Positions 1-64,000 of a stretch of DNA of 64,000 bases are shown here, piece after piece. How positions within the stretch are numbered: position 1 is the first letter of the stretch; every line of letters begins with the position of its first letter. The stretch comes from Actinomycetota bacterium (lineage in GTDB: Bacteria; Actinomycetota; Thermoleophilia; BMS3ABIN01). Below the pieces are notes generated by a model, which saw only the letters and a list, made by a program, of their open reading frames with translations, was not told the DNA's origin and made no database searches. The translations under genes were made by a program, and so were the position numbers. The stretch spans positions 62,001 through 126,000 of the forward strand of contig JACRMB010000007.1 in NCBI GenBank assembly GCA_016235065.1. Direction: 5' to 3'.

Positions 1-969
1 GAAGAGGCATATATCCACCACACCAGCTGGCAGGAAGTCGGCGATTCCATCAAGACGATGGTAATCCGCGGCGCGCCGGCCATCGGTGTAGCGACCGCGA
101 TGGGCATGGCCCTGGCTGCCATGCAGTCCGGCGCCACCAGCCAGGAAGAGCTCAAGCGCGACCTGGATGAGGCCGCCAAAGGACTTTTTGCCACCCGGCC
201 TACAGCTTACAATCTTGGCTGGGCGCTGGAGCAACAGGCGAAGATCTATGACCAGCCCGGCGAGGTTGACGAGATCCGCGCCCGGCTCAAGGCGCGCTCC
301 CAGGAGATACTCGACGAGGACGTAGCCATGTGTATCGCCATGGGCGAACACGCTGCGCCGCTCTTTCCCAAAGGCGCCCGCATCCTTACCCACTGCAACG
401 CCGGAGCTCTCGCTACTGCTGGTTATGGCACGGCGCTGGGCGTGATCCGCTCGGTGTTCAAACGTGATCCTTCCATCCATGTTTTTGCCGACGAGACCAG
501 GCCGTTCCTCCAGGGCGCCAGGCTGACCGCCTGGGAGCTTCAGCAGGAGGGCATCCCCTGTACGCTCATCACCGACAACATGTCGGGATATTTCTTCAAA
601 AAGGGCGAGATAGATGCAGTTGTAGTCGGCTCCGACCGGATCGCTGGCAACGGCGACGTCGCCAACAAGATCGGCACCTACACGGTGTCGGTTCTGGCGA
701 AGGAACATGGCGTTCCCTTCTACGTGGCTGCGCCGACTTCGACCGTGGACCTGAGCCTGACTGACGGCTCGCAGATCCCCATCGAAGAGCGCGATCCCTC
801 CGAAGTCACCCATTGCGGCGCCAGGCAGGTGGCGCCAACAGGAATCGGTGTGCGCAATCCGGCATTCGATGTGACTCCGCACGAGAACGTCGCCGCAATC
901 ATCACCGAGATGGGAGTACACCGCGAGCCCTATACAGAGAGCCTGGCGGCAGCGAAGAAAGGCAAATAA
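1..969 (+). CDS. mtnA: S-methyl-5-thioribose-1-phosphate isomerase, 5' truncated by window edge
   Basis: Isomerises 5-methylthioribose-1-phosphate to the ribulose form in the cytosolic methionine salvage pathway. The frame is open from base 1, so the true start lies upstream; the ATG at 58 is internal, because codons before it (ending WQEVGDSIKT) continue into the conserved VIRGAPAIGV block. Other family hallmarks are the catalytic-cysteine segment HCNAGALATAGYGTALG, the aspartate block VVVGSDRIAGNGDVANKIGT, and APTSTVDL near the C-terminus. The paralogous eIF2B-alpha/RuBP isomerase family shares this fold, but the HCN and GSDR blocks fit MtnA best. The next gene starts directly after the stop, so the two are probably cotranscribed. 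Confidence 0.93.
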   Translation, partial: EEAYIHHTSWQEVGDSIKTMVIRGAPAIGVATAMGMALAAMQSGATSQEELKRDLDEAAKGLFATRPTAYNLGWALEQQAKIYDQPGEVDEIRARLKARSQEILDEDVAMCIAMGEHAAPLFPKGARILTHCNAGALATAGYGTALGVIRSVFKRDPSIHVFADETRPFLQGARLTAWELQQEGIPCTLITDNMSGYFFKKGEIDAVVVGSDRIAGNGDVANKIGTYTVSVLAKEHGVPFYVAAPTSTVDLSLTDGSQIPIEERDPSEVTHCGARQVAPTGIGVRNPAFDVTPHENVAAIITEMGVHREPYTESLAAAKKGK

Positions 970-2088
970 TTGAAGGCCATGGTACTGGCAGCCGGCCTGG
1001 GCACGCGTCTGAGGCCGCTAACCGGGTCGATCTCCAAACCGATGGCGCCGATCGTCAACCGGCCGGTCCTGTACCACATCCTGCGGCTGATCAAGCAGCA
1101 CGGCTTTGACGAGGCCGTAGCCAATCTCCATTACCACCCTCACGCGATCACCAACTATTTCGGCCGTGGCCAGCGGGTCGGCATCGAGCTGCGCTATTCC
1201 CTCGAACCTGAACTCGTAGGGACGGCCGGCGGCGTCAAGGCGGTGCAACGGTTCCTTGCGGACGGCACGTTCCTGGTCATCAGCGGCGATGCCCTGACCG
1301 ACCTGGATCTGACAAAGCTGATCAGGCAGCACCGTGAATCTGGCGGAATCGCCACCCTGGCGCTCAAGCGCGTGGACGATCCCAGCAATTATGGTGTAGT
1401 CATCCGGGAGAAGGAAAACGGGCGCATCCTCGGTTTTCAGGAAAAACCGGAGCCAGGGGAGGAGCTCAGCAACCTTTGCAACTGTGGCATCTATATCTTC
1501 GAGCCAGCGGTTTTCGACTACATCCCCAAGGACTCATTCTACGATTTCGGCAAGCAGCTGTTCCCCGAGTTCGTCACCAAGGACATTCCTTTTTACGGTT
1601 TCGAGATCGACGGCTACTGGAACGATGTCGGTAGCCTCGAGCAGTACCGCATCGGCAATTTCGACGCGCTCACCGGCAAGGTCAAAGTCGAGATCCCCGG
1701 GAAGGAGCGCGAGCCTGGGATTTACGTGGGCAAAGGGACGCGCATCTCCCGTTCGGCGAAGCTGACCGCGCCGATATTACTTGGCGACTACTGCCGGGTG
1801 GGCGAGAACGTGAGCCTGAAGGGGCCACTGGTCATCGGTGACCACAGCGTGATCGAGAAGGGCGCGGCGCTGGAGGGAGTCATCAAGTGGCGGGCGGCCC
1901 AGACTGGCGCGGACGCCAAAGTCGAAGGCGGCATCATCGGCCGGGGAGCCTATATCCGCGACGAAGTGCATATCCGCGACCGGGTCGTGGTCGGCGACCG
2001 CTGCGTCATCGGCGCCGGCAGCGTGCTGGATGAAGAGGTCCACCTGGAGCCGTTCACAGTCATCGAAGCGGACAGCCATCTGCGGTAG
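970..2088 (+). CDS. NDP-sugar nucleotidyltransferase, mannose-1-phosphate guanylyltransferase type
   Basis: Predicted cytosolic enzyme that activates a sugar 1-phosphate, probably mannose-1-phosphate to GDP-mannose, for cell-envelope glycans. The N-terminus has the nucleotide-binding signature LAAGLGTRLRPLT followed by the KPM lysine motif; GDALTD is the metal-binding aspartate region; EIDGYWNDVG closes the Rossmann-like domain. Residues after about 240 form hexapeptide repeats of a left-handed beta helix. It starts with TTG immediately after the mtnA stop, with no spacer, which suggests translational coupling. The exact sugar and nucleotide cannot be read from sequence; glucose-1-phosphate thymidylyl- or adenylyltransferase are alternatives. 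A hairpin terminator follows. Confidence 0.85.
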   Translation: MKAMVLAAGLGTRLRPLTGSISKPMAPIVNRPVLYHILRLIKQHGFDEAVANLHYHPHAITNYFGRGQRVGIELRYSLEPELVGTAGGVKAVQRFLADGTFLVISGDALTDLDLTKLIRQHRESGGIATLALKRVDDPSNYGVVIREKENGRILGFQEKPEPGEELSNLCNCGIYIFEPAVFDYIPKDSFYDFGKQLFPEFVTKDIPFYGFEIDGYWNDVGSLEQYRIGNFDALTGKVKVEIPGKEREPGIYVGKGTRISRSAKLTAPILLGDYCRVGENVSLKGPLVIGDHSVIEKGAALEGVIKWRAAQTGADAKVEGGIIGRGAYIRDEVHIRDRVVVGDRCVIGAGSVLDEEVHLEPFTVIEADSHLR

Positions 2089-2124
2089 AACCGGATCCCA
2101 TAATTTTTATGAAAGTTTGATCAG

Positions 2125-2146
2125 GACGCGCTCACGCGTCTTTTTT
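2125..2146 (+). terminator. Rho-independent terminator
   Basis: A six-base-pair stem GACGCG/CGCGTC with a CTCA loop is followed by six T residues. It ends the mtnA-nucleotidyltransferase unit and isolates the toxin-antitoxin pair downstream. Confidence 0.85.
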
Positions 2147-2172
2147 ATTTCCGGATCAGTACATTTGTTTCC

Positions 2173-2204
2173 ATACATGAACTAATATATCATGTATATA
2201 CATG
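2173..2204. promoter_or_regulatory. Palindromic operator upstream of the VapBC-like pair
   Basis: A perfect 14-bp palindrome CATGTATATACATG lies at 2191-2204, with a further inverted half-site ATACATG at 2173-2179. Ribbon-helix-helix antitoxins bind such palindromes and autoregulate their operons. The site is 24 bp upstream of the proposed antitoxin start. Confidence 0.6.
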
Positions 2205-2227
2205 CATTTACGCCGGAGGTGGTCCCC

Positions 2228-2506
2228 TTGGCTGAAAAACAGAACAAGAAGAAACCGATGCAGGTCTACCTGGATTACAAACAGGACGCCGAACTCAGCT
2301 TCGTCGCCGACAGGCTGAACATCTCCAAGGCTGAAGTAATCCGGCGGAGCCTCGACGAATACCTGATCGGTGCGATTCCGCTCGAGGAGGACCCTCTCAT
2401 GGAGATGATAGGGCTCCTGCCTGAAGACAATGATTCTCCTGCCGATGGCTCAGTGAATCACGACTTTTATCTTGCAAAGTGGGAGCGGGAAGGTTGGGCG
2501 GAGTGA
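2228..2506 (+). CDS. Ribbon-helix-helix antitoxin, VapB-like
   Basis: A 92-residue protein predicted to neutralise the PIN toxin encoded next to it and to repress its own operon. After a basic lysine-rich N-terminus, the segment MQVYLDYKQDAELSFVADRL followed by NISKAEVIRRSLDEYL matches a beta strand and two helices of a ribbon-helix-helix fold. The acidic C-terminal half is suited to binding the toxin. The TTG start is chosen because GGAGGTGG sits 5 bases upstream; the ATG at 2192 lies inside the operator palindrome and has no ribosome binding site. The stop overlaps the toxin GTG start. Confidence 0.75.
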   Translation: MAEKQNKKKPMQVYLDYKQDAELSFVADRLNISKAEVIRRSLDEYLIGAIPLEEDPLMEMIGLLPEDNDSPADGSVNHDFYLAKWEREGWAE

Positions 2507-2931
2507 CAGCCCTGTCGCTACCGCCCCTCTTCATTGATTCCGGTGGCTGGATTGCTCTCAATGACCCCCGTGATAGTCAAAATAGTGCAGCGAGCCGGTT
2601 TTATAGAGACCAGGCGTTCAGCAGGTACAGCCATATTGTCACTACAAATCTGATTGTAGCCGAGACACATGCCTATCTGCTCAAGGCAGGCGCCGCGTCT
2701 TATGGTCTCAAGTATCTATCACTGATAAATTCCAGCACCCGCGTTAGTGTTATTCACTCGACAGTGGAGCTGGAGGAAGCGGCTTTTAAACTTCTTGGCA
2801 AGTACAAGGACCAGGATTTCACCCTATGCGACGCTGTCAGTTTTTCGGTTATGAAGGAACTGGGCATCAATGATGCTTTTGCCTTCGACTCGCATTTTGA
2901 GACCGCCGGATTTCGCCGTTTGCCAAAGTAG
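2503..2931 (+). CDS. PIN-domain toxin, VapC-like ribonuclease
   Basis: Predicted Mg-dependent endoribonuclease toxin of 142 residues. PIN hallmarks in order: first acidic residue in PLFIDSGGWIAL, a glutamate in NLIVAETHAYLL, the aspartate pair region DQDFTLCDAVSFSVM, and the last aspartate in AFAFDSHFETAGF. The start is GTG overlapping the antitoxin stop (GTGA), preceded by GGAAGG. An in-frame GTG at 2479 would only add residues that overlap the antitoxin. Overlap, order and operator all fit a type II toxin-antitoxin module. The RNA target cannot be told from sequence. Confidence 0.85.
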   Translation: MTALSLPPLFIDSGGWIALNDPRDSQNSAASRFYRDQAFSRYSHIVTTNLIVAETHAYLLKAGAASYGLKYLSLINSSTRVSVIHSTVELEEAAFKLLGKYKDQDFTLCDAVSFSVMKELGINDAFAFDSHFETAGFRRLPK

Positions 2932-2940
2932 CAGAAATAG

Positions 2941-3738
2941 TTGATCAGGGGCATACTCTCCGATCTGGGTTCGGTCCTTTTTCCGATCCGGTGTGTGCAC
3001 TGCGGACGTGCTGGGGGCTGGCTTTGTCCCGACTGCTTCACGAAGCTCTCGCCACTCGGGCTGCGCGTCTGCCGGCATTGCGGCCGGCCGTCGCCACCAC
3101 CGGAACATTCCGGCACAGGTGGAAAACCGGGCCGCTGTCCCGAATGCCGCGGCTGCGAGTTTCACTTCCGCAGCGCACGCGCTGCCTTCACTTTTGAGGG
3201 TCCCGCCCGCAGGCTGGTCCACCGGCTCAAGTACTCAGGGCAGCGGCGGCTGGCCGTATATATGGCGGAACTTGCCTGCAATCAGGCTGATTTGACTCCC
3301 CGGGGGAAAGTGGTTACGCTAACCCATGTTCCCCTGCACAGCTCAAAACTGCTAAGCCGTGGATACAATCAGGCGGGGCTTTATGCCAGGGCTCTTTCCC
3401 GGAACCTCGGTATGCCGCTGCAGGACCTCCTCTGCAAGCAACACCTGACTTCGGCGCAAAAACAGCTTGGATTCGAGGCTCGGCGGCGCAACCTGGAGGG
3501 CAGCATCTCTCTCAGGCGGGGCGCGTGCCTGCAGCCCGGAACCGGCCATCTGGTGCTCGTGGACGATGTCTATACGACCGGCTCCACAGCCTCAGAATGT
3601 GCGAGGGTGTTGAAAGAAGGCTTAGGGGTAGAAGTAGACGTCTGGGCTTTTGCCAGGACAGTGAAGCGATTGAGTTTAGCGGCCGATGCCGAATGGGTAA
3701 AAAACAATACGCAATCTAAGCGGGAAGGATCGAAATGA
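2941..3738 (+). CDS. comF: ComF family phosphoribosyltransferase
   Basis: ComF-family protein with a zinc-binding N-terminus (CVHCGRAGGWLCPDC, then CRHCG and CPECRGC) and a type I phosphoribosyltransferase domain containing the PRPP loop LVLVDDVYTTGST. Relatives take part in DNA uptake in competent bacteria, but many hosts carry comF without known competence, so the role here is open. The start is TTG with a weak upstream site. The stop overlaps the start of hpf (ATGA), giving a comF-hpf-secA order that is common in Gram-positive genomes. Confidence 0.88.
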   Translation: MIRGILSDLGSVLFPIRCVHCGRAGGWLCPDCFTKLSPLGLRVCRHCGRPSPPPEHSGTGGKPGRCPECRGCEFHFRSARAAFTFEGPARRLVHRLKYSGQRRLAVYMAELACNQADLTPRGKVVTLTHVPLHSSKLLSRGYNQAGLYARALSRNLGMPLQDLLCKQHLTSAQKQLGFEARRRNLEGSISLRRGACLQPGTGHLVLVDDVYTTGSTASECARVLKEGLGVEVDVWAFARTVKRLSLAADAEWVKNNTQSKREGSK

Positions 3739-4298
3739 ACTTACAGGTAAAGGGAAGGAACATCGCCGTAACCGACGCGCTACATGCCTATGTGGAAGAA
3801 AAGCTTGTCAAGCTGGGCAAGAACCTCAACAGCGCCAGCACCATGGAAGTGGAGCTGTTCGTGGAGAAGAATCCAAGCATAGCCGACAACCAGGTGGCTG
3901 AGGCGACTATCTTCACCAAGGGTCCGGTTCTGAGGGCCAAGGGAGCATCCGCCGACATGTATGCTTCCATAGACCTGGTAGAGAGCAAGCTGGGCCGCCA
4001 GGTCAAGAAGTACCGCAGCAAGCTCACGAGCCATGACGCGCACGTCCGTGGCAGCATCCCGCCGGATGCCATCCTGCAGATGCCCGAGCCAGTGGAAGCT
4101 GAGGAAGAGGAAGAAGAAGGACCGCAGATAGTGAAGCTCAAATCCTTCGACATCAAGCCGATGTCGGCTGAGGAGGCAGCGCTGCAGCTGGAGCTGATCG
4201 GCCACGACTTCTTCGTCTTCCGCAATTCGGAGTCGAACGATACCAGTGTCATCTATCGCCGGCGAGATGGTAATTACGGGCTGATCGAACCCAGGTAG
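3735..4298 (+). CDS. hpf: Ribosome hibernation promoting factor, long form
   Basis: Binds the 30S decoding region and promotes 100S ribosome dimers in stationary phase. Residues 1 to about 100 are the S30AE domain (MNLQVKGRNIAVTDALHAYV, then KLGKNLNSAST). An acidic linker EAEEEEEEG follows, then the C-terminal dimerisation domain (IVKLKSFDIKPMSAEEAALQ through VIYRRRDGNYGLIEP). The 187-residue length and the tail mark the long form typical of Gram-positive bacteria. Coupled to comF by a 4-base overlap; secA follows after 75 bases. Confidence 0.95.
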   Translation: MNLQVKGRNIAVTDALHAYVEEKLVKLGKNLNSASTMEVELFVEKNPSIADNQVAEATIFTKGPVLRAKGASADMYASIDLVESKLGRQVKKYRSKLTSHDAHVRGSIPPDAILQMPEPVEAEEEEEEGPQIVKLKSFDIKPMSAEEAALQLELIGHDFFVFRNSESNDTSVIYRRRDGNYGLIEPR

Positions 4299-4373
4299 GC
4301 GTTCTGGATGCAGGCGCCTTTAAGGGAAAGCCGCTGAAGTTTAACGACGTTCCCTCTGGTAGACTGTTTAATA

Positions 4374-7010
4374 ATGGCTAAATTCCTTCAAAAAGCCCTA
4401 CGCATGGGCGAGGGCAAAAAGTTCAAGCAGCTGGAAGAGCAGGTCGAGGCGATCAACGCTCTTGAACCGGAGCTTGAAAAGCTCAGCGACGACCAGCTCA
4501 AGGCGAAGACCCCCGAGCTCAAGCAGCGGCTGGCTGACGGCGAGGAGCTCGACGACATCCTTCCCGATGCCTTCGCGGTAGCGCGGGAGGCTTCGCGCCG
4601 GGTCATGGGCATGCGCCATTTTGACGTACAGCTTATGGGTGGCATCGTCCTTCACCAGGGGCGCATCGCCGAGATGAAGACCGGAGAGGGCAAGACGCTG
4701 GTGGCGACCCTGCCCGTTTACCTCAACGCACTCTCGGGATCCGGCGTGCATGTAGTCACCGTCAACGATTATCTCGCCAGACGTGACGCCGAGTGGATGA
4801 CCCCCCTCTACAATTTCCTGGGCCTAGAGGTCGGCATCCTGCAGGACAACCTCCGCCCGGCCGAGCGCCGGGTGGAATACGCCGCAGACGTGACCTATGG
4901 CACAAACTCTGAGTTCGGATTCGATTATCTACGCGACAACATGGCTATCCGGCTCGAAGAACTGGTGCAGCGGGGCCATGAGTTCGCCATCGTCGACGAG
5001 GTGGACAGTATCCTCGTCGACGAAGCCCGCACGCCGCTGATCATCTCCGGAGCCCCCGAAGAGGCCGCCAACACTTATGTAAAGTTCGCGTCAATCGTGC
5101 CGCTGCTGCGCGCCGATGACGACTATGAGATCGACGAGAAACACCGCACGGTCGCCGTCAACGAGTCCGGCGTCGCCAAGGTTGAGAAAGCGCTGAATGT
5201 CGAGAACCTGTATGAGTCAAAGAACGGCCAGCTGGTAAACCATCTGATGCAGGCGCTGCGCGCCCAAAGCCTTTTCAAGAAGGATGTGGAATACGTAGTC
5301 AAGGATGGCGAGGTGCTGATAGTCGACGAGTTCACCGGACGCATCATGGAGGGCCGACGCTATTCCGAAGGCTTGCACCAGGCGATCGAAGCCAAGGAGA
5401 AGGTCAGGATCCGGGAAGAGAATCAGACCCTGGCCACCATCACTCTCCAGAATTATTTCCGCATGTATGACAAGCTCGCCGGCATGACCGGCACGGCGGC
5501 CACCGAGGCAGACGAGTTCATGCACATCTACAAGCTGGAAGTCGTCTCCATCCCGCCCAACCGGCCGATGGTCCGCGACGACCGCAACGACTTCATCTTC
5601 AAGACCAAGAAGGGCAAGTTCCGGGCAGCCGCCGGGGACATCGTCGAATGTCACAAGATCGGCCAGCCGGTGCTGGTCGGTACCGTCTCCATCGAGACCA
5701 GTGAGTATCTGAGCGATATGCTCAAGCGCAGGGGGGTGCCGCACCAGGTGCTGAACGCCAAGCATCACGAGAAGGAAGCCGAGATCATCCAGCACGCCGG
5801 TGAGGTCGGACAGGTCACAATCGCCACCAACATGGCGGGCCGTGGCGTCGACATCAAGCTGGACGAAGGTGTGGTCGAGCTGGGCGGGCTTTACGTACTC
5901 GGCACGGAACGCCACGAGAGTCGCCGTATCGACAACCAGCTGCGCGGCCGCGCCGGGCGCCAGGGCGATCCAGGCGCCTCGCGTTTCTACCTGTCTGCCG
6001 AGGACGACGTCATCCGGCTGTTCGCTGGTGACCGGATCTACAACATCCTCGACAAGCTCTCGCCCGACGAGGACATGCCCATCCAGCACAAGATGCTCAC
6101 CAAGACCGTCGAGAACGCCCAGCGCAAGGTCGAGCAGCAGAACTTCCAGGCTCGCAAGCGCGTGCTCGAATACGATGATGTGATGAACATGCAGCGCCAG
6201 GTGATCTACGAACAGCGGCGCAAGATCCTCGAAGGTGGAGACATCAGCGAGGACGCCCGCGAGATCATCGACGAGGTGCTGGCTAACACCGTTGAGACGT
6301 ACTGTGAGAGCGGTTCCTATCCCGAAGACTGGGACTGGGACACCCTCTTCGCCTCGCTCAAGGGGCTATACGACATCTCCTTTGGCAAGGAAGATATGGA
6401 TATCGAGGATACCAGCCAGGAAGAGGTCGTCGAGAAGGTGCTTGAAGACGCCCGCGCCTTCTACGATGCCAAGGAAAAGGATTTCACACCAGAGCATATG
6501 CGTCAGCTCGAGCGCCTGGTGATGATGGGTGTGATCGACAACCGCTGGCGGGAGCACCTTTATGACATGGATTACCTGCGCGAGGGCATTCACTGGCGCA
6601 GCCTTTCCCAGAAGGACCCGCTGGTGGAGTACAAATCCGAGGGCTTCTCGATGTTCCAGGAACTGCTCGGTTCGATCAAGGAAGATTTCACCCGCACCAT
6701 CTTCCATATGAACCGCGTGCCCCAGGACGAACTGGCCGAGCGGCGCGAACAGGATCTGAAATACACCTACGACGACGGCACCACTTCCCATCTGCCGCAG
6801 GTCGCCCAGGAGGCAGCGGGCGGTCCCGGCAGGGCGGCGGCAGGAGCGGCGGCAGGCGCAGCCAGCGCAAGCGCCTCGGCTGGCGGCGGCAGGGGAACCC
6901 CGGGCGAAGCCCCGGCTGCGGTCACCACGCGCCACTCAGACAAGGTTGGCCGCAACGATCCCTGCCCCTGTGGTTCGGGGAAGAAGTATAAGAAGTGCTG
7001 CGGGGTCTGA
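4374..7010 (+). CDS. secA: Preprotein translocase ATPase SecA
   Basis: Motor ATPase that drives unfolded secretory proteins through SecYEG at the membrane. The 878-residue protein has Walker A MKTGEGKT, the DEAD-type box [33 protein letters not shown] of the preprotein cross-linking region, helicase motifs [12 protein letters not shown] and [11 protein letters not shown], and a C-terminal zinc finger [13 protein letters not shown]. An Ala/Gly-rich linker (residues about 810-850) precedes the finger. Length and domains are standard for the housekeeping SecA1. Confidence 0.98.
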
Positions 7011-7099
7011 ACAAAACAGGCGCGGGAGCCTGAACAAAAAGATCCAGCCGTACGGAATCTCATAGGCGGCCGGTCAGTTGCCAGTTCGGTGAGTCCTGG

Positions 7100-7276
7100 T
7101 TATCCGACGGGTTTGAAGAAATCCTTCCCGACTCCACACAGCGGACACTTCCAGTCCTCCGGCAGCTCTTCAAAAGGGGTCCCCGGCGGGATCTTGCCTT
7201 TTTTGTCGCCCCTCGCGGGGTCGTAGATATAACCGCAGTTGTTGGTCTGGCATTGCCACAGTCCCGAATCTTTCAT
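7100..7276 (-). CDS. Rubredoxin-like protein with a C-x4-C first knuckle
   Basis: Small electron-transfer protein of 58 residues predicted to bind one iron through four cysteines. The second knuckle CPLCG and the core [26 protein letters not shown] are classic rubredoxin. The first pair is CQTNNC, four residues between cysteines instead of the usual two; this spacing is known in a minority of rubredoxins such as a Desulfovibrio type. The ATG is chosen because AAGGAAGGAG precedes it. It lies convergent to secA, downstream of the GT87-like gene. Suggests oxygen or peroxide defence in an anaerobe, but the partner is unknown. Confidence 0.85.
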
Positions 7277-7318
7277 TCCATTCTCCTTCCTTGAGGCTCT
7301 CACCGGCGGCGCTCGAAC

Positions 7319-8569
7319 CTAAAGCGACTCGCGCCAGCGTAGCATGAAGATGGTGACCAGCAGCAGGATCGTCCCGATGGTCAGCAGCGAGATCGAATCG
7401 TAGTAGGCGAAGAAACGCGCTCCCCACTCGTAGGGCAGCTGGTTGTAGAAATTCCCTCCGATCAGGAGGCAGCCGCAGACCGCCATCACTTTCTCCCAGA
7501 CCTTGAGCTTCCCGAAATTAAACAGCAGCAGGATGATACCCAGTTCCGCCAGTACGAAGGCGTTATTGTTTGTGTAGGAAAGCAGCGGCGCCAGCGCCAG
7601 GATGAAGGCGAAGTCCAGGGTCTCGGCACGCTGTAGCCCCGAGCCCTTGCGGACTACCAGGAATGCGAGGAGCGCCACCAGCGTCAACACCAAAGATTTA
7701 TAGACGGTCAAGTAAATGGATCCGGGCTCGAACACGTCCAGCGGCGAATACTGGGCAAGCACGGCCATCAGAGTATGATTACCCGGCTGGAAGAGGTCTG
7801 CCTTGTTACCCAGCTCCACGGTGATGGCGCTGATCCACGAGCGTTGCAGGTCGAGGAAGTGGGCGCCGTAAAAAACGGCGGGCAGCAGGAAGAGCAGGCC
7901 TGAAAAGGCGAAGAACCAGCCGATCTCCCGGAACCGCTTCTTCAGCACGAAATAAGGCAGCAGGATCAGGCCGAATGGCTTGATGAATATGCTGAGCGCC
8001 CAGATGAACGCGAGTAAGACCGGTTTTTTTTGCGTGAATAGCCAGGCTATGGCGATGTACATCACCAGCAGCAGATAGTTGACCTGCCCCAGGGTCAGCT
8101 CCGACCAGATATGGACTCCCAGGGTCATCATGGTGAGGGCGAGCAGGAAGCCTAGCCTGGTGGGGTCGGCGTTACGGAATTCCGGATAGATCAGCAGCAG
8201 CGAAAGATACAGCCCAACCAGCACCAGCCCCGAGACAAAAAGCCAGTAGACGACTTCGGCCGCCTCGAAGGGGATCAGGGAGAAGGGGATGAATAATATG
8301 GCGGCGGTGGGCGAATACTTGTAACTGTAATAACCGTCACGAACCGGCCGGAACAGCTCTTCGCCCGCGAGCACCCGCCCGCCGGCGCGGTGGAAGACCT
8401 GGAAATCGCGCAACCAGATGCCGCCGTTGTAGCGATTGGTGAATTCCATGAGCAGCAGGCCGGCGCACATGATAGCGAAGATGGCAGCAAAGCCGAGCAG
8501 CCACCGGGCTCTCAGCAACCGTCTACAGGCCTGGATCGCATGGGATGTTTTCAGTCGCAGCAGCTCCAC
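7319..8569 (-). CDS. GT87-like (DUF2029) polyprenol-dependent glycosyltransferase, membrane
   Basis: A 416-residue polytopic membrane protein resembling the actinobacterial alpha-mannosyltransferase family GT87, which uses polyprenyl-phosphate mannose on the outer membrane face to build envelope glycans. Features: first TM at about residues 25-45; an extracytoplasmic loop with DFQVFHRAGGRVLAG and YYSYKYSPTAAILFIPF, the conserved family core with an acidic catalytic residue; then at least eight more hydrophobic segments, including SIFIKPFGLILLPYF. The donor is inferred from family membership only. It ends just upstream of the rubredoxin gene on the same strand and is divergent from prfB. Confidence 0.72.
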   Translation of the reverse strand: MELLRLKTSHAIQACRRLLRARWLLGFAAIFAIMCAGLLLMEFTNRYNGGIWLRDFQVFHRAGGRVLAGEELFRPVRDGYYSYKYSPTAAILFIPFSLIPFEAAEVVYWLFVSGLVLVGLYLSLLLIYPEFRNADPTRLGFLLALTMMTLGVHIWSELTLGQVNYLLLVMYIAIAWLFTQKKPVLLAFIWALSIFIKPFGLILLPYFVLKKRFREIGWFFAFSGLLFLLPAVFYGAHFLDLQRSWISAITVELGNKADLFQPGNHTLMAVLAQYSPLDVFEPGSIYLTVYKSLVLTLVALLAFLVVRKGSGLQRAETLDFAFILALAPLLSYTNNNAFVLAELGIILLLFNFGKLKVWEKVMAVCGCLLIGGNFYNQLPYEWGARFFAYYDSISLLTIGTILLLVTIFMLRWRESL

Positions 8570-8630
8570 ACCCGTAATATATCCGAAAAACCTGACGGCG
8601 AAGCCATCCAGCTGTTAATATGACGGGACA

Positions 8631-9786
8631 ATGAGCGCAAAACCGGCAAATATCCATACTCTCGACGAACTCGAGGACCTGTTCACCCAGATCCAGGGAA
8701 AGTTCCAGTGGCTAGGTGATTACCTTTGACCCCGCTTCACTGGAAAAGCAGGTAGCCGGGCTCGAGAACCGCATGCAGCAGCCCGACTTCTGGTCGGACA
8801 AGGCCGGGGCTGCCAAAGTAAGCTCAGAATACCGGCGTGCCAAGCGGCGCCTGGAGCGCTATCGCGGCATGGAGGCGGAGGTCGGCGACGGTGAGGCCAT
8901 GATGGAGATGGTCCGCGAAGAGGTCGCCGGGAGCGGCCCCGAGGACGCTGCCGACTTCATCTCCGAGACCTGGGATTCCCTCAACCAGACCCTTTACCAC
9001 CTGGCGCAGCTGGAAGAAGAGCGCATGTTCAGCGGCGAATATGATGACGGCGACGCTATCATGACCATCCATCCCGGCGCCGGCGGCACCGAGTCACAGG
9101 ACTGGGCCGAGATGCTCCTGCGCATGTACCTGCGCTGGGCCGACCGCCGGGGTTTCAGGACCGAGATCAACGAGGCAACCGGCGGCGACGACGCCGGCAT
9201 CAAGAGCGCGACCGTCACCTTCCATGGCGAGAACGCCTACGGCCTGCTCTCAGCCGAACGCGGTGTCCACCGCCTCGTGCGCATCTCCCCCTTCGACGCG
9301 GCCAAGCGCCGCCACACCAGCTTCGCCGCCGTGGAGGTCAGCCCCATGGTCGAGGACGACATCGAGCTGGAGATCGACGAGAAGGACCTGAAGATCGACA
9401 CCTACCGCGCCAGTGGCGCCGGCGGCCAGCATGTCAACAAGACCGACTCGGCTGTGCGCATCACCCATGTACCCACCGGCCTGGTGGCCCAGTGCCAGAA
9501 CGAGCGCTCCCAGCTGTCCAACAAGAACACCGCCATGAAACTGCTCAAGGGCAAGCTGCTCGAGCTGGAGGAACGCAGGCGGCTGGAGGAGATGGAGAAG
9601 GAGCGCGGAGAGGTCATGGAGATCGCCTGGGGCAGCCAGATTAGGTCATATGTGCTGGCGCCTTACCAGATGGTCAAGGACCACCGGACTGATTTTGAGG
9701 TGGGTAATGCCCAGGGCGTGCTGGATGGGGATATCGACGAGTTCATCCATGAGTTTCTGGTGGTGCGGGCGGGGAAGAGCTCATAA
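8631..9786 (+). CDS. prfB: Peptide chain release factor 2, expressed by programmed +1 frameshift
   Basis: Recognises UGA/UAA stops and releases nascent protein. ATG at 8631 opens a 32-codon frame ending in TGA at 8727-8729; after skipping T8727 the frame continues from GAC at 8728 to the stop at 9784-9786. The join gives about 384 residues. RF2 hallmarks: SPF anticodon-like tripeptide in VRISPFDAAKRRH, catalytic GGQ in ASGAGGQHVNKTDSAVR, and a C-terminal NAQGVLDGDIDEFI. Annotating a GTG start at 8716 would lose the N-terminus. Release factor 2 itself sets the efficiency of frameshifting at its own UGA, giving autoregulation (known for the family). Confidence 0.95.
8714..8730 (+). promoter_or_regulatory. 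Programmed +1 frameshift site of prfB
   Basis: The slippery heptamer CTTTGAC is identical to the classic prfB site (CUU UGA C). An AGGTGA element lies a few bases upstream and could act as the stimulatory Shine-Dalgarno-like sequence, although its spacing looks a little longer than in E. coli. Confidence 0.9.
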
Positions 9787-9842
9787 GTTTCCTGAGAATC
9801 ACAGCCAGGCTGCTTGCCAGGTCGGGCTGGGCGCCGCTCGCC

Positions 9843-10256
9843 ATGTTCCTGCTGCATGGATTATTTTCCCGTGTTATCAATGTCTACAGGCGCTATCCGC
9901 TGATCGACATTCCCATGCACTTCTTCGGCGGAGTAGCTATCGCCTACTTCTTCTCATCCTGCTTTGCCGCATTATCTGAAGATGCTATTTCACGGCGGCT
10001 AAGGCCGCTGGCGCAATTCGTGTCCGTTTTCTGTCTGACTGCGACAGCTGCGGTATTCCGGGAGTTTGGTGAATATACTTCGGATGCGATATTTCGGACA
10101 AACGCTTTGGATGATGTTTACGACACGCTTCTGGATATGGCTTTGGGAATAGCCGGCGGAGCGTGTTATATGTTGATCGCCTGGTGGCAGGGCAGGCTGG
10201 GTCTTGTACGCCCGGTATCGATAGAAACCGGAGAAACCGGAGGCCAGAACAAATGA
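9843..10256 (+). CDS. Small integral membrane protein of unknown function
   Basis: Not recognised with certainty. The 137-residue protein has a hydrophobic segment around IDIPMHFFGGVAIAYFFSS, another around FVSVFCLTATAAVF, and a third near DMALGIAGGACYMLIAWW. Conserved-looking polar residues inside the membrane part (H in PMHFFGG, and FREFGEYTSD, DVYDTLLDM) recall VanZ-like or DUF2238-like membrane proteins. The frame stays open upstream to the prfB stop without an ordinary start codon. It overlaps the following lipoprotein gene by ATGA, so the two are probably cotranslated. Confidence 0.65.
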   Translation: MFLLHGLFSRVINVYRRYPLIDIPMHFFGGVAIAYFFSSCFAALSEDAISRRLRPLAQFVSVFCLTATAAVFREFGEYTSDAIFRTNALDDVYDTLLDMALGIAGGACYMLIAWWQGRLGLVRPVSIETGETGGQNK

Positions 10257-10678
10257 AAAGGATCCAGTTATTCCTTGCGATCGGCGTTGCTGCTATTTCG
10301 CTGGCATCGCTGACGGGCTGTTCGCTGTCCGGGGAAAACGGCTCGAGCAGTTCATCGAAAACGGATGGCTCTACTGAATCGATAGAACTGTCTGCCGAAC
10401 CACCCGGCATCCGCGGCTTCATCACTAAAGCTGACTCGACTGCGGGAAGTAGCAGCATCCTGGTGGAGGAAGACCCTGCCGACGCTTCTGGTTCCAGCAA
10501 GGCGTCCGTGCGGATAAAAGATGAGACGAAGATCTACCGGCGCACCGGCGGAAGCCTCGAGAAGAGCAGCAAGGCAGCTTTGACCGTCGGCAAGCAGGTC
10601 AGCGTCTGGTTCGAAGGACCGGTTGCGGAGTCATATCCGGTGCAGGGGACGGCTTCCGTCGTTGTGCTTGAAGACTAG
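10253..10678 (+). CDS. Secreted lipoprotein, DUF3221/DUF5666-like
   Basis: 141 residues with a type II signal peptide: MKR, hydrophobic core, then lipobox LTGC at about residues 20-23, so it should be anchored to the outer face of the membrane. A serine-rich linker follows. The remaining 90 residues (GIRGFITKAD, ILVEEDP, SVRIKDETKIYR, GKQVSVWFEGPVAESYPVQG) have the beta-strand pattern and the DETKIYR-type motif of small OB-like lipoprotein domains such as DUF3221. Function unknown. The start overlaps the preceding stop. Confidence 0.75.
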   Translation: MKRIQLFLAIGVAAISLASLTGCSLSGENGSSSSSKTDGSTESIELSAEPPGIRGFITKADSTAGSSSILVEEDPADASGSSKASVRIKDETKIYRRTGGSLEKSSKAALTVGKQVSVWFEGPVAESYPVQGTASVVVLED

Positions 10679-10817
10679 CGGCGAGCGGCTCCTTGAAAAC
10701 AGCAAGATTCGCTCTGGTCTGGCTGCCCCGGATGTGGACGAAAATGCGGCCAGATGAGAGTATCGTTCTGACGTTGAAGGAAGTTGATCAATATCTTCAA
10801 GGAAGGGACCTGCATCT

Positions 10818-12239
10818 TTGAAAAAGCATAGCTGGCTGATAGCAGTTTTCATCATCGCCCTCCTGGCAGTGCCGGGGCTGGCCTCGATCGTTCATGCCCA
10901 GGAAGACTCCATCGAAGAGAAGAGCGCGCAGCTGGACGGCCTCTACACCGGCACGGCCGAGCGCATCTACACCAGCTGCCTGGCGGGCGAGTGCGAGACC
11001 TGCCCTCCCATCAGCGGGACAGTGCGTATGACGCGGGGCGGCGGCAAGGTGACCATCGTGACCAGCGGTCCTGACAACGCCACTGGTCCCTGCCGGGTGG
11101 ACGCGGGCACTACCTTGGCCTGGACCTTGAAAGGCACTTACGAGACGACCGGAGAGGGCATCAATTCCTTCACGCTGAACGACTGCAACAACGGCAGCTT
11201 TCCCGGTTCGGGCTCGGGCGTCATCGAAGGCGACAGAGTCACCGTTAGCTTCAGCTGCACCTTCCCAAAAAGCCCCGGCTCCTCCGAGAAATGGAACAAC
11301 GTCGTGCTCACCAAACAGGCCGGCGACGACCCGGCCGGCGAGGCCGGTGATTTCGCGGAGAACAGGGAAGAGACCGGGACCAGCGACGACGACGACTTCG
11401 GGCAGGACCCCAACCGGATCAAGGAAGGTGAGACCGATGGCAGCATCACCGTCGACCGTCTCGTCGGCGACGCGACCGTGCGCAAAGATTCCACCTATCC
11501 CTCGAGGCACCTGATCACTACTGGTTCGCGCAGCAAGGCGAAGATCCATTTCGGTGATTCCGAGATCGTTATCGGTCCCAACAGCAGGCTCCGGGTCAAC
11601 ACCACCGAGAATAAACTCGGCCAGTCGGTGATCATGTGGGAGTTCCTCAACCCGGAGGCCGTCATCTACGTCAAGGACAAGTTGCATGGTACCCGGAAAG
11701 AGGAGAGCGGCGTTCAGACCGGCGGCCCCACGGAGCGGATCTATACGAATCTCTGGCGCAGCATTGTGATCTTCTATAACGGCTCCTACGACGGCAAGAA
11801 GGACCTCCGGGATTTCTACGGCGGTGAGACCAACCAGCCGGAGTTCAGCGATCCGAACACAGGCGAACGCACTGTGATAGTGGGCATCAAGGGTACGGAA
11901 TATTATTACCAGGCTGCTGGCACAGAGCGGATGCTGTATCTGACCGAAGGCGAGCTCGATCTATACACTGACGCGGATGACAAGCTGATCGCGCTGGCAG
12001 CCGGAGAAAAAGTGCCGGTGGATGAGGACGGCGCCATCGGCGCAGCCAGCACATATACCGAAGCGGAGATCGCATCCCTGGAGAATGAGGTGGATCTGGA
12101 GCAGCCGGCCGAGGACTCAGCCGAAAAGGGCAGGATGTCAAATACCACGATAGCCATCATCGCGGCCGCAGGTTCGGGCCTGGTGGTTCTGGCCATCGTG
12201 ATTATCCTGATCTTGAGGAAGCGGAAGAGCAACCAATAA
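10818..12239 (+). CDS. FecR-domain envelope protein with C-terminal membrane anchor
   Basis: 473 residues starting at TTG. An N-terminal signal peptide (residues 1-29, ending near VHAQED) is followed by an extracytoplasmic domain with four or more cysteines (SCLAGECETCPP), then a FecR-like domain: GSITVDRLVGDATVRKD, HLITTGSRSKAKIHFGDSEI and VIGPNSRLRV are its typical strands. A C-terminal transmembrane helix (TIAIIAAAGSGLVVLAIVII) ends in a basic RKRKSNQ tail. FecR domains bind envelope signals or polysaccharide. Next to a second anchored protein, it may form an envelope sensor or scaffold; this is inference. Confidence 0.75.
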   Translation: MKKHSWLIAVFIIALLAVPGLASIVHAQEDSIEEKSAQLDGLYTGTAERIYTSCLAGECETCPPISGTVRMTRGGGKVTIVTSGPDNATGPCRVDAGTTLAWTLKGTYETTGEGINSFTLNDCNNGSFPGSGSGVIEGDRVTVSFSCTFPKSPGSSEKWNNVVLTKQAGDDPAGEAGDFAENREETGTSDDDDFGQDPNRIKEGETDGSITVDRLVGDATVRKDSTYPSRHLITTGSRSKAKIHFGDSEIVIGPNSRLRVNTTENKLGQSVIMWEFLNPEAVIYVKDKLHGTRKEESGVQTGGPTERIYTNLWRSIVIFYNGSYDGKKDLRDFYGGETNQPEFSDPNTGERTVIVGIKGTEYYYQAAGTERMLYLTEGELDLYTDADDKLIALAAGEKVPVDEDGAIGAASTYTEAEIASLENEVDLEQPAEDSAEKGRMSNTTIAIIAAAGSGLVVLAIVIILILRKRKSNQ

Positions 12240-12259
12240 CAGCAGGAAAGGCGGTTCTC

Positions 12260-12790
12260 ATGTCATCGGGCTTGATAGTAGTGTTCGTGATTGCGGTTCT
12301 GGCGGCAGTCGTGGGAGCAGTCGCCGGGTATTACCTGGTCAGGCATTCGCGCGGCAGCATGAAACTGACCCTGCCAGGCGGCGCCTATGATCCCGGCGGC
12401 GTCATCGAGGGCTCCTTCACCATGACCACAAAAAAGCCACTGGAAGGCAAACGGCTCCTCGTCGCCGTGATCGGCCGTGAAGTCACCGAGGAGCGGGAAG
12501 GCAACACGACCAGAACGAGATCCAGGGAGATCTACCGTGACGAGCAGGTCATCGAATCGGCCATGAACTATCAGGCGGGGGAGTCCAAAGACTATTCTTT
12601 CCAGCTCAAGGCGCCCGACATCAACAACACCGATTCCTTAGGCGGCATGCTTGGCGAAGCTGTCGAATTGGGGCTGGAGCTCCTTAGCGGCCGGGATGAG
12701 CGGCTGGAGTGGCGGGTGGAGGCCCGTCTTGACGCTGAGGGCATCGACCTGGCCGACAGCAGCAGGATCTATATCAATTCGGGGATGTGA
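12260..12790 (+). CDS. Membrane-anchored arrestin-like (Spo0M-type) protein
   Basis: 176 residues: an N-terminal transmembrane helix (residues 4-27) followed by a soluble beta domain. KLTLPGGAYDPGGVIEGSFTM is the conserved first sheet of arrestin-fold proteins, including the bacterial SpoOM/Spo0M family; ESKDYSFQLKAPDIN and LEWRVEARLDAEGIDLA fit the later strands. Such proteins are thought to be protein-interaction scaffolds. It follows the FecR-like gene after 20 bases with a GGAAAGGCGG site, so it is probably in the same operon. Confidence 0.65.
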   Translation: MSSGLIVVFVIAVLAAVVGAVAGYYLVRHSRGSMKLTLPGGAYDPGGVIEGSFTMTTKKPLEGKRLLVAVIGREVTEEREGNTTRTRSREIYRDEQVIESAMNYQAGESKDYSFQLKAPDINNTDSLGGMLGEAVELGLELLSGRDERLEWRVEARLDAEGIDLADSSRIYINSGM

Positions 12791-12867
12791 TCCGAAGCGG
12801 GCGGGCTGGATTCATCATCAACTGCTATAGTGAGGACGATACGGATCAAGACTTGCCCTACCCTGTT

Positions 12868-13995
12868 TTAGTACGGCACCTCGTATGTATTTTCGTAAGA
12901 CACATACCAGCCATACTGATCCTTGTCCATATAGAGTTCCGAATACCTGATCGTATCCGGCAGGTAGTATGTGACCAGGACAATGCCTGAGTTGGTCGTC
13001 GGGTCATACGATACGACCTCATAACTGTCGGCACCGCTCCAGGAGCCGGCTGAATCTCCAAGAACAACCGCCATCATCGCATCGGTCTCAGAAGTCGCAG
13101 GTGCTGGCGTGGGCGCCGGCGTGGGTGTCGGAGCGGGAGTCCGTGGTGCCTGAGTCTGCGGTTTCTGCCAGATCGCCGTATAAAAGGTATTCAGCGTAGT
13201 GTGCAGGATGAAGCATTCTTCCGGCAGTGCCCGAAGGAAAGGCAACTGTTTCTCGCTGGCGAGAACCTTCTTCTGCGCGTCCGCGCCGGCGGTATTCACC
13301 GGTTCAAAATCGGCAGCTGTGACCTTGGCAGGGTCAACGCTGGTCACGGCGAGCAGGGACTCGAGATAGTCCCCGTAGCTGCCGACCGCGTCGACCAGGT
13401 TCTTGTGCCGGAGCGTGTAGTCGTCGGGGATCTCCATACGGCCCATCTCGTTCCTGATCTGTTCGATCTTGTCGATAGAGACCGTCAGCAGCGCGTTGAA
13501 GGAGTTCAGCGATGCTTGGTCGACGACCTCGCTGTCCTTCTTGACCAGCTCCACGGTGATGTCCCTGAGCGTGTTCCAGGTCTCTTCGAGGCTATCCCGG
13601 TATTCCTGAATACTTGGGTCTGATTTTGTCGTGGTCCGGGAAGAGCTTGTGGATGTGGTAGCGGCGACAGGCTCCGAGCGGCCATGAAGGTATAAGAGGA
13701 TGCCGCCCACCAGGGCAGCGATGATAACTGCAGCGCCCAGGGCGAGCAGGATGAGGTTTCTGCGGGATTCATACCATTTTCCGGCGCTCGGCCCTGTTTC
13801 CGGAACCGGTTCTGTTGGTCCACCACCACCCGATTCAGTATGCGGGGCAGCTTCGGCCGTGCCTTCTGGTGCTACCGGTACTGGCATTTTGGCAGTAACC
13901 TCAGCCTCATGCTCGCTCTCCGGCGAGTAACCGCAATCCGGGCATTCAAAGTCTTCCTCAGGATATGGCTTTTCACAATTCGGGCAGTATCGCAT
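12868..13995 (-). CDS. Zinc-ribbon membrane protein with extracytoplasmic domain
   Basis: 375 residues. The cytoplasmic N-terminus carries a double-zinc-ribbon half CPNCEKPYPEEDFECPDCG. One transmembrane helix follows (LILLALGAAVIIAALVGGIL, about residues 80-100), then an exported part with a Ser/Thr-rich stretch, a helical region (residues about 130-270) and a TPAPTPTPAPTP linker. The last 70 residues form a beta-rich domain. No enzymatic motif is visible. It is a typical actinobacterial single-pass protein of unknown function. Divergent from hisG. Confidence 0.65.
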   Translation of the reverse strand: MRYCPNCEKPYPEEDFECPDCGYSPESEHEAEVTAKMPVPVAPEGTAEAAPHTESGGGGPTEPVPETGPSAGKWYESRRNLILLALGAAVIIAALVGGILLYLHGRSEPVAATTSTSSSRTTTKSDPSIQEYRDSLEETWNTLRDITVELVKKDSEVVDQASLNSFNALLTVSIDKIEQIRNEMGRMEIPDDYTLRHKNLVDAVGSYGDYLESLLAVTSVDPAKVTAADFEPVNTAGADAQKKVLASEKQLPFLRALPEECFILHTTLNTFYTAIWQKPQTQAPRTPAPTPTPAPTPAPATSETDAMMAVVLGDSAGSWSGADSYEVVSYDPTTNSGIVLVTYYLPDTIRYSELYMDKDQYGWYVSYENTYEVPY

Positions 13996-14142
13996 CCTCC
14001 TTTTTTCTCCATTTTATCGACCTCTCCTGCGTCGAGCCCCTCGAAAGCCGGTTTTACGCCTTATGCTCCGCCATTGAATCCGATAGAATCCGGGAATAAG
14101 TATTCGCATCGTCTTCTTATCAACTCAACGAGGTGTCACAAG

Positions 14143-15015
14143 ATGTTAAGCATTGCTTTGCCCAAAGGGAGCCTGCAGGAGCAGACGCTCCTCCTTTTCA
14201 CTGAAGCGGACCTGCCGGTCAAGCGGAGCGCCCGCGAGTACACAGTAACAATCGCCGACGAGCGTATCAGCGCCGTCAAGATCCTGCGGCCGCAGGAGAT
14301 ACCGAAGTACGTGGAGGACGGTTATTTCGACCTGGGAATTTCCGGCCTTGACTGCATCACCGAGTCCGGCGCCGATGTGGTCGAGGTGGCGGACATGCCC
14401 TACGCCAAGACCGGGACCGGCCTGATGAAGATGGTCATCGCCGTGCCTGAGGATTCGAGCATCGAGAAGGCGGCTGACATCAAGCCGGGCGCCCGGGTCA
14501 CCACCGAGTTCCCCAATATCACTAAAAAATATTTCGAGGACCTTGGCATCCCGGTCGACGTCTTCTACTCGTTCGGCGCCACCGAGGCCAAGGTGCCGGA
14601 GATCATGGACGTAGTAGTCGATCTCACTGAGACCGGATCCACCCTGAGGCGCAACAACCTGAAGATCGTCGACGTCATCATGGAATCGACGACCAGGCTG
14701 ATCGCCAACAGGGCCGCCTGGGAGGACCCGGCAAAGCACAAGGCTATCGACGAGATCCGCACCCTGCTGCTTGGCGTCCTCGATGCCCGTGGGCGGGTAC
14801 TACTCTCGATGAATGTAGCCAAGGACAACCTCGATGCGGTCGTCGGTGTGCTGCCGGCGATGAAGCGCCCGACTGTGGCGCCGCTCTATAACAGCGATTC
14901 TTTTTCGGTCACGACAGTAGTCGACAAGGATACCGTCAATGTCATCATCCCCCGGCTCAAGGAGATGGGCGCCGAGGATATCCTGGAGCAGGGGATCTCG
15001 AAGATCGTGCGGTAG
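14143..15015 (+). CDS. hisG: ATP phosphoribosyltransferase, long form
   Basis: First enzyme of histidine synthesis; joins ATP and PRPP. The 290-residue length and the C-terminal ACT-like domain (VAKDNLDAVVGVLPAMKRPT, then FSVTTVVDKDTVNVIIPRL) mark the long, histidine-inhibited form, which needs no HisZ. N-terminal hallmarks are LSIALPKGSLQEQTL and the loops ISGLDCITESGADV and DLTETGSTLRRNNL. The ATG is chosen for its AGGTG site 8 bases upstream. No other his gene is nearby, so it stands alone. Confidence 0.95.
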   Translation: MLSIALPKGSLQEQTLLLFTEADLPVKRSAREYTVTIADERISAVKILRPQEIPKYVEDGYFDLGISGLDCITESGADVVEVADMPYAKTGTGLMKMVIAVPEDSSIEKAADIKPGARVTTEFPNITKKYFEDLGIPVDVFYSFGATEAKVPEIMDVVVDLTETGSTLRRNNLKIVDVIMESTTRLIANRAAWEDPAKHKAIDEIRTLLLGVLDARGRVLLSMNVAKDNLDAVVGVLPAMKRPTVAPLYNSDSFSVTTVVDKDTVNVIIPRLKEMGAEDILEQGISKIVR

Positions 15016-15073
15016 GAGCAGCATCTCATATGCCGTGGACGAATGCGGCGGGCGAATACGAAAGGATAATCCG

Positions 15074-15841
15074 GTGAGCAAGATTCTGTCACGGATGTTC
15101 AGACCAGGATCAGCGGGACTCATTTCCATTCTCGCTGTCATCATGCTTCTTGTGGCCGGTTGCGGCGGCACGGCAGAGGTAAAAACCGCAACGAGTCCGA
15201 GCACGACAGCCCAGGGTGATTACAATCCGCAGATCGATCCCGCCAGCTTTGTCAGTACGGTAGACAATCAGTATTTTCCACTTACTCCCGGAAAGACCTA
15301 TTCATATGAAGGCGAGAAAGACGGCGAGACTGAGATCAACGAGGTCAGGGTCCTGACAGATACCAGGCAGGTCATGGGAGTCACCTGCGTAGTCGTCAAC
15401 GACAGGGTCTCGGTGAACGGCGAGGTCGTCGAGGAGACCCAGGACTGGTTCGCTCAGGACAGGAACGGCGATGTCTGGTATTTCGGCGAGGATTCCAAAG
15501 ATTTCGAGGACGGCAAGCTGAAAAGCACGAAGGGTTCGTGGGAGGCGGGCAAGGACGGCGCTCAGCCCGGCATCATCATGAAGGCCACACCAAAAGCCGG
15601 CGACTCCTGGCGTCAGGAATATTACAAAGGTGTGGCCGAGGACATGGGCGAGGTCTTGGCGGTCGGCGAGGCCGTGAAAGTCAAGGCAGGCTCTTATCAG
15701 GGATGCGTCAGGACCAAAGACTGGTCGCCGCTTGAACCAAAAGTAGCCGAGAACAAACTGTACTGCCCCGGCGTCGGCGTGGTGAAGACGGAGATGGTCG
15801 AAGGCGGCTCGGACAGCACAGAGCTGGTCAGCTTCCTGTGA
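15074..15841 (+). CDS. Secreted lipoprotein of unknown function
   Basis: 255 residues starting at GTG. The signal peptide ends in lipobox LVAGC (about residues 28-32). The mature part has IDPASFVSTVDNQYFPLTPG followed by TYSYEG, a pattern seen in actinobacterial and proteobacterial exported proteins of unknown function, with many aromatic and glycine turns (DWFAQDRNGDVWYFGED). No catalytic motif is evident. The stop overlaps the next lipoprotein gene (GTGA), so both are probably one transcription unit starting after hisG. Confidence 0.7.
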   Translation: MSKILSRMFRPGSAGLISILAVIMLLVAGCGGTAEVKTATSPSTTAQGDYNPQIDPASFVSTVDNQYFPLTPGKTYSYEGEKDGETEINEVRVLTDTRQVMGVTCVVVNDRVSVNGEVVEETQDWFAQDRNGDVWYFGEDSKDFEDGKLKSTKGSWEAGKDGAQPGIIMKATPKAGDSWRQEYYKGVAEDMGEVLAVGEAVKVKAGSYQGCVRTKDWSPLEPKVAENKLYCPGVGVVKTEMVEGGSDSTELVSFL

Positions 15842-16914
15842 CCAGACGGAAGATTTTCCGGCTTGCTGACCTCTTTCTCCTGCCCGTCCTGCTAACAGGT
15901 CTGCTTTCGACCGGGTGCCTGGATTCGACTGATGGCGGAGACGCGCCATCATCCGTGGCAACGGCCGACTCCGCTTCAGGTTCGACTGAGGCATCCAACT
16001 CCACCACTTCTTCAGCCAGAGCCGGCAGATACGTCACCGGCAAATACATCATGGCATTCCACGCCTGCGCCAGCGGCGAATGCGCCAGTGGCCCCGGGTC
16101 CCACAAGGTCTACCTTGCTCAGAGCGACGACGGTGGAAGCTGGAGCCTGGTGCCGGGGTGGACTCCTTTCCAGGGTTCAGTTCCCGACGTGATCCGGCGC
16201 GGCGGCACGCTTTATATATACACACCCGGCAAACTGGCACGCTACAACCTCGAGACAGGCGCGGTTGACGGACCGCTGGATGTGAAGATCCAGGGGCTGG
16301 ACCAGGGCATCGTCGATCCCTCGCTGATCCTGGACGACCAGGGACGACTGGTGCTTTTCTTCCTCTATGGCCGCATTGGCGGCGACCCCGCAGGCTGCCC
16401 GGCAGGCCAGGACTCGTGCGAGCAGCGGTTTGGATCGGCCACGGAGGTTGAGGGCAGCGATGGGACGCTCTTCGCTCTGGACAATGGTGACCGCGTCACT
16501 GTCACCGTTTCCAGATCCAGCGACAGCACATACAAAAGCGCCTCCGACCCGGACATATTCTTCGACGGCAGGCAGTATGTGCTCTATCTTTCCCACGGTC
16601 AAAGCACGTCGGTCTGGATCGCGGCTGGGCTTCGCGACCGGTACACGAGTGTCTCAATACTGCCGCAGGCGCTTCTCACGGACAGGTCCTGCGGCATAGC
16701 TTCCGGTCACTTCGATATAGCCTCCAGCCACTACTGGCTGTTTTGCCATCGGTCTTCACCGGGAGCGGGTACCATGATCTACAGCGCCCGGCATTCCGAT
16801 TTCTCCCGGCAACTGGGGCAGGACGATCTGAAGGCGGCAATATCCGGAGAAAGCATCGGGCTTGGCCCTGGATTCAACGTGGAAAGCCCGGGATTCGCGG
16901 TGAATCAGCCATGA
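15838..16914 (+). CDS. Secreted lipoprotein with five-bladed beta-propeller-like fold
   Basis: 358 residues starting at GTG. The signal peptide ends in lipobox LSTGC. A Ser/Thr linker leads to a domain with repeated segments KVYLAQSDDGGSWSLV, DVIRRGGTLYIYTPG, DPSLILDDQGRLVLFFLYG and DPDIFFDGRQYVLYLSHG. These resemble the blades of glycoside hydrolase family 43/32-like propellers, with an acidic residue in each blade. Whether it cleaves glycans or only binds them is not clear. It overlaps the preceding lipoprotein gene by four bases. Confidence 0.65.
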   Translation: MTRRKIFRLADLFLLPVLLTGLLSTGCLDSTDGGDAPSSVATADSASGSTEASNSTTSSARAGRYVTGKYIMAFHACASGECASGPGSHKVYLAQSDDGGSWSLVPGWTPFQGSVPDVIRRGGTLYIYTPGKLARYNLETGAVDGPLDVKIQGLDQGIVDPSLILDDQGRLVLFFLYGRIGGDPAGCPAGQDSCEQRFGSATEVEGSDGTLFALDNGDRVTVTVSRSSDSTYKSASDPDIFFDGRQYVLYLSHGQSTSVWIAAGLRDRYTSVSILPQALLTDRSCGIASGHFDIASSHYWLFCHRSSPGAGTMIYSARHSDFSRQLGQDDLKAAISGESIGLGPGFNVESPGFAVNQP

Positions 16915-16965
16915 GCGGCGGAGCCCGGTGATGAAACAGGCTCCTCCCTGGAAGATCGCTATGCC

Positions 16966-17511
16966 TTGAGCGCCCGGAAGATGAAACTGACCAGGGTTAC
17001 CAGTTCCGAGCAGATCGAGGCTGTGGCCGCCCTTGCGCAGGAGATCTGGAACCAGCATTTCGTGCCGATCATCGGCCAGGAACAGGTCGATTACATGCTG
17101 GAGAAGTTCCAGAGCGCGCCGGCGATCGCCGGCCAGATCTCCGGCGGAAACATGTATTACCTGATCGAAGTCGAAGGCCAGGCAGCAGGTTATTTTGCCC
17201 TGGCGCCGGTTCCGGAGCAAAAAGACGAATTGCAGCTCAGCAAGATCTATGTGAGGGATGACTATCGGGGCTGCGGCCTGGGCAGTGACTCGCTGGAATT
17301 CGTTGAGGCTCTGTGCGGGCAGATGGGTATCCGCGAGTTGTGGCTGACGGTCAATCGCAATAATTCCGCGACCATAGAGTTCTACCGGCGCCGTGGATTC
17401 ACAATCGAAAGCGAAGTGGTCCAGGAGATCGGCGGCGGATTCGTGATGGACGATTTCAGGATGACCAGGACGATTCCAAAAAGTCGACAACGCCCGAGGT
17501 GTGAGAGCTGA
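16966..17511 (+). CDS. GNAT-family N-acetyltransferase
   Basis: 181 residues with the GNAT fold: the acetyl-CoA binding loop is around YVRDDYRGCGLGSDSLEF (motif A, R-x-x-G-x-G/S like), preceded by the strand ELQLSKIYV and followed by the motif B region ELWLTVNRNNSATIEFYRRRGF. The substrate is unknown; relatives include spermidine/spermine-type and ribosomal-protein acetyltransferases. TTG at 16966 with GGAAGATC upstream is used; ATG at 16981 is possible. The stop overlaps the likely CTG start of the next gene. Confidence 0.85.
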   Translation: MSARKMKLTRVTSSEQIEAVAALAQEIWNQHFVPIIGQEQVDYMLEKFQSAPAIAGQISGGNMYYLIEVEGQAAGYFALAPVPEQKDELQLSKIYVRDDYRGCGLGSDSLEFVEALCGQMGIRELWLTVNRNNSATIEFYRRRGFTIESEVVQEIGGGFVMDDFRMTRTIPKSRQRPRCES

Positions 17512-18605
17512 AAAATCAATCTGATATCACCAGGCTCCGCCTGATCAATCAGCAGATCGCACTAGCGAAGAATAATAAGGTGGAGAATGTAGTCGCCGCG
17601 CTCGGGGCGATCCAGGCCCAGGACTATGCGGGTGCGCTCTGGGCTGTCGGCCTGCGAACGGGAAGCGGTACCGAGGCGGCAGTCGAACAGGCGCTGTCTG
17701 ACCGCAAGATCATCCGCACCTGGCCGATGCGGGGCACCCTTCATTTCGTGGCAGCGGCGGACGTTCGCTGGATGCTCGCCCTTCAACGGGAGCGCATCAT
17801 CGCCAAAGCCGCTGCCCGACACCGGCAGCTGGAGCTCGATGAGACGACATTCGCTCGCGCCGCCGAGCTGCTTATGGCTGCGCTGCATGGGGAAAAAAAG
17901 ATGACCCGCAGTGAGCTATATGAGGTCCTGGTGCGGGCCGGGATCTCTACCGCGGGCCAGCGTGGCTATCACATCCTGTGGCGGCTGGGGCTCGAAGCGC
18001 TCATCTGTTTCGGAACGCCTCAGAGCAAACAGCAGACGTTCGTCCTGCTTGACGAATGGGTGCCAGATACCAGGATATTGGAGCGTGAGGAAGCCCTGGA
18101 GGAGCTCGCCCATCGATATTTCACCAGCCGCGGTCCGGCCACGGTACAGGATTTCATCTGGTGGTCTGGGCTGAGAGCTGCGGATGCCCGGGCCGGACTG
18201 GAAATGAGCGCCTCCCATCTGGAAAAAATCGATGTGGATGGGAACAATTACTGGATGCCTCGGGAGTCGCCGCCCCGAGGGAGCGGGCGCAAGGCTTCGC
18301 AACTGTATCTCCTGCCCGGTTTTGACGAGTATCTGCTCGGATATAAGGATCGTACCGCAGCGCTGGTTCCGAGAAATTCAGCTCTAGTGGTTCCGGCAAG
18401 GAATGGAGTAATGAAACCCGTGATAGTGCTCGATGGAGTCGTGGCGGGCACCTGGAAGCGCGCTGTCAGGACGAATGATGTGCTGGTCACCGCGAGCCCA
18501 TTCAACTCCTTCAGCAGGGCTGAAGCCAGGGCGTTCGAAGCAGCTGCGGCGAGATATGGCGAGTTCCTGGGAATGCACGCCGAGGTATCGCGGTGGCGGC
18601 ACTGA
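17508..18605 (+). CDS. Winged-helix DNA-binding protein, AlkZ/YcaQ-like DNA glycosylase family
   Basis: 365 residues if started at CTG 17508. Upstream of the first conventional start (GTG 17580) the frame carries ITRLRLINQQIALAKN, the usual N-terminal block of this family, and CTG 17508 overlaps the upstream stop and follows GAGGTGTGAGAG, so CTG is the better start. Downstream blocks: IQAQDYAGALWAVGLRTG, RTWPMRGTLHFV, YLLPGFDEYLLGYKDR and the C-terminal VDGVVAGTWKR-like segment. Members unhook or excise alkylated bases; the neighbouring AlkD-like gene supports a role in alkylation repair. Catalysis for this copy is inferred. Confidence 0.78.
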   Translation: MKNQSDITRLRLINQQIALAKNNKVENVVAALGAIQAQDYAGALWAVGLRTGSGTEAAVEQALSDRKIIRTWPMRGTLHFVAAADVRWMLALQRERIIAKAAARHRQLELDETTFARAAELLMAALHGEKKMTRSELYEVLVRAGISTAGQRGYHILWRLGLEALICFGTPQSKQQTFVLLDEWVPDTRILEREEALEELAHRYFTSRGPATVQDFIWWSGLRAADARAGLEMSASHLEKIDVDGNNYWMPRESPPRGSGRKASQLYLLPGFDEYLLGYKDRTAALVPRNSALVVPARNGVMKPVIVLDGVVAGTWKRAVRTNDVLVTASPFNSFSRAEARAFEAAAARYGEFLGMHAEVSRWRH

Positions 18606-19312
18606 TGCCGCGGTCCGAGGAGATAATCAGAGAGCTGAAGGTGCTTGGCGATCCCGAGAGAGCGGAGCATTCGCGGCGATACTTCAAGACCGGCGTTGGT
18701 GAGTATGGCGAGGGTGATATATTCCTCGGTATCCGGGTTCCCGAAGTCAGGAAATGCGCCCGGAGGTTCTGGGATACCGGCCTCGAGGATGCACTGGAAT
18801 TGTTGAAGTCCCCTTACCATGAAGCAAGGCTGCTGTCGCTGTTCATGCTTGTCGCCAGGTATTCGAAAGCCGGCGACGCCGAAAAGGAGGCGATCTACCA
18901 GGCCTACCTGGACAACACGCGATATGTGAACAACTGGGACCTGGTGGACAGCTCGGCGTCCTACATCGTCGGTGACTTCCTTCTGAAGCGGGACAGGAAG
19001 ATCCTGTACAGGCTGGCCCTATCGAAGAGCCTGTGGGAGCGGCGGATAAGCATCATATCGACCTCCTGCTTCATCAGGGATGACGATTTCAGCGACACAC
19101 TGGCCATCTCGGAACTGCTTTTGCACGATCGTGAGGATCTCATCCACAAGGCCGCCGGCTGGATGCTGCGCGAGGTGGGAAACCGTGACATGGCGGTCGA
19201 AGAGGCGTTCCTGGCCAGACACTACCGGGAGATGCCGCGTACCATGTTGCGCTACGCCATTGAGAAATTTCCCGAGGAAAAGAGGCAGGCGTACCTGAAG
19301 GGAAGCATATGA
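18605..19312 (+). CDS. AlkD-like DNA alkylation repair protein
   Basis: 235 residues built of HEAT-like helical repeats. Family hallmarks: IFLGIRVPEVRKCARRF, the aromatic/acidic segment NNWDLVDSSASYIVGDFL, WERRISIISTSCFI, and HKAAGWMLREVGNRD near the end. AlkD glycosylases remove N3- and N7-alkylpurines. The ATG is chosen because it overlaps the preceding stop as TGATG; GTG 18593 is an alternative adding four residues. The stop in turn overlaps the next start (ATGA). With the AlkZ-like gene it makes a compact alkylation-repair pair. Confidence 0.85.
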   Translation: MPRSEEIIRELKVLGDPERAEHSRRYFKTGVGEYGEGDIFLGIRVPEVRKCARRFWDTGLEDALELLKSPYHEARLLSLFMLVARYSKAGDAEKEAIYQAYLDNTRYVNNWDLVDSSASYIVGDFLLKRDRKILYRLALSKSLWERRISIISTSCFIRDDDFSDTLAISELLLHDREDLIHKAAGWMLREVGNRDMAVEEAFLARHYREMPRTMLRYAIEKFPEEKRQAYLKGSI

Positions 19313-20244
19313 GCCTGAATACTGGCGTCAGATACGCGGCCCGCAGCAAGGTGGAGAGCGTGATGCTGGCGGTCATCACGCTGTTACTGGTCATGACGGC
19401 AGGCTGTGATCAAGACCAGGCTGATCAAGACAAGACCGGTACGCTGGATGGAATTACGGGAACCGCCGCCGACACTGGAGGGACGACAGCGGAAGGCGGC
19501 TGGTATCGGCCGCCACTGAATGTCACCTGGCAGTGGCAACTAAGGGGGAAGGTCAACACCGGCTACCGCGTGGAGATCTACGACATCGATCTTTTTGATT
19601 CACCGGAATCGTTGATAGACGAACTTCACTCTTCCGGCAGGAAGGTGATCTGTTATTTCTCCGCCGGCTCGTATGAGGACTGGCGGCCTGACGCGGCAGA
19701 ATTCTCACCGGGCGATCTCGGCAATACTCTCGAAGGGTGGGAGGATGAAAAATGGCTGGATATCCGTTCCCCGGGTGTCCGGCGCATCATGAAGCAGCGC
19801 CTGGATCTGGCGAAGCAGAAAGGGTGCGATGGCGTCGAGCCGGATAACGTGGACGGTTATAGCAACGACTCCGGCTTCGGCCTGAGCGCGGCAGACCAGC
19901 TTGCCTACAACCGTTTTATCGCAGAGGAAGCTCACAAGCGAGATCTTTCGGTCGGCCTAAAAAACGACCTCGATCAGGTAGAGCAGCTTGCCGGATTTTT
20001 CGACTTCAGCGTCAACGAGCAGTGCCATGAATATGACGAATGCGATCAGCTGGTATCCTTTATCAAGACGGGGAAGCCGGTATTGAATGCGGAGTATGAA
20101 GAGGATCTGATCAAGGATAGCGCCAGGCGCCGATTATTATGTGACGAGGCGACCGGGGAAGGATTCAGTACGTTGATCCTGCCGCTGGAGCTGGACGATT
20201 CTTACCGGTTCAGCTGTCAGTCCTTACAGGAAATGGGGAATTGA
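19309..20244 (+). CDS. GH114-like (endo-alpha-1,4-polygalactosaminidase family) lipoprotein
   Basis: 311 residues. After a signal peptide with lipobox MTAGC, the mature protein is a TIM-barrel of the GH114/TM1410 family: WQWQLRGKVNTGYRVEIYDID, VICYFSAGSYEDWRPD, EKWLDIRSPGVRRIMKQRLD, GCDGVEPDNVDGY (acidic catalytic candidates), GLKNDLDQV and FSVNEQCHEYDEC. Family members cleave galactosaminogalactan-like polysaccharides. Secreted and anchored, it may trim an exopolysaccharide. Four-base overlap with the AlkD-like gene suggests cotranscription, though the functions are not obviously linked. Confidence 0.82.
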   Translation: MSLNTGVRYAARSKVESVMLAVITLLLVMTAGCDQDQADQDKTGTLDGITGTAADTGGTTAEGGWYRPPLNVTWQWQLRGKVNTGYRVEIYDIDLFDSPESLIDELHSSGRKVICYFSAGSYEDWRPDAAEFSPGDLGNTLEGWEDEKWLDIRSPGVRRIMKQRLDLAKQKGCDGVEPDNVDGYSNDSGFGLSAADQLAYNRFIAEEAHKRDLSVGLKNDLDQVEQLAGFFDFSVNEQCHEYDECDQLVSFIKTGKPVLNAEYEEDLIKDSARRRLLCDEATGEGFSTLILPLELDDSYRFSCQSLQEMGN

Positions 20245-20245
20245 A

Positions 20246-20419
20246 ATGAGCGGCGACCATCATCACCACCGGCGCCCGGCGCCCGGCGCCTTTTTCACCA
20301 ACTGGCGCGAGTCCGATCTTCCATTTGCGGCCAAGTTGCGCCTGACCTTTCGCAACCAGTGGATCAAGATCAGGCATGGACAGAGCTGCTGCGGCCACCA
20401 TGGCGAACCCGGATGCTGA
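20246..20419 (+). CDS. Small His/Cys-rich protein, conserved-looking
   Basis: 57 residues, starting 1 base after the GH114-like stop, with a site GGAAATGGGGAA upstream. It begins with a histidine run (GDHHHHRR), has a basic central part (KLRLTFRNQWIKIRHGQ) and ends in a compact metal-ligand-like tail SCCGHHGEPGC. I recall similar small proteins ending in CCG..G.PGC in several phyla, but no function is assigned. The tail, with three cysteines and two histidines, could bind iron-sulfur or zinc. Confidence 0.65.
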   Translation: MSGDHHHHRRPAPGAFFTNWRESDLPFAAKLRLTFRNQWIKIRHGQSCCGHHGEPGC

Positions 20420-20486
20420 CAGGTGGCCGATGAGTCCGGTCGGGACTCATGAGCGAAATGCAGGCTGAACATGTGATGGAGATGGC

Positions 20487-21170
20487 GTGAGAACGTTCGT
20501 CCTTGCGGACATCCACGGCGGCCACAGGGCTTTGCTGCAATGTTTTGAGCGTGCCGCTTTCGACTACGAGGCCGATCAGCTTATCTTTCTCGGCGACGCC
20601 ACGGATGTTTGGTCGCAATCGCCTGAGTGCGTTGCCGAGTTGATGGAGGTGCGGCAGCTCATCCATCTGATCGGCAACCACGATTTCTGGACCATGTCCT
20701 GGATGGCCTTTGGCGACAGGCCCGATTTATGGCTGAGCCAGGGCGGCCAGGCGACCATAGACGCCTATGAGCGCCAGGAATGGATCGAAAGCTGGCCGGT
20801 GCATCTGGATTATTTCCGGAGGGCGGGGCATTACCATCTGGATGGGAAGAAGCGGCTTTTCGTGCACGCCGGCATCGAGCCGGGCCTCGCGCTGAAGGAG
20901 CAGGAGGATGCGACTTTCTACTGGGACCGGGAGCTTTTCGATTTGACCACGGGAGTTCCGGGATACAGTGAGATATATATCGGCCACACGCCGACCATCA
21001 GCGTCGGCGTGACCACGCCCCTCAACTACGGCGACGGTGACAACATCTGGCGCGTCGATACCGGCGCCGGCTGGAATGGCAGGCTGTCGATCATGGATGT
21101 GGACACCAAGGAGTACTGGCAGTCGGATCCGCTTCCGGAGCTGTATCCGGATGAGCCGGGCAGGATGTGA
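20487..21170 (+). CDS. Calcineurin-like metallophosphoesterase
   Basis: 227 residues, GTG start. Metal-binding motifs appear in order: DIHGGHRAL (D-x-H), FLGDATDVW (GD-x-x-D), IGNHDFW (GNHD), an H in LFVHAGIEP and GHTPTISVG (GH-x-x). This is the Ser/Thr protein phosphatase / diadenosine tetraphosphatase type. The substrate could be a phosphoprotein, a dinucleotide or another phosphoester. The substitution GDAtD for the usual GDlvD is minor. Confidence 0.87.
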   Translation: MRTFVLADIHGGHRALLQCFERAAFDYEADQLIFLGDATDVWSQSPECVAELMEVRQLIHLIGNHDFWTMSWMAFGDRPDLWLSQGGQATIDAYERQEWIESWPVHLDYFRRAGHYHLDGKKRLFVHAGIEPGLALKEQEDATFYWDRELFDLTTGVPGYSEIYIGHTPTISVGVTTPLNYGDGDNIWRVDTGAGWNGRLSIMDVDTKEYWQSDPLPELYPDEPGRM

Positions 21171-21223
21171 ACACACTCGGGAAGGATGCGAAGGCAGCTG
21201 GGTAGTGTGCTTCAGGCAGGAGG

Positions 21224-21282
21224 TATGTGTCCCCTTAACTGGCAATTAAGTAATGTGTCCCGCAGGTTTTCCCGCAGGTTTT
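21224..21282. repeat. Short tandem repeats in an intergenic region
   Basis: Two exact tandem 12-mers CCCGCAGGTTTT are at 21259-21270 and 21271-21282, preceded by two copies of ATGTGTCCC (21224 and 21253) flanking TTAACTGGCAATTAA, a near palindrome. TGTCCC ends recall repeats associated with mobile elements, but no transposase is present. The region 21171-21424 has no convincing gene. Confidence 0.5.
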
Positions 21283-21424
21283 GGGGTGTTTCTTGCACCT
21301 CGTCCTGTTTCATTAGATAATCATTGAGTGGGTTTTCCATGGCCTTAAGGTTCGCTTTAAGGTCAATTTTCATGCAAAGGCTCCGTTTTAAAGCAATTTC
21401 GGCCCTGTCCGGAGGCTGCACCCG

Positions 21425-22270
21425 CTGGATATCCAGGAACTCAATTTAACTGCCAACCTGCTGCGCCAGGACGTCGTCAGCATGGTCGCCGAGGCCGGTT
21501 CCGGCCATCCCGGCGGCTCGCTTTCATCTACCGACATCGTCACGGCGCTCTTCTTCAATTCACTGAACCATCGTCCGGACGAGCCTAAATGGCCGGACCG
21601 GGACCGCTTTATCCTCAGCAAGGGCCACTGCGCCCCTATCCTTTATGCGGCTCTGGCACGCAGCGGTTATTTTCCGGTGGAAGATCTGCTGAACCTGCGC
21701 AAGATCGACTGCCATCTGCAGGGCCATCCCGACATGCATAAGACTGTGGGCGTTGAGATCTCCTCGGGCTCGCTGGGTCAGGGGCTCTCGGTCTCGGTGG
21801 GGATCGCGCTGGCCATGAGCCTCGATAACCTGCCGGGCCACGTCTTCACTCTCATGGGTGACGGCGAGTCCCAGGAGGGCGAGATCTGGGAAGCGGCCAT
21901 GGCCGCAGCTCATTACAAAGTCAGCAATCTCACAGGCATCGTGGACGCGAACGGCCTACAGATCGACGGATTCACCAAGGATGTCATGAATGTGGAACCG
22001 CTGGAAGCCAAGTATCAGGCCTTCGGCTGGACAACCCGCCAGATCGACGGCCACGACATGCAACAGATAATCGAGGCGCTCGACTGGAGCAGGTCCGTCG
22101 AAGGTCCGGCTGCGATCATAGCCAAGACCGTAAAGGGCAAGGGCGTGTCTTTCATGGAGAACCAGGCTGGCTGGCACGGAAAGGCCCCGGCTTCCGAGCA
22201 GAGGGAGCAGGCTCTGGCCGAACTCCGCGAGCAGGCTGAGACGCTGAGATCCAGCGCCGGGAAGGCATAA
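21425..22270 (+). CDS. Transketolase, N-terminal subunit
   Basis: Thiamine-diphosphate binding half of a split transketolase acting in the pentose phosphate pathway. Hallmarks: EAGSGHPGGSLSSTDIVTALF, SKGHCAPILYAAL, SSGSLGQGLSVSVGIAL and the ThDP motif GDGESQEGEIWEAAM through VDANGLQIDG. The first ATG (21482) would cut into the conserved N-terminal helix; CTG 21425 with GGAGG nine bases upstream yields DIQELNLTANLLRQDVVSMV, so CTG is proposed as the real start. The C-terminal subunit follows after three bases. Confidence 0.9.
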   Translation: MDIQELNLTANLLRQDVVSMVAEAGSGHPGGSLSSTDIVTALFFNSLNHRPDEPKWPDRDRFILSKGHCAPILYAALARSGYFPVEDLLNLRKIDCHLQGHPDMHKTVGVEISSGSLGQGLSVSVGIALAMSLDNLPGHVFTLMGDGESQEGEIWEAAMAAAHYKVSNLTGIVDANGLQIDGFTKDVMNVEPLEAKYQAFGWTTRQIDGHDMQQIIEALDWSRSVEGPAAIIAKTVKGKGVSFMENQAGWHGKAPASEQREQALAELREQAETLRSSAGKA

Positions 22271-22273
22271 GCA

Positions 22274-23224
22274 TTGAATAGCGAACTCAAACCAAGGGCA
22301 ACCCGCGAAGCATATGGCGAGGCCCTGCTCGAGCTGGGAAAACGCCATGGCGATGTCGTAGCACTCGACGCCGACCTTTCAGGCTCGACCATGAGCAAGC
22401 TGTTCGCCGCTGAGTTCCCGGAAAGATTCTTCAACGTCGGCGTCGCCGAAGCCAACATGATGAACATGGCGGCGGGATTCGTCATCGGCGGCAAGATCGC
22501 CTATGCCTCGACTTTTGCTGTTTTTGCGACCGGCAGGGCTTTTGACCAGGTGCGGCAGAGCATCGCCCAGCCGAATCTGCCGGTGCGAGTGGTCGCCAGC
22601 CACGGCGGCCTGACCGTGGGCGAGGATGGCTGTACTCACCAGTCGGTGGAGGACATCGGCCTCATGCGGCTGCTGCCCAACATGAGAGTCATCGTGCCTG
22701 CTGACTTCAATCAGACTTACGCCGCGGTGATGGAGAGCTACGACAAGCCGGGTCCCATGTATATCCGCACCGGCCGGCCGCTGACGCCTTTCCTTTATGA
22801 CGAACCGCCTGCGTCGCTCGGCAAGGGCGCTGACGTGCTTCGCGAGGGAACAGACATTTCGATCTTTGCTTGTGGCATAATGGTAGTCAAGGCGCTCGAG
22901 GCGGCGGAAGAGCTGAAAAAAAGGGATATCAGCGCCGAAGTGGTAAACGTTAGTGTCCTCAAACCAATCGACGTTGACACCGTCGCAGCCAGCCTGGCCA
23001 AGACCGGCAGGGCTGTGACAGCCGAGGAGCACAGTATAATCGGCGGCCTGGGAGACGCTGTGGCGGAAGTTGCCGCGGAGTATTGCCCGGTGAGGATGGG
23101 CCGCCTCGGAATCAAGGATGTGTTTGGAAAATCCGGCAAGCCGGACCAGCTTTTAGAGGAATTCCACCTGACTGCCGAGCATATGGTGGGGCTTGCCGAG
23201 CACGTGCTGGCAAGCGGAAAGTAA
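22274..23224 (+). CDS. Transketolase, C-terminal subunit
   Basis: Second half of the split enzyme, containing the pyrimidine-binding domain and the C-terminal Rossmann-like domain. Motifs: TREAYGEALLELGKRHGDVV with LDADLSGST, FNVGVAEANMMNMAAGFV (the ThDP-activating glutamate), SHGGLTVGEDGCTHQSVEDI and a C-terminal GGLGDAVAEV. It starts at TTG three bases after the N-terminal subunit stop. The 316-residue length fits the family. Confidence 0.94.
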   Translation: MNSELKPRATREAYGEALLELGKRHGDVVALDADLSGSTMSKLFAAEFPERFFNVGVAEANMMNMAAGFVIGGKIAYASTFAVFATGRAFDQVRQSIAQPNLPVRVVASHGGLTVGEDGCTHQSVEDIGLMRLLPNMRVIVPADFNQTYAAVMESYDKPGPMYIRTGRPLTPFLYDEPPASLGKGADVLREGTDISIFACGIMVVKALEAAEELKKRDISAEVVNVSVLKPIDVDTVAASLAKTGRAVTAEEHSIIGGLGDAVAEVAAEYCPVRMGRLGIKDVFGKSGKPDQLLEEFHLTAEHMVGLAEHVLASGK

Positions 23225-23417
23225 CACCGAAACAGGGGCCAGCGCCGGTTATATCGTCCGGCGGGCTTCGTTCACACAAAACCTTCCAGTTTTTCTCCTC
23301 GGGGCAAATAAATGTTAAGGTGCGGCCGAGGGTCGCGGACTGGATATAAGGAGACATGGCGGCTGCGGTCGACCGCCGCATGGGCAAGCTATATAAGCAG
23401 CAGACAAGAGGTAAGTA

Positions 23418-24095
23418 TTGATTAAATTTGAAAATGTCAGCAAGTTGTACGATCCGAATATCATCGGGCTCGAGGATGTCAACATCCACATCGAGCGCGG
23501 CGAGTTCTGCTTCCTTGTGGGGCACAGCGGTTCGGGTAAATCCACCTTCATCCGCCTGCTTCTCAAGGAGTTCGAGCCGACTGAGGGGACGATAACCGTA
23601 GCCGGCCGCAACCTGCAGCGCATGCGCCGCTCGGCGATGCCTTATCACCGCCGCAACCTCGGCTGCGTCTTCCAGGACTTCAAGCTCCTGCCCAACAAGA
23701 CAGTGGCGGATAATGTGGCCTACGCCCTCAGGGTGACCGGCCAGCCGGTGAGGAACATCCGGCGCAAGGTCCCCGAGATCCTGAACCTGGTCGGGCTGGG
23801 CGACAAGATGAACAATCTTCCGGACGAGCTTTCCGCCGGCGAGCAGCAGCGTGTCAGCGTGGCGCGCGCATTCGTTAACCATCCCTCCCTTCTGGTGGCC
23901 GATGAGCCCACCGGAAACCTGGATCCCGACACATCGGTCGGCATCATGCAGCTGCTGTACCGCATCAATCGCACCGGCACCACGGTGCTGATGGCCACCC
24001 ACGACCGCGAGATGGTGGACAAGATGCGCAAGCGGGTCATAGCGCTGGAAGACGGCAGGGTAATCCGAGACGAAGACAAGGGGCTGTACCGCTAA
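23418..24095 (+). CDS. ftsE: Cell division ATP-binding protein FtsE
   Basis: ATPase of the FtsEX complex, which at the division membrane activates peptidoglycan hydrolases. 225 residues, TTG start with AGAGG upstream. Walker A GHSGSGKST, signature LSAGEQQRVSVARA, Walker B LLVADEPTGNLD and H-loop MATHDREMVD. FtsX follows after one base. The gap from the transketolase gene (193 bases) holds no convincing gene. Confidence 0.96.
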   Translation: MIKFENVSKLYDPNIIGLEDVNIHIERGEFCFLVGHSGSGKSTFIRLLLKEFEPTEGTITVAGRNLQRMRRSAMPYHRRNLGCVFQDFKLLPNKTVADNVAYALRVTGQPVRNIRRKVPEILNLVGLGDKMNNLPDELSAGEQQRVSVARAFVNHPSLLVADEPTGNLDPDTSVGIMQLLYRINRTGTTVLMATHDREMVDKMRKRVIALEDGRVIRDEDKGLYR

Positions 24096-24096
24096 C

Positions 24097-24993
24097 ATGC
24101 AATTCAAATTCTTCTTCAACGAGGCCATCAACTCCCTGGTACGCAACTGGGTGATGAGCATGGCCGCCATAGTCACAGTCCTGGTCTCCATGTTCGTGCT
24201 GGGGCTTGGCCTGATCATGTTCTTCAACTTCGAGCACGCTATCAGCGACCTGCGCAACAAGCTTGAGGTCGAGGTATTCATTAAGAACACCGCCTCTCCT
24301 GACCAGATAAACGAGCTGGGCGACGAGATCCGCGCCATGCCCGAGGTCAAGGACGTCACTTTTGTCAGCAAGGAAGAAGCGCTGGAGCGCCTGCGCGAAA
24401 GCCTCAAAGGCCACGAGGACGTGCTGGATGCCCTCTCGGGCAATCCGCTGCCTCCGTCATACGAGATAACCCTCAAGGATCCACAGAAGATCGAGGATGT
24501 CGCCAGCCGGTTCTTTGAGAATCCGGTCGTCGACAATTCGCCGGGCACCCATGATGGCGTCAAATACGGCGGCGAGACTTCGGACCGGGTGCTTACTGTA
24601 ACGACCTACTTCCTCATCGGCGGCACCGGCTTTGTGGTGCTGCTGACCGTGGCTTCGGTGCTGCTCATCTCCAACACCACCCGGCTTTCCATCTTTGCCC
24701 GTCGCCGCGAGGTCGAGATCATGCGCCTCGTTGGAGCGACCAACTGGTTCATCCGCTGGCCGTTCGTCATGGAGGGTGTCTTCACCGGTATGGCCGGCGC
24801 CGCAGGCGCTGCGGTTCTGGTGATGCTCACAAACCGCTTCATAATCGAGAGCGTCGTCAACAAGATGCCATTCCTGCCTTTCAACTCTGAGTCGGTGCCC
24901 ATGTTCTCGTTGATCCTCCTGGTGATCCTGGGCGGGACGCTGCTTGGTTCCGTGGGTAGCGGCCTGGCGCTAAGGCGCTTCCTGAAGATCTAG
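24097..24993 (+). CDS. ftsX: Cell division protein FtsX
   Basis: Membrane partner of FtsE. 298 residues: N-terminal TM (residues about 20-45, NWVMSMAAIVTVLVSMFVLG), an extracytoplasmic loop of roughly 110 residues (LEVEVFIKNTASPDQINELG onward) that in relatives binds hydrolase regulators, then three TMs, with EIMRLVGATNWFIRWPF as the conserved cytoplasmic coupling loop. Size and topology are typical of Gram-positive FtsX. CtpA, often linked to ftsEX, lies about 6 kb downstream beyond an unrelated block. Confidence 0.95.
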   Translation: MQFKFFFNEAINSLVRNWVMSMAAIVTVLVSMFVLGLGLIMFFNFEHAISDLRNKLEVEVFIKNTASPDQINELGDEIRAMPEVKDVTFVSKEEALERLRESLKGHEDVLDALSGNPLPPSYEITLKDPQKIEDVASRFFENPVVDNSPGTHDGVKYGGETSDRVLTVTTYFLIGGTGFVVLLTVASVLLISNTTRLSIFARRREVEIMRLVGATNWFIRWPFVMEGVFTGMAGAAGAAVLVMLTNRFIIESVVNKMPFLPFNSESVPMFSLILLVILGGTLLGSVGSGLALRRFLKI

Positions 24994-24996
24994 TCC

Positions 24997-25728
24997 GTGG
25001 GACATCCGGACGAGAACGAGACCGCGCGCCGTGCCCTCTGTCTGGGGGCACTGGTCATGAGAGGCAAGTTCGAGTCCATCGCGGCTTCGGGCTCACCGCA
25101 CATGGTCACGGTTCATGAAGAACTCGCGACCCAGCTCAATATCTGGCTCGCAGACGAAGGCTTGATCTCAGCGCAGTCGACCCTGGAGAAACCACTGGTC
25201 AGCAAAGCACTGGGATCGTGGAGCCGCCAGGAGAACATCGATGTAGCCTGGCGCGCCAACTCGCTCGGCGTTATCCTCTGGGCGCTCTCGCAGTTCCAGG
25301 AGTTGCCGCCCTGGGATACCCAGTTCACTCCCCAGGAGACGATCAAGCCGCTCAATCTGTTCGCGCCGACGAAGGCGTTCCTGGAAAAGGCCAGCCTGCG
25401 GCCGGAGGCGGAAGTCGAGAAAGCCCGGGACCTCGCCGCCCTCTGGCACTGGCGCGCCCGCACGCGGCGCCTCCAGGATGAAGGGATCGAGCCCGAAGAA
25501 GGAAGCAGCCTGGCAGAGACAGTACGTGCCTCGGCGGCGGCGGCTTTTGAAAAAGGCGACATCCCCGAGCCGATCGACGATGACTTCCCGGTTTTCGGTA
25601 AAGCCTACGCCAGTCTCTCCCAGGAAGAACTCTCAGTCGCTACCTCGATAGCCATCGAGCGTCATTACGCCCTGAACTGGCTTTGCGGCTATTCCGCGGA
25701 CTGGGACAGCGTGCCGACAGATACCTGA
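24997..25728 (+). CDS. DUF4272 domain protein
   Basis: 243 residues, GTG start three bases after ftsX. The segments RRALCLGALVMRG, SWSRQENIDVAWRANSLGVI and LWALSQFQELPPWD are the conserved core of DUF4272, a cytosolic family of unknown function. DLAALWHWRARTRRLQDEG and LNWLCGYSADWDSVPTDT are also typical. No catalytic residues are known. Position suggests read-through from ftsEX but not a division role. Confidence 0.8.
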   Translation: MGHPDENETARRALCLGALVMRGKFESIAASGSPHMVTVHEELATQLNIWLADEGLISAQSTLEKPLVSKALGSWSRQENIDVAWRANSLGVILWALSQFQELPPWDTQFTPQETIKPLNLFAPTKAFLEKASLRPEAEVEKARDLAALWHWRARTRRLQDEGIEPEEGSSLAETVRASAAAAFEKGDIPEPIDDDFPVFGKAYASLSQEELSVATSIAIERHYALNWLCGYSADWDSVPTDT

Positions 25729-25803
25729 TCCAGCGGCACAGGGCGACCGGCCTGTTTAGCTCAATCACTTCAACAATCCGAAGCAGCCTGCCGTTAAAGC
25801 CGG

Positions 25804-26925
25804 TTATCTGATCACCGGATAGTCGGCGCTGTTGATCGTCGTCAAGGTATCCTGGCTGTCTGGCGTCTCTGTCCAGGCGGTCATCCCAGACCTTAGAGTC
25901 ACTGCGTTGTAACCCATCATCCTGAGCACCGCGGTCACCTGACCGGCTGTCTGCCCCGTCTCGCCGACCACTACGATGAGCTTGTCTTTCGGCAGGTACG
26001 ACAGATTCTGGGGATCACCCAGGACCCGCCAGTCGATCAGCATATGGGTTCCCATATCGATGTGGCCGTCGCGCTGCCAGGTTTCCAGAGGGCGCACATC
26101 CAGCAGGAAGATGGAATCCATCTGTGCCGGGTCGCTCAGCCGTTTGTAGAGGTCATCGGCGAAGATGTGGTTGAACGGGTATTCTTTTTCCATCACATCT
26201 TCATGGAGGAATTTCTGAGCCGCATCCGTCAGGACCGCGATCTCATCATCCGGGGGCGCGGAAAGTCTCTGCGCTGGTTCCTGGGTGACCGGCTGGGTGT
26301 ACGGAGCCTCGGAGGCGACCGGATAGCTTTTAGAGATGCCTCCCTCGACGTCGCTGATCATCAGCTTGCCGGCGGGCGTCCGGGTCCAGGCGGCCATGCC
26401 GTGCTTGAGCGCGACAGCGTCATATCCCAGCCAGCGGAGTGCCGAGGCAACCTGCACGGCTGTGTGGCCGGTCGGGCTGACGCAGACTATCATCCTGTCT
26501 TTTGGCAGCTTTTCCAGGTTCTCGGGATCAGCCACCTCCTGCATCCTGATCCAGTTGGCTCCTTCGATATGGCCCTGTTCTTCCCACTCGTTGCGCGGGC
26601 GGGTATCGAGGATGAATGGTTTTTCAGCTCTGGACGGATCCGTGAGCCATGCTTCAAGCTCTTCCGCCGTGATCAGGTTACCGGGTGTACCGCCGCCACT
26701 GCCATGAATCGAGGAGAATACTGTGTTCCCGCGTTTGATAAGGATCTGGTCCTTGGTCAATGCAGAAGTCTTCGCCTGGATGGCTGTCGATGTATCTGTG
26801 CCGGTAGCCGGTGTCGTATCGCTGGAGCCGCCGCACGAAAGCGTTACCACAGCCATCGCGATCACGATGATTTTGAAGATTACTTTCGAGAGACGTTCAT
26901 ATCTTTCCACGCACCCCATTCGCAT
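25804..26925 (-). CDS. Lipoprotein with two rhodanese-like domains lacking the catalytic cysteine
   Basis: 373 residues. The signal peptide ends in lipobox TLSC. Two rhodanese folds follow: domain 1 from about ELEAWLTDPSRAEKPFILDT to TPAGKLMISD, domain 2 from about NHIFADDLYKRLSDPAQM to the end. In domain 1 the active loop reads IVCVSPTGHTA, and aligning the GH-T turn puts serine at the catalytic position (the cysteine is two residues earlier). In domain 2 VVVGETGQTA puts glycine there. So sulfur transfer is unlikely; a binding or sensing role on the outer membrane face is inferred. It may relate to the sulfur-relay operon 1 kb away, but is not in it. Confidence 0.78.
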   Translation of the reverse strand: MRMGCVERYERLSKVIFKIIVIAMAVVTLSCGGSSDTTPATGTDTSTAIQAKTSALTKDQILIKRGNTVFSSIHGSGGGTPGNLITAEELEAWLTDPSRAEKPFILDTRPRNEWEEQGHIEGANWIRMQEVADPENLEKLPKDRMIVCVSPTGHTAVQVASALRWLGYDAVALKHGMAAWTRTPAGKLMISDVEGGISKSYPVASEAPYTQPVTQEPAQRLSAPPDDEIAVLTDAAQKFLHEDVMEKEYPFNHIFADDLYKRLSDPAQMDSIFLLDVRPLETWQRDGHIDMGTHMLIDWRVLGDPQNLSYLPKDKLIVVVGETGQTAGQVTAVLRMMGYNAVTLRSGMTAWTETPDSQDTLTTINSADYPVIR

Positions 26926-26975
26926 CTCCTGTTCCTGTCACAATTTTGTCTGGAAGAATCCGTCTGATGACTGGC

Positions 26976-26991
26976 TGGGTTATAATATACC
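26976..26991 (+). promoter_or_regulatory. Possible -10 element of vanZ-like gene
   Basis: GGGTTATAATATAC contains a perfect TATAAT hexamer between the divergent rhodanese-like lipoprotein and the VanZ-like gene. No good -35 at the usual distance is seen, so this is tentative. Confidence 0.35.
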
Positions 26992-27111
26992 CGGCTTTGC
27001 GAAACGTATCCGGTTCAGGAAGGCATTTCCGTAAAAGAGGCACCTGCAAAAAAAAATACCTCAGCATTACGAGTCGTTATACCCTGGCTGTCAGTCATTA
27101 CCTGGGCCGCT

Positions 27112-27456
27112 TTGATTTTCTATCTTTCCGACCAGCCTAATCTGATAAGTGATCTTGGCGCATGGGATCTTGTCTTGCGCAAGGGGGCACATATGGCAGA
27201 GTACGCGATTCTGTATCTGTTGCTCTGCAACGCCATCAAGCAATTGGGCGTGGCTTTTACCCCGGCGCTGGCGCTGGCTGCCATAGCGTCACTTTTGTAT
27301 GCATTATCTGACGAGTTCCACCAGCGGTTCGTGGCTGGTCGCACCGGCTCTCTTCGAGATGTTGGAATCGACTCGGCAGGGATCATCATCATGGGATTGA
27401 TAATCGTCATATCGCAGTCGAAACGAATGTCTCGTGAAGGGACTCCGGTTTCTTGA
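27112..27456 (+). CDS. VanZ-like membrane protein
   Basis: Family hallmarks: KGAHMAEYAILYLLLCNAI, LLYALSDEFHQRFVAGRTGSL-like segment with DEFHQ, and DVGIDSAGIIIMGL. Four hydrophobic segments are expected. The TTG used here starts inside the first of them; the frame is open upstream to 26986 and encodes VIPWLSVITWAALIFYLSD, the missing half of the first helix. No ATG, GTG or TTG precedes it in frame, so the true start may be a rare codon such as ATT at 27025, near AGGAAGG. Function unknown; VanZ homologues affect glycopeptide susceptibility and envelope lipids. Confidence 0.78.
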   Translation: MIFYLSDQPNLISDLGAWDLVLRKGAHMAEYAILYLLLCNAIKQLGVAFTPALALAAIASLLYALSDEFHQRFVAGRTGSLRDVGIDSAGIIIMGLIIVISQSKRMSREGTPVS

Positions 27457-27504
27457 AGGCTTGCAACCGAGCCAAATACGGGGGTTTTTCCCTATCTGAA
27501 TTGT

Positions 27505-27533
27505 TTGCCTTCTTGCTCGCGTGGAAGTATAGT
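27505..27533 (+). promoter_or_regulatory. Sigma-70-type promoter of the cold-shock gene
   Basis: TTGCCT and TATAGT are separated by 17 bases. Transcription from here would leave a leader of about 100 bases before the cold-shock protein start, as is usual for temperature-regulated csp mRNAs. Confidence 0.65.
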
Positions 27534-27646
27534 TAATTAGCTCGCGGAAGAACGCGGGGCAGTAATCTGGTTTTAAGTGCTTGGCGGTTTGCTTTTGGCA
27601 ATGTTCGAGTGCTTTTGCCACGGGAATGGTGAGAGGAGGAAACACC

Positions 27647-27850
27647 TTGCCAGAAGGAACAGTCAAATGGTTCTCCGATCAGAAAGGCTACGGCTTTATC
27701 GAGCAGGAGAACGGCAGCGACCTGTTCGTTCACTTCTCCGAAATTCAGACTGATGGTTTCAAGACCCTCACTGAAGGACAGAAAGTGACTTTCGAGCCGG
27801 CGGAGGGTCCCAAGGGCCCCCAGGCAACGAACGTGCGTCCTGTCGCTTAG
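27647..27850 (+). CDS. Cold-shock protein, CspA family
   Basis: 67-residue single-strand nucleic-acid-binding OB fold that keeps RNA unstructured. The RNP motifs KGYGFIEQ and LFVHFSEI are intact, and [15 protein letters not shown] is the canonical start. TTG is chosen for the strong AGGAGG site seven bases upstream; an earlier in-frame start would place 22 unrelated residues ahead of the fold. Monocistronic: promoter and terminator flank it closely. Confidence 0.96.
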
Positions 27851-27882
27851 AGCCCGCAGGGTAACACCAAAGGGTAAATGAA

Positions 27883-27906
27883 AAGGCCCTCCGCAAGGAG
27901 GGCCTT
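27883..27906 (+). terminator. Rho-independent terminator of the cold-shock gene
   Basis: A 10-bp GC-rich stem AAGGCCCTCC/GGAGGGCCTT is closed by a GCAA tetraloop and followed by TTAATATT. Strong hairpin; the A-rich left flank could let it work in both directions, also ending the leftward DsrE-like operon. Confidence 0.88.
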
Positions 27907-27988
27907 TAATATTGCGCTGAATCTGGTCCGGCTGGTCACGCGCCTGACGTGATGGACACCTCAGCCTCGCCCGACGGGCGGAATCGGC

Positions 27989-28165
27989 TTACCAGGTGAA
28001 GACCTTGTCGTTCGAGAAGATGAGGTCTACCAGCTTCGCATAGTCCTTGTCTTCATAAACGTTGACGACGGTCACTTCGTGGCCGCCTGCTTCAGTCTGG
28101 TCCTTGATGATCGTGTCCACGTTCCCCGAGGGGGTCCGCTCCTTGATGATATGAAGTATCTTCAT
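27989..28165 (-). CDS. Very small DsrE/DsrH-superfamily-like protein
   Basis: 58 residues with AGGAGG before the ATG. MKILHIIKE is a first Rossmann-like strand, GHEVTVVNVYEDKDYAKLVDLI a second strand and helix, and FSNDKVFTW the closing segment, a size and pattern like DsrH/TusB. It lacks any cysteine, so if related it cannot carry persulfide. Last gene of the leftward sulfur-relay operon, 17 bases after the DsrE-like gene. Confidence 0.7.
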   Translation of the reverse strand: MKILHIIKERTPSGNVDTIIKDQTEAGGHEVTVVNVYEDKDYAKLVDLIFSNDKVFTW

Positions 28166-28182
28166 TTAGCTGCCTCCTCTTC

Positions 28183-28464
28183 CTAGTAAGGGAGTACGTG
28201 GTCGTACTCGACCAGTTTTGCGGGGATATCCTGCATGATGATCTTCTGGAAACCCTCGTCGACGTCGTTGATCGAATAGAGGATGCAGTCCATCATCTCC
28301 AGGCTTTCGATGCTCAGGTTGTTCTCGTCATTGCGTTCTATGGGCGCGCCCAGGTTGAATACAGTGACTTCGTCGTCCGCAAGGATGAGTCCAAGCGACA
28401 TGCGCAGGGCTTCGCCCTGGCGGTCCCGCACCAGCACCGCTACTTTTTTCTTGTCGTCGCCCAT
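28183..28464 (-). CDS. DsrE/DsrF-like sulfur-relay protein
   Basis: 93 residues: KKVAVLVRDRQGEALRMSLGL then DDEVTVFNLGAPIERND, a flavodoxin-like alpha/beta pattern of the DsrE superfamily, which shuttles persulfide between carriers. The only cysteine is in MMDCILYSIND, not at the classic DsrE position, so a structural role in a hetero-oligomer is plausible. ATG overlaps the upstream TAA by one base (TAATG), supporting coupled translation. Confidence 0.75.
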   Translation of the reverse strand: MGDDKKKVAVLVRDRQGEALRMSLGLILADDEVTVFNLGAPIERNDENNLSIESLEMMDCILYSINDVDEGFQKIIMQDIPAKLVEYDHVLPY

Positions 28465-28751
28465 TAGAAGACCACCACCTTGTCAGAATCGTGCACCATG
28501 ACTGCGTTCTGGTACTGGCTGCCCGCGGTGGCGCCTTCGACATCCTTGACGCCGCGCGGCTCAGCGCTGTGGTCGCAATAGGCGAGCGTCGCGTCGCCGC
28601 TGCACTCTTTGCTCAGATCAGATGCCAGCAGGGTGCCGTCATCCATCATGAATACGGTGACATCATGACCGGCCGCCTTTGCGGCCTTGATGATGCCGAC
28701 CACATCGTCGCGGTACTTGTCCGAGTTCAGGAGAATCCCGAGTTTGCTCAT
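28464..28751 (-). CDS. DsrE-family sulfur-relay protein
   Basis: 95 residues: KLGILLNSDKYRDDVVGIIK, GHDVTVFMMDDGTLLAS and a cysteine pair, one in SKECSGDATLAYCDHSAEPRG, the loop where DsrE-family proteins carry their active cysteine. GGAGGTTGG precedes the ATG. With TusA and YedE upstream, it is expected to accept sulfur from the TusA-like carrier in the cytosol; direction and donor are inferred. Confidence 0.82.
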   Translation of the reverse strand: MSKLGILLNSDKYRDDVVGIIKAAKAAGHDVTVFMMDDGTLLASDLSKECSGDATLAYCDHSAEPRGVKDVEGATAGSQYQNAVMVHDSDKVVVF

Positions 28752-28930
28752 GATCCAACCTCCATGCGCACGCACCTCCAAATAGGTAGTTACATAGGCC
28801 CCCACTGAATTCAGGGTTGCAGCGGGGATTATATTATTGCCACTGCCGTAACTCAAGAAACCTTTCCGGCCCGAGGGTCCCTGGAAGGGATCGGGATCGC
28901 CGGAGAAGGCCGGCCCCAAAAGCAACAAGA

Positions 28931-28965
28931 CACGGGATCCGCAGGACTTGCCTGCAGCTCCCGTG
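28931..28965 (-). terminator. Hairpin between tusA-like and dsrE-like genes
   Basis: Arms CACGGGATCCGCAGG and CCTGCAGCTCCCGTG pair with few mismatches around a five-base loop. Read leftward it is followed by TCTTGTTGCTTTT. It could end the yedE-tusA transcript or reduce read-through into the dsrE-like genes 180 bases away. The 240-base gap holds no gene. Confidence 0.65.
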
Positions 28966-28991
28966 CCTTGTGTGGCTTTGAAATGCTGGTG

Positions 28992-29237
28992 CTACTTCTG
29001 GATCTTGATGGCCGTCACGCCGGCCTTCGGAGAGTTCGTCTCCAGGATCGTGTAACCCTTGCCGTTGCAAGCCTGGTTAACCGACTCCACGGAGGAGGGG
29101 TTGTCGATGAGGACTTCAAGGATCATGCCGTCCTGCATCTTCTCCAGGGACTTGAGGGTATAGAGCTGCGGATGCGGGCAGACATAACCACGCACGTCCA
29201 GCTCATAGCTACCATCGTCTTTCTTGTTGAATTTCAT
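28992..29237 (-). CDS. TusA-family sulfur carrier
   Basis: 81 residues with the TusA signature VRGYVCPHPQLYTLKSLEKM: CPxP, where the cysteine carries the persulfide. EVLIDNPSSVESVNQAC and GYTILETNSPKAGVTAIKI complete the two-layer fold. Preceded by an AGGAGG site and 48 bases after the YedE stop, so it is cotranscribed. Delivers sulfur taken up or mobilised with YedE and the DsrE-like partners. Confidence 0.92.
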   Translation of the reverse strand: MKFNKKDDGSYELDVRGYVCPHPQLYTLKSLEKMQDGMILEVLIDNPSSVESVNQACNGKGYTILETNSPKAGVTAIKIQK

Positions 29238-29285
29238 GCCTAATTCACCTCCTAGTGTTGCTTCCAGCTTCTATAGTTTAGCTGA

Positions 29286-30743
29286 TTACAGCTCGATGTC
29301 GAAGTCCATGTCGGCCATCTTGCGGTTGGCGATGTAGTTCACCAGCTTGGCTGAGATATAAGCGCCTACTCCCATGCCGATGAAGAAGAGCCATCCGCCT
29401 GGATCGCCGAACGCGGCTCGCGTATAAAACGCCCCGATGTTACAGCCAAGGGCGACTCGTGAGCCTATGCCCATGATCGTGCCTCCCATGACCGCATATA
29501 GAAACAGCTCCCGGGTGGGGAATTTCCACTTGAACTCCCGGTTCCACAAAGCCAGGAACGAGGCACCGAGGATCAGGCCGAAGGAGAGCAGCAGCGCCGG
29601 GCTAAGCCATGGCGAAGGTAGTCCGTTGACCTCTCCGAAATAGACGTTGCCGTCCATCGGAGCGCCGGCTGCATCGAGGACCCAACCGGCAGCCATGGCT
29701 TCCTGGGTGGTGATGTACCAGTAGCCGGGGTCGAACATCGTGCCCTGCTTGGAGACCTGGTCCGTCCGGGGTTCTTCGAATTTCCAGCTGGCGGGCGGTG
29801 TGCTGCCGTCTGCGGTCGCACCGGTCATTACCTGGCCGAAGTTGCCCGTGACCTGGTCATTCCCGGGGGGGTGGCCGAAGTCATAGTTGTCGCGCATCGA
29901 GCTCATTGTGAACAACTGGATGGCAGCTACCACACCCAGGCCGATTGCCGCGATAGTAGTGCGCTTGGAGGAGCTGATCATGTGCCAGAAGCCGGCGACT
30001 TCGTCCTTGAAGCCCATCTTGACCTCGCCGCCATCAGCTGCTGAAGAAGCAGCAGCGGCGCGGCGCTTGAGGAAGCCGCTGCGGATCACGATGATATACA
30101 CCGCGATCAGAAGGACCACTGCCAGAATGATCACGTTGAGCAATGAGTTGGCGATCAGGTTCTCCATGAGGGTGTGGTGCTCACCCGGGGCCGGCGTGCC
30201 ATAGACCTTGTCGGCCAGGACAAACGCGCTGTTGCCACTGATGTAATCCTTGACAAATGGATCCCAGAAAGGCAGCGCCACGAGGACAGCCTGAGCGAAT
30301 GAGAGGGATAGCAGCACTGTCAGGGAGATCATGTTACCTTCACCAGTCTTGTACAACGAACCGGTCGCACAACCACCAGCGAAGACCATGCCCAGGCCGA
30401 ACAGCAGGCCACCGGCCAGCTCGTTCCATCCCAGCGGGGCCGGGTGGAAGAAAGTCGGGAACTTGACGAAGAGCCACGCCGAGATGACGCTGAGGACGAT
30501 CAGGCCCATCATGATGCCGACGAACATTCGCGGCACCTTGACCATGATCAGATCGCGCCAGGCAGACGCGAAGCAAAAACGGCCATACTGTTGCAAAACG
30601 CCGTAAATAAAACCGAACCACATGTAAACTACGATGTAAAGATAAACTGGCGCAGAGATCACGTAGAGAATCGAAAGAATCGTGAGAAAACCCACTACGC
30701 CTACAGCATAAATCTTGTTACGCCCTTTTTTGGCTTCTGCCAT
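29286..30743 (-). CDS. YeeE/YedE-family sulfur transporter
   Basis: 485-residue polytopic membrane protein with two sulf-transport repeats. Conserved cysteine motifs: FGLGMVFAGGCATGSLYKTG in the first repeat and GIGSRVALGCNIGAFYTRAA in the second, the residues thought to pass thiosulfate or persulfide through the membrane. An insert of about 100 residues (EEPRTDQVSKQGTMFD region) separates the halves. The ATG is chosen for its GAGGAG site; an in-frame start 126 bases upstream would add a non-conserved leader. Pairing with TusA is a well-known arrangement. Confidence 0.9.
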   Translation of the reverse strand: MAEAKKGRNKIYAVGVVGFLTILSILYVISAPVYLYIVVYMWFGFIYGVLQQYGRFCFASAWRDLIMVKVPRMFVGIMMGLIVLSVISAWLFVKFPTFFHPAPLGWNELAGGLLFGLGMVFAGGCATGSLYKTGEGNMISLTVLLSLSFAQAVLVALPFWDPFVKDYISGNSAFVLADKVYGTPAPGEHHTLMENLIANSLLNVIILAVVLLIAVYIIVIRSGFLKRRAAAASSAADGGEVKMGFKDEVAGFWHMISSSKRTTIAAIGLGVVAAIQLFTMSSMRDNYDFGHPPGNDQVTGNFGQVMTGATADGSTPPASWKFEEPRTDQVSKQGTMFDPGYWYITTQEAMAAGWVLDAAGAPMDGNVYFGEVNGLPSPWLSPALLLSFGLILGASFLALWNREFKWKFPTRELFLYAVMGGTIMGIGSRVALGCNIGAFYTRAAFGDPGGWLFFIGMGVGAYISAKLVNYIANRKMADMDFDIEL

Positions 30744-31104
30744 TTCACTCCTCCTCAAAACACTGGTTTCCACAGTCTTGCCGGTCAACGGATGAGATGC
30801 CGTGGCATCGTCCGGGAATACGAGGTTAAGCACATTCAGAGATCCGGCGGAAGTATCCGCCCGCCGCATATCAGATCGTCCTGGACATTGGTGGGAAGGT
30901 CAGGAATAGGCATTGTCATGCCGGCATGGAGGCCACGATGACCCCGGCCCCGATACCGCCCGCCTGCCGCCTGCGCCCCCACCTTTTCAAAACAGCACTA
31001 TATCTCCAAGCGGCGACGCATTATTAAAAACATGAAATCCGGGGGCTGTCAAGACGGCGGCGGCAGTTATTGCGCTCGGTGCTGAAAGCCGCTAACCTTG
31101 AAAC
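30744..31104. other. Divergent intergenic region without gene
   Basis: 361 bases between the YedE-like gene and ctpA. I see no convincing gene or structured RNA. AT-rich stretches near 31018 (TTATTAAAAACATGAAA) probably hold the ctpA promoter, and the region left of it the sulfur-operon promoter; no clear hexamer pair is seen. Confidence 0.5.
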
Positions 31105-32289
31105 ATGCCACGTTTTTTCAGGGTATTCTTCATCACGCTGGCGCTCTCGGTCGCTTTCCTGTCCGGCATCTACTTCGGCGGGCACTACTACCGGATGTCG
31201 CTGCTGCTTCACCTGTTTCCCGAGCCGGTGCGAAACGCATTTTTCCCCGGTGATAACACGCTGCAGCTGGAGCGGGAGATCCAGGGCATCCTCGAAGAGG
31301 GTTTTTACAGGCCTGTCGATCGCGCCACCCTCGAGAACGGCGCCATGGAGGGCATGGTGAACAGCCTCGAGGACCCTTATACAGCCTATTTCACTCCTGA
31401 GGACTTCCGGCTGTTCAATGACCACTCCAACGGCCAGTTCACGGGGATCGGGGTGCTTATGGAGGAGAAGGACGGCCAGCTCAAGGTGGTGCAGGTCTTT
31501 GATGACTCACCGGCCCAGGAAGCAGGCATCCAGGCTGGCGATATCATCGTCGCTGTGGATGGACATCCGGTGGAGAAGATGACAGAGGAGGAGACATCGG
31601 GCATGATCCGCGGACCAGAGGGCACGAGTGTGGTGCTGAAAGTGCTCAGGGGCGCCGGAGAGCTCGAGTTCCCCATGGTCCGCCGGGCCATCGAGCTGCC
31701 GATCGTCAGCGAGGAGATGGTCGAGCGCGACGGCAGGAAGATCGGCTACGTGCGCCTGGACCAGTTCTCCCTTGACGCCGGCGTCAAGCTCAAAGCCGCC
31801 GTGGACAGCCTCGTCGCCCAGGGAGCCCAGGGTATCGTGCTGGACCTGAGGAACAACGGGGGCGGACTGCTGGATGAGTCGGTCAACGTATCAAGCGTGT
31901 TCATCCAGAACGGCCCGATCGTCTCGGTCGTCGGCCGGGACGGAGACACCCAGACATATGACGCCCGTGGCGAGGCGAATGAGAGCATCCCCCTGGTGGT
32001 CCTGATCAACGGCTTCACCGCCAGCGCTTCTGAGATCGTCGCTGGCGCGGTCAAGGATGACGTCCGGGGCAAACTCATCGGCGAGAAGACCTTCGGCAAG
32101 GGCGTAGTCCAGAACATCGTGCCGCTCAGCAACGGCGGTGGGCTCAAATACACGTCGGCGAGCTATTACACCCCCCTCGGCATCGACATCAACAAGATCG
32201 GCATCCAGCCTGACATCCCCGCCACAGACGACCCCGCGACGCCCGAGGACGAAGTCCTGGAGCTGGGGCTCGCCGAGCTGGCCCGCTGA
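31105..32289 (+). CDS. ctpA: Carboxyl-terminal processing peptidase, S41 family
   Basis: 394-residue membrane-anchored serine protease of the cell envelope. N-terminal TM at residues 5-25; a helical N-domain through YTAYFTPEDFRLF; PDZ domain (GIGVLMEEKDGQLKVVQVFD to VLKVLRGAGELEF), which gates the site; S41 core with LDLRNNGGGLLDESVNV, the catalytic Ser in FTASASEIVAGAV and Lys in GEKTFGKGVVQ. A complete Ser/Lys dyad. ftsEX-ctpA linkage is common in Gram-positives; targets are often peptidoglycan-hydrolase regulators. Confidence 0.95.
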   Translation: MPRFFRVFFITLALSVAFLSGIYFGGHYYRMSLLLHLFPEPVRNAFFPGDNTLQLEREIQGILEEGFYRPVDRATLENGAMEGMVNSLEDPYTAYFTPEDFRLFNDHSNGQFTGIGVLMEEKDGQLKVVQVFDDSPAQEAGIQAGDIIVAVDGHPVEKMTEEETSGMIRGPEGTSVVLKVLRGAGELEFPMVRRAIELPIVSEEMVERDGRKIGYVRLDQFSLDAGVKLKAAVDSLVAQGAQGIVLDLRNNGGGLLDESVNVSSVFIQNGPIVSVVGRDGDTQTYDARGEANESIPLVVLINGFTASASEIVAGAVKDDVRGKLIGEKTFGKGVVQNIVPLSNGGGLKYTSASYYTPLGIDINKIGIQPDIPATDDPATPEDEVLELGLAELAR

Positions 32290-32335
32290 CCTGGTCCGAT
32301 CACCGGAAACCCGTCCGTCCGGACCCCTGGTTGCC

Positions 32336-34180
32336 GTGCTCTCGAAACACGGCAAGATCTTTCGGGCTGAACCGCTCTTCGGCGACCTCAAGAATGACAT
32401 CTTTGTGGGGCGCAAGGCCCTGAACGGAGCCCGCCCGGGCGAACTGGTGGTGTTGCGGCCGGACGGCCGCGGCCGAGGCGAGGTAGTGAGGCGGCTGGGC
32501 AAGGCCGACTCGCTGGCGGCGCTGATGGAAGGGATACTCACTTTCTATAAGGTGCCGCGCGGATTCTCGCCGGCGGCGCTGGCCGAAGCCGACGAGCAGG
32601 CCGCTCTTTCCGGTGAAGCTGACAGTGGCCGAGGTGATCTCACCAGCCTGGTCTCATTCACCATCGATCCCGACGAGGCGAAAGATTTCGACGACGCAAT
32701 CTCGCTGGTGGCAGGTCCCGGCGACGGCGAGGTCACCCTTTATGTGCACATCGCTGACGTGAGCTACTTCGTGCCGCCTGATTCCGCCATCGACCGCGAG
32801 GCTGAGCGCAAGGCCTGCAGCGTCTACATGCCCGTGGCGGTTGAGCCGATGCTGCCGCCGAGGCTGTCCAGCGATGCCTGCAGCCTGCGCGCCGGCTTCG
32901 ACCGCAAGTGTGTCACTGTTGAGATGGTGTTCGACTGGGACGGGTGGGAAGCCGGCAATGGCACCGATAGCAGGCAGGGTCAGCCGGGGGAACAATCGCG
33001 TGGTGATGACGCCGGCAAAGAAGCCGGAGTGGAACCGATGCTTCCCACAAAGGTCCGCTTTTTCCGCAGCCTGATCCATAGCCGGCGGCGCCTGACCTAT
33101 AACGAGGTGGATGACTTTTTCGAGGGCGCGGCTGGACTCAGCGAACCGGGTGAGCAGCTCGAGCCAGGCCGCGATGACATCGATGCCACCGGCCTCGAAG
33201 CGCTGCTGGAGCGCAGCCGGCGGCTGGCGGGCGACCTGCGCGATGCCCGGCACGCCCGCGGCGCCCTTGCCATCCAGACCTTCGAGCCCGAGTTCCGCCT
33301 GGCTGATGACGGCGGTGTGATCGGCGTGAGGCCGCGACCCGAGTCTGAATCTCACGCGCTTATCGAGGAGTTCATGATCGCCGCCAACGAGGCGGTCGCC
33401 CGTTTCCTGGAGCACCGGCGCAGTAACTGTATCTACCGGGTACATGAGCAGCCCGACGCGACCGCGGTAGACGCCCTTTTCGACCTGCTGGAAGACCTGG
33501 GCGTGCCGGCGCCGCATTTCTCGCTGGCCGGGGGGACGCCGGATAAAGCCGGCAAGGCTATCCGCGACCTGCTGCGCTCACTGCCGCAGGTGCTCAGTGA
33601 GACCCAGCGGAACCGTTCTGTCTTCGGCGAGATAGTGCTTCGCTCCCTGAAACAGGCCCGCTACCTGGAGGATAACCTGGGCCATTTCGGCCTGGCTTCG
33701 GAGGCCTATCTGCACTTCACCTCGCCGATCCGCCGCTATCCGGATCTGGTCGTGCACCGGGCGCTGCTGCGGGAGCTGCATCTGGAAGATTACAGCTGCA
33801 ATCGGCTGGAGCTCGCTGAAGTCGCGTTGACCAGTTCCGAGAATGAGCGGCGCGCAGCGCTGGTCGAGCGTACTGCCGACGACATCGTCCTCGCCTTCCT
33901 GCTCGACCGGCTGCTCTTCGAGGAGGGCTGGGACAAGGTCTTCGAGGGAGAGATCGTCAGCATCATCCCGTCAGGGCTCTTCGTGCGCTTCGAGGAATGC
34001 TACGAAGGCTATGTGCCGGCGCGCCAGCTGCGGGGAGATTATTATGCGATCAGTGACACCGGTGGCGCGCTCATCGGACGGCGTTCGGGGCGTCCCTTCC
34101 GCCTTGGCGACCGCATGACCATCAGGGTCGTGCGGATCGACAAGCTCAGGGGGAAGGTGGAGCTGGAGCCAGCAAGGTAG
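32336..34180 (+). CDS. RNase R/VacB-type exoribonuclease with shortened N-terminus
   Basis: 614 residues from GTG 32336, a 3'-5' hydrolytic exoribonuclease. The RNB catalytic domain has SFTIDPDEAKDFDDAISLV (the metal-binding aspartates), HIADVSYFVPPDSAIDREAE and LHFTSPIRRYPDLVVHRALL. A C-terminal S1 domain starts at VFEGEIVSIIPSGLFVRF. Usual RNase R carries an N-terminal helix-turn-helix and two cold-shock domains; here only about 100 residues (KIFRAEPLFGDLKNDIFVG, one partial OB fold) precede RNB. An insert near residues 205-225 (Gly/Asp/Gln-rich) is unusual. The start is uncertain; CTG 32327 and 32291 are also open. Position before smpB-ssrA fits its role in trans-translation. Confidence 0.88.
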   Translation: MLSKHGKIFRAEPLFGDLKNDIFVGRKALNGARPGELVVLRPDGRGRGEVVRRLGKADSLAALMEGILTFYKVPRGFSPAALAEADEQAALSGEADSGRGDLTSLVSFTIDPDEAKDFDDAISLVAGPGDGEVTLYVHIADVSYFVPPDSAIDREAERKACSVYMPVAVEPMLPPRLSSDACSLRAGFDRKCVTVEMVFDWDGWEAGNGTDSRQGQPGEQSRGDDAGKEAGVEPMLPTKVRFFRSLIHSRRRLTYNEVDDFFEGAAGLSEPGEQLEPGRDDIDATGLEALLERSRRLAGDLRDARHARGALAIQTFEPEFRLADDGGVIGVRPRPESESHALIEEFMIAANEAVARFLEHRRSNCIYRVHEQPDATAVDALFDLLEDLGVPAPHFSLAGGTPDKAGKAIRDLLRSLPQVLSETQRNRSVFGEIVLRSLKQARYLEDNLGHFGLASEAYLHFTSPIRRYPDLVVHRALLRELHLEDYSCNRLELAEVALTSSENERRAALVERTADDIVLAFLLDRLLFEEGWDKVFEGEIVSIIPSGLFVRFEECYEGYVPARQLRGDYYAISDTGGALIGRRSGRPFRLGDRMTIRVVRIDKLRGKVELEPAR

Positions 34181-34278
34181 GCTTCTGGTTACATCATTAT
34201 TCTGGCCGGGTGCTTTCGGCAGAGCGCCTGTAATCCAGCGTGTGAGCCCCTGAGGGCGTCAACCGTTATAATCTTCAT

Positions 34279-34743
34279 ATGTCGACTGACTACAAACCAA
34301 TCGCCAGCAACCGCAAGGCCTTCCACGACTATTTCATCGAGGATAAGTACGAGGCGGGCATCGAGCTGAAGGGCACCGAGGTCAAATCGCTCCGGTCCGG
34401 ACTCGCCAACCTCAAGGAAAGCTACTGCGTGGTCCGCGACGAGCAGGTCTTTATCGTCGGCCTGCACATCAGCCCCTACGAGCAGGGAAACATCCATAAT
34501 GTCGATCCCGACAGGGACCGCCGGCTGCTGCTGCACAAGCGCGAGATCAACTCGCTCATCGGCAAGACCCGGGAGAAGGGCCTGGCCCTGATCCCGACAA
34601 AACTTTATTTCAAGGGCCGCCGCGCCAAGCTCGAGTTCGGCATCGCCCGCGGCAAGAAGCTCTATGACAAGCGGCGCGATCTCGCTGACAAAGATGCGAA
34701 GCGCGAGATGGAGCGGAGTTTGCGCGAGCGGCAGAAACAGTGA
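34279..34743 (+). CDS. smpB: SsrA-binding protein SmpB
   Basis: 154-residue partner of tmRNA: binds its tRNA-like domain and brings it to stalled ribosomes. Motifs ASNRKAFHDYFIEDKYEAGI, ELKGTEVKSLRSG, VRDEQVFIVGLHISPYEQGN and YFKGRRAKLEFGIARGKKLYDKR with a basic C-terminal tail (REMERSLRERQKQ) that enters the mRNA channel. tmRNA lies about 580 bases downstream, the usual linkage. Confidence 0.97.
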   Translation: MSTDYKPIASNRKAFHDYFIEDKYEAGIELKGTEVKSLRSGLANLKESYCVVRDEQVFIVGLHISPYEQGNIHNVDPDRDRRLLLHKREINSLIGKTREKGLALIPTKLYFKGRRAKLEFGIARGKKLYDKRRDLADKDAKREMERSLRERQKQ

Positions 34744-34780
34744 TGGCCGGTCGCCGGAACAAATATACGCAGAGGTCGCG

Positions 34781-34993
34781 GTGAGCAACAGATCGACCGG
34801 ATTGCTGAAGGTCATACTGGGTGCGCCGTTACTAGCCTTCGGGCTGGTGATCTTATTGGGGACGGCGGCGAGGCTCGCGGGCCGCAGCCTGACGATGCCC
34901 GTGTTCACATTCCTGGTAGTGACTCTCATAGCCGGCGTGCTGCCGGCCGCCATCGGCTTCCTTTTGATCTACCAGGGGCTGCGGAAGAAATAG
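34781..34993 (+). CDS. Small two-helix membrane protein
   Basis: 70 residues from GTG 34781, with AGAGGTCGCGG just upstream. Two hydrophobic helices (LLKVILGAPLLAFGLVILLG and FTFLVVTLIAGVLPAAIGFL) end in a basic YQGLRKK tail. No family recognised. It lies between smpB and a second small membrane protein and could belong to the same unit. Confidence 0.6.
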   Translation: MSNRSTGLLKVILGAPLLAFGLVILLGTAARLAGRSLTMPVFTFLVVTLIAGVLPAAIGFLLIYQGLRKK

Positions 34994-35026
34994 CAGGGAG
35001 TGCAAACCGAACCAGGGAGGAGCGCA

Positions 35027-35212
35027 ATGGCATTATTCTGGACCATCATGTTCATCCTCACGCTGGGCCTGCTGGTCGCAGGGCTCATCAAGCCCTCGAT
35101 CTTCGCCAGGCTGTTCGGCGCCGGGTTCACCAGGAAGTGGGCCGGACTGGTCTTCGGCGGCATATTCCTGGCCGTGCTGATACTGGGAGCTGTTTTTCCG
35201 GCGAAGAAGTGA
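35027..35212 (+). CDS. Small two-helix membrane protein
   Basis: 61 residues, ATG with GGGAGGAG seven bases upstream. Two membrane helices: LFWTIMFILTLGLLVAGLI and GLVFGGIFLAVLILGAVF, linked by KPSIFARLFGAGFTRKW, with a short PAKK tail. Resembles small actinobacterial or Firmicute membrane proteins without assigned role. Immediately precedes ssrA. Confidence 0.65.
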   Translation: MALFWTIMFILTLGLLVAGLIKPSIFARLFGAGFTRKWAGLVFGGIFLAVLILGAVFPAKK

Positions 35213-35239
35213 GCGGCTCCATCTGTCCGCGCATGCGGG

Positions 35240-35245
35240 TATACT
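35240..35245 (+). promoter_or_regulatory. Candidate -10 of the ssrA promoter
   Basis: TATACT lies about 75 bases before the mature tmRNA 5' end, in a 107-base gap. No good -35 is evident. If used, the precursor would be trimmed at its 5' end as usual. Confidence 0.35.
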
Positions 35246-35413
35246 ATTAGTGAACGCGAGATCCATAGTATCCATCACGATTTGAGTCGCCACAGGGCGA
35301 CGCATCACCCACCTTACATGGGGGCGACCTGGTTTCGACGGGGTCAATCTGGATGGGAGCAGCAAGCCGAGCTTCCGGTGGGCTCGTTAAACTACCGGAA
35401 AACTAACTCAAAC

Positions 35414-35443
35414 GCAGACGATAATCTCGCGTTAGCCGCTTAA
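35414..35443 (+). other. tmRNA proteolysis-tag coding segment
   Basis: GCA GAC GAT AAT CTC GCG TTA GCC GCT TAA reads ADDNLALAA and stop, ending in the canonical ALAA degron. The frame is open further upstream (KTNSN), so the exact resume codon is not fixed by inspection. Confidence 0.8.
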
Positions 35444-37158
35444 TTGCGGCTCGTCGTTCCCGCTAAGTCCACGAGCGGGGTAACGGCGTCAACAAGTGGA
35501 CTCAACCGCCGCGGTTGTCTCTCGCCGCGGTTGGGAAACCTTAGAGAGGCTGGCGGACCGGATCCTGCCTTCGCGGAGCCGGAACGTGAGAAACCAAAAG
35601 CGTAGGCTAAGCTTGTAGATACTCCCTTTTGGATGGCTTCGGACGCGGGTTCGATTCCCGCCGCCTCCACCAAACGCTTGTTACCCGAACTTTGCTCGAA
35701 CAGAGCGCCAAAAAGTTCGGTGTAATCTTTGTTGCTGATTTTCTTGTCTTTCACATAGATCTTTTCAAAAATGGCTTGGTTAAAGAGCCGTTTGTATTTG
35801 TCGCTGCATCCCTTGTAGGCGTCAGCGCAATAGGACGCCAGCTCAGCCGCCCGGGTCAGAATCCCGGTGTAATATTCCAGCTGGGTAGTAATCACTTTCA
35901 ATCTGCCCTCGGACACAGCCATTTCAGAAGCTATCCGGTCCTGCTCGATTTTGAGAACGTCCATGGGAACGGCACCAGCGTAATAGGCTTTCACGATTTT
36001 CAGCTTCTCCGCGTTTAGCCGCTGCATTTTCTTAAGGATGAACTGCTCTTCCATTGCCTGATGTTCCTGGCGTGAAATCAATTCTTCTCGGAAATCCTTG
36101 ACCAGTCTTTCGATGCTGTCTTTGGGAAGCTGAATCTCTTCGTAGAGTTCAACAATCTGTTTTTCAATATCTGAGGCCAGCACGTGCTTTGTATGAGTAC
36201 AGCCTCTACCCCTCTTAGTTCCCAGACAATAGAAGTAGTTGTATTTGCCTTTGGCCTTGGCGATGGAGAGCCGGGAACCGCATTCACCACAAAAGAGGGT
36301 TCCCTTGAGAAAGTGGGGATGCTTTCTCTTTCGCTCCCCGGCAGTGTTTCTCATATCGGTCACTTCTTGAACCTTGTCAAAAAGCTCCTTGTCGATGAGC
36401 GGTTCATGGTTGCCCTTCGCCTGAACGCCGCTCCACGTGACGGTTCCTATAAAGAATGGATTGGCCAGGACGCGGTTCACTGTGGAGGAAGTAAGAGGCT
36501 TATTCTCGTCCTTTTGGCTTCTGATTCCTTTGTCATAAAGGAAATCCCGAATATCGTCCACCGAATAATTGCCGGTCGAATAAAGTTCAAAGGCTTCTTT
36601 GACAAAAGGACCGGCGACAGGATCGATGATCACCTTGGCAATGCCTCTGCCACCTTCGCGGATGTTCTTGTAGCCGACAGGAGCCTGATGAGGCCAACCG
36701 CCCTGCTTCACTTTCTGTTCCATGCCTTTTTTGATTTCGGTGGCCAGATTAGCGGAGTAAAACTCGGCCATTAGTGCGTGTATGCCCTCCACGAACCTTC
36801 CCGAGGCGCTGTCCTCGATATTTTCAACCACAGATACCAGCTGGACGTTGGCGCGCTTGAGAATGGCTTTGATCGCCACATGGTCTTCCATATTCCGCGC
36901 CAGCCGGTCGATCTTGTGAACAACAATGGCGCTGACATCTTTTCCCTTTTTGATACGGGAAAGCATCAGCTGAAGGCTTGGGCGGTGAGCGCTCCTGGCG
37001 GATTCGCCCCTGTCGGCGTACTCATCAATAAACTTCCAGCCCTTTTCCTGAATGAGCTTCATACAGGCTTCACGCTGGGCAGCGATAGAGTAGCCTTCGC
37101 TCTCATTGGTCTGGGCCTGTTCCTTGGTTGATACTCTTAAATAAATGACACAGTTCAT
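35440..37158 (-). CDS. Large serine recombinase; C-terminus encoded antisense to ssrA
   Basis: Integrase of the island. Residues 1-145: resolvase catalytic domain (VIYLRVSTKEQ with the nucleophile Ser10, VVHKIDRLARN, and an R in DRGESARSAHRPSL). Then the recombinase DNA-binding domain (APVGYKNIREG to FFIGTVTWSG), a zinc ribbon CGECGSR...C...C and a long coiled coil (residues about 345-440). After GNKRLVEA the frame enters the ssrA 3' end and about 75 further codons are antisense tmRNA (AGIEPASEAIQKGVSTS onward), stopping opposite the tag codons. That tail is unlikely to be native. The start overlaps the XRE gene stop. Confidence 0.92.
   Translation of the reverse strand: MNCVIYLRVSTKEQAQTNESEGYSIAAQREACMKLIQEKGWKFIDEYADRGESARSAHRPSLQLMLSRIKKGKDVSAIVVHKIDRLARNMEDHVAIKAILKRANVQLVSVVENIEDSASGRFVEGIHALMAEFYSANLATEIKKGMEQKVKQGGWPHQAPVGYKNIREGGRGIAKVIIDPVAGPFVKEAFELYSTGNYSVDDIRDFLYDKGIRSQKDENKPLTSSTVNRVLANPFFIGTVTWSGVQAKGNHEPLIDKELFDKVQEVTDMRNTAGERKRKHPHFLKGTLFCGECGSRLSIAKAKGKYNYFYCLGTKRGRGCTHTKHVLASDIEKQIVELYEEIQLPKDSIERLVKDFREELISRQEHQAMEEQFILKKMQRLNAEKLKIVKAYYAGAVPMDVLKIEQDRIASEMAVSEGRLKVITTQLEYYTGILTRAAELASYCADAYKGCSDKYKRLFNQAIFEKIYVKDKKISNKDYTELFGALFEQSSGNKRLVEAAGIEPASEAIQKGVSTSLAYAFGFSRSGSAKAGSGPPASLRFPNRGERQPRRLSPLVDAVTPLVDLAGTTSRN
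35661..35672 (+). repeat. Left attachment core (12-bp direct repeat)
   Basis: CCGCCTCCACCA, the last 12 bases of tmRNA including CCA. Exact copy at 54470-54481 in the same orientation. Bases on either side of the two copies differ. Confidence 0.85.
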
Positions 37159-37526
37159 TTCTTTTTCCTCTGCGCCTCTCTGGCTTTCATCACTGCTTCA
37201 TAAGCTCGAATCAGTGACGCCTTCTCTTCGGCGTTCATGTTCGGCACTTCCTTAAACATCATCGTGAAGCCAGGATCGGTAAGACCCAGGCGTTCAAGTT
37301 CAGAGTCCTGTTTTAAGTCTTCCACTTCTTCCCAAGCTAGCCCCATGATGTCAGCCCAAGCCTTGAGCTTGTCATCAGAGGGAAGGAAGCGGCCTCGTTC
37401 GGCATCCGAGATGTAGCTATTTGATCCGACGCCGAGTCTTTCAGCCAGGTCTTCCTGGCTGATGCCTTTTTCCAGACGGATTTGCTTCATCTTTTTGCCG
37501 AAATGAATGTGTTTTTTCTTTTCCAT
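37155..37526 (-). CDS. XRE-family transcriptional regulator
   Basis: 123 residues with an N-terminal helix-turn-helix (MKQIRLEKGISQEDLAERLGV then SYISDAERGRFLPSDDKLKA). A helical C-terminal half (MNAEEKASLIRAYEAVMKAR) may dimerise. ATG 37526 is used because it begins the conserved part; an in-frame start 13 codons upstream is less likely. Its stop overlaps the recombinase start (ATGA), so it heads a two-gene leftward operon and probably controls excision. Two inverted-repeat sites upstream are likely its operators. Confidence 0.85.
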   Translation of the reverse strand: MEKKKHIHFGKKMKQIRLEKGISQEDLAERLGVGSNSYISDAERGRFLPSDDKLKAWADIMGLAWEEVEDLKQDSELERLGLTDPGFTMMFKEVPNMNAEEKASLIRAYEAVMKAREAQRKKK

Positions 37527-37620
37527 CGCTTTTCTGACGATACAATAGCATCGATTGCGAGTCAATGGTTTTATGAAATCCAGCTATTTATCCACAATAA
37601 GCGTTATCTTGTACACTTGA

Positions 37621-37643
37621 AATATCGTAAGTATACCGATATT
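37621..37643. promoter_or_regulatory. Inverted-repeat operator, copy 1
   Basis: AATATCG - 9 bases - CGATATT. Identical arms and spacing recur at 37686-37706. It lies between the divergent XRE gene and the small rightward gene; arms spaced this way suit an XRE dimer. Confidence 0.7.
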
Positions 37644-37685
37644 ATTGATTCATCTTCGGCTTATGCCCTTTATTTTTGGCTTAGT

Positions 37686-37706
37686 ATATCGAAGGATTAA
37701 CGATAT
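37686..37706. promoter_or_regulatory. Inverted-repeat operator, copy 2
   Basis: ATATCG - 9 bases - CGATAT, 65 bp from copy 1 centre to centre, overlapping the probable promoter of the rightward gene. Confidence 0.7.
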
Positions 37707-37729
37707 TTAATAGGTTCAGAGAGGCAAAA

Positions 37730-37915
37730 ATGACTGACACCCGCTTCCAAGAGTTAGACAGTGAAAAGGTCAGATACCAGATGAAGAAACTGGTAGCTGC
37801 CTTTTTGGGTGCCGCCGAAGAATCGATCCTGGCCGAGAGGGCCGGCGCTGAAAAAGCCAAGCCCCAGCCTTCCCACAACAAATCCACCGCCCATCCGCAG
37901 GAAAGCGCCTCTTAA
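37730..37915 (+). CDS. Small hypothetical protein of the island
   Basis: 61 residues, ATG with GAGAGG upstream and directly behind operator copy 2, so probably regulated by the XRE protein. An N-terminal amphipathic helix (FQELDSEKVRYQMKKLVAAF) continues through AAEESILAERAGAEKA, and the tail is rich in Pro, His and Ser. No family recognised. By position it could be an excision factor, antirepressor or regulator, but nothing in the sequence proves it. Confidence 0.55.
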   Translation: MTDTRFQELDSEKVRYQMKKLVAAFLGAAEESILAERAGAEKAKPQPSHNKSTAHPQESAS

Positions 37916-38017
37916 AATGCCTATTAATTACGTATTAAGACCCAAAACCTTGAAAAACATTAAAACCACCAGGGGGAAATTAACTGGATTTACAGGGCAT
38001 TTAGCCCACTTCAATCC

Positions 38018-38144
38018 AGCGCCGTCTGTCTTCGTTTACAGATCAAACGAAGCCCGACTTCCCGCCCCTCGACTTGCAGTTTCCCTCGTTTCTTCGTCTC
38101 GTCGGCGAGGCGCGGGAAGTCTGGCTTATCAGCCAGACGGCGCT
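38018..38144. repeat. Nested inverted-repeat element, possible origin or structured RNA
   Basis: Outer arms AGCGCCGTCTG (38018-38028) and CAGACGGCGCT (38134-38144) are perfect. Inside, CTTCGTTT/AAACGAAG (38030-38037, 38045-38052) forms a hairpin, and a 16-bp stem with one mismatch pairs 38056-38071 with 38106-38121. A further TCTGGCT/AGCCAGA hairpin competes with the outer arm. GC-rich in AT-rich surroundings, 48 bases before the replication-relaxation gene. Confidence 0.7.
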
Positions 38145-38191
38145 CCCTTCGGTCGCTTAATTTCTCCCTGGTTTAAAACGGAAAGACAAGA

Positions 38192-39031
38192 ATGAAAACA
38201 GCAAGAATAAACAACCGAATAACACCGATGTCGTTGACAGCTCGGGACGTGATGATAATCCTAAGTGTTTACGAGAATCGCTTCTTGAGGCGGGACCAGC
38301 TTCAGCGGCTTCACTTTTCAAGTGCATCACAGGTTGCCTGTTGTGTCCGGCTCAAGAAGCTTTACGAGAATCATTTTCTCGACAGGGTTGATCGACCGGC
38401 AACCTCAGTCAAATCCCAGGCCGTTTACGCCCTCGACAAGCGAGGGGCCGACGTGGTGGCGGTAACTCTTGAAATCAACCGCCATAAGATCAGATGGAGC
38501 CGCGCCGCGAACCGCGTGGAATGGCTCTTCATGGACCACACACTAGCTGTGTCTGAGTTCAAGGTATGCCTCGACGTGACGCTTGCCACTCGGAGAGAAG
38601 AGATATATTTCTATCAGCGAGGAGACAGGTCTCATCTGCGCCGGATTTCCGTGACGGGAGCCAAGAAGAGATATTTTGTTGTTGCACCTGACGCCTTCTT
38701 TGGAATCCAGAGCGGCAGAGGCAAGCACATCTTCTTTTTGGAGGTGGATATGGGAACGGAGACGCTATCGAGGTTTACTGAAAAGGTTGTTGCTTACAAG
38801 AGATATTGGAAATCCGGAAAATACGGAGAGGAATACGGATTCAATCACTTTCGCGTCATCACTATCTGTGAAAGCGAAAGACGCCTGGACAATTTACGCC
38901 AGGCGACGGGGAAAGCAGGAGGGCAAAGAATGTTTCTGTTTACGACTTTCCAAGCAATTCAGGAATACAGCACGCTTGGAAGCATCTGGCTTTCCCCGGT
39001 TTCAGATTTACCAACTTCTTTGTTGGAATAG
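38192..39031 (+). CDS. Replication-relaxation family protein
   Basis: 279 residues. Winged-helix N-terminus (LTARDVMIILSVYENRFLRRDQLQRLHF, VRLKKLYENHFLDRVDRP) followed by a nuclease-like core: DHTLAVSEFKVCLDV and an acidic HIFFLEVDMGTETLSRFTEKVVAYKRYW, the conserved end of the Replic_Relax family found on plasmids and integrative elements. The family is linked to plasmid replication or relaxation; biochemical detail is limited. It follows the nested inverted repeat, which may be its target. Confidence 0.8.
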   Translation: MKTARINNRITPMSLTARDVMIILSVYENRFLRRDQLQRLHFSSASQVACCVRLKKLYENHFLDRVDRPATSVKSQAVYALDKRGADVVAVTLEINRHKIRWSRAANRVEWLFMDHTLAVSEFKVCLDVTLATRREEIYFYQRGDRSHLRRISVTGAKKRYFVVAPDAFFGIQSGRGKHIFFLEVDMGTETLSRFTEKVVAYKRYWKSGKYGEEYGFNHFRVITICESERRLDNLRQATGKAGGQRMFLFTTFQAIQEYSTLGSIWLSPVSDLPTSLLE

Positions 39032-39427
39032 CCCGTTTAGGGCATGGCTTTCAGGGTCAGTCCCGGAAGGATGAAGCCCTTTTCCGCAAATCTGCCGCGC
39101 ACCTTCCTCCTTGGCAGGTTTTGCCCTTGCTGGCTGCGGAAGGTCCGGCTCAGGCTGCGAGCAAGCGTCCCCGAGCCGGGCTGAAGGCTCAAAGGTATGA
39201 ATTACCATTAATAAACTAGGAGTTTGACAAGAAGCTCATGTGTTGACAGATGTTCAGCTGAAGCTTTATAGTTTAATAACCGGTGGGGGAGGAAAAAATT
39301 ATGCCCTGGCGAAGTACACAACTAAGGTTGGTGCTGCCAGGAGCTTTTTGGTTCTAATCTTTGGCAAACGCAACCCTGGGCGATGCATCGAACGTTTGTC
39401 CATGCAAAGTTTGGAGCAGCGAGACAA
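39032..39427. other. Intergenic region with GC-rich hairpins and leader
   Basis: 396 bases without a convincing gene. The left half is GC-rich with complementary CCGGCTC/GAGCCGG arms around 39145-39180; the right half is AT-rich and holds a promoter for the P-loop/HD pair, leaving a leader of about 150 bases. Confidence 0.5.
39243..39272 (+). promoter_or_regulatory. Sigma-70 promoter of the P-loop/HD pair
   Basis: Perfect TTGACA and TATAGT separated by 18 bases. A second TTGACA-like hexamer lies upstream (GTTTGACAAG near 39221). The rightward gene pair begins about 150 bases downstream. Confidence 0.7.
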
Positions 39428-40372
39428 ATGAATACAATCGTATTCGCATCGGCCAAGGGACAGGTCGGCAAAAGTACACTTTGCCGACTTTACGCCGAGT
39501 ACTATGCTGTGGAAAAAAAACTCAAGACTCTAGTTATTGAGTCTAATTTTTTTACCTCCGGCAAGGAATATCCAATCTCTTGCGAACTTCCGAAGACAAT
39601 CGATGAATTTATTTTAAGTTCTGTCGCTGAGAATATTCCAGATTCTGAACTCCCCAGTTATATCAATAGCACTGAACTTGCTAACCTTTTTATACTACCC
39701 ACAAAAAGGATTTCAGATCAGGATATCTATTCTCCAGCAGATGAAGAAGCTAAAGATAACATTCGCAAACTTCTCGCTGTAGAAAGCACAACAAAGTTTA
39801 TTACTTCTTGTATTCAGCGGATAAATAAATATGCTCTCGAGGAGAAGTTTGACTTTTTTCTAATTGACACAACTTCAGATACCTCACCTAATTTAAATCT
39901 AACTTTAATTGATCGTGTTTTGACCTCTAGCTTCATTAATGGTCATGTTATGGCCATAGCTGAAACGAACTTTGAGGTCTTAAAAGAAACTATTATTTTT
40001 ATATATAAGAATGCTGGAAGAACGAAAACCTCAATCGAGCAACAAACTCTGATTACAAACAAAACTCCTACTGATGATCAAATCGATGAAGTTTGTCGGA
40101 TCGAAGAAGACGATCAATGTTTTGATAAACAGCTGAAAGAAGCTGCAGAAAAACAAAATGTCGTAAATTTTATCCTTAGTCAAGCAAACGTTCCCTTTGT
40201 TCTTAAAGACAATCAAGACGCTTTGAAGGGCTTAGAAGAGCTTTACATTCCTTTTGAAATTAGATTAAAGAGTTCCTCGCCACTGCCTCAGCCCAAAGAG
40301 CTATTGAAAAAATTGGAGGCTTTACAGCCCAACATTCAAGCGACTGCTGATCGCATTCTCGAACTCTGCTAG
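39428..40372 (+). CDS. ParA/MinD-like P-loop ATPase
   Basis: 314 residues starting at ATG with GGAG upstream. The N-terminus MNTIVFASAKGQVGKSTLC is a deviant Walker A of the ParA/MinD/CbiA class, with glutamine where KGGxGKS has glycine, and FDFFLIDTTSDTSPN is the Walker B segment. The C-terminal third is helical and polar (QIDEVCRIEEDDQCFDKQLK). No ParB-like gene or parS repeat is near; instead an HD phosphohydrolase gene follows 51 bases later. This suggests a regulatory or sensing switch in a two-gene unit rather than plasmid partition; partition cannot be excluded. Confidence 0.72.
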   Translation: MNTIVFASAKGQVGKSTLCRLYAEYYAVEKKLKTLVIESNFFTSGKEYPISCELPKTIDEFILSSVAENIPDSELPSYINSTELANLFILPTKRISDQDIYSPADEEAKDNIRKLLAVESTTKFITSCIQRINKYALEEKFDFFLIDTTSDTSPNLNLTLIDRVLTSSFINGHVMAIAETNFEVLKETIIFIYKNAGRTKTSIEQQTLITNKTPTDDQIDEVCRIEEDDQCFDKQLKEAAEKQNVVNFILSQANVPFVLKDNQDALKGLEELYIPFEIRLKSSSPLPQPKELLKKLEALQPNIQATADRILELC

Positions 40373-40423
40373 TCATTTTTTTCTCCGCCTTTTCTCCGCC
40401 AATCAACAGGAAATGAATTTTTG

Positions 40424-41818
40424 ATGCGAATGTTGCTAGACGACAAACGTTTTTTTAAAGATTATTTCAACTTCAGAGATGAACTGGAGCGAATTTCTGA
40501 GCTTAGAATCGATAGCTTGGGCGAGATAAATCGTACTCCAATATTTGAAGAAGATGTACCTTGGTCAGATAAGCACGATCAATATGCAGATGTAATGTAT
40601 TCAAAAAATAAGATGGACTGGCCAAGGTTGAAATTGCCGCACGAATCACTGCGTCGTTTCGCTCATGTCTATTTTGCACCTCTCGGTATTCGGGCATCAG
40701 TTGGTGATTACGTATTTTTTGAGTGGCTAATGGGCTTTAATCCATCTGCAGATAATATAAAACGAGAGCACTTTGGGCATGTGTCCAAAGTTGCTTGGTG
40801 TTGTTGGAAGCTGATTGAAATATTCAAGGAAGTGCAACCAGCTGATGATGTTTCTGTCCATGAAGTATTAATTTCATCAACAAGAAGAAAGTTCAAAGCA
40901 TTTCTCGATCATGTTGGGGTGCCTCTTAATGAAGATACCGATTTTGGAAGGATTTTGCTGGAATCTGTACTTTTAGCAGCCTATATGCATGATAAAGGAA
41001 TTATTCTAAATTTCTATGATGATCTTCGGGAGAAGGTTCTTCACGCGTTTAAACCGATGTGGGACCAAAGTTTGCTGTACTATGGTGGCACTGGCGAACG
41101 TGCAAGAAAAAAATATAGCTCTTTTTGCGATTGCGATAATGTTTATGACGGTAAAAATGATTGTTCCGTTGAGGATGTCATGGGCATGGAGCGAGTATGC
41201 AACTTTTTCGCGGCCGAGCGCGTATTAGGTAGGGATTATTGGCACGACATTTTTTGCAATTATGCTACCTCAAAATTTCCTAGGACAATCTATGACGAAG
41301 TAAAAAAGAACTATCACGGTGTTTATGCAGCTCTTGAGTTGCTTGCAATGCAGATTGGTTGCTTACAAAAAAATGCTGACCAATTTAGTGATTCCCTAGA
41401 GCGAGAATTCATCCTAGCTTTAGCTGCCGAGGCCGTTGCACTACATGATTTGAAGGTTGAAAAAAGAATAGACCTTGAAGAAAGCCCAACTGCTTTTCTT
41501 CTGTATTTGGCAGATGAGATTCAACAATGGCAACGGCACCAATTAGATATTAATAAGTTGCTCAATGAGCAAGTGCTTTATTGGGGGGATGGCGAGATTC
41601 AAAAAGTTTGCATAGAGACCGATGAAAATGATCTGTTCATTCAAATAACAAAGATCTCCAACGAAACAGATATTAGCAAAATTAAGAATGACATCTTAAA
41701 AGCAGAGCGGAAGATTCAGGAACGTTTAGACACCAAAGGACTGTTTACAATTCATTATTTTATTGATACATGTAATATATGTGACGTTGTTCCTGCGAGA
41801 GATTTAATTAAAGCTTGA
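40424..41818 (+). CDS. HD-domain phosphohydrolase-like protein
   Basis: 464 residues. HD-superfamily residues can be followed in order: REHFGHVSKVAWC (first His), LAAYMHDKGIIL (HD pair), KNYHGVYAALELLA, AAEAVALHDLKV, and SPTAFLLYLADEIQQWQR (terminal Asp), a block shared by HD proteins whose usual form is nPlaFLLxLxDelQxWxR. The N-terminal 90 and C-terminal 80 residues are not recognised. Substrate unknown; nucleotides are likely. Together with the P-loop ATPase it is a candidate defence pair. Confidence 0.68.
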   Translation: MRMLLDDKRFFKDYFNFRDELERISELRIDSLGEINRTPIFEEDVPWSDKHDQYADVMYSKNKMDWPRLKLPHESLRRFAHVYFAPLGIRASVGDYVFFEWLMGFNPSADNIKREHFGHVSKVAWCCWKLIEIFKEVQPADDVSVHEVLISSTRRKFKAFLDHVGVPLNEDTDFGRILLESVLLAAYMHDKGIILNFYDDLREKVLHAFKPMWDQSLLYYGGTGERARKKYSSFCDCDNVYDGKNDCSVEDVMGMERVCNFFAAERVLGRDYWHDIFCNYATSKFPRTIYDEVKKNYHGVYAALELLAMQIGCLQKNADQFSDSLEREFILALAAEAVALHDLKVEKRIDLEESPTAFLLYLADEIQQWQRHQLDINKLLNEQVLYWGDGEIQKVCIETDENDLFIQITKISNETDISKIKNDILKAERKIQERLDTKGLFTIHYFIDTCNICDVVPARDLIKA

Positions 41819-41840
41819 CGAACATATTACTTTATTGAAA

Positions 41841-41870
41841 AAAGGCGAATCTTAAAAATGATTCGCCTTT
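41841..41870. terminator. Bidirectional terminator between convergent genes
   Basis: An 11-bp stem AAAGGCGAATC/GATTCGCCTTT with a TTAAAAAT loop, flanked by A-rich and T-rich sides, sits between the rightward HD gene and the leftward small gene. Confidence 0.88.
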
Positions 41871-41875
41871 TTGCT

Positions 41876-42298
41876 TTAAAGCAGCACAGCCAGATTCATG
41901 TTCTCCACGTTCTCGTCTTCACGAGCCCGCATATTACTGAGGATCTCAATGGTTCTTATGAACTCCCCTGCAATGTGTTTTGCTAAACGTCCTGAGATTC
42001 CACCATATCCCCCCACTATTCTGAAGGGCCTGAAGTATACCATCCCGTTATGGATAACGGGAACCTGCCCCTCTCCTAGAAAGGTAGTGCCTGATGAATT
42101 TATTCTCAAACGTTCTTCTAGTTCTAATTCGAGATCCAGATTAGCCTCGAATTTGGGGAATGTCATGTGAAGGCCATACACCTCTAACGCAATACGCTTC
42201 GACTTTCCATCATCGATGTATTGAAAGAGCTTTTCGATAGAAGGAAAAATTATATTCCATGCCTTCTCGATCAGTTCTTGCCCTATCACATTTTGCAT
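41876..42298 (-). CDS. Hypothetical protein
   Basis: 140 residues, not recognised. The N-terminal helix (LIEKAWNIIFPSIEKLFQYI) is followed by beta-like segments (KRIALEVYGLHMTFPKFEAN, TTFLGEGQVPVIHNGMVYF), a glycine-rich turn GGYGGISGRLAKHI and a helix. No cysteines, no membrane segment. It is last on the leftward strand, 191 bases after the UPF0489-like gene, and may or may not belong to that operon. Confidence 0.6.
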   Translation of the reverse strand: MQNVIGQELIEKAWNIIFPSIEKLFQYIDDGKSKRIALEVYGLHMTFPKFEANLDLELELEERLRINSSGTTFLGEGQVPVIHNGMVYFRPFRIVGGYGGISGRLAKHIAGEFIRTIEILSNMRAREDENVENMNLAVLL

Positions 42299-42489
42299 GA
42301 TGCGCTCCTTTTACTCACTTTCCAGGACTGGAACTGCCCATGAGCCTGCTCAGGCAGAACCCAGCCCTAGAAAAGCTAAGGAGCTCAATAATAGATATAT
42401 CACAAATAATAAAAATTGTATACAGTTTTGGTCTACAGTATTTCTTGAGAAAGCAGCATTTGTTGAAACTGAGAGTTTAGAAAATGCTT

Positions 42490-43254
42490 TTAGAATTCTT
42501 CGATGTAGCTTCTTATCAAATCAACGAGGGCATCAGAAGTCGCAGGTGTATATTCTGGCGAAAGGCTCAGGATAACCAAATCAAACGGTTTCTCGGCCTG
42601 ATATTCAGCAACAGAAACCATTTCAAAAGGTATCTCGGGCTCGCATTCTATAATATCCTCATATTCGAGGTCATTCACATCTTTATTATTTTCAAAGCCA
42701 CGTTCACAACGTTTTAGTTCGATGATTCCTGAGTTTCGAGAGAAATCTTTGAAATGTAAATGGATAAGGTCATTTCCACCGCGTTCATGATGTACATAAG
42801 TTAGACGTGATATCCATTGACATGCTATTGCAAATGCAAGGTAGTTCCCAGGTAAAATTCCGTAAGAATTGCCGCGTTTCGGGTCGCTACGTTCAATTAC
42901 CGGTTTGTGCAACAGCTCTCCCATGATATAAACGTAAGCAGCATCTCCCAAACCCATATCTGCATGGGCATCTGCGTGAACGACTTCAAAAGGATTTCGG
43001 ATTCTCCCAGCTGTAATCTCCTCACGCCAATAATAAAAAGCCTCATCATGATGAGTAATAATTTTTCCTGGAGCCCTATTAACAGTGGAAAGCAAGCACT
43101 GCTGTTCCAAGAATAGTATTAGCCTTTCCTTAGGCCAAGGCCGATATTCCTCTTCATCTAGGCGAGAATCACCTTGCTGCCAGTGGGCTATATCCGAAAG
43201 GAAAAGATCAAGGTCGAGATCGAGAATGCGTTGTTGTGACAAGATCTTTGTCAA
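42490..43254 (-). CDS. UPF0489-like arginase-fold protein
   Basis: 254 residues from TTG directly after the protease stop, with only two bases between. ILDLDLDLFLSD and FEVVHADAHADMGLGD are the metal-binding blocks of the UPF0489 family, whose fold resembles arginase/deacetylase, with LVILSLSPEYTP as the last strand. The reaction is unknown; ureohydrolase-like or deacetylase-like chemistry is possible. Its fixed position behind an ImmA/IrrE protease and an HD enzyme is unusual. Confidence 0.72.
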   Translation of the reverse strand: MTKILSQQRILDLDLDLFLSDIAHWQQGDSRLDEEEYRPWPKERLILFLEQQCLLSTVNRAPGKIITHHDEAFYYWREEITAGRIRNPFEVVHADAHADMGLGDAAYVYIMGELLHKPVIERSDPKRGNSYGILPGNYLAFAIACQWISRLTYVHHERGGNDLIHLHFKDFSRNSGIIELKRCERGFENNKDVNDLEYEDIIECEPEIPFEMVSVAEYQAEKPFDLVILSLSPEYTPATSDALVDLIRSYIEEF

Positions 43255-43255
43255 T

Positions 43256-44047
43256 TTAAATGAACAGCTTTAGACTGCTCATTGAAACAATAAGGAATAC
43301 GACATCGTTCGATTGCTCATCTATGTCTAAAAATTGCACGTTTTCGAATTGATCCTTATCTCTTTTGCTGAGATACTCCTGAGCTAATTCCCGAAGCTTA
43401 CTCCTATCATCCTTCGACAGTGATGGGGAAGCAGCCGCGCCTTGTTTGATTAAGCGCCAATTATTATCTTCGCTCCTCATCCAACGACCCGCAATACCAG
43501 TTACCAACTCATAATCGGCTAGCATAATTCTTGCAGCCCAAGAACGGTTGATATTAAGATAAACATGTAGCTTTCGAAAAATAGTTTCGAGATTAGTTTC
43601 ACCAATAATTTCTAGAAACTCTAGGTGCTGTCTTGGTGCTAATAAATGTCGTGCAACGTCAAAACAAAAATGTTCTTCTCTTGTTTGATGAGTAATTAAT
43701 CTGCGGGGCTTGCTTTCAAGGGGACTTGTGTAGAATAACGTATGCGCTAACTCGTGAGCCACAGATGCTCTAAATCTTCGGGCTGGAAGGTCGGCATTGA
43801 CGCGAATTTGGAAGCCGTAATTTGTCGGCAACAACATCGCCCCACTTTCCATACCTGAAAAAGTCTCGATTTTTGAATTCAGGACTCGTGCAAGGCGATA
43901 GACTTCAACTGGTACGATGCGGCGATAGCTTGGGTGATTCATGTAGCCTTCAAGTAAAAAATTGGAGGCTTCCTTCACGGCCTGCTGCCAGACTTCCCCT
44001 TCTGCAGATAGCCACTCTTGGACTAAGTTGACGCTGGTTTCACTCAT
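43256..44047 (-). CDS. ImmA/IrrE-family metallopeptidase
   Basis: 263 residues. The zinc site HELAHTLFY lies in RASVAHELAHTLFYTSPL, with a downstream glutamate in REEHFCFDVARHLLAP as third ligand, the arrangement of ImmA/IrrE gluzincins, which cleave repressors in response to stress. The ATG overlaps the end of the upstream HD gene by eight bases (ATGAGTGA), so they are translated together. Its target may be an operon partner or a host repressor (inference). Confidence 0.85.
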   Translation of the reverse strand: MSETSVNLVQEWLSAEGEVWQQAVKEASNFLLEGYMNHPSYRRIVPVEVYRLARVLNSKIETFSGMESGAMLLPTNYGFQIRVNADLPARRFRASVAHELAHTLFYTSPLESKPRRLITHQTREEHFCFDVARHLLAPRQHLEFLEIIGETNLETIFRKLHVYLNINRSWAARIMLADYELVTGIAGRWMRSEDNNWRLIKQGAAASPSLSKDDRSKLRELAQEYLSKRDKDQFENVQFLDIDEQSNDVVFLIVSMSSLKLFI

Positions 44048-45731
44048 TTTCCTCAGATTGCTCTTCTGCTTTAGTGCCATCTAATTCGAGTTGATCTTTT
44101 GAATTTTTTACTTTTGACTTTTTCACAGGACTACTCTTTTCAGAAGCAGCCTCGCTAATAGCTTCATCAATTAACGACTCGTCAAATGACCCTCCTTCCA
44201 ACGCAGCATCTTCCTCTGTCATTTCTGTAACTCGACGAGAGACATCAGGAGCATATCTTGTTCTCCAGGCACCATTCACTTTTTCATAAATCTCAGCTGC
44301 TTCTTTAAAACGAGGATTTTGTTTCGCGTAAGTTTCGATAAACACCGGATCACAATCTATTCCTAGCTCCCTCGCTAATGCGTCGATGACTGCTGGTGCC
44401 TTTTCCATCTGTTCCGGATTAATCCCAATCCAAAATGTCCAGAGATCCAAGTATTGGTTTTCTATGGTTTCAACGCGATCATATACTCTTCGAAACTGAT
44501 CACGGACTTCCTGGCTCCGAAGTACGACAGGCTTATGCCATCCGCCGGACTGTTGCCAGATGACATTTGCTTTTACAAGCTTCATTCCTGACTTTCCTTC
44601 GGGACACCAGAGAACAAGTGAGCCACGTTGTAAATCGAGCCTATCTTCGATTTTGACGAGTAGTTCTTCTATTGCTTCTGAATTGCGCCATTTCACATCG
44701 AATTTGTCATCATCTGACTGGCTGTTCCTTCGATTCCAACTCTCCATGTCTTGCCGTTGAATCTTGAAAATACGCTTATATAGATTTCGTGACCGTAAAC
44801 GGTCAAGCAACATTTTGGCACCATCTCCTGTAGGCTTGTCAGGGGAATTCGCTGCCAGGCTTTCGAGGTATAGGAGAAAGGCTTCATCTCCCATATCCAA
44901 CAGTTTGGGTTCATCTTCTAAATTTGCAAGCCTTGCTGCGCGGGCTAACATTGCGCTTGCGATTGCCTTGGCGTGATGGTAAATGACGCGTTCAGTCAGA
45001 GCATACCTCATGTCAAGTAAGTCCATTATTGCCGAAACTATATCTGTACGAAGGCCGCCCTTTGTTAATTTTATGCATAGCCTTTCGTTGGTTCCTTCCG
45101 TCCCATCATCATCCCTAACCGTTTTTTCTGCCCTGGTGAAATAGTCATAGATGCGGTAATAGCCCGGTCGCTTCTCGATGCCAGTCCATGCGGCGTCGGT
45201 GGTGATGTAAGCGAGGAGATCAGCGCAAACGGTATTGCCGACAAGATCGCTCTTCCAATCCCGAACGGAGTCATTTGACGAGGAAATAGCGTGAAGTATT
45301 GGTGCCGCTCTATCAATGAGGGCTTGTGCATCATCGCCCACCTCACCCTTGAGTTTTTCAAGAACGTTTGAGACGCGCTCGCCCTTGTCGTGCTTTGGTA
45401 AAACTTCATTCTCGTCTTCCAGTGTGTGGCTAAAAGGAACGTGTCCCATATCATGCAAAAGGGCCGCCATTCTTACATCCGACCAGTCATTGCTACCTGC
45501 TTCAACCCCAATAGCATCGAGAAGCCTGGAAGCTTCGTCAAGACATTCAATACTGTGTCCTGCTCTCGTGTGGGTTGCACTAGGATAAACTAAATGAGCT
45601 AATCCAAGTTGTTTCAAATAAAACAGACGCTGAAAGACTCTGGTTCTTGTAATTTCAGCCTCAAGCTCTGTGAGCTTTACATCGCGGTTGGGTATGCGGA
45701 ATCTTTTATTTTTTTCGTCGAAGTCGCTCAA
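44040..45731 (-). CDS. HD-domain dNTPase-like phosphohydrolase
   Basis: 563 residues resembling dGTPase/SAMHD1-type enzymes. FQRLFYLKQLGLAHLVYPSATHTRAGHS leads into the first His, and MAALLHDMGHVPFSHTLED is the HD motif with the usual PFSH; NDSVRDWKSDLVGN and LAYITTDAAWTG complete the core (the last Asp). The C-terminal tail is acidic and lysine-rich (KSSPVKKSKVKNSKDQ) and probably disordered. Predicted to hydrolyse dNTPs or another nucleotide. It leads an operon with the protease and the UPF0489-like gene. Confidence 0.84.
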   Translation of the reverse strand: MSDFDEKNKRFRIPNRDVKLTELEAEITRTRVFQRLFYLKQLGLAHLVYPSATHTRAGHSIECLDEASRLLDAIGVEAGSNDWSDVRMAALLHDMGHVPFSHTLEDENEVLPKHDKGERVSNVLEKLKGEVGDDAQALIDRAAPILHAISSSNDSVRDWKSDLVGNTVCADLLAYITTDAAWTGIEKRPGYYRIYDYFTRAEKTVRDDDGTEGTNERLCIKLTKGGLRTDIVSAIMDLLDMRYALTERVIYHHAKAIASAMLARAARLANLEDEPKLLDMGDEAFLLYLESLAANSPDKPTGDGAKMLLDRLRSRNLYKRIFKIQRQDMESWNRRNSQSDDDKFDVKWRNSEAIEELLVKIEDRLDLQRGSLVLWCPEGKSGMKLVKANVIWQQSGGWHKPVVLRSQEVRDQFRRVYDRVETIENQYLDLWTFWIGINPEQMEKAPAVIDALARELGIDCDPVFIETYAKQNPRFKEAAEIYEKVNGAWRTRYAPDVSRRVTEMTEEDAALEGGSFDESLIDEAISEAASEKSSPVKKSKVKNSKDQLELDGTKAEEQSEENE

Positions 45732-45838
45732 GATTTTCCCACCCAGCTCGGTTTTTTTTGGGGAAACAATTATAGTCTATGGTGACTAAAAAAGAACCCT
45801 TTTCTTCAAAAGGCACATAAATAGATGTATCTTGAAAG

Positions 45839-45875
45839 AAAAAAGCGGAAAATTCGCGAGAACGCTCCGCTTTTT
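45839..45875 (-). terminator. Rho-independent terminator
   Basis: Arms AAAAAAGCGGA and TCCGCTTTTT around a 16-base loop. Located 29 bases after the stop of the leftward gene ending at 45904, and upstream of the HD operon, which it isolates. Confidence 0.8.
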
Positions 45876-45903
45876 CATATTGCTATATCACATTTACGTT
45901 GCT

Positions 45904-46485
45904 TCAGAGGCTTTCATTGAGTTGCAGCACCCATTCTGATCGGTTTGCAGCGCTCTCAACCTCTTTCTTATACTCAGCGGCGTGAAACAGGATCTCCTGT
46001 CGCACCAGCTCAATCTGCTTTTCCCTGAAAGCTGCTCCGCTTAAGGGTTTATCCGGAATAGCCTTGAGATTGCAATCGGCGTCGATGCTCTTTCCAAGCT
46101 TTGAAAGCATGAAATCCTTCAGGCTCCTATGACCTTGACTTGGCGGTTCCCATGCGCTCGCCTTGGAAAACATCGCTTCATATCGAATCTTCACTTTCTT
46201 CACCCTATCGTTATGCAACCGCGCTTCCTCGACCTCTCTTTCAAATTCGTCAACTGCCATTATTGATGCAGTCTCATCATCCCAGGCGTCGATTGTGGAG
46301 AGACGATCCATCGCATCTCGTAGCTTTTCGAGCTGCTCATTGCTGGGCTCGAATTTTTCTGGAATGGGCTCATTCTCCTCCAGCACACCGAGGAATATGC
46401 CTGAATTACGTGCGCACTGAATCGCAAAATGTGAAAAACTCACCTCTTTTCCATCGTAAATGTTTTTTGTGTACTCGTTTGGCAT
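45904..46485 (-). CDS. Hypothetical protein, phage-like
   Basis: 193 residues, mostly helical and charged, not recognised. EKLRDAMDRLSTIDAWDDET and EFEREVEEARLHNDRVKKVK suggest coiled coil; the C-terminus (AAFREKQIELVRQEILFHAA) is also helical. Similar charged helical proteins occur in phages and islands. ATG is preceded by AAGGAG. Divergent from dcm, with 194 bases between that hold both promoters. Confidence 0.6.
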   Translation of the reverse strand: MPNEYTKNIYDGKEVSFSHFAIQCARNSGIFLGVLEENEPIPEKFEPSNEQLEKLRDAMDRLSTIDAWDDETASIMAVDEFEREVEEARLHNDRVKKVKIRYEAMFSKASAWEPPSQGHRSLKDFMLSKLGKSIDADCNLKAIPDKPLSGAAFREKQIELVRQEILFHAAEYKKEVESAANRSEWVLQLNESL

Positions 46486-46679
46486 AGTAACTCCTTTGAA
46501 TTCAAGTAGCCAAAATCGTCATTTTGAATATAACAAAGTTATGATAATTTATCAACTATTATGTGAGTAGAAAATCCTCAATTCTAGGGAAAAATATCGG
46601 TTTCTAATTAGGGGGCGGGATTTCAGCCGTCCGTATTGAATTCTAAACTGAATAGAATAGAATCAGGTTTGCATTTGGC

Positions 46680-47936
46680 GTGGAGCAAAATCGTGTTTAT
46701 CATCGACCGTTTAGGAACTTTTTATTGCCGACTGAATTACTAAAAAAACCTTTTTCCACTAGCCAGGAGCCTAAGAGAGCCTCTAGGCAACACGTTTTCT
46801 ATGAGTTCTTTGCTGGCGGCGGGATGGCCAGGGCAGGCTTGGGCCGTCAGTGGAAGTGCGTTTTTGCGAACGAGATCGATAAGAAGAAGGCTGAAACATA
46901 CCGGGCAAATTGGGGAGCTCAGGATTTAAGTGTGCAGGATGTTAATCTCGTTACGCTGGATGATCTACAGGGTGAGGCAGATCTTTCTTGGGCGTCATTT
47001 CCGTGTCAGGACCTTTCATTGGCAGGTAATGGGATGGGTTTATGCGCTCAACGTAGCGGCACCTTTTGGCCCTTTTGGAAGCTAATGCGCGGGCTCGTCA
47101 AAGAGGGTCGAGGGCCAAGGCTAATAATTCTCGAAAACGTCTATGGCGCGCTCACGAGTCATAATGGACGTGATTTTGCTGAAATCGGTTCCGCATTGTC
47201 CGGTTCAGATTATTCTTTCGGCGCGGTAGTGATTGATGCAGTTCACTTCGTTCCCCAAAGTCGGCCAAGGCTATTTGTAATAGGGGTCAGAAAAGATTTA
47301 AGAATTCCTGACGAATTAAAGGCGGGATCTGCGGGCTTGCTTTGGCATCCAAAAGCCATCCTGGCCGCACATCGTAATCTTTCAAAGACCGCAGCGAAGA
47401 AGTGGGTATGGTGGGATATTCCAGCCCCATCAACTCGATCGATCTCTTTACCAGCGCTCATTGAGACAGAGCCAACCGGAACCACTTGGCACACTGCCAA
47501 AGAAACGGCTTACTTGCTGAAGCTCATGTCACCAACCAATAAGAAAAAAGTTGAATCGGCCAAAGCATCCGGCAAGCGGATGATTGGAACGGTTTATAGG
47601 AGGACAAGGAATGGTCAGCAACGAGCCGAGGTCAGATTTGACGAAATTTCAGGGTGTTTGCGAACACCAATCGGAGGGTCTAGCAGACAAACTATCTTAG
47701 TCGTTGAAAAGGGCAAGGTCAGGTCCCGGCTTCTTTCGACAAGAGAAGCGGCGCGTCTCATGGGCCTTAAGGACACTTATAAGATTCCTGACAACTATAA
47801 TGCTGCTTATCATCTTGCCGGTGATGGTGTTGTTGTTCCTGTCGTGGGGCACATAAGCAAACACGTTCTCGAACCCATTCTTGAAGCGAATTCCACAACC
47901 GCTAGGGAAAGCTCGGCTATTTCACCTCGTGCCTGA
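46680..47936 (+). CDS. DNA (cytosine-5)-methyltransferase
   Basis: 418 residues starting at GTG. Motif I FYEFFAGGGMARAGLGRQW, motif IV SWASFPCQDLSLAG with the catalytic cysteine in PCQ, motif VI ILENVYGAL (ENV), motif VIII FVPQSRPRLFVIGVR (QxRxR), and a C-terminal motif IX-X around RLLSTREAARLMGLKD. A complete m5C enzyme, the modification half of a restriction-modification system with the overlapping downstream gene; sequence specificity unknown. Confidence 0.94.
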   Translation: MEQNRVYHRPFRNFLLPTELLKKPFSTSQEPKRASRQHVFYEFFAGGGMARAGLGRQWKCVFANEIDKKKAETYRANWGAQDLSVQDVNLVTLDDLQGEADLSWASFPCQDLSLAGNGMGLCAQRSGTFWPFWKLMRGLVKEGRGPRLIILENVYGALTSHNGRDFAEIGSALSGSDYSFGAVVIDAVHFVPQSRPRLFVIGVRKDLRIPDELKAGSAGLLWHPKAILAAHRNLSKTAAKKWVWWDIPAPSTRSISLPALIETEPTGTTWHTAKETAYLLKLMSPTNKKKVESAKASGKRMIGTVYRRTRNGQQRAEVRFDEISGCLRTPIGGSSRQTILVVEKGKVRSRLLSTREAARLMGLKDTYKIPDNYNAAYHLAGDGVVVPVVGHISKHVLEPILEANSTTARESSAISPRA

Positions 47937-48867
47937 TGCATTATTAAAAGCCCTGAAGGAGTTTCTCGAAGATAACCCTACTTTTGGGATGAAGGGGCCG
48001 CTATGCGTCGCATTGGTTGTTACTGACCAGGCTCAAAAATATGGATTACCTCTTGAGCCGGACAATTTACTCACGGGAAGGGGAGGTCAGGTTGCTGGGC
48101 TGAGCGGTGGAGCCGTCCAAACAATACTTAATAGACATGGGATTGACAGACCCCTTGCTAAAGAAGGAGGCAGAACAAGTCGCGGAAGCATCGATAATAT
48201 GAGGCTTTTTGTGGATTTTCTCAATCATTTGGAAGCTGAAGGATTGGTGGACTTCGAGGTTATAGAATCCTTCTGGATCAACCAGACCAAGGAGTTCTTT
48301 GCAAGCAAACCCTTCAAACTAAAACTTGATGCCTCCCGCAGCATCGTTTTCATAGTGCGAGATTTGCTGGACCAAACAAGAGCACGGGAAAAAGAAATGC
48401 CCGGCGTTCATTATGCAGGCGCGGTCATTCAACATCTTGTTGGAGCCAAGTTAGATTGTGTACTTGGTACTGGAAACATTGAGCATCACAGTTTCTCAAC
48501 TTCTGACCAGCAAACAGGCAGGCACGGTGATTTCTTTACTGGTGACGTCGCGGTACATGTAACCACTGCACCAAACGAAGCTGTAATTGACAGATGTCAG
48601 ACAAATCTAAATGAAGGCCATCGCCCGATCTTGATCACCCTTGAAGATAAGGTTGAGTATTCAAAGATTACAGCAGATCAGCGAGGGTTAGGTGAGCGGA
48701 TCGATGTATTCGGGATCGAACAGTTCGTGGCAGCCAACATTTATGAATTAGGTGGCTTTGCAGGTGAGGGTAGGAAAACGACCATCGCCGATCTGATCAA
48801 GCGTTACAACGAAATTATTGAATCAGCAGAAACTGACCACAGTATGAAGATTGCCTTCCAGGGCTGA
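47929..48867 (+). CDS. DUF4928 family protein, probable restriction endonuclease
   Basis: 312 residues from GTG 47929, which overlaps the methyltransferase stop; TTG 47881 is an alternative. Typical DUF4928 segments: LVVTDQAQKYGLPLEPDNLL, GRGGQVAGLSGGAVQTIL and, in the C-terminal half, HYAGAVIQHLVGAKLDCVLG with GDFFTGDVAVHVTTAP. This family stands next to m5C methyltransferases, so it is probably the cognate restriction enzyme. No PD-(D/E)XK is obvious, though the late acidic/lysine stretch ILITLEDKVEYSKI could serve. Confidence 0.8.
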   Translation: MPDALLKALKEFLEDNPTFGMKGPLCVALVVTDQAQKYGLPLEPDNLLTGRGGQVAGLSGGAVQTILNRHGIDRPLAKEGGRTSRGSIDNMRLFVDFLNHLEAEGLVDFEVIESFWINQTKEFFASKPFKLKLDASRSIVFIVRDLLDQTRAREKEMPGVHYAGAVIQHLVGAKLDCVLGTGNIEHHSFSTSDQQTGRHGDFFTGDVAVHVTTAPNEAVIDRCQTNLNEGHRPILITLEDKVEYSKITADQRGLGERIDVFGIEQFVAANIYELGGFAGEGRKTTIADLIKRYNEIIESAETDHSMKIAFQG

Positions 48868-49294
48868 TAAATCTGCAGCTGCCAAGCGCAGTGAGATAAT
48901 GCGGGCCGTTCATTCTGAGGACACTGGTCCTGAAATGATAGTCCGTAAGCTAGTACACTCTCTCGGTTTTAGGTATCGCCTTCACGTATCGACTCTCCCC
49001 GGGAAACCAGACCTAGTTTTTCCGTCCAGAAGGAAAGTTATATTTGTCCACGGATGCTTCTGGCATGGCGACAGTTGTAAGCGAGGCAAACGAGTTCCCA
49101 AAGGAAATCGCGACTATTGGGTTAAGAAAATCAGTCGGAACGTTGAGCGGGATAAGAAGAACCAGAAATTATTAAATGAGCTTGGCTGGGACTATTTGAT
49201 TATCTGGGAGCATGAATTGAAAGATTTGGCGCTCGCAGAAAACCGAATTGTTAGTTTTCTAGACCCAACAAGATATAAGTCAAATGGAAAATAA
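48851..49294 (+). CDS. vsr: Very short patch repair endonuclease Vsr
   Basis: 147 residues, TTG start overlapping the preceding gene. Nicks next to T in T:G mismatches formed when 5-methylcytosine deaminates. Motifs: RSEIMRAVHSEDTGPEMIVR, FRYRLHVSTLPGKPDLVFPS with the catalytic aspartate, VIFVHGCFWHGDSC with zinc ligands, and DYWVKKISRNVERDKKN. Placed after an m5C methyltransferase, it protects the host from methylation-induced mutation. Confidence 0.95.
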   Translation: MPSRADKSAAAKRSEIMRAVHSEDTGPEMIVRKLVHSLGFRYRLHVSTLPGKPDLVFPSRRKVIFVHGCFWHGDSCKRGKRVPKGNRDYWVKKISRNVERDKKNQKLLNELGWDYLIIWEHELKDLALAENRIVSFLDPTRYKSNGK

Positions 49295-50090
49295 CCGCTC
49301 GAAATCTGTACCGGCGTTAACATCCGGTCAGCTAGAAGCGCTTTGTAAAACTTTAGCTGATACTTTTTCTGGTCTAACAGGCTCAGAAATCGGTCATATT
49401 CTGAATCAAATTCGGGTCGCTGATATATCGCCGATAATGACCAAATGGAAACGCCTTTATAACGCTTTAGTAGAGCGTCAGAATCGGGATCAAAGTGGAG
49501 ATCGTGTCTTTGCCTTCATTGCTCGGGCAATGGAGCCAGCTCGTTATGCAGGTCAAATTGATTTCTTTGAACAAAGAGTACAAGAAATTAATGTCACATT
49601 GTCATATCTCGGATATGAGTTTCATGAGGATGGCAAGTTCCATCGTTGCAAGCAAGCAAAAACGTTATCCGAAGCCGAGGAAAGAGCTAACCGAATGCGA
49701 TCCCTACTTATTAAACGTAATATTCATCCTGACGTTATCAAATTTTGTCGAGCCGAACTCATGAAAAATAATTGTTTTCATGCCGTTCTCGAAGCTTGTA
49801 AAAGCGTAACCGCAAAGATCAGAGATCGCACCGGACTGACCAGCGATGGAGCTCAACTAATACAGGAAGCATTTGGAGGTAATAGCCCGCTTCTCAGGGT
49901 AAACTCCTTTTCTTCAGAAAGTGAGAAAGGAGAACAAAGAGGTTTTATGAATCTTGCCATCGGCTTATTCGGGACGTTTCGTAATCCGACTGCTCATGAG
50001 GCAAGAATTCGCTGGCCTCTCAACGAAGAAGATGCATTAGATCTCTTTGCCTTAGCTTCTTATGTGCATCGCAGAATTGAACGAATTTAG
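49284..50090 (+). CDS. TIGR02391/Ymh family protein
   Basis: 268 residues overlapping vsr by eleven bases. The C-terminal half carries the Ymh signature: FHAVLEACKSVTAKIRDRTG, GLFGTFRNPTAHEARIRW and EDALDLFALASYVHRRIERI. The R-N-P-T-A-H pattern is HEPN-like, suggesting RNA binding or cleavage. Ymh proteins are common inside restriction-modification and defence clusters, but their activity is not settled. Confidence 0.82.
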   Translation: MENNRSKSVPALTSGQLEALCKTLADTFSGLTGSEIGHILNQIRVADISPIMTKWKRLYNALVERQNRDQSGDRVFAFIARAMEPARYAGQIDFFEQRVQEINVTLSYLGYEFHEDGKFHRCKQAKTLSEAEERANRMRSLLIKRNIHPDVIKFCRAELMKNNCFHAVLEACKSVTAKIRDRTGLTSDGAQLIQEAFGGNSPLLRVNSFSSESEKGEQRGFMNLAIGLFGTFRNPTAHEARIRWPLNEEDALDLFALASYVHRRIERI

Positions 50091-50175
50091 TAGAGCTAAA
50101 GATTCCTATGACTTGACTGCGCGAGCGATTGGTCATGTAATAAGCGGTATTATTCAACTTCTGGGCGGGCAATAA

Positions 50176-51777
50176 ATGTCTTCTCCAGTAAAAAACAAGC
50201 TTTCCATTTATCTGATCAAAAGCGAATACCAAGACGCTGAAGTGATTGTTGATGATATTGACAATCTGGAGAAGCTGGAGATCAGCGAGGGTTTAACGCT
50301 CTATTATGGCGACTCCCATACCTATCGGCCAGGCTGGGTCGGGAAATTTTTTAGAGACAGTGTTCCTGATGAAGCTGCCATCTTCAATGCCTCTTCTAAA
50401 GCGCTTCTAATGGTAGAAGTCGATATCGCCGGTAAAAAGAGAATCTTTTGCATTTCGTTCGGTCAGGGTCGGCACATCATGCAATCGGGTGCATGGGAGG
50501 AAAGTTTTGGGCTTAAAGTGACCTTGAATGCCATTGATCCGAATAATCTGCGGAGCATCGAGAAGACGAATATGTCATCAGTTCCAAAGCATGCAAGCGA
50601 ACAGATAAGCCGGGATGGCGCAGCCGCCGATTTTGGAATTGATATTGAGCAAGATCTTGTCAGGGCGGTAACCGGAAAATCAAAAGAGGAACTATTTGGG
50701 CTGACGATCACGGGAAAAGACAGCTTACAATCCTCGGTAAAAATAGATATATCAAATGTCAAAGAATTTCTGATCGCTTGTTTCAACAAATCTCAGAGCG
50801 ATGATTATAAGAAAGATTTTGGATGGATAGACCAGATTTCGGAAATCAAAGATCCGCACCTGGTTGATGAGTTAAATGGCGAGCTGGTAAATAGAATCCG
50901 GGCAATTGAGCTTGAAAAGACTTGGATTGCTGTGCCGCAAATCATCGAGTGGGAAGATGTTGCGGGATTCAAATATCGAAATAGTATTCGAGACCAGAAT
51001 GAGGATGACATTAGCCTACCGGCATTCCTCGAATCTTTAACGGCAACGGCAAGGGAAGATGTTTCTCTAGAGCTGTTGAAAAGCAGGAAGGTATATTGCT
51101 TTAGTGCAAGCACAGACCAACTGCTCCATAGGTGGCCCATCTATAACTGCATTTATTCTGAAATCAGCATAAGCGGGAAAACATATTTGCTTAACAATGG
51201 TAAGTGGTATCAAATCAATGACGATTTCGCAGCCAAAGTAAATTCAGACTTCGAGGTATTGAGAGACGCGGGATCTACCCTTTCCTTCCCAGATTGTGGC
51301 AATGAAAGGGAAGATGTATACAACCAAAGAGTGGCAGCTGAAAATGGCATGCGCTGTTTGGATAGTGATAACGTCATTTATGGTGGGGGCTACAGCAGAA
51401 TCGAATTTTGCGATCTTCTGACAAGAGACAAGCAAATCGTACATGTTAAGAAGTATGGAGGTTCATCCGTACTTAGCCATTTGTTTTCACAAGCAGTAGT
51501 TTCCGGCGAAGCATTTCTAAGCGCCGAGGAATTTCGAGAGAAACTAAATGAGAAGCTGGAGGGGGCATATAAACTGGACGACCCGTCTACGAAACCTGAC
51601 CCAGCAGATTATGAAATAATTTTCGGAGTAATAAGCAAATCTACCGCGGCGCTAGAGCTACCTTTCTTTAGCAAAGTCACATTGCGAAATGCGAAGATAA
51701 GATTGGAAGCGTTCGGCTTCAAGAGGATTTCGTTGGCAAAAATTCAACATATCGAAGGTGAGGCTGACATCGAATAA
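50176..51777 (+). CDS. TIGR04141/DUF6119 family sporadically distributed protein
   Basis: 533 residues, ATG start. The N-terminus (KLSIYLIKSEYQDAEVIVDD, then GWVGKFFRD, AIFNASSKALLMVEVDIAGK, ISFGQGRHIM) matches this family, which appears patchily in defence and mobile contexts. The middle contains DLVRAVTGKSKEELFGLTIT and the C-terminus IHVKKYGGSSVLSHLFSQAV-like nuclease-like segments (VHVKKYGGS with acidic residues upstream YSRIEFCDLL), which could be a PD-(D/E)XK-related core. Function unknown. Confidence 0.8.
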   Translation: MSSPVKNKLSIYLIKSEYQDAEVIVDDIDNLEKLEISEGLTLYYGDSHTYRPGWVGKFFRDSVPDEAAIFNASSKALLMVEVDIAGKKRIFCISFGQGRHIMQSGAWEESFGLKVTLNAIDPNNLRSIEKTNMSSVPKHASEQISRDGAAADFGIDIEQDLVRAVTGKSKEELFGLTITGKDSLQSSVKIDISNVKEFLIACFNKSQSDDYKKDFGWIDQISEIKDPHLVDELNGELVNRIRAIELEKTWIAVPQIIEWEDVAGFKYRNSIRDQNEDDISLPAFLESLTATAREDVSLELLKSRKVYCFSASTDQLLHRWPIYNCIYSEISISGKTYLLNNGKWYQINDDFAAKVNSDFEVLRDAGSTLSFPDCGNEREDVYNQRVAAENGMRCLDSDNVIYGGGYSRIEFCDLLTRDKQIVHVKKYGGSSVLSHLFSQAVVSGEAFLSAEEFREKLNEKLEGAYKLDDPSTKPDPADYEIIFGVISKSTAALELPFFSKVTLRNAKIRLEAFGFKRISLAKIQHIEGEADIE

Positions 51778-51944
51778 AGCCGCTAATTAGGCCGGCAACT
51801 GTGCAGTCCCTTTTGGAACCGATTCAGAACTGAGAATTCAGAGTTTGAATATCGTTACTCCCACGTTCACGAATTTCATTATTTGAAAAAAGACCTATTT
51901 GAGGCAATCCTTATACTCTTATCTATATCTTTTTTGGCATTTCT

Positions 51945-52862
51945 TTGAATCCGACCAATGATCCCATGAATGAAGAAACGAAAAAATTGATGAAGCAAAG
52001 CCTGCCGTACAGAGTTCTGTATGATGATCTCCCATCGAAGGATCATGAGACCGAAGTTTTGCAACAGTTTCTTTCACGATTGCAAATTCGGTATCGTAAT
52101 ATCGAAAAACGCGAATGTCCTGATTTTTTCATTCATTGCGAAGATACATCAGCAAAGATTGTGATCGGATGTGAAATTACAGATTATTATTGGGATGGCA
52201 AAGCGGGTTCGACAGAAGCTCAATTCTTACATCAATGGAAAGCACTTGCAAAAAGCTTGAGACATGGGCTCGATGAAAGAGGAGGGAAAGAGAGATTTAT
52301 ATACGGTGCCGTTCATTTCAGGCATCCAACTTGGGATGTCCTGAAAAGAATAGATTGCGATCAACTTATCCAAGAAATAATCGGTTTGGTTGCGCGGCAA
52401 CCCATTTTCGCCAGGTTGACCATTGACAACTTCACTGCATCAGAACCAAATCTGCAACAACATGTCGATCATATTTACTTGAAAGACACTGACGGAGAAG
52501 AAGGCGTCCTATGGTGGCCTGCACATCTCCAATCCGGAGAAATTAGGTCGTGTGAAGAAAGACTCGAAGAGATTATCCATAGCAAGAATCAAAAGGCCTT
52601 GAATTACGACTGGAGTGATTCAGACGAACAATGGTTATTAATCTACGCTGGAGCAAAAAGTCTTGCTGACACGGTCATTTCCGTGAAAGATGGTTTTGAG
52701 GATGACATTAAGACATCCGGGTTCACTCGAATTTATCTTTGGGATAAATTCATGGAGTCAATTTCGGAGATTTATCCAAACAAAATTGGCATATGGTCTG
52801 CAACTACGAAAAACCTTTATCGACGAAATTATCCTCCTGCTGTGAGACGCTTCGTGGTATGA
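51945..52862 (+). CDS. PD-(D/E)XK-like nuclease of unknown family
   Basis: 305 residues. KRECPDFFIHCEDTSAKIVI followed by GCEITDYY has the spacing E..PDF...G.EiT of restriction-endonuclease-like folds, with LHQWKALAKSLRHGLDERGG forming the following helix. The catalytic lysine is not evident, so activity is uncertain. The C-terminus is mixed alpha/beta (WLLIYAGAKSLADTVISVKD). TTG 51945 or ATG 51966 may be the start. Follows the TIGR04141 gene by 167 bases. Confidence 0.55.
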   Translation: MNPTNDPMNEETKKLMKQSLPYRVLYDDLPSKDHETEVLQQFLSRLQIRYRNIEKRECPDFFIHCEDTSAKIVIGCEITDYYWDGKAGSTEAQFLHQWKALAKSLRHGLDERGGKERFIYGAVHFRHPTWDVLKRIDCDQLIQEIIGLVARQPIFARLTIDNFTASEPNLQQHVDHIYLKDTDGEEGVLWWPAHLQSGEIRSCEERLEEIIHSKNQKALNYDWSDSDEQWLLIYAGAKSLADTVISVKDGFEDDIKTSGFTRIYLWDKFMESISEIYPNKIGIWSATTKNLYRRNYPPAVRRFVV

Positions 52863-52935
52863 ATGTAAATGAATCGTACAATGGAGCTTTTAAGAATAAT
52901 TACGACTCACCAGCAAATTGAGTTAGAGAGACATA

Positions 52936-53676
52936 ATGCCATTCTCTTCAGAAGTCAAAACCGAAGCGCTGACAAAGAGTGGTCGTCGCTGTTCTCTTTG
53001 TCTTAGATACAAGGGATTAAAGGTCGAAGTTCATCATATTGAGCCAGAGGCGGATACTCATAACAACACGCTTGGGAACGCAGTTTCGTTATGCTTTGAT
53101 TGTCATGCTGATGCCGGACACTATAACGCGAAGCACCCGCGCGGTAGCAAGTTCTCCCCTGCTGAAATACGTAAGCACAGAGATCGTCTCTGGAAGCTTG
53201 TCGCTGAAGGAAAGATTTTACCAGACGCGCCACTCGACGCCAGCTACCTAGAACTACTTCGTCGTGCTTTCGATCGCCCCGCTTTCAGCACGCCTTTCCG
53301 CCAAGAGGGTCGAATGGAGGATTTCGAGAAGGCCATTGACGATACGGTCCTGGTACTCAATACCGGGGTGCTAAGAACCCGGGATAACCAAGTCATCTCA
53401 GACATTGGATTCGGGAAGAGCTCGGTCTTGGATTCAAATTGGCAAGCGAGGCTAAATGACTTGGAGACGCAACTTTTGCAACTTCGCAGTTCCATAAATA
53501 GAGCGCTGGCCGATGGTCACATTAAATCGTGCGGTTCACACTGCTATTGTGGAGATAATGCCGCTATCGACGAGTTGGATCAGATAAGGGCAGATATTAT
53601 CGAAACACTAAATCTTCTTTTAGAGGAAGCAGGAATCAGGGGTATTCCAAACATGATTTGGCTGCGAAGGGGATAA
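52936..53676 (+). CDS. HNH endonuclease domain protein
   Basis: 246 residues. The HNH zinc-beta-alpha core is complete: CSLCLRYKGLKVEVHHIEPE, then NNTLGNAVSLCFDCHADAGH, with YNAKHPRGSKFSPAEIRKHR. Two CxxC pairs hold structural zinc. The C-terminal 140 residues are helical, with a CGSHCYCGD motif that could bind a second metal. A ribosome binding site AGAGAGA precedes the ATG. The HEPN-like gene follows two bases later, suggesting a functional pair. Confidence 0.87.
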   Translation: MPFSSEVKTEALTKSGRRCSLCLRYKGLKVEVHHIEPEADTHNNTLGNAVSLCFDCHADAGHYNAKHPRGSKFSPAEIRKHRDRLWKLVAEGKILPDAPLDASYLELLRRAFDRPAFSTPFRQEGRMEDFEKAIDDTVLVLNTGVLRTRDNQVISDIGFGKSSVLDSNWQARLNDLETQLLQLRSSINRALADGHIKSCGSHCYCGDNAAIDELDQIRADIIETLNLLLEEAGIRGIPNMIWLRRG

Positions 53677-53678
53677 GA

Positions 53679-54332
53679 TTGGTTTCTGGCAATAATCTTG
53701 CGGACAGGCTAATCGGTCAGCTTGACGCTCTCGTCGCGTTTCTCTCACTGGCTCATGAGGAAGTTTTTGATGTTGTGAGCTCCGAATATGACAGTTGGGT
53801 GCCCAAGGATCAGCAAGATACTCTGCCGGGTAACTTTGGCATATATCGCACGCAAATCAGCCATGCCGCACTCCTCCTCGGACTCTCCTATTTCGAGGCT
53901 TTTCTCTCAGATGTGGTGAGATTAGTTCTTCGGTCTCGCCCCGAGATTCTTCCGACGGACAAGAAGATCACATTCGGGCAGCTACTTGACATTGATTCAG
54001 AACATGACGTCCTCGGACTTCTCATAGAACGTGAAGTTCTTGACGTAATGTTCGGCTCGTTCGAGTCAATTGCCAGTTACTTCAAGAATCGACTAAATTT
54101 AGAGTGGCCAGTTTCCTCTGGCTTACGGGAAGCGAATTTAATCCGGAATTGCATCATTCATAATATGGCACGAGCTGATACGAGGTTAGTCGCAGCCGCA
54201 TCGGTTTGGACTGTTGGGCAAGAGATTGCTTTAATCCCGAGCGATGTCCATAACATCGGAATCGACGTTCGCCGTTTTGCACAGGATGTCTGGTCGCAGG
54301 TGGAACGCCAGTTGCCAATTACTTCTGATTGA
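53679..54332 (+). CDS. HEPN-like protein
   Basis: 217 residues, TTG start with AAGGGG six bases upstream; an in-frame TTG at 53658 would overlap the HNH gene. All-helical: HAALLLGLSYFEAFLSDVVR, then LREANLIRNCIIHNMARADT, which contains the HEPN motif R-x4-H (RNCIIH), the RNase site of many toxins and Abi proteins. Directly behind an HNH gene it may be the RNA-cleaving effector of a two-gene defence unit (inference). Last gene of the island. Confidence 0.78.
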   Translation: MVSGNNLADRLIGQLDALVAFLSLAHEEVFDVVSSEYDSWVPKDQQDTLPGNFGIYRTQISHAALLLGLSYFEAFLSDVVRLVLRSRPEILPTDKKITFGQLLDIDSEHDVLGLLIEREVLDVMFGSFESIASYFKNRLNLEWPVSSGLREANLIRNCIIHNMARADTRLVAAASVWTVGQEIALIPSDVHNIGIDVRRFAQDVWSQVERQLPITSD

Positions 54333-54395
54333 TCGAGAAATCGTCTGGCAAGAGTTGAACTATCATGGGCTGGAACTCAGTGAAATATAGCGTAA

Positions 54396-54481
54396 TTAAG
54401 CGGAAACCTGCTTCATTACTCGCTCCAGACGACTTAATATATTGACCTCAGAGTTCGAATAACGTTGCACCGCCTCCACCA
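54396..54481 (-). pseudogene. Displaced 3' end of the serine recombinase reading frame
   Basis: Read leftward through the repeat, the frame that continues the recombinase after GNKRLVEA gives VQRYSNSEVNILSRLERVMKQ-like residues and then a TAA stop at 54396-54398. The helix SEVNILSRLERVMKQ looks like genuine protein. In the excised circle this would restore a native recombinase C-terminus. Confidence 0.6.
54470..54481 (+). repeat. Right attachment core (12-bp direct repeat)
   Basis: Exact copy of the ssrA terminus CCGCCTCCACCA at the point where AT-rich island DNA changes back to chromosomal DNA. Confidence 0.85.
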
Positions 54482-54492
54482 TCTTCTCCTCT

Positions 54493-54517
54493 AAGAATGC
54501 CTCGCAGTGGCATTCTT
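54493..54517 (+). terminator. Hairpin, probable original ssrA terminator
   Basis: AAGAATGCC/GGCATTCTT, a 9-bp stem with a TCGCAGT loop, begins 12 bases after the right repeat. If the island is removed it would lie just after the tmRNA 3' end. The T-tract is short (TTCTTCTA). Confidence 0.65.
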
Positions 54518-54562
54518 CTACCCGAAAACTCGATAACCGGAGCGAATCGAAATTCAAGCCGG

Positions 54563-55492
54563 TTACTGGATGGCTCCGGATGATGAGTTCAAGCGATCCA
54601 TCAGCGCCTGCATATCGGCGACAGTAAGGCCTGATTTGTTCATGCCTGAGCTCATGAACGCCGCCATTGCGTTCGCCAGCCCGGTCGTGCCGGCATTGTT
54701 CTGCATCATCGTTCCGCCGCCCATCATGCTCATGCCGCCGCCCATTGCTACCGGCGTGTTTCCGCCCATCATGCCATTCATCATTCCATCAGAAGCGTCA
54801 TTCATCATGGCTGTTACCATGCCGGAGGAAGAGGGCATCCCAAGCATCATTGCGGACTCCATCATGCCCGCCATGACCATCCCATAATTCCGCATTTCCT
54901 GGGTCGCCCCGGCCCCGGAGCCCGGCATATTGGGATTCATCGGCATTGTTCTGAGAACGTCGCCCACCATGAAATATTGGCTCATCGCCATATTGGCGGC
55001 ATCTATATTATTAGCGGTCATGCCACCTGGCATGTCGCCGGCCATTGCTTGAGCCATGGCTGTGAGAGGGGTGATCTGGATTCCAGTAACCGAAGCGCCG
55101 CCGGATATCGAGGGCATAACGGCAGTCATCACGTCATTAGTGCCCATCGTCATCATTGAACCTGTGGCCTCGTCTGTATAAGTCCCGCCATTCATCGATA
55201 GCATCATGGGGCCCGAGTAGTCACTGATCGTCATGCTGAAATTACCCTGCGCATCTGTAGTGGCGCTGCCAAGTTGTTCACCTTTGGCGCCGTTGTTCAT
55301 GCCATAAGCCGTAACCATTCCGCCCTCCACCGGACCTTTGACTGCTGTGCCGCTGACCGTGATGTCTTCACCGACGCTGGTCGAGATCGCGGAGGTACTT
55401 TTGTTCTCTTCCCCGCAGCCGAACATGGCGAGCAGAAGGCCTATCACAAGAGTTAATAACAATAAATTCTTTGATATCAGGAATTTCTTCAT
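54563..55492 (-). CDS. Methionine-rich secreted lipoprotein
   Basis: 309 residues. A signal peptide ending in lipobox MFGC, then an Ig-like/carboxypeptidase-regulatory segment (VSGTAVKGPVEGGMVTAYGM, ATTDAQGNFSMTI). The rest is extraordinarily rich in Met, Gly, Ala and Asn: MNGMMGGNTPVAMGGGMSMM and TMMQNN are examples, and AMAQAMAGDMPGGM another. Met clusters bind Cu(I) or Ag(I) in exported copper-handling proteins, and a CopA-type ATPase lies 6 kb away, so periplasm-side copper binding is inferred. No known family assigned. Confidence 0.7.
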   Translation of the reverse strand: MKKFLISKNLLLLTLVIGLLLAMFGCGEENKSTSAISTSVGEDITVSGTAVKGPVEGGMVTAYGMNNGAKGEQLGSATTDAQGNFSMTISDYSGPMMLSMNGGTYTDEATGSMMTMGTNDVMTAVMPSISGGASVTGIQITPLTAMAQAMAGDMPGGMTANNIDAANMAMSQYFMVGDVLRTMPMNPNMPGSGAGATQEMRNYGMVMAGMMESAMMLGMPSSSGMVTAMMNDASDGMMNGMMGGNTPVAMGGGMSMMGGGTMMQNNAGTTGLANAMAAFMSSGMNKSGLTVADMQALMDRLNSSSGAIQ

Positions 55493-55620
55493 TCCAATGC
55501 TCCTTTAGTCACATCGTCAGGCTTCGTATATGTCCATCTCAGGCATATGATTCATCAAATAATGCAACCGTATTATTGTAGACTCATTATTAGGCTTTTC
55601 GTTCCTCCCCTAATGCTGCC

Positions 55621-56691
55621 ATGATGAAGATGCCAACGAGAATCCAGGCTCTCATCATCGCCACAACATTGACCGTGGCGGTGACAATAGGTTTTGTCGA
55701 CGTCTCCGGTTATCTCCCCGAGATCACAGTCTTTGCCCTTATACCCGTAATTGCCGGAACCTATTACCTCGGGTTCCGATTTGGCGTGTTTGTCGCCTTG
55801 ATCGCGGCTGCTTCCGAGTTTGTAGCCCACTTCATGCTGGGAGAGGGTGTACAGCATTTTGAGATTATTGCCAATACCACCTCGCACACGCTCATCTATA
55901 TTCTGACTGCCGCCCTGATTGCGAGACTGGTCAGACAACTTAGAACCATATCCAGCCTGGAAGAACAAAGAAGTAAAGACCTGGATCTAGCCAAGAAGGT
56001 ATATGGATCGGTTTTCACTCCCATTCCCAGCAGTTTCAAAGACCTTTCAATCGGCAGCAAGGTCGCCTTTGCCCGGGAGCTGGGAGGCGATTATTATTTT
56101 ATTGCTGACGTCGATGAGCAGCTCTTCATCTGTCTTGCTGACATTTCGGGGAAGAGCACGGCGGCGGCACTGTTTGCGGCTCTTCTGAATCAAAGCGTCA
56201 TCGAAGCACTCGAGCATACTTCGGATCTGACCGCACTTGTCAGCAGAGTCAATTCACATGTCGGCTCGGCCTTCCCCGAGGATATGTTCGTTACCATGTT
56301 CTGCGCTCTGATAAGTGAAGACGGCCTGGTTTATGTCAATGCGGGCCATCCGCCACCACTTCTCTACTCAAAACGGGGGGGAAACTCCAAGACGCTAATC
56401 AGCAACAAGCCCCTGCCGTTAGGCATTGATCTGGATCTTAATATCGCGCCGGTTAACGAACCATTCAGTCCTGGCGACATTCTTTTGGCTACTACCGACG
56501 GTATCATTGAAAGCCCTGCCTTCAGGGACAGACCCTATGAGAAGCTGAATGAGTTGCTGAGCCGAAACCTGTTCGCCGAAGCCCAGGAACTGGCAAACCA
56601 GGTTTTCGAAATGGCTGTGCCTGAGCTCAATTCCCAGCTTGATGACATCATAGTGATTTGTGTCAATCGGAATATCTCTCCGGGTCTTTAA
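55621..56691 (+). CDS. Membrane-anchored SpoIIE-type (PP2C) serine phosphatase
   Basis: 356 residues. Four or five N-terminal TM segments (IQALIIATTLTVAVTIGF, IPVIAGTYYLGFRFGVFVAL and others, residues 8-115), a short coiled-coil linker (RTISSLEEQRSKDLDLAKKV), then a PPM domain: ELGGDYYFIADVDEQLFICL, ADISGKSTAAALFAALL, VNAGHPPPLLYSKRGG and DILLATTDGIIESPAF, with the metal-binding aspartates. It would signal through an anti-sigma/anti-anti-sigma switch, but no such partner is nearby. Its 3' end overlaps the convergent ABC gene. Confidence 0.88.
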   Translation: MMKMPTRIQALIIATTLTVAVTIGFVDVSGYLPEITVFALIPVIAGTYYLGFRFGVFVALIAAASEFVAHFMLGEGVQHFEIIANTTSHTLIYILTAALIARLVRQLRTISSLEEQRSKDLDLAKKVYGSVFTPIPSSFKDLSIGSKVAFARELGGDYYFIADVDEQLFICLADISGKSTAAALFAALLNQSVIEALEHTSDLTALVSRVNSHVGSAFPEDMFVTMFCALISEDGLVYVNAGHPPPLLYSKRGGNSKTLISNKPLPLGIDLDLNIAPVNEPFSPGDILLATTDGIIESPAFRDRPYEKLNELLSRNLFAEAQELANQVFEMAVPELNSQLDDIIVICVNRNISPGL

Positions 56692-57508
56692 GAAAATCCT
56701 GACGGCATTTTTCGCGGTCAAAGTGGTACACGTGTCCCTGATAAGTAGTCGTGTATACGACGTCCTTAAGCTCCATCTGCATACCGCAGACAGGGTCACG
56801 CACCTTCTCCTCCAGATGGGGGTGTTGCTCGGAGAGGCGCCCGTCTTCCAGCCAAAGAACCCGGTCGGCGATATCCACGATGCGGGGGTCGTGGCTGACT
56901 ACAACCACAGCCTTGTCCTCTTCCCGTGCCAGATCGAAGAGCAGCATCATCACCTCGCGGCCTGCGAGGGAATCCAGATTACCGGTAGGTTCATCAGCCA
57001 GGATCATCGGCGGGTTGTTCGCCAAAGCCCGGGCAATCGCCACCCGCTGCTTTTCACCACCGGAAAGGTCAGCTGGCCGGTGGCTCATGCGATCCTGGAG
57101 CCCCAGGCGCTTCAGAAGCGATTGTGATTCCTGCTCGACGGAGGCGTCCGAGCGCCCGGTAAGATTCATGACCAGCGCCACATTTTCTATTGCCGAGAGA
57201 CTGGAAAGCAGATTAAACGCCTGAAAAATAAAGCCCACTTTCAACAGACGCAACCTCGCAAGCCGGTCGGCGTCAAGCCCACCCAGATCGTCGTTTCCTA
57301 TGATAACTCGGCCTGAAGTAGGCTGAAGCAGGCCTCCGGCCATGGAAAGCAGCGTTGTTTTGCCCGAGCCAGAAGGACCCATAATCAGCACGATCTCTCC
57401 AGGCGAAACCGCCAGGCTGACGTCATCGACCGCTCTCACCTGTGTGCGTCCCCGGCCATAGGTCCGGGAAACATTCTTTAATTCGAGCATGGTTGTGGCT
57501 TCAGTCAT
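56663..57508 (-). CDS. ABC transporter ATPase with C-terminal YHS domain
   Basis: 281 residues. The LolD/MacB-type ATPase spans residues 1-225: Walker A GPSGSGKTTLL, signature LSGGEKQRVAIARA, Walker B MILADEPTGNLD and H-loop VSHDPRIVD. A YHS/TRASH module is fused at the end: VRDPVCGMQMELKDVVYTTT and HVYHFDREKCRQDFLKDP, with metal-binding cysteines. The same module begins the CopA-like ATPase downstream, so both probably sense or receive the same metal. Overlaps the permease region by a two-base gap. Confidence 0.88.
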   Translation of the reverse strand: MTEATTMLELKNVSRTYGRGRTQVRAVDDVSLAVSPGEIVLIMGPSGSGKTTLLSMAGGLLQPTSGRVIIGNDDLGGLDADRLARLRLLKVGFIFQAFNLLSSLSAIENVALVMNLTGRSDASVEQESQSLLKRLGLQDRMSHRPADLSGGEKQRVAIARALANNPPMILADEPTGNLDSLAGREVMMLLFDLAREEDKAVVVVSHDPRIVDIADRVLWLEDGRLSEQHPHLEEKVRDPVCGMQMELKDVVYTTTYQGHVYHFDREKCRQDFLKDPERYSD

Positions 57509-57510
57509 GG

Positions 57511-58620
57511 TCAGGCCTTGAAGACGATCATGGGATCGATCTTATTGATCTTCCGGATGGGGATGTATGACGCCAGCACGCTCATCGAGAGCGCAGCCAG
57601 AAGGGCACTGGCGAAATGAATCCAGGAAAAACTGACGCTGATCTTGGCTACTGCCTGCATCACGATCCAGGCCACTCCGAACGAGGCCGCGGACCCGACC
57701 AGGAATCCGATGAGGCTGCTGATTACAGACTGCTTGAAAACAATGCCGTAGAGGTTGCGGCTGCCTGCCCCCACGGCTTTGAGTATTCCGTACTCCCGGT
57801 AGCGCTCAATTGTGGCGGAATAGACGACCAGGCCGACGATTGCCACCCCCGCCGCGAACGCGATCACAACCAGCACAGCCAGTATGGGGAGGAAGGCCTC
57901 GCGGATGACGGATGCATTATTCTCGGCGAATTTCTCCCTGCTGAAAACGGCCAGCTCGGGGTGGCTGTCCGCGATCTCGTTACTCACCTGTTGTGCTCGC
58001 GCAGGGTCGTTCAACTTCACCATTAAAAAACTGACACGCCCTGGACCCAGGAACTTGCCGGCCTCCTCCAGGTCTATAAACGCATACGGATTTATGATGA
58101 GGGTTGTCCCTCGCGAAACACCGACGATCTTATGCGGGACGCCTTCCAGGTCAATCGAATCGTTCAGCTTCAGACCGTTTTGCTTCATTATCGAACGGTC
58201 GAGAACTATCTCGCCGGGACCGGGAGGAGCCCGGCCCTCGGCGATGTCCCAGGGCCCGCCGACTCCCGTCCCGGTGTGATAGCCCACCACGGTCATGGTG
58301 TTCTCTCTGCCCCCGATGGGCACCAAAGTCGGACGGGAAATCAACGGATGGACCTCGGATACCCCATCTATTAGGGAGATCTCATCCGCAAGTGACAGCG
58401 GCACTATCGAGAATGTATGGAACATGTCCTTGGCGCCCGCCTGCGCCACCCAGAGGTCAGCGCCCACGTTATTTACATACGACGTCGATTGGTCCAGCGT
58501 GCCCTTGTAGATCCCCAACAGGGTCAGCATCAGCAGGATGGCTATGGCTACACCACCGACGCTGATGCCCAGCCTCGTCAGGTCGGAAAAAAGATTGCGC
58601 CTGGCAACAGGTACCCGCAA
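57511..58620 (-). CDS. FtsX-like ABC transporter permease
   Basis: 369 residues, DevC/MacB-like. N-terminal TM (RLGISVGGVAIAILLMLTLL), a large extracytoplasmic domain (residues 45-235; GADLWVAQAGAKDMFHTFSI, VVGYHTGTGVGGPWDIAEGR, IVLDRSIMKQ), then three TMs with RYREYGILKAVGAGSRNLYG as coupling helix. Works with the YHS-fused ATPase, whose start lies two bases after the permease stop. No separate periplasmic adaptor is visible; the cargo could be metal, lipid or a lipoprotein. Confidence 0.85.
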   Translation of the reverse strand: MRVPVARRNLFSDLTRLGISVGGVAIAILLMLTLLGIYKGTLDQSTSYVNNVGADLWVAQAGAKDMFHTFSIVPLSLADEISLIDGVSEVHPLISRPTLVPIGGRENTMTVVGYHTGTGVGGPWDIAEGRAPPGPGEIVLDRSIMKQNGLKLNDSIDLEGVPHKIVGVSRGTTLIINPYAFIDLEEAGKFLGPGRVSFLMVKLNDPARAQQVSNEIADSHPELAVFSREKFAENNASVIREAFLPILAVLVVIAFAAGVAIVGLVVYSATIERYREYGILKAVGAGSRNLYGIVFKQSVISSLIGFLVGSAASFGVAWIVMQAVAKISVSFSWIHFASALLAALSMSVLASYIPIRKINKIDPMIVFKA

Positions 58621-58777
58621 ACCACGTCCCTCCCGGTAGAAAATTCCTATTAAACGCGTTCATTGGTTGTCGGAACGAGTGGAGTGTTAATTACCCCGGG
58701 GAGCATGAGCACAAACGGGGGGCAGTGGATGAGCGGGTAGTTGACTGATTGGTCCCGTATTGGGGAATAAGAAACCC

Positions 58778-59224
58778 ATGCATGCCAAAGTGATTATCAA
58801 GTCGGCCTTCTTTGGGTTGATCGGCGCTTCTTTTCAGCTGTCACTTTATTTTGGGCTGGTTTCCCTGGTATCCGGCTGGCAGTTCGCCTCAGATCAGTTT
58901 TTCAATTACTGGTATTTCATACTAGGGCTGGCGCTGGGGTTCGGCACCCAGATAGGACTTTTCACATATTTGCGCAACGCCATCAGGATGAAGCAGAAAG
59001 CCTCGGGGAAGATCCTGGCCGCCACGGGAGCTACTTCTACTTTAGCCATGGTGTCGTGCTGCACCCATTACCTTGCGAACATCCTGCCCATTATCGGCAT
59101 CAGCGGAGTCGCCAGCTTCGTCGGCCAGTATCAGACGAAGATTTTCTGGGTGGGGTTAGCTTTTAACCTCGCGGGAATTATTTTTATCTCCAGCCGAATT
59201 ATCAAATTTCACAAGGGAGCTTGA
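58778..59224 (+). CDS. Small membrane protein with Cys-Cys-x-His motif, metal-related
   Basis: 148 residues from ATG 58778 (GGGGA twelve bases upstream); TTG 58760 is an alternative. Four membrane helices: SAFFGLIGASFQLSLYFGLV, NYWYFILGLALGFGTQIGLF, then VSCCTHYLANILPIIGISGV with a vicinal Cys pair and His in a helix, and IFWVGLAFNLAGIIFIS. The CC-x-H motif recalls mercury/copper membrane proteins such as MerT and similar archaeal proteins. It could pass a soft metal through the membrane; unproven. Confidence 0.7.
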   Translation: MHAKVIIKSAFFGLIGASFQLSLYFGLVSLVSGWQFASDQFFNYWYFILGLALGFGTQIGLFTYLRNAIRMKQKASGKILAATGATSTLAMVSCCTHYLANILPIIGISGVASFVGQYQTKIFWVGLAFNLAGIIFISSRIIKFHKGA

Positions 59225-59225
59225 G

Positions 59226-59660
59226 ATGTCCAAAGTTGCAAAGACTTTCTTTCTGTTAATGGTGATAGTCATTGCGGCGACGGCCGTCCTTGCAGGGTGC
59301 GGCGACAACGGGCAGGTGCAGACCAGCAGCTCTAGCCTGGAGAAACAGACCCGCGAAGCAGGTGGCGTGACCGTATCGGCGACCCCGCAAAACGTTGGGG
59401 ATGGCGAGCCGGCCTGGTCCTTTCAACTGGTATTCGATACCCATACGGTCGAGCTTGATCAGGATCCCGCGTTGGTCTCTGTTCTTGTAGCTAACGGGAA
59501 AGAATATGCTCCGATCGCGTGGGAGGGAAGCGAGCCGGGAGGCCACCACCGCGAGGGAATCCTGAAATTCACTGCCGTTTCACCGCGGCCTCAGGACATC
59601 GAACTAATAATCCGCGAAGTGGGTGGAAGCGACCAAAGTTTTAGCTGGGCGCTCGATTGA
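59226..59660 (+). CDS. Secreted lipoprotein
   Basis: 144 residues, ATG one base after the previous stop. Signal peptide with lipobox VLAGC; the mature domain has SFQLVFDTHTVELDQDPALV, a beta-sandwich-like pattern, with GGHHREGILKF in a loop, two histidines that could be metal ligands, and DIELIIREVGGSDQSF. It may be the exported partner of the Cys-Cys membrane protein. No family certain. Confidence 0.7.
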   Translation: MSKVAKTFFLLMVIVIAATAVLAGCGDNGQVQTSSSSLEKQTREAGGVTVSATPQNVGDGEPAWSFQLVFDTHTVELDQDPALVSVLVANGKEYAPIAWEGSEPGGHHREGILKFTAVSPRPQDIELIIREVGGSDQSFSWALD

Positions 59661-59720
59661 TCAAACAGCCAGCCGGGATTCGTTCAGTTCATTTTCAGTA
59701 TCCAGGGAGTTGAAAACAAC

Positions 59721-60995
59721 ATGAGACCAATGAGAGGCCGGGAGCATCGCCTGGGAGCGGTGCGTATGCCTCTGAAGAGAAAGAACATCAACGATTACGA
59801 GCCTGTTGCAGGAAAGGAGGTCGTGGACGAGGCTCGCCGCCTGGCCGAGGAACTAAAAGGTTTGCGCGTATTGCAGATAAACTCCACCTCCTATGGCGGC
59901 GGCGTCGCTGAACTCCTGGCGACGCTTGTCCCCCTCGAGGCTTCGCTGGGCATCAAGGCGGACTGGAAGACGCTGCCGCAACACGCTGAATTCTTCGAGG
60001 TGACCAAACGCTTCCATAACGCACTGCAGGGAGCGGATTACGCGCCCCCCGAGGAGGACATCGAGAATTATCTGGATCACAACCGCCTGTCGGCTGAAGG
60101 CGATGGTTCCAGTTATGATGTCGTGATCGCCCATGACCCCCAAACCGCGGCCTTTCGCCATTTTGCCGGGGGCCGAGGCGCCAAATGGGTATGGCGCTGT
60201 CACATCGACACCTCAAACGCTTCTTTTCCGGCCTGGGACTTCGTCCGTCCCTTTGTTAACGAGCACGACGCGGTGGTCTTCACCATGAAGGAGTTTCTCC
60301 CGTCGGGGATGCGCATCCCGAAAGAGCGAGTCTTTTTCATCGCCCCGGCTATCGATCCGCTCTCAACAAAAAACATGGAACTCCCGGTAACATTGAGCCG
60401 GACGGTCCTTTCTGAGTTCGGTTTAGACCTCGAGCGGCCGCTGCTGACGCAGGTCTCCCGCTTCGATCCATGGAAAGATCCCTTCGGTGTCATACGTACG
60501 TACCGTCAGGTGAAGGAATCCATCCCCGGGCTCCAGCTGGCTCTGATCGGGTCGATGGCCACTGACGATCCCGAGGCATGGGAGATCTATTCCTCGATCG
60601 AGACTGAGTTGAGGGATGACAGCGATGCCTTTATCTTCACGAATCTCAACGGAGTCGGCGGCGTGGAGGTCAACGCGTTTCAGCGGTTGAGCGATGTGAT
60701 CATCCAGAAATCGATCAGGGAGGGATTCGGCCTGGTCGTATCGGAGGCGCTCTGGAAGCAAACGCCGGTAGTCGCGGGCAATACCGGGGGTATTCCCCTG
60801 CAGATGAGCAACGGTATCGGCGGATTTCTCGCCGGTGCCGACGAGGAGTATGTGGCCCGAATAGAATTCCTGCTCGGAAATCCTGGGGAGGCAAAGGAAA
60901 TAGCAATGTTGGGACAGGAGGCGGTACGGGAACGGTTCCTGATAACCCGTCTCTTGATCGATGAACTGAAGCTGCTTCGGTCTATTGTTCTCTAG
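59721..60995 (+). CDS. Trehalose synthase-like GT4 glycosyltransferase
   Basis: 424 residues; retaining GT4 enzyme of the trehalose glycosyltransferring synthase type, which joins NDP-glucose and glucose. GT-B signatures: [91 protein letters not shown] (E-x7-E) and [10 protein letters not shown]. Trehalose protects against desiccation and stress. The start could be ATG 59721 or 59730. Its 3' end overlaps the CopA-like upstream open frame, which makes read-through likely. Confidence 0.86.
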
Positions 60996-61023
60996 CCGTG
61001 GCCAACAAGAAGAGGATCCTGAA

Positions 61024-63468
61024 TTGAATACTGAGTTTGATACGGGGGAAAAGCAGCCAGAGGAAAAAGAACTAAGAGATCCTGTATGCAACATGAAGGT
61101 GACAAGCGACTCCGAGTATCACGTCGATTACTCAGGCAAAAGCTATTATTTCTGTAGCGAAAACTGCCTGCACAAGTTCCAGGAGCACCCGGAACAATAT
61201 ATTGATGCGCAAACCGTACAACCTCAAGAACCAGTTAATGAGTCAAATACCTACACCTGTCCCATGCATCCGGAAGTAAAACAGCAGGGACCCGGCAGTT
61301 GCCCCAAGTGCGGTATGGCGCTGGAGCCGATGGTCACACCAGCCGCAAAGACCAAAACCATTTACACCTGCCCCATGCATCCGGAGGTGCGCCAGGACCA
61401 TCCAGGTTTTTGCCCCAAGTGCGGCATGGCGCTGGAACCCGTAACGATCGGTGTTGAAGAAGAGAACAAGGAGCTCACCGACATGACCCGCCGGTTTCGG
61501 ATCAGTGCGATATTGGCGTTGCCGGCGTTTCTGCTGGCCATGATTGCTGATCTGATGCCCGACTGGTTGCCAGCCGGCCTTACCATGCATTGGGTTCAAT
61601 GGATCGAGGTTGCGCTGGCAACCCCGGTTGTATTGTGGGGTGGCTGGCCGATCTTTGTTCGAGGCTGGCGGTCTGTTACGACCTGGAACCTCAATATGTT
61701 TACCCTGATTTCCCTGGGAGTCTCGGTAGCATGGACATATAGTGCTGTCGCCCTTTTGTTCCCCCAGATCTTCCCGGCCACCATGCAGGCTGAAGACGGC
61801 CTGGTGGATGTCTACTTCGAAGTTGCGGCGGTGATCATGGCCCTGGTGCTCCTGGGCCAGGTGCTCGAGCTACGCGCCCGCTCACGGACCAATGCCGCCA
61901 TACAGATGCTGCTCGGCTTGGCGCCGAATACCGCGCGCATCGTGCGGAATGATGGAACTGAAGAAGATATCCCGCTGGAACATGTTCAAACCGGCGATAT
62001 TCTGCGCGTTCGTCCCGGCGAAAAAGTACCTGTGGATGGTTCGGTTGTGGACGGGGAGAGCAACGTAGACGAATCCATGGTCACGGGCGAGCCGATCCCG
62101 GTGGCGAAGGCGGCCGGCGATAGCCTCATCGGGGCTACGGTCAACGGTACCGGCAGTTTGTTGATGCGGGCCGAGAAAGTCGGTTCCGACACGCTGCTCG
62201 CTCAAATCGTCCATATGGTGGCCGAAGCACAGCGGACGCGGGCGCCAATTCAAAAACTGGCCGATCTGGTTGCGGGTTATTTCGTGCCTGCCGTAGTCGG
62301 GATCGCCGTCATCACGTTTATTATCTGGCTCGTGTGGGGCCCCGAACCGCGTCTGGCATATGCAGTAGTCAATGCCGTGGCCGTGCTGATCATTGCCTGC
62401 CCATGTGCGCTGGGTCTGGCCACCCCTATTTCCATCATGGTGGGAACAGGGCGCGGCGCCATCGCCGGGGTTCTGATAAAAAACGCAGAGGCCCTGGAGA
62501 TAATGGAAAAAGTTGACACGCTGGTTTTGGACAAGACCGGTACGCTTACCGAAGGAAAGCCCAGACTGGTTGCGGTGTGGGCAGAGCAAGGTTACGCGGA
62601 GGAAGAAGTCTTACGCATGGCCGCCAGTATCGAACGCGCCAGCGAACATCCCCTGGCGGAGGCAATCGTAGCCGGCGCGGAGGAAAAGGGAGTGGTGCTC
62701 GCCAATACCAGCAGATTCCAGTCGATTACCGGACAGGGTGTCATCGGCGAAGTTGAAGGGCATGCCGTGGCAGTGGGTAACGTCAAACTGCTGGAAGGTA
62801 AAAATATCGATACGCGCGACCTGCCTCAACAGGCAAACGTACAACGCGCCAAGGGTAATACGGTTATGCTGATCGCCATCGATGGCGAGGCGGCAGGCCT
62901 GATTGGCGTCGCTGATCCCATCAAGGATTCGACGCCGGAAGCCATCCGGGATCTGCATGCCGAGGGCATCAGGATCGTGATGCTTACCGGAGACAGTCAC
63001 ATCACTGCGAAAGCCGTTGCCGGCGAGTTGGGGATCGACCAGGTACATGCTGAAGTTCTGCCGGAACAAAAGGACGAATTTGTTAAACAGCTTCAGGCGG
63101 ATGGGCGCACTGTTGGCATGGCGGGCGATGGCATTAACGACGCACCGGCGCTGGCGCAGGCTCATGTTGGCATCGCGATGGGCACAGGCACCGATGTGGC
63201 AATGGAAAGCGCCGGTGTCACTCTGGTCAAAGGCGATTTGCGGGGGATCGTCAGGGCGCGGCGATTAAGCCGGGCCACAATGCGTAATATCCGGCAGAAT
63301 CTGTTCTTTGCTTTTATTTATAACTCAGCAGGCGTCCCGATTGCCGCAGGACTCTTGTACCCGTTCTTCGGATTGCTTTTGTCACCGATCATCGCCGCGG
63401 CGGCAATGAGCTTCAGCTCCGTTTCCGTGATAAGCAATTCTCTCAGACTAAAACGCGTGCGATTATAA
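61024..63468 (+). CDS. copA: CopA-type P1B copper-transporting ATPase with YHS and two metal-binding modules
   Basis: 814 residues from TTG 61024, with AAGAGGA eight bases upstream. N-terminus: a YHS domain ([10 protein letters not shown] and [15 protein letters not shown]), then two heavy-metal-binding modules, each [10 protein letters not shown] or [10 protein letters not shown] with [10 protein letters not shown], instead of the usual HMA domain. Core: CPC in [13 protein letters not shown], phosphorylation site [40 protein letters not shown] locus [12 protein letters not shown] and the terminal TM residues ([18 protein letters not shown]) fit Cu+ export. Confidence 0.95.
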
Positions 63469-63545
63469 GACGCGAAAAACAACATTCGATGATCGAAAGC
63501 GATCCAGGCGCCATAAGCATCCACCAGGTAGCAAGAGAAAAGATT

Positions 63546-63656
63546 ATGAAAATAATATGTTACCTGTCTCCAGGTTGCGGTTCTGAAGATGAATTAAGGA
63601 CAAATATCGGCCTCGCATTGGAGGCTGAAAAAAAAGGGCACGCGGTTTCAAGCTGA
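63546..63656 (+). pseudogene. Thioredoxin-like fragment
   Basis: 36 codons: KIICYLSPGCGSEDELRTNI then GLALEAEKKGHAV, resembling the first strand, CxxS-type loop and first helix of small thioredoxin-like proteins (LSPGCGSEDELR). It stops early, and no matching frame continues within view. Probably a remnant. Confidence 0.45.
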
Positions 63657-63716
63657 TCCCGAAGCCCATGGATTCTTGACTACCACTTCGAGAATGACCA
63701 AGAATTTTATCGCCTA

Positions 63717-63729
63717 GTTCGATTCCCGC
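63717..63729 (+). repeat. Partial copy of the ssrA 3' end
   Basis: GTTCGATTCCCGC is identical to ssrA bases at 35649-35661 (the T-loop) and is followed by AGCC where ssrA has CGCC. It could be the remains of another insertion boundary or a displaced tRNA end. Confidence 0.4.
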
Positions 63730-63790
63730 AGCCAACTTACCTTTGTTCATAGTGTTTCCGAAGGTGAGATATTTGAAAATGCATAAAAAA

Positions 63791-63829
63791 TTTACATAAG
63801 GATCGACATGAACTATAGTCCTATATAGT
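63791..63829 (+). promoter_or_regulatory. Promoter with overlapping inverted-repeat operator
   Basis: TTTACA and TATAGT (63814-63819) are spaced by 17 bases. The -10 lies in an inverted repeat ACTATA-N6-TATAGT (63812-63817, 63824-63829), so binding there would block transcription. It points to the gene at the window edge. Confidence 0.5.
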
Positions 63830-63924
63830 ACTTTACCTTATAGAACTTTCAAGACGGCGGGAAGAAATAATTATTTGCAATGGGAAAGGATCGCAAATCA
63901 ATTATTAGCTCAAGGAGCTTGGTT

Positions 63925-64000
63925 ATGAACGAGACGATCGCACTTCAGAGGAGTTTGGACTTGCTCGAGAATGCGAAAGCGGCAATCCTGACCACAATAG
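63925..64000 (+). CDS. 3'-truncated protein, possibly pyridoxamine 5'-phosphate oxidase-like
   Basis: 25 codons visible: ATG with AAGGAGC eight bases upstream, then NETIALQRSLDLLENAKAAI and LTTI. The pattern (helix, then A-xL-T-T-I) resembles the start of FMN-binding split-barrel proteins. The window ends here, so this is only a guess. Confidence 0.4.
   Translation, partial: MNETIALQRSLDLLENAKAAILTTI

Follow-up and report, generated by a model that had tools for sequence, protein, structure and literature searches.

The window analysed here, a stretch of 64,000 nucleotides of contig JACRMB010000007.1 from an actinomycetotal genome of the class Thermoleophilia, carries an integrative island (35661..54481, 18,809 bp core to core) inserted at the tmRNA gene ssrA. 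The target gene (35320..35672, + strand) is intact at attL and ends in a 12-bp core repeat, CCGCCTCCACCA (35661..35672), which recurs at attR (54470..54481); these two are the only exact matches to CCGCCTCCACCA in the window. Inside the island, a large serine recombinase gene runs on the minus strand towards ssrA. In the integrated state it is read as an open frame of 572 aa with an ATG start (35440..37158), in which Pfam recognizes Resolvase (PF00239), Recombinase (PF07508) and Zn_ribbon_recom (PF13408) domains; this is the domain order of large serine integrases, which also contain a coiled-coil insertion. The recombinase start overlaps by 4 bp with the gene of an HTH protein (37155..37565, - strand), which is a possible regulator of the recombinase. 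The locus thus has the organization of a tRNA/tmRNA island, with an intact RNA gene at one end, a direct repeat of its 3' fragment at the other and an integrase inside, and the same organization was found in relatives. The island also encodes a Replic_Relax protein, a weak AAA match and restriction-modification cargo (46680-50090) composed of a cytosine methylase, a DUF4928 restriction enzyme, Vsr and a Hypoth_Ymh/PD-Lambda-3_B-like protein. Judged by its gene content, it is a defence-bearing integrative element.

The recombinase frame meets no stop ahead of the core at 35661-35672 and continues into the antisense strand of the tmRNA gene, where its stop (35440-35442) lies opposite the stop codon of the tmRNA tag. 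When the two cores were joined in silico, the same frame was kept and gave a circular-form recombinase of 523 aa ending VQRYSNSEVNILSRLERVMKQVSA. Residues 1-499 are common to the circular and the integrated forms, and are followed by a tail of 24 residues in the former and of 73 residues in the latter. The last conserved strand and all three domains lie upstream of the core, and only the C-terminal segment would be exchanged by integration. These results bear out the original prediction that the recombinase gene spans its own attachment core and that joined cores continue its frame into DNA from the far end of the island; the tail lengths given there, 23 residues for the circular form and about 75 for the integrated form, were each off by one or two residues. 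When the island is integrated, the far-end segment (54396..54482, - strand) is an orphan frame of 28 codons, MVEAVQRYSNSEVNILSRLERVMKQVSA. A structure model of the integrated form, built with 24 natural homologues, is of low overall confidence (pTM 0.36); it contains two long helices (residues 346-393 and 399-442), in keeping with a coiled-coil insertion, and the solved structures nearest to it are serine integrase complexes, including those of Bxb1 and phiC31. From residue 484 onwards its pLDDT does not reach 50, and the antisense-tmRNA tail is therefore probably disordered. The circular tail carries a heptad-like ILxxLExxV pattern, and this conserved C-terminal segment is probably helical.

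The cores are flanked by arms. A P' arm motif, TTACCCGAAC (35681..35690), lies 8 bp after the CCA and conforms to the family form TTATTCRAAC, and its mirror, the P arm motif GTTCGAATAA (54453..54462), precedes the right core. Family elements beside a CCA have CCA-N8-TTATTCRAAC or close variants, and GTTCGAATAA-N16-CCA, the mirror of this near-end motif, marks their far ends. In a bare pattern search, GTTYGAATAR-N16-CCA had 45 matches in 11 of the 12 genomes of the window's family; eight genomes from other families had no match, and neither did reversed-pattern controls. The arms are positioned at -28 and +18 relative to the CCA end, so that the reconstructed attP has, as in large serine integrases, inverted arms round a short core and is longer than attB; for A118, 22 bp per side are required for attP compared with 19 for attB (PMC3556126). 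As mirrored arms flanking the cores are what an attP dyad requires, the core pair goes beyond chance. The T-arm of attB (GTTCRA) is 5 bp nearer the core than the P arm of attP, and the near invariance of the T-arm would account for the use of different tRNA genes by close relatives. No empty site with the window's right flank was seen in relatives (ssrA was located in genomes G001, G002 and G004, and the right flank lies elsewhere in G002 and was not found in G001 or G004); attB was therefore reconstructed. A naturally joined attP was looked for in the assemblies of 399 genomes from the class and not encountered, and the circle has therefore not been observed directly.

Comparison with relatives indicates that a recombinase split at its att site is the trait of a family of dozens of islands, and not a peculiarity of one sequence. 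In about 40 recombinases of the clade the frame enters a tRNA or tmRNA gene on its antisense strand, with the phase nearly always the same. Among 37 homologue 3' ends, 31 enter annotated tRNA or tmRNA genes in antisense, and eight kinds of RNA gene are involved; in four of the six exceptions (L042, L043, L048 and L065) T-arm-like sequence is still read, and in the other two (L044 and L064) it is absent. The phase relative to the T-arm is constant (GFEP, GLEP, GIEP and similar) except in a truncated copy (L072), and the linker that leads from the last conserved strand to the core measures from a few to about 60 codons yet is always in frame. Homologues closed before the core were looked for, and none was found among full-length clade members. 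About ten more members in other families of the phylum also run into RNA genes, and eight remote large serine recombinases (L034-L039, L179 and L181) do not. Two of the exceptions have unusual 3' ends. L044 (recombinase 3318-1843, - strand) is full-length, with neither a tRNA nor T-arm-like sequence beyond its P' arm, and possibly uses another kind of target. In L043 (around 1810) the recombinase 3' end lies against the 3' half of a tRNA-Val whose 5' half could not be detected, as though a tRNA fragment moved from its original place had been the target.

A second recombinase in the window's own genome, 54% identical to the first, lies against tRNA-Met in like manner; the far end of its island gave nothing by exact-repeat search and was recovered by motif search. 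The far ends of distant members (G021, G036, G042, G082, G486 and G441) were not found by searching with their own arms. The closest relative, in a Thermoleophilia MAG (L007/L040), has a recombinase 91% identical at the same ssrA site, and its DNA similarity to the window is limited to about 3.5 kb beside attL, so that the integration module is common to the two elements and the rest of the DNA compared differs. Viral contigs contained no relative, and the relatives in phage and plasmid records were all below 60% identity (about 21-31% among the matches listed) and were left out of the further comparisons.

The original prediction called for a comparison of the circular junction tail with homologues, and the same C-terminal segment was found at the far ends of their islands (VEAVQRYSNSEVNILSRLERVMKQVSA in the window; VGVIGTYSNLYMLNQLEKAVMAAVA, VDLIGSYSNIAVLNQLEIVINEVMSA and VDHLLRYSNTLKDDIFLLNSLKRHMKKISA elsewhere). 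Of 59 far-end sites read antisense from the CCA, 54 have 20 or more open codons in the frame that continues the recombinase; for the two remaining frames the counts are 9 and 17. The joined frame was open and in phase in all ten elements that could be rebuilt from both ends, pairing being uncertain where far ends are in tandem, and no out-of-phase junction was encountered. Residues 1-9 of the tail (to YSN) are encoded by the core and the P-arm motif and the rest lies beyond the att arm; pN/pS and codon-position tests were applied only to the sequence beyond this motif. There, pN/pS is 0.45 in the tail frame versus 0.92 and 1.33 in the others, and differences in 20 disjoint sequence pairs are distributed over the three codon positions as 69, 59 and 97 (third-position excess, p = 0.0014). 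In addition, insertions between tail classes are multiples of three. The concentration of differences at third positions and the low pN/pS mark the tail as a selected protein segment. The predicted swap of the recombinase C-terminus upon integration is thus supported, and the circular tail is moreover conserved across the family.

Serine integrases integrate without a directionality factor and excise with one, and the direction of the reaction is usually ascribed to that separate factor. The structural part of our proposal is that the serine integrase gene spans attP and that integration exchanges a conserved C-terminus, which these comparisons make very probable. In the excised circle the gene would be complete (523 aa), its C-terminal segment being encoded by the other island end. 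On recombination with a tRNA or tmRNA gene at its 3' end, the recombinase gene would be broken inside the core; the segment would stay at attR, and the recombinase gene would gain a tail encoded by the antisense strand of the host's RNA gene. The integrated and circular forms should make different proteins, and we infer that both are made. The regulatory part, that the circular form favours integration and that the tail-less form is held in another state, is more tentative; it could well hold, and we would not yet call it probable. The tail helix may act on the coiled-coil/zinc end of the enzyme and affect synapsis, in which case the circular form would favour attP x attB integration and the form without the helix would either excise with a directionality factor or be inactive. 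Because an integrated element must sometimes excise or borrow another copy of the enzyme, the tail is likelier to be needed for integration or restraint than for catalysis. The swapped-on tail is host sequence and is different at every target gene. Orphan far ends without a recombinase keep the tail; the simple model would predict this only if such ends were young or moved in trans.

The overlap might also be passive, a serious alternative that in our judgement stops somewhat short of probable. On this view attP simply happens to be sited where the gene ends; the circular tail would be an ordinary C-terminus serving stability or DNA binding, the integrated form with a host tail of any kind would do about equally well and there would be no switch. 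An attP beside int is usual (PMC5311408), the conserved tail would show merely selection on the circular form, and a host tail that varies with the target leaves no specific function to be selected in it. However, a protein-selected segment that is lost at every integration should have some consequence, and the analogous exchange in phage Mx8 alters integrase specificity (PMC6070905).

Another way of accounting for the conserved segment is that it acts when integrated, as a separate small peptide with a ribosome-binding site and a start supplied by host DNA, and works in trans on the tail-less recombinase, for example as a directionality factor. At the window's attR, AGAGGAG stands before the ATG of the 28-codon frame, and TTAGAGGAGAAG precedes this ATG, in frame with the tail. 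An SD-like word is present at a suitable distance in 24 of 56 sites (7.7 expected by shuffling), 50 of the 56 have ATG, GTG or TTG as the putative start codon, and the tail frame is kept by orphan far ends. However, the CCA end of the RNA gene by itself generates an NTG, the SD-like word may stem from a recurring host-side sequence (terminator, B' arm) and not from translation, and it is absent from over half of the sites; we consider such a peptide unlikely. Conservation of the tail merely as attachment-site DNA is highly improbable: its first nine residues do fall in the core and P-arm motif, but the pN/pS and codon-position signals come from beyond that motif, and on these grounds, together with the triplet insertions, this reading was rejected. 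Finally, reading through the core by chance, which has an appreciable probability for a single element alone, is refuted by the family comparison and scarcely deserves further consideration, as dozens of elements inserted at various RNA genes share the phase and the tail, and the eight remote recombinases show no such reading.

Integron-like arrays without a recombinase were observed downstream of ssrA, tRNA-Ala, tRNA-Val and tRNA-Met (L166, at G002:C1 87742-95080, and L126, L127, L128, L129 and L130), and also in the window's own genome (G000:C1:66730 and G000:C6:53324). Their units, of about 0.8-3.4 kb, start with a terminator-like hairpin and an inverted T-arm copy, and each ends in P arm-CCA with a recombinase tail frame. 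By eye, the cargo includes toxin-antitoxin-like pairs in several units, TIR and UvrD-like proteins in one and DsbA/DsbB-like proteins in one. The chromosomal side of attR (window 54482-54560) is a degenerate copy of such a unit start, with a hairpin at about 54493-54517 and then ...CTCGATAACCGGAGCGAATCGAA; the host attB thus consists of T-arm, CCA and hairpin element. At another locus (L089, G036:C11 around 35400), short nested att-like units carry arms of both types, P and P', together with a tail-like frame, and have no recombinase upstream. A P|P'-like junction on this contig encodes LNKETLVGLSGGLSNHSFADLLQ and, likewise without an upstream recombinase, is at most suggestive.

In its widest form our proposal is speculative and, on balance, doubtful: serine integrases of this family would be toggled by their own att site, the circle making an integration-competent form with the helix, and integration removing the helix and perhaps releasing a peptide from attR. 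Direction would then be partly hard-wired, and the same segment and site would bound recombinase-less cassettes movable in trans. A DNA rearrangement that itself changes the C-terminus of an enzyme would provide two natural forms with which to ask how an integrating integrase differs from an excising one. A further consequence would be that, for many proteins of the recombinase family encoded next to tRNA genes, the C-terminus now annotated is antisense sequence of the host, and that integrases obtained from integrated islands for use in genome engineering may be assayed in a form that lacks the natural C-terminus.

An attP inside an integrase gene is known from Myxococcus phage Mx8 and from the fuselloviruses (SSV). 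Both have tyrosine integrases, and the archaeal SSV enzyme is split into two large parts. The recombinase described here has serine recombinase domains and not those of the Mx8 type; it is therefore Mx8-like in gene structure and not a member of the Mx8 family. The serine-integrase version appears to be novel, since no serine integrase with a C-terminus encoded across attP was found in the literature searched, an absence that is weak evidence because the search reached few subscription papers. Mx8 is the closest precedent. In this phage and in Mx9, attP lies inside int (Tojo 1996; Magrini 1999; both via PMC6070905), and Mx8 integration creates a new int 3' end, an altered integrase C-terminus and a changed specificity. 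Integrases of the Mx8 type have attP within the gene and in frame on both sides, as does the recombinase described here. In contrast with Mx8, we describe a serine integrase, a family of elements inserted in many tRNA and tmRNA genes, and an alignable conserved segment beyond attP. SSV integrases, named together with that of Mx8 as extending across attP (PMC4383910), resemble the present case in that insertion into a tRNA gene splits the integrase gene at attP, whereas here the three domains stay together and the C-terminal segment alone is exchanged. With the large serine integrases of phages (A118, Bxb1, phiC31, phiJoe) the recombinase shares domain order and fold. Integration of serine recombinases into tRNA genes was called unknown in 2014 (PMC4383910) and rare elsewhere (PMC3218068); use of the 3' end of a tRNA gene by a serine recombinase is a likeness to mycobacterial AICEs in tRNA-Leu (PMC3218068) and to phiRSM in tRNA-Ser (PMC4471427). 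The attP of serine integrases is about 45-50 bp long with inverted arms (PMC5311408). That of phiJoe is 18 bp upstream of int and outside the gene (PMC5311408), and that of phiRSM lies between two genes, outside the recombinase gene (PMC4471427), whereas in the family described here attP lies inside the recombinase gene.

Follow-up and report, generated by a model that had tools for sequence, protein, structure and literature searches.

Two-gene defence built around an HD-domain hydrolase is represented by Clover, in which the HD dGTPase CloA serves as the effector and the nucleotidyltransferase CloB as its regulatory partner (PMC12265719). MinD/ParA-like domains with altered motifs occur in conflict systems, in settings predicted to serve conflict or immunity (PMC7159879); ParA-like proteins with altered motifs also include the KGGVGR-variant ATPases (NF047398). 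Proteins with RyR domains, for their part, act on nucleotide immune signals by degrading or sequestering them (PMC13232231). A defence pair of a ParA protein with an HD protein was not found described in the open-access literature. Here, we analysed a window of 64,000 nt, corresponding to positions 62,001–126,000 of contig JACRMB010000007.1 (assembly GCA_016235065.1), from the 2.37-Mb genome of an Actinomycetota bacterium (Thermoleophilia; BMS3ABIN01), in which a gene for a ParA-like ATPase (P0001) is followed by one for an HD protein (P0002). The locus resembles Clover in its two genes and in the putative combination of an HD-domain hydrolase effector with a regulatory partner; in contrast, no dGTPase-family model matches P0002, and a ParA-like ATPase stands in the place of the nucleotidyltransferase. 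With moderate confidence, we read the pair as a two-gene cargo cassette that is most likely an immune module, comprising an HD phosphohydrolase under the control of the ATPase.

The earlier note on this DNA had described an ATPase gene followed by an HD gene, bracketed by a strong promoter of their own and a terminator, and this layout is borne out by our analysis. Both open reading frames are present on the + strand (Table 1), with a spacing of 48–51 nt. The second opens with TTG at 40421, and the ATG at 40424, which follows an AGGA, is its likelier start; for the ATPase, the ATG at 39428 (MNTIVFASAKGQVGKST) is likelier than a start at 39383. The promoter is the sole TTGACA-18-TATAGT site on the + strand of the 64-kb window, and the probability of its arising by chance in the intergenic stretch upstream of the ATPase gene is ~8e-4 (first-order resampling). 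The terminator hairpin, which has a main stem of 13 pairs, separates the HD gene from a convergent gene at 41876–42298. The two genes are also alike in third-position GC (0.33 and 0.35), compared with 0.60 for the recombinase and 0.56 for the relaxase encoded nearby, and 0.77–0.83 for the host genes just upstream. Taken together, these observations support a self-contained two-gene cassette with one promoter and one terminator.

Table 1. Features of the ATPase–HD gene pair and of the element that carries it, in window coordinates
Feature	Position	Strand	Evidence
attL core CCGCCTCCACCA, last 12 nt of ssrA (tmRNA 35320–35672)	35661–35672	+	same-genus ssrA genes end in same 12 nt
Serine recombinase, 3' end overlapping ssrA	35440–37158	-	Resolvase 3.4e-35, Recombinase 1.2e-16
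HTH regulator, element backbone	37155–37565	-	HTH_3 2.5e-12
Replic_Relax relaxation protein, element backbone	38192–39031	+	PF13814 9.3e-30
Left cargo boundary; DNA identity with sister element ends at 39194	39195–39242	+	blastn, alignment
Sigma-70-like promoter, TTGACA-18-TATAGT	39243–39272	+	11/12 consensus match
ParA/MinD-like SIMIBI ATPase (P0001), 314 aa	39428–40372	+	AAA_31 4.9e-4, phrog_164 3.5e-5, AAA_KGGVGR 0.0056
ATPase Walker A, KGQVGKST	39455–39478	+	aligned with ordinary ParA-like proteins
Asp of ATPase Walker B, FFLIDT	39866–39868	+	sequence reading
HD-type phosphohydrolase (P0002), predicted, 464–465 aa	40421–41818	+	subfamily signature and HMM
H120, predicted metal ligand in R115-x-H117-x2-H120	40778–40780	+	invariant in alignments with relatives
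H190-D191, HD dyad	40988–40993	+	invariant in alignments with relatives
H299 of HG motif	41315–41317	+	invariant in alignments with relatives
H342 of A-x2-LH motif	41444–41446	+	invariant in alignments with relatives
LADEIQQWQR block, D365 predicted metal ligand	41507–41536	+	subfamily signature
Terminator hairpin between convergent HD gene and gene 41876–42298	41839–41872	.	-23.2 kcal/mol, z = -6.1
attR core CCGCCTCCACCA inside AGTTCGAATAACGTTGCACCGCCTCCACCAT	54470–54481	+	exact 12-mer

Although weak, the profile matches of P0001 fit a ParA/MinD-like fold. Its AAA_31 match, despite the E-value (Table 1), scores 20.5 bits, under the cut-off of 27; the match to AAA_KGGVGR of NCBIfam reaches 17 bits against a curated cut-off of 90; and the best E-value comes from phrog_164, a ParA-like family of PHROGs. 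The unusual Walker A motif that had been pointed out is real: the ORFs of the ParA-like loci used for comparison contain 23 KGxxGK[ST] motifs, of which 22 have G at the third position and only that of P0001 has Q, with both lysines kept in P0001. By sequence reading, the Walker A' motif is VIESN, with ESN replacing the Asp pair of DxD. In retaining the Walker A lysine and in being a standalone protein of 314 aa, P0001 differs from both the MinD/ParA-like domains of conflict systems and the KGGVGR ATPases, and the KGGVGR neighbourhoods that we examined contain no member of the HD subfamily described below. Single-sequence searches of IMG/VR, plasmids and phages with P0001 recovered no clear relative, the similarity being generic ParA-like or at chance level, and the seven IMG/VR loci matching the KGQVGKST pattern encode proteins unrelated to P0001.

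The pair lies within an element of ~18.8 kb in ssrA, delimited by the attL and attR copies of a 12-nt repeat. GC content drops from ~58% to 39–50% between the end of ssrA and ~54.5 kb, and rises again at attR. In a same-genus genome (G042), six attR-like copies spaced 0.8–2.2 kb apart lie downstream of ssrA (L082 1732–9110) and support the attR assignment. With a recombinase, a relaxation gene and direct-repeat att sites, the whole stretch between the two repeats is an ssrA-integrated mobilizable element. As a separate observation, the six repeats of G042 suggest that ssrA in this genus bears stacked insertions or the scars of insertions.

A sister element occupies ssrA of another same-genus genome (G054, L083), sharing 84.6% DNA identity over 35220–39194 and none beyond (blastn). 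The recombinase–HTH–relaxase backbone is common to both elements, with 92% identity between the recombinases and 75% between the relaxation proteins, and the shared identity ends 48 nt ahead of the promoter of the pair. Past this backbone, the sister element carries DUF6908, RadC and other genes until its contig ends ~4.4 kb further on. Because the same backbone is thus followed by other genes, the ATPase–HD pair is exchangeable cargo and not backbone. The remaining cargo consists of a minus-strand cluster that encodes, among others, a second HD protein and an M78-like peptidase, a cytosine methylase with a restriction enzyme and Vsr, and genes for a PD-Lambda-3 B homologue, a DUF6119 protein and an HNH protein. 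The known defence genes that had been noted nearby are confirmed as a type II restriction-modification set, made up of a DruM-like cytosine methylase, a DUF4928 enzyme and Vsr (within 46680–51777, +), and a PD-Lambda-3 B homologue downstream of it (49284–50090, +; 6.3e-89); the DUF6119 protein that follows the latter within the same interval had no PADLOC hit.

The proximity of a ParA-like gene to a relaxation gene raises the alternative of element maintenance, by which the ATPase would be a divergent ParA stabilising the excised or replicating element and the HD protein an unrelated or accessory product. We regard this as unlikely. The ParA-like matches of P0001 and the position of its gene directly downstream of the Replic_Relax gene speak in its favour, but no ATPase follows the shared backbone in the sister element over the extent of its contig, and the pair has its own promoter and a third-position GC unlike that of the backbone genes. 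Moreover, the absence of ParB and parS noted earlier held up. No ParB-like gene was recognised in the island, where the short nearby ORFs were listed without an evident partner, and the sole ParB_N match of the whole genome lies on another contig (G000:C3). The search for canonical parS sites, a scope distinct from plasmid-type centromeres, returned a single site in the window, at 45610, whose three mismatches place it at chance level. P0001 is comparable to the ATPase of type I ParA/ParB partition through its weak profile matches, whereas the pair comes without ParB or a canonical parS, and the Walker A and A' motifs are atypical. Plasmid partition as the main reading was rejected on the sister-element comparison, the location of the ParB_N gene and the lack of canonical parS.

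The HD protein is divergent with respect to all profile libraries searched. Pfam returned no family at E up to 1, HD models included, and the matches in NCBIfam and PHROGs were at chance level; PADLOC (PADLOC-DB 2.0.0, 2023) matched neither P0001 nor P0002 up to E 0.1. Nevertheless, H190 and D191 are intact, as is the LLYLADEIQQWQR block, in agreement with what had been claimed for this protein, and the H...HD...D ligands of the HD superfamily are found in order as H120, H190-D191, H299, H342 and D365. These residues belong to an ordered signature, R-x-H-x2-H / HD / HG / A-x2-LH / P..FLLxLxDE[IL]QxWxR, that of an unnamed HD subfamily characterised by P..[FY][LM]LxLxDE[IL]QxWxR together with R-x-H-x2-H, HD, H[GA] and A-x2-LH.

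Four further members were found, three of them beside DUF4062-NACHT-WD40, TIR or PRTase/HATPase proteins and one without a recognised partner. When 296 genomes of the phylum were scanned with the motif L-x-D-[EQ]-[IL]-Q-x-W-x-R, the only protein recovered besides that of the window was a 581-aa HD-RyR protein, present in three genomes of one family (L047/L051); it follows a 1426-aa DUF4062-NACHT-WD40 protein (L051 1090–7214; neighbour checked with Pfam in one genome). The motif scan of IMG/VR contributed a receiver-HD protein encoded after a 1602-aa phosphoribosyltransferase and HATPase protein (L060 2165–8588; no PADLOC match above chance) and another HD-RyR protein, the one lacking a recognised partner (L061). 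Similarity to the HD-RyR protein led to the last relative, which adjoins a TIR protein in a human-faecal phage record (L062) and whose C-terminal tail matches the RyR region by tblastn, yet has no Pfam hit. This record also shows a likely cassette at 543–6509, made up of a 511-aa protein that has no Pfam hit, the HD protein with its RyR-like tail and the TIR protein, which contains three repeated segments. All these proteins share the ordered HD signature of P0002, but differ from it in carrying RyR (or RyR-like) or receiver domains and in the identity of their partners, a ParA-like ATPase being recognised as a neighbour of none of the distant HD relatives examined.

Like P0002, its relatives match no Pfam HD model. 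Across P0002 and five relatives, the invariant residues (P0002 numbering) are R115, H117, H120, V124, R155, H190, D191, H299, A338, L341, H342, P356, L361, L363, D365, E366, Q368, W370 and R372, with an identity to P0002 of 19–23% in the six-way alignment and of 25–29% in smaller ones. A profile of the relatives built with P0002 left out scored P0002 at 25.9 bits, against 8.4 for the best of 2,000 shuffles. Ahead of the DEIQQW block, the ordered motif constellation R-x-H-x2-H...HD...H[GA]...A-x2-LH arose in 0 of 300,000 shuffles of P0002, under spacing limits chosen after the alignment had been inspected; most relatives were fetched through the block itself, so that only these upstream motifs are independent. 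Because the profile match to P0002 loses significance once the DEIQQW block is masked, membership rests on the block and the order of the motifs. On this basis, we accept P0002 as a member of the unnamed HD subfamily, with the reservation that its overall identity to the relatives is low (19–29%).

Structure predictions were of low confidence. AlphaFold models of P0002 reached a pLDDT of 39.7 from the single sequence, and a pLDDT of 38.2 with a pTM of 0.40 when two relatives were added, residues ~120–190 and ~320–370 being better; they depict a protein that is helical to about residue 383, followed by a small alpha/beta tail. Foldseek yielded no significant match with the P0002 model. When its list for the three-sequence model (pLDDT 38) was realigned with VIA-align, cyclic-nucleotide phosphodiesterases (PDEs) filled all 50 of the 50 rows shown, over residues 79–387, at Z 5.5–6.9, which is under the level that the tool advises trusting; the control with the single-sequence model gave mostly 14-3-3 helices. 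PDEs are abundant in the PDB. Owing to this abundance and the low Z values, the resemblance is a hint, not proof, of an HD/PDE fold. It nonetheless bears on a second alternative, housekeeping-type signalling, in which the HD protein would turn over a nucleotide second messenger with the ATPase as its localisation or activity partner and no role in defence. The RyR and receiver fusions of the relatives also suggest signalling; however, the pair is carried by a mobile element in the company of restriction and PD-Lambda-3 genes, is missing from the other same-genus genomes searched, and has HD relatives that adjoin NACHT and TIR proteins, which makes this alternative distinctly improbable.

The pairing itself was seen in one genome. 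No close homologue of P0001 or P0002 was detected in the plasmids, phages, IMG/VR or GTDB genomes sampled, and single-sequence searches of genome_contigs, IMG/VR, plasmids and phages with P0002 revealed no clear relative. Within the class, 399 genomes held no relative of P0002 apart from a chance hit, and a profile search of 309 genomes recovered only the copy in the window. Widened motif variants of the search patterns gave no matches, and two weak matches considered as relatives (L002 and L006) were rejected as being at chance level. Genomes of other phyla were covered by a pattern-based scan of genome_contigs with low sensitivity, and the pair may therefore exist elsewhere. The earlier note had held that an HD protein encoded without the ATPase in most genomes would count against the proposal: the distant relatives, with no recognised ParA-like neighbour, lean that way for the wider family, although none of them is a close homologue. 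That the two are unrelated cargo genes placed together by chance, as the lack of a second genome with the pair and the different neighbours of the distant relatives might suggest, is very doubtful given their common promoter and terminator, the 48–51 nt between them, their similar third-position GC and their joint placement at the cargo boundary.

We therefore return to the immune module, which is the best-supported reading because the pair is mobile-element cargo among defence genes and its HD subfamily recurs beside NACHT, TIR and PRTase/HATPase proteins. The HD protein would be the effector, a metal-dependent phosphohydrolase that hydrolyses a nucleotide or a nucleotide signal, with a fold possibly like that of cyclic-nucleotide phosphodiesterases. 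The ParA/MinD-like ATPase would be the regulator, whose nucleotide-driven dimer switch might sense infection, or hold back and then release the HD enzyme. That the two proteins act jointly is inferred from the operon layout; which of them controls the other, what the enzyme hydrolyses and whether phages are the target are likewise inferences. Counting for the immune module are the close same-strand genes with one promoter and one terminator, their similar third-position GC, the sister homology that ends before the promoter, the shuffle and profile results, the neighbours of the HD relatives, the defence genes of the island and the published precedents for MinD/ParA-like, HD dGTPase and RyR proteins; counting against it are the occurrence of the pairing in one genome, the absence of a ParA-like partner among the HD relatives, the non-significant block-masked profile, the low-pLDDT models and the missing PADLOC match. 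The candidate two-gene defence system proposed earlier is supported in part: its cassette, deviant Walker A, HD signature, lack of a partition partner, defence neighbours and lack of a PADLOC model are borne out, whereas its role in defence and the conservation of the pairing stay putative.

A broader and more tentative proposal is that the ATPase is the sensor or gatekeeper of an HD/PDE-like enzyme that destroys nucleotides or signals, and that ParA-like proteins are one of several regulator types, alongside NACHT, TIR and PRTase/HATPase, acting on one unrecognised HD effector subfamily, which would constitute a new two-component immune system. If true, an ATPase-controlled HD enzyme would join the catalogue of phage defences, with an effector subfamily that lies outside all profile libraries searched and recurs beside NACHT, TIR and PRTase/HATPase proteins.

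Beyond the terminator, the minus-strand cluster at 41876–46485 encodes a dGTPase-like HD protein with HD_assoc_2 (44040–45731), an M78/IrrE-like peptidase that matches CapP weakly (43256–44080, -), a UPF0489/peptide-arginase-like protein (42490–43254, -), a phrog_8905 protein (45904–46485, -) and a short unknown protein, and may represent a second uncharacterised module within the same element.

What the first reader, a model, noticed from the sequence alone, without database searches (positions are those of the whole stretch)
42490..45731. Operon of dNTPase-like HD enzyme, ImmA/IrrE protease and UPF0489 arginase-fold protein
The genes overlap or nearly touch (8-base overlap, then two bases), so they act together. 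dGTPase-like HD enzymes can defend by depleting nucleotides, and ImmA/IrrE proteases cleave repressors in response to damage; the UPF0489 protein has no known defence role. A protease-triggered nucleotide-depleting module with a third, metal-dependent component would be new.
Basis: partly seen in the sequence, partly recalled or inferred. Interest (0 to 1): 0.7.

Follow-up and report, generated by a model that had tools for sequence, protein, structure and literature searches.

The report
Mobile dNTPase–protease pair with passenger enzyme
A mobile DNA element carries an enzyme related to the human antiviral protein SAMHD1 whose gene overlaps that of a protease, a pairing that recurs in three unrelated genomes or phages and so probably forms one regulated unit that destroys DNA building blocks, while the third gene beside it seems to be a separate, unusual arginase-like enzyme.

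Summary
The three genes are real and form one tight minus-strand transcription unit: HD protein 44040–45731, ImmA/IrrE-type protease 43256–44047 (8-base overlap), UPF0489 protein 42490–43254 (1-base gap). They are cargo of an ~18.8-kb serine-recombinase element inserted in ssrA, beside a restriction-modification cassette. Searches split the trio. The HD–protease pair recurs with overlapping genes in three unrelated loci (one same-phylum genome with gene order swapped, one viral contig, one genome of another phylum sample), always without UPF0489, and no Xre repressor was found among the neighbours tested. The HD protein aligns best with eukaryotic SAMHD1 dNTPases and keeps their catalytic residues; the protease keeps HExxH and the distal Glu. 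UPF0489 relatives (44 genome loci, plus plasmids and phages) never have this HD or protease beside them, so UPF0489 is most likely a passenger. It is itself odd: all six metal ligands of the peptide arginase OspR are present, but the DxD motif sits at the N-terminus, out of the usual order. Best explanation: a self-contained, protease-regulated SAMHD1-type dNTPase module of mobile elements. Catalysis, direction of regulation and any anti-phage effect are inferred. New variant of a known kind.

The parts
44040..45731 (-). SAMHD1-type HD dNTPase-like protein (563 aa); first gene of the unit
   Evidence: PF01966/PF19276; profile hits fungal 9mr6 and mammalian SAMHD1 structures at 1e-32 to 1e-22; H59, H93-D94, H97, H102, D171, Y175, D179 align with SAMHD1 H167, H206-D207, H210, H215, D311, Y315, D319 (SAMHD1 numbering from own knowledge)
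43256..44047 (-). ImmA/IrrE (M78)-type metalloprotease, 263 aa from the ATG at 44047 (274 aa if from the in-frame ATG at 44080)
   Evidence: HExxH at H98-E99-H102 and E125 conserved in all four pair members; capP in PADLOC; IrrE 3dte and CapP 7t5t by profile
42490..43254 (-). UPF0489/peptide-arginase-like protein with the DxD ligand motif at its N-terminus; probable passenger
   Evidence: PF12640 25.9 bits; OspR 8brp by profile and by fold, Z 10.1; 40-member alignment with D14, D16, H69, D95, H97, D99 invariant
35320..35672 (+). ssrA (tmRNA) gene, integration target of the element
   Evidence: ARAGORN
35661..35672 (+). attL-like 12-bp repeat CCGCCTCCACCA at the 3' end of ssrA
   Evidence: only two exact copies in the window
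54470..54481 (+). attR-like 12-bp repeat CCGCCTCCACCA, right end of the element
   Evidence: G+C shifts from 39-48% inside to 55-60% outside
35440..37158 (-). large serine recombinase of the element
   Evidence: PF00239, PF07508, PF13408
37155..37565 (-). Xre-type regulator of the element (possible substrate of the protease in a rival reading)
   Evidence: capH 38 bits, RmrA N-terminal part
46680..49294 (+). restriction-modification cassette next to the unit: C5-cytosine methylase, DUF4928 REase_II, Vsr

Best explanation
The functional core is a two-gene module: a SAMHD1-type HD dNTPase and its dedicated ImmA/IrrE protease, mostly carried as cargo on mobile elements. Shown: the two genes overlap here and in three unrelated loci, in both gene orders, without an Xre repressor found among the neighbours tested in the other three; residues needed for both enzyme activities are retained (one HD histidine is Gln in one member). 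Inferred: the HD protein hydrolyses dNTPs and blocks replication when active; the protease sets its activity by cleaving the HD protein (or a third factor) when ssDNA or another infection or damage signal appears, as PprI/IrrE and CapP do for their repressors; depletion of dNTPs then stops phage or competing-element replication. UPF0489 is co-transcribed here but is not a required part; it is probably an independent ureohydrolase acting on arginine in a peptide or protein.
For: Pair recurrence: L072 (protease 8506-9144 overlaps HD 6867-8537 by 32 bases, order swapped), L106 viral contig (HD 4926-7061, protease 7030-8106, overlap 32 bases), L173 (HD then protease 2241-3269, overlap 14 bases). 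All four proteases hit capP and all four HD proteins hit dGTPase in PADLOC. Background: about one M78 gene per genome in 100 genomes of the phylum, so the chance of an adjacent one is of order 1e-3 per gene; 3 of about 29 other members of the HD clade have one. Catalytic residues kept. Three of four pairs lie on or beside mobile DNA: ssrA element, phage contig with terminase and NrS-1-like polymerase, beside an integrase. Precedents: HD dNTPase effector held in check by an accessory gene (Clover, PMC12265719); ssDNA-activated M78 proteases PprI and CapP (PMC10904395).
Against: No activity, toxicity or defence shown. Only four pairs found; the paired HD proteins do not form one supported clade (3 changes). 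Some 25 relatives of about 440 aa have no protease beside them, so the HD family as a whole does not need it. The L173 HD gene is broken by a frame change at an A7 run and has Gln for the H210 equivalent. The AlphaFold model of the HD protein failed (pLDDT 36), so its fold and domain limits rest on sequence.
Confidence: 0.5

Rival explanations
1. The protease is the mobile element's own ImmA: it cleaves the Xre regulator at 37155-37565 to release recombinase expression, and the HD gene is simply co-transcribed.
For: The element carries an Xre regulator with a capH-like profile directly upstream of the recombinase; ImmR-ImmA pairs control integrative elements (established knowledge).
Against: ImmA-type proteases normally sit beside their repressor; here it is 5.7 kb away. 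The three other HD-protease pairs had no Xre protein among the neighbours tested by Pfam, though not every small ORF was tested.
Confidence: 0.2
2. All three proteins work together, with UPF0489 as a third effector or modifier (for example Arg-to-Orn conversion in the HD protein or protease).
For: Tight spacing (1 base). Relatives of UPF0489 also lie behind other defence-type genes: an Old-family ATPase with a 14-base overlap (L020), CBASS cyclase and NucC (L051), a ThsB-like TIR protein (L043).
Against: No second trio in about 49 UPF0489 loci or in the three other pairs. Many UPF0489 relatives sit beside housekeeping genes.
Confidence: 0.15
3. Toxin-antitoxin logic: the HD protein is a toxin and the protease-like protein neutralises it by binding, with catalysis secondary.
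For: Overlapping two-gene layout on mobile DNA; HD dNTPase CloA is toxic without its partner (PMC12265719).
Against: Active-site residues of the protease are kept in all four members, which plain binding would not require.
Confidence: 0.15

Closest known systems
Clover (CloA dNTPase + CloB nucleotidyltransferase), PMC12265719
   Same: HD dNTPase-type protein paired in an operon with an accessory regulator
   Different: Partner here is an M78 protease, not a nucleotidyltransferase; the HD protein is of the SAMHD1 type by profile, whereas CloA is described alongside the bacterial dGTPase SpdGTPase
SAMHD1 and bacterial SAMHD1-like HD proteins (PF01966 + PF19276; 2o6i, 2hek)
   Same: HD core and catalytic residues; best PDB matches are SAMHD1 proteins
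   Different: No SAM domain found; overlapping protease gene; long C-terminal extension (556-704 aa)
CapH-CapP and PprI/IrrE-DdrO
   Same: M78 metalloprotease; capP is the best PADLOC profile for all four pair proteases
   Different: No Xre repressor gene directly beside the protease; its neighbour is an enzyme
Peptide arginases OspR/FlmR (UPF0489, PF12640)
   Same: All six metal ligands present; best fold match OspR 8brp, Z 10.1, rmsd 4.0, 168 residues
   Different: DxD motif at the N-terminus instead of about 120 residues after DxHxD; no RiPP gene cluster seen

Membership tests
SAMHD1-type dNTPase | HD-domain family match | tested here: met
   PF01966 39.3 bits, PF19276 32.7 bits, above cut-offs; SAMHD1 structures E 1e-32 to 1e-22
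SAMHD1-type dNTPase | Metal and substrate residues H167, H206, D207, H210, H215, D311, Y315, D319 | tested here: met
   All present in window, L072, L106; one Gln for H210 in L173
SAMHD1-type dNTPase | dNTP triphosphohydrolase activity | not testable with these tools
   needs biochemistry
ImmA/IrrE (Peptidase_M78) | Pfam score above gathering cut-off | tested here: inconclusive
   window 19.2 bits vs 22; relatives 30.6, 45.8 and 35.3 bits
ImmA/IrrE (Peptidase_M78) | HExxH plus distal Glu | tested here: met
CapH-CapP regulated system | Xre/CapH gene directly beside the protease | tested here: not met
   neighbours are HD and UPF0489; nearest Xre found is 37155-37565
Clover | CloB nucleotidyltransferase partner | tested here: not met
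   no nucleotidyltransferase match among neighbours in Pfam/PADLOC scans
UPF0489 / peptide arginase | PF12640 above cut-off | tested here: not met
   25.9 bits vs 27, only profile positions 3-85 of 167
UPF0489 / peptide arginase | Six metal ligands (OspR H12, D39, H41, D43, D165, D167) | tested here: met
   H69, D95, H97, D99, D14, D16 invariant in 40 sequences
UPF0489 / peptide arginase | Motif order H - DxHxD - DxD | tested here: not met
   DxD comes first; profile 3-15 matches OspR 161-173 and profile 54-151 matches OspR 3-94; fold alignment 60-254 to 3-295

The most novel reading that the evidence does not exclude
A new two-gene, protease-switched SAMHD1-type immune module of mobile elements, to which an arginase-like enzyme with a relocated catalytic strand is added as an interchangeable accessory that also sits behind Old-family, CBASS-NucC and TIR-type genes elsewhere.
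Probability: 0.2. Interest if true: 0.8.

Novelty: new variant of a known kind. Interest (0 to 1): 0.5.

Why it matters
Nucleotide depletion by HD dNTPases is an antiviral strategy shared by animals and bacteria. A bacterial SAMHD1-type enzyme tied to its own damage-type protease would be a control principle different from the nucleotide signals known for Clover, and it is directly testable with two genes. The arginase-like neighbour would add a ureohydrolase family with a rearranged strand order.

Tried and rejected
Trio as a conserved unit: rejected as a general statement. ImmA–UPF0489 link: one UPF0489 locus (L033) has Xre + CapP (1.6e-61) upstream, but about 300 bases and what reads by eye as the start of a broken Vsr-like frame lie between, so it is taken as island neighbourhood. 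HD relatives in plasmids and phages (Klebsiella, Roseibium, Rhizobium, Desulfosarcina, Sphingobium, Natrinema, Thermomicrobium): none of those inspected had an annotated M78 protease beside them. The G424 HD relative is only a fragment. Long HD proteins in G576 and G589 had no protease neighbour. Four M78 hits in the phylum had no HD or UPF0489 relative nearby. HD structure prediction failed for lack of sequences, so no fold search was made with it. Single-sequence scans of IMG/VR found nothing. Papers describing an HD–ImmA/IrrE pair: none found in the searches made; the library is partial and DefenseFinder models could not be tested.

Full report
What is there. On the minus strand of the window three genes run in the order HD protein (44040–45731), ImmA/IrrE-type protease (43256–44047) and UPF0489 protein (42490–43254), with an 8-base overlap and a 1-base gap. 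A hairpin with a T run (read by eye at about 45880–45838; the terminator scan did not list it) separates the HD gene from the upstream gene at 45904, and about 190 bases separate UPF0489 from the next gene. One transcription unit of three genes is therefore likely (inference).

Where it sits. The unit is inside a low-G+C block (39–48% against 55–60% in most of the flanks) that begins at the tmRNA gene ssrA (35320–35672). A serine recombinase (35440–37158) follows, and the 12-bp end of ssrA, CCGCCTCCACCA, recurs once, at 54470–54481. A same-genus genome has a related recombinase end (84% over 1000 bases) at the same site, and others have different DNA there. This is an integrative element of about 18.8 kb. 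Its other cargo includes a C5-methylase/DUF4928 restriction enzyme/Vsr cassette and a PD-Lambda-3_B-like protein.

HD protein. It matches PF01966 and PF19276 above cut-off. A three-member profile finds the fungal SAMHD1 9mr6 (identified through PMC12042053) and mammalian SAMHD1 among the best solved structures. Residues aligned with SAMHD1 H167, H206, D207, H210, H215, D311, Y315 and D319 are all present (SAMHD1 numbering is from own knowledge, the alignment is).

Protease. Its Pfam M78 score is marginal on its own. Relatives paired with an HD gene score well above the cut-off, profile search finds IrrE and CapP structures, and HExxH plus the distal Glu are conserved.

The pair recurs. L072 (a genome of the same phylum) has the protease before the HD gene with a 32-base overlap. 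L106 (IMG/VR contig with terminase and an NrS-1-like polymerase) has HD then protease, overlapping by 32 bases. L173 (from the sample of the phylum of a Pirellulales genome) has HD then protease, overlapping by 14 bases, between an aldehyde-dehydrogenase-family gene and a phenylalanyl-tRNA synthetase gene; its HD reading frame changes at an A7 run, which may be a sequencing error or a real frameshift. These loci were found by the HD sequence alone, without selection for a protease. About 25 relatives of about 440 aa in the Planctomycetota and Bacillota samples have no protease beside them. M78 genes occur at about one per genome in the phylum, so an adjacent one is expected in about one HD gene in a thousand; even a tenfold enrichment on mobile DNA leaves three in about 29 unexpected. 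In a tree the four paired HD proteins lie in one supported clade with the unpaired 440-aa group but do not form a clade of their own, so pairing may have arisen, or been lost, more than once.

UPF0489 is not part of that core. Its relatives were found in 44 genome loci, four plasmids, five Streptococcus phage records and one viral contig. None has the window's HD or protease nearby. Neighbours range from housekeeping genes to defence genes (Old-family ATPase with overlap in L020, CBASS cyclase and NucC in L051, ThsB-like TIR in L043). It behaves as a mobile accessory gene. Its own anatomy is of interest: the six ligands of the OspR binuclear manganese site (PMC10028609) correspond to D14, D16, H69, D95, H97 and D99, invariant in 40 sequences, but the DxD motif lies first instead of last. 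The AlphaFold model is confident (pLDDT 94.9) and aligns residues 60–254 in sequence to OspR 3–295, leaving the N-terminal strand unaligned. That fits a strand moved to the N-terminus rather than a simple circular permutation; since coordinates could not be inspected, the completed metal site is an inference.

How it may work. The best reading is a self-contained module in which an M78 protease sets the activity of a SAMHD1-type dNTPase. M78 proteases PprI and CapP are activated by ssDNA (PMC10904395), and the HD dNTPase CloA needs a partner to keep it from being toxic (PMC12265719). Both are precedents, not evidence for this pair. The main rival is that the protease serves the element's own Xre regulator. 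Clover membership and CapH–CapP membership fail on their defining partner genes.

Verdict. Observation confirmed; interpretation partly supported; the novel element is the HD–protease pair rather than the trio. The PADLOC 2.0.0 scans gave only weak single-gene dGTPase and capP matches for the four pairs, and the paper searches made found no description of such a pair; neither proves that it is unknown.

Noticed in passing
window 35320-54481: Integrative element at ssrA with a serine recombinase and 12-bp att-like repeats; different DNA follows ssrA in same-genus genomes, so ssrA looks like an integration hot spot.
   Followed up: partly
window 49284-50090: PD-Lambda-3_B-like protein (PADLOC 296 bits, Hypoth_Ymh) directly behind the Vsr gene.
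   Followed up: no
window 50176-51777: TIGR04141/DUF6119 'sporadically distributed' protein next to the defence genes.
   Followed up: no
L100 368-2258 and L176 263-2082: SAMHD1-like HD genes followed closely by genes that look (by eye) like DUF4065/Panacea antitoxins, suggesting another partner type for HD enzymes.
   Followed up: no
L105 2026-5102: Protein kinase-like domain fused to an HD dNTPase-like domain, followed by what looks by eye like a TIR/ThsB-like protein.
   Followed up: no
L012 5914-8381, L040, L047, L054: In rhizobia UPF0489 forms a recurrent, nearly overlapping pair with a ~550-aa probable membrane protein, opposite a Schlafen/AlbA_2 gene in several loci.
   Followed up: partly
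L173 1530-1560: HD frame changes at an A7 run; sequencing error or frameshift not decided.
   Followed up: no
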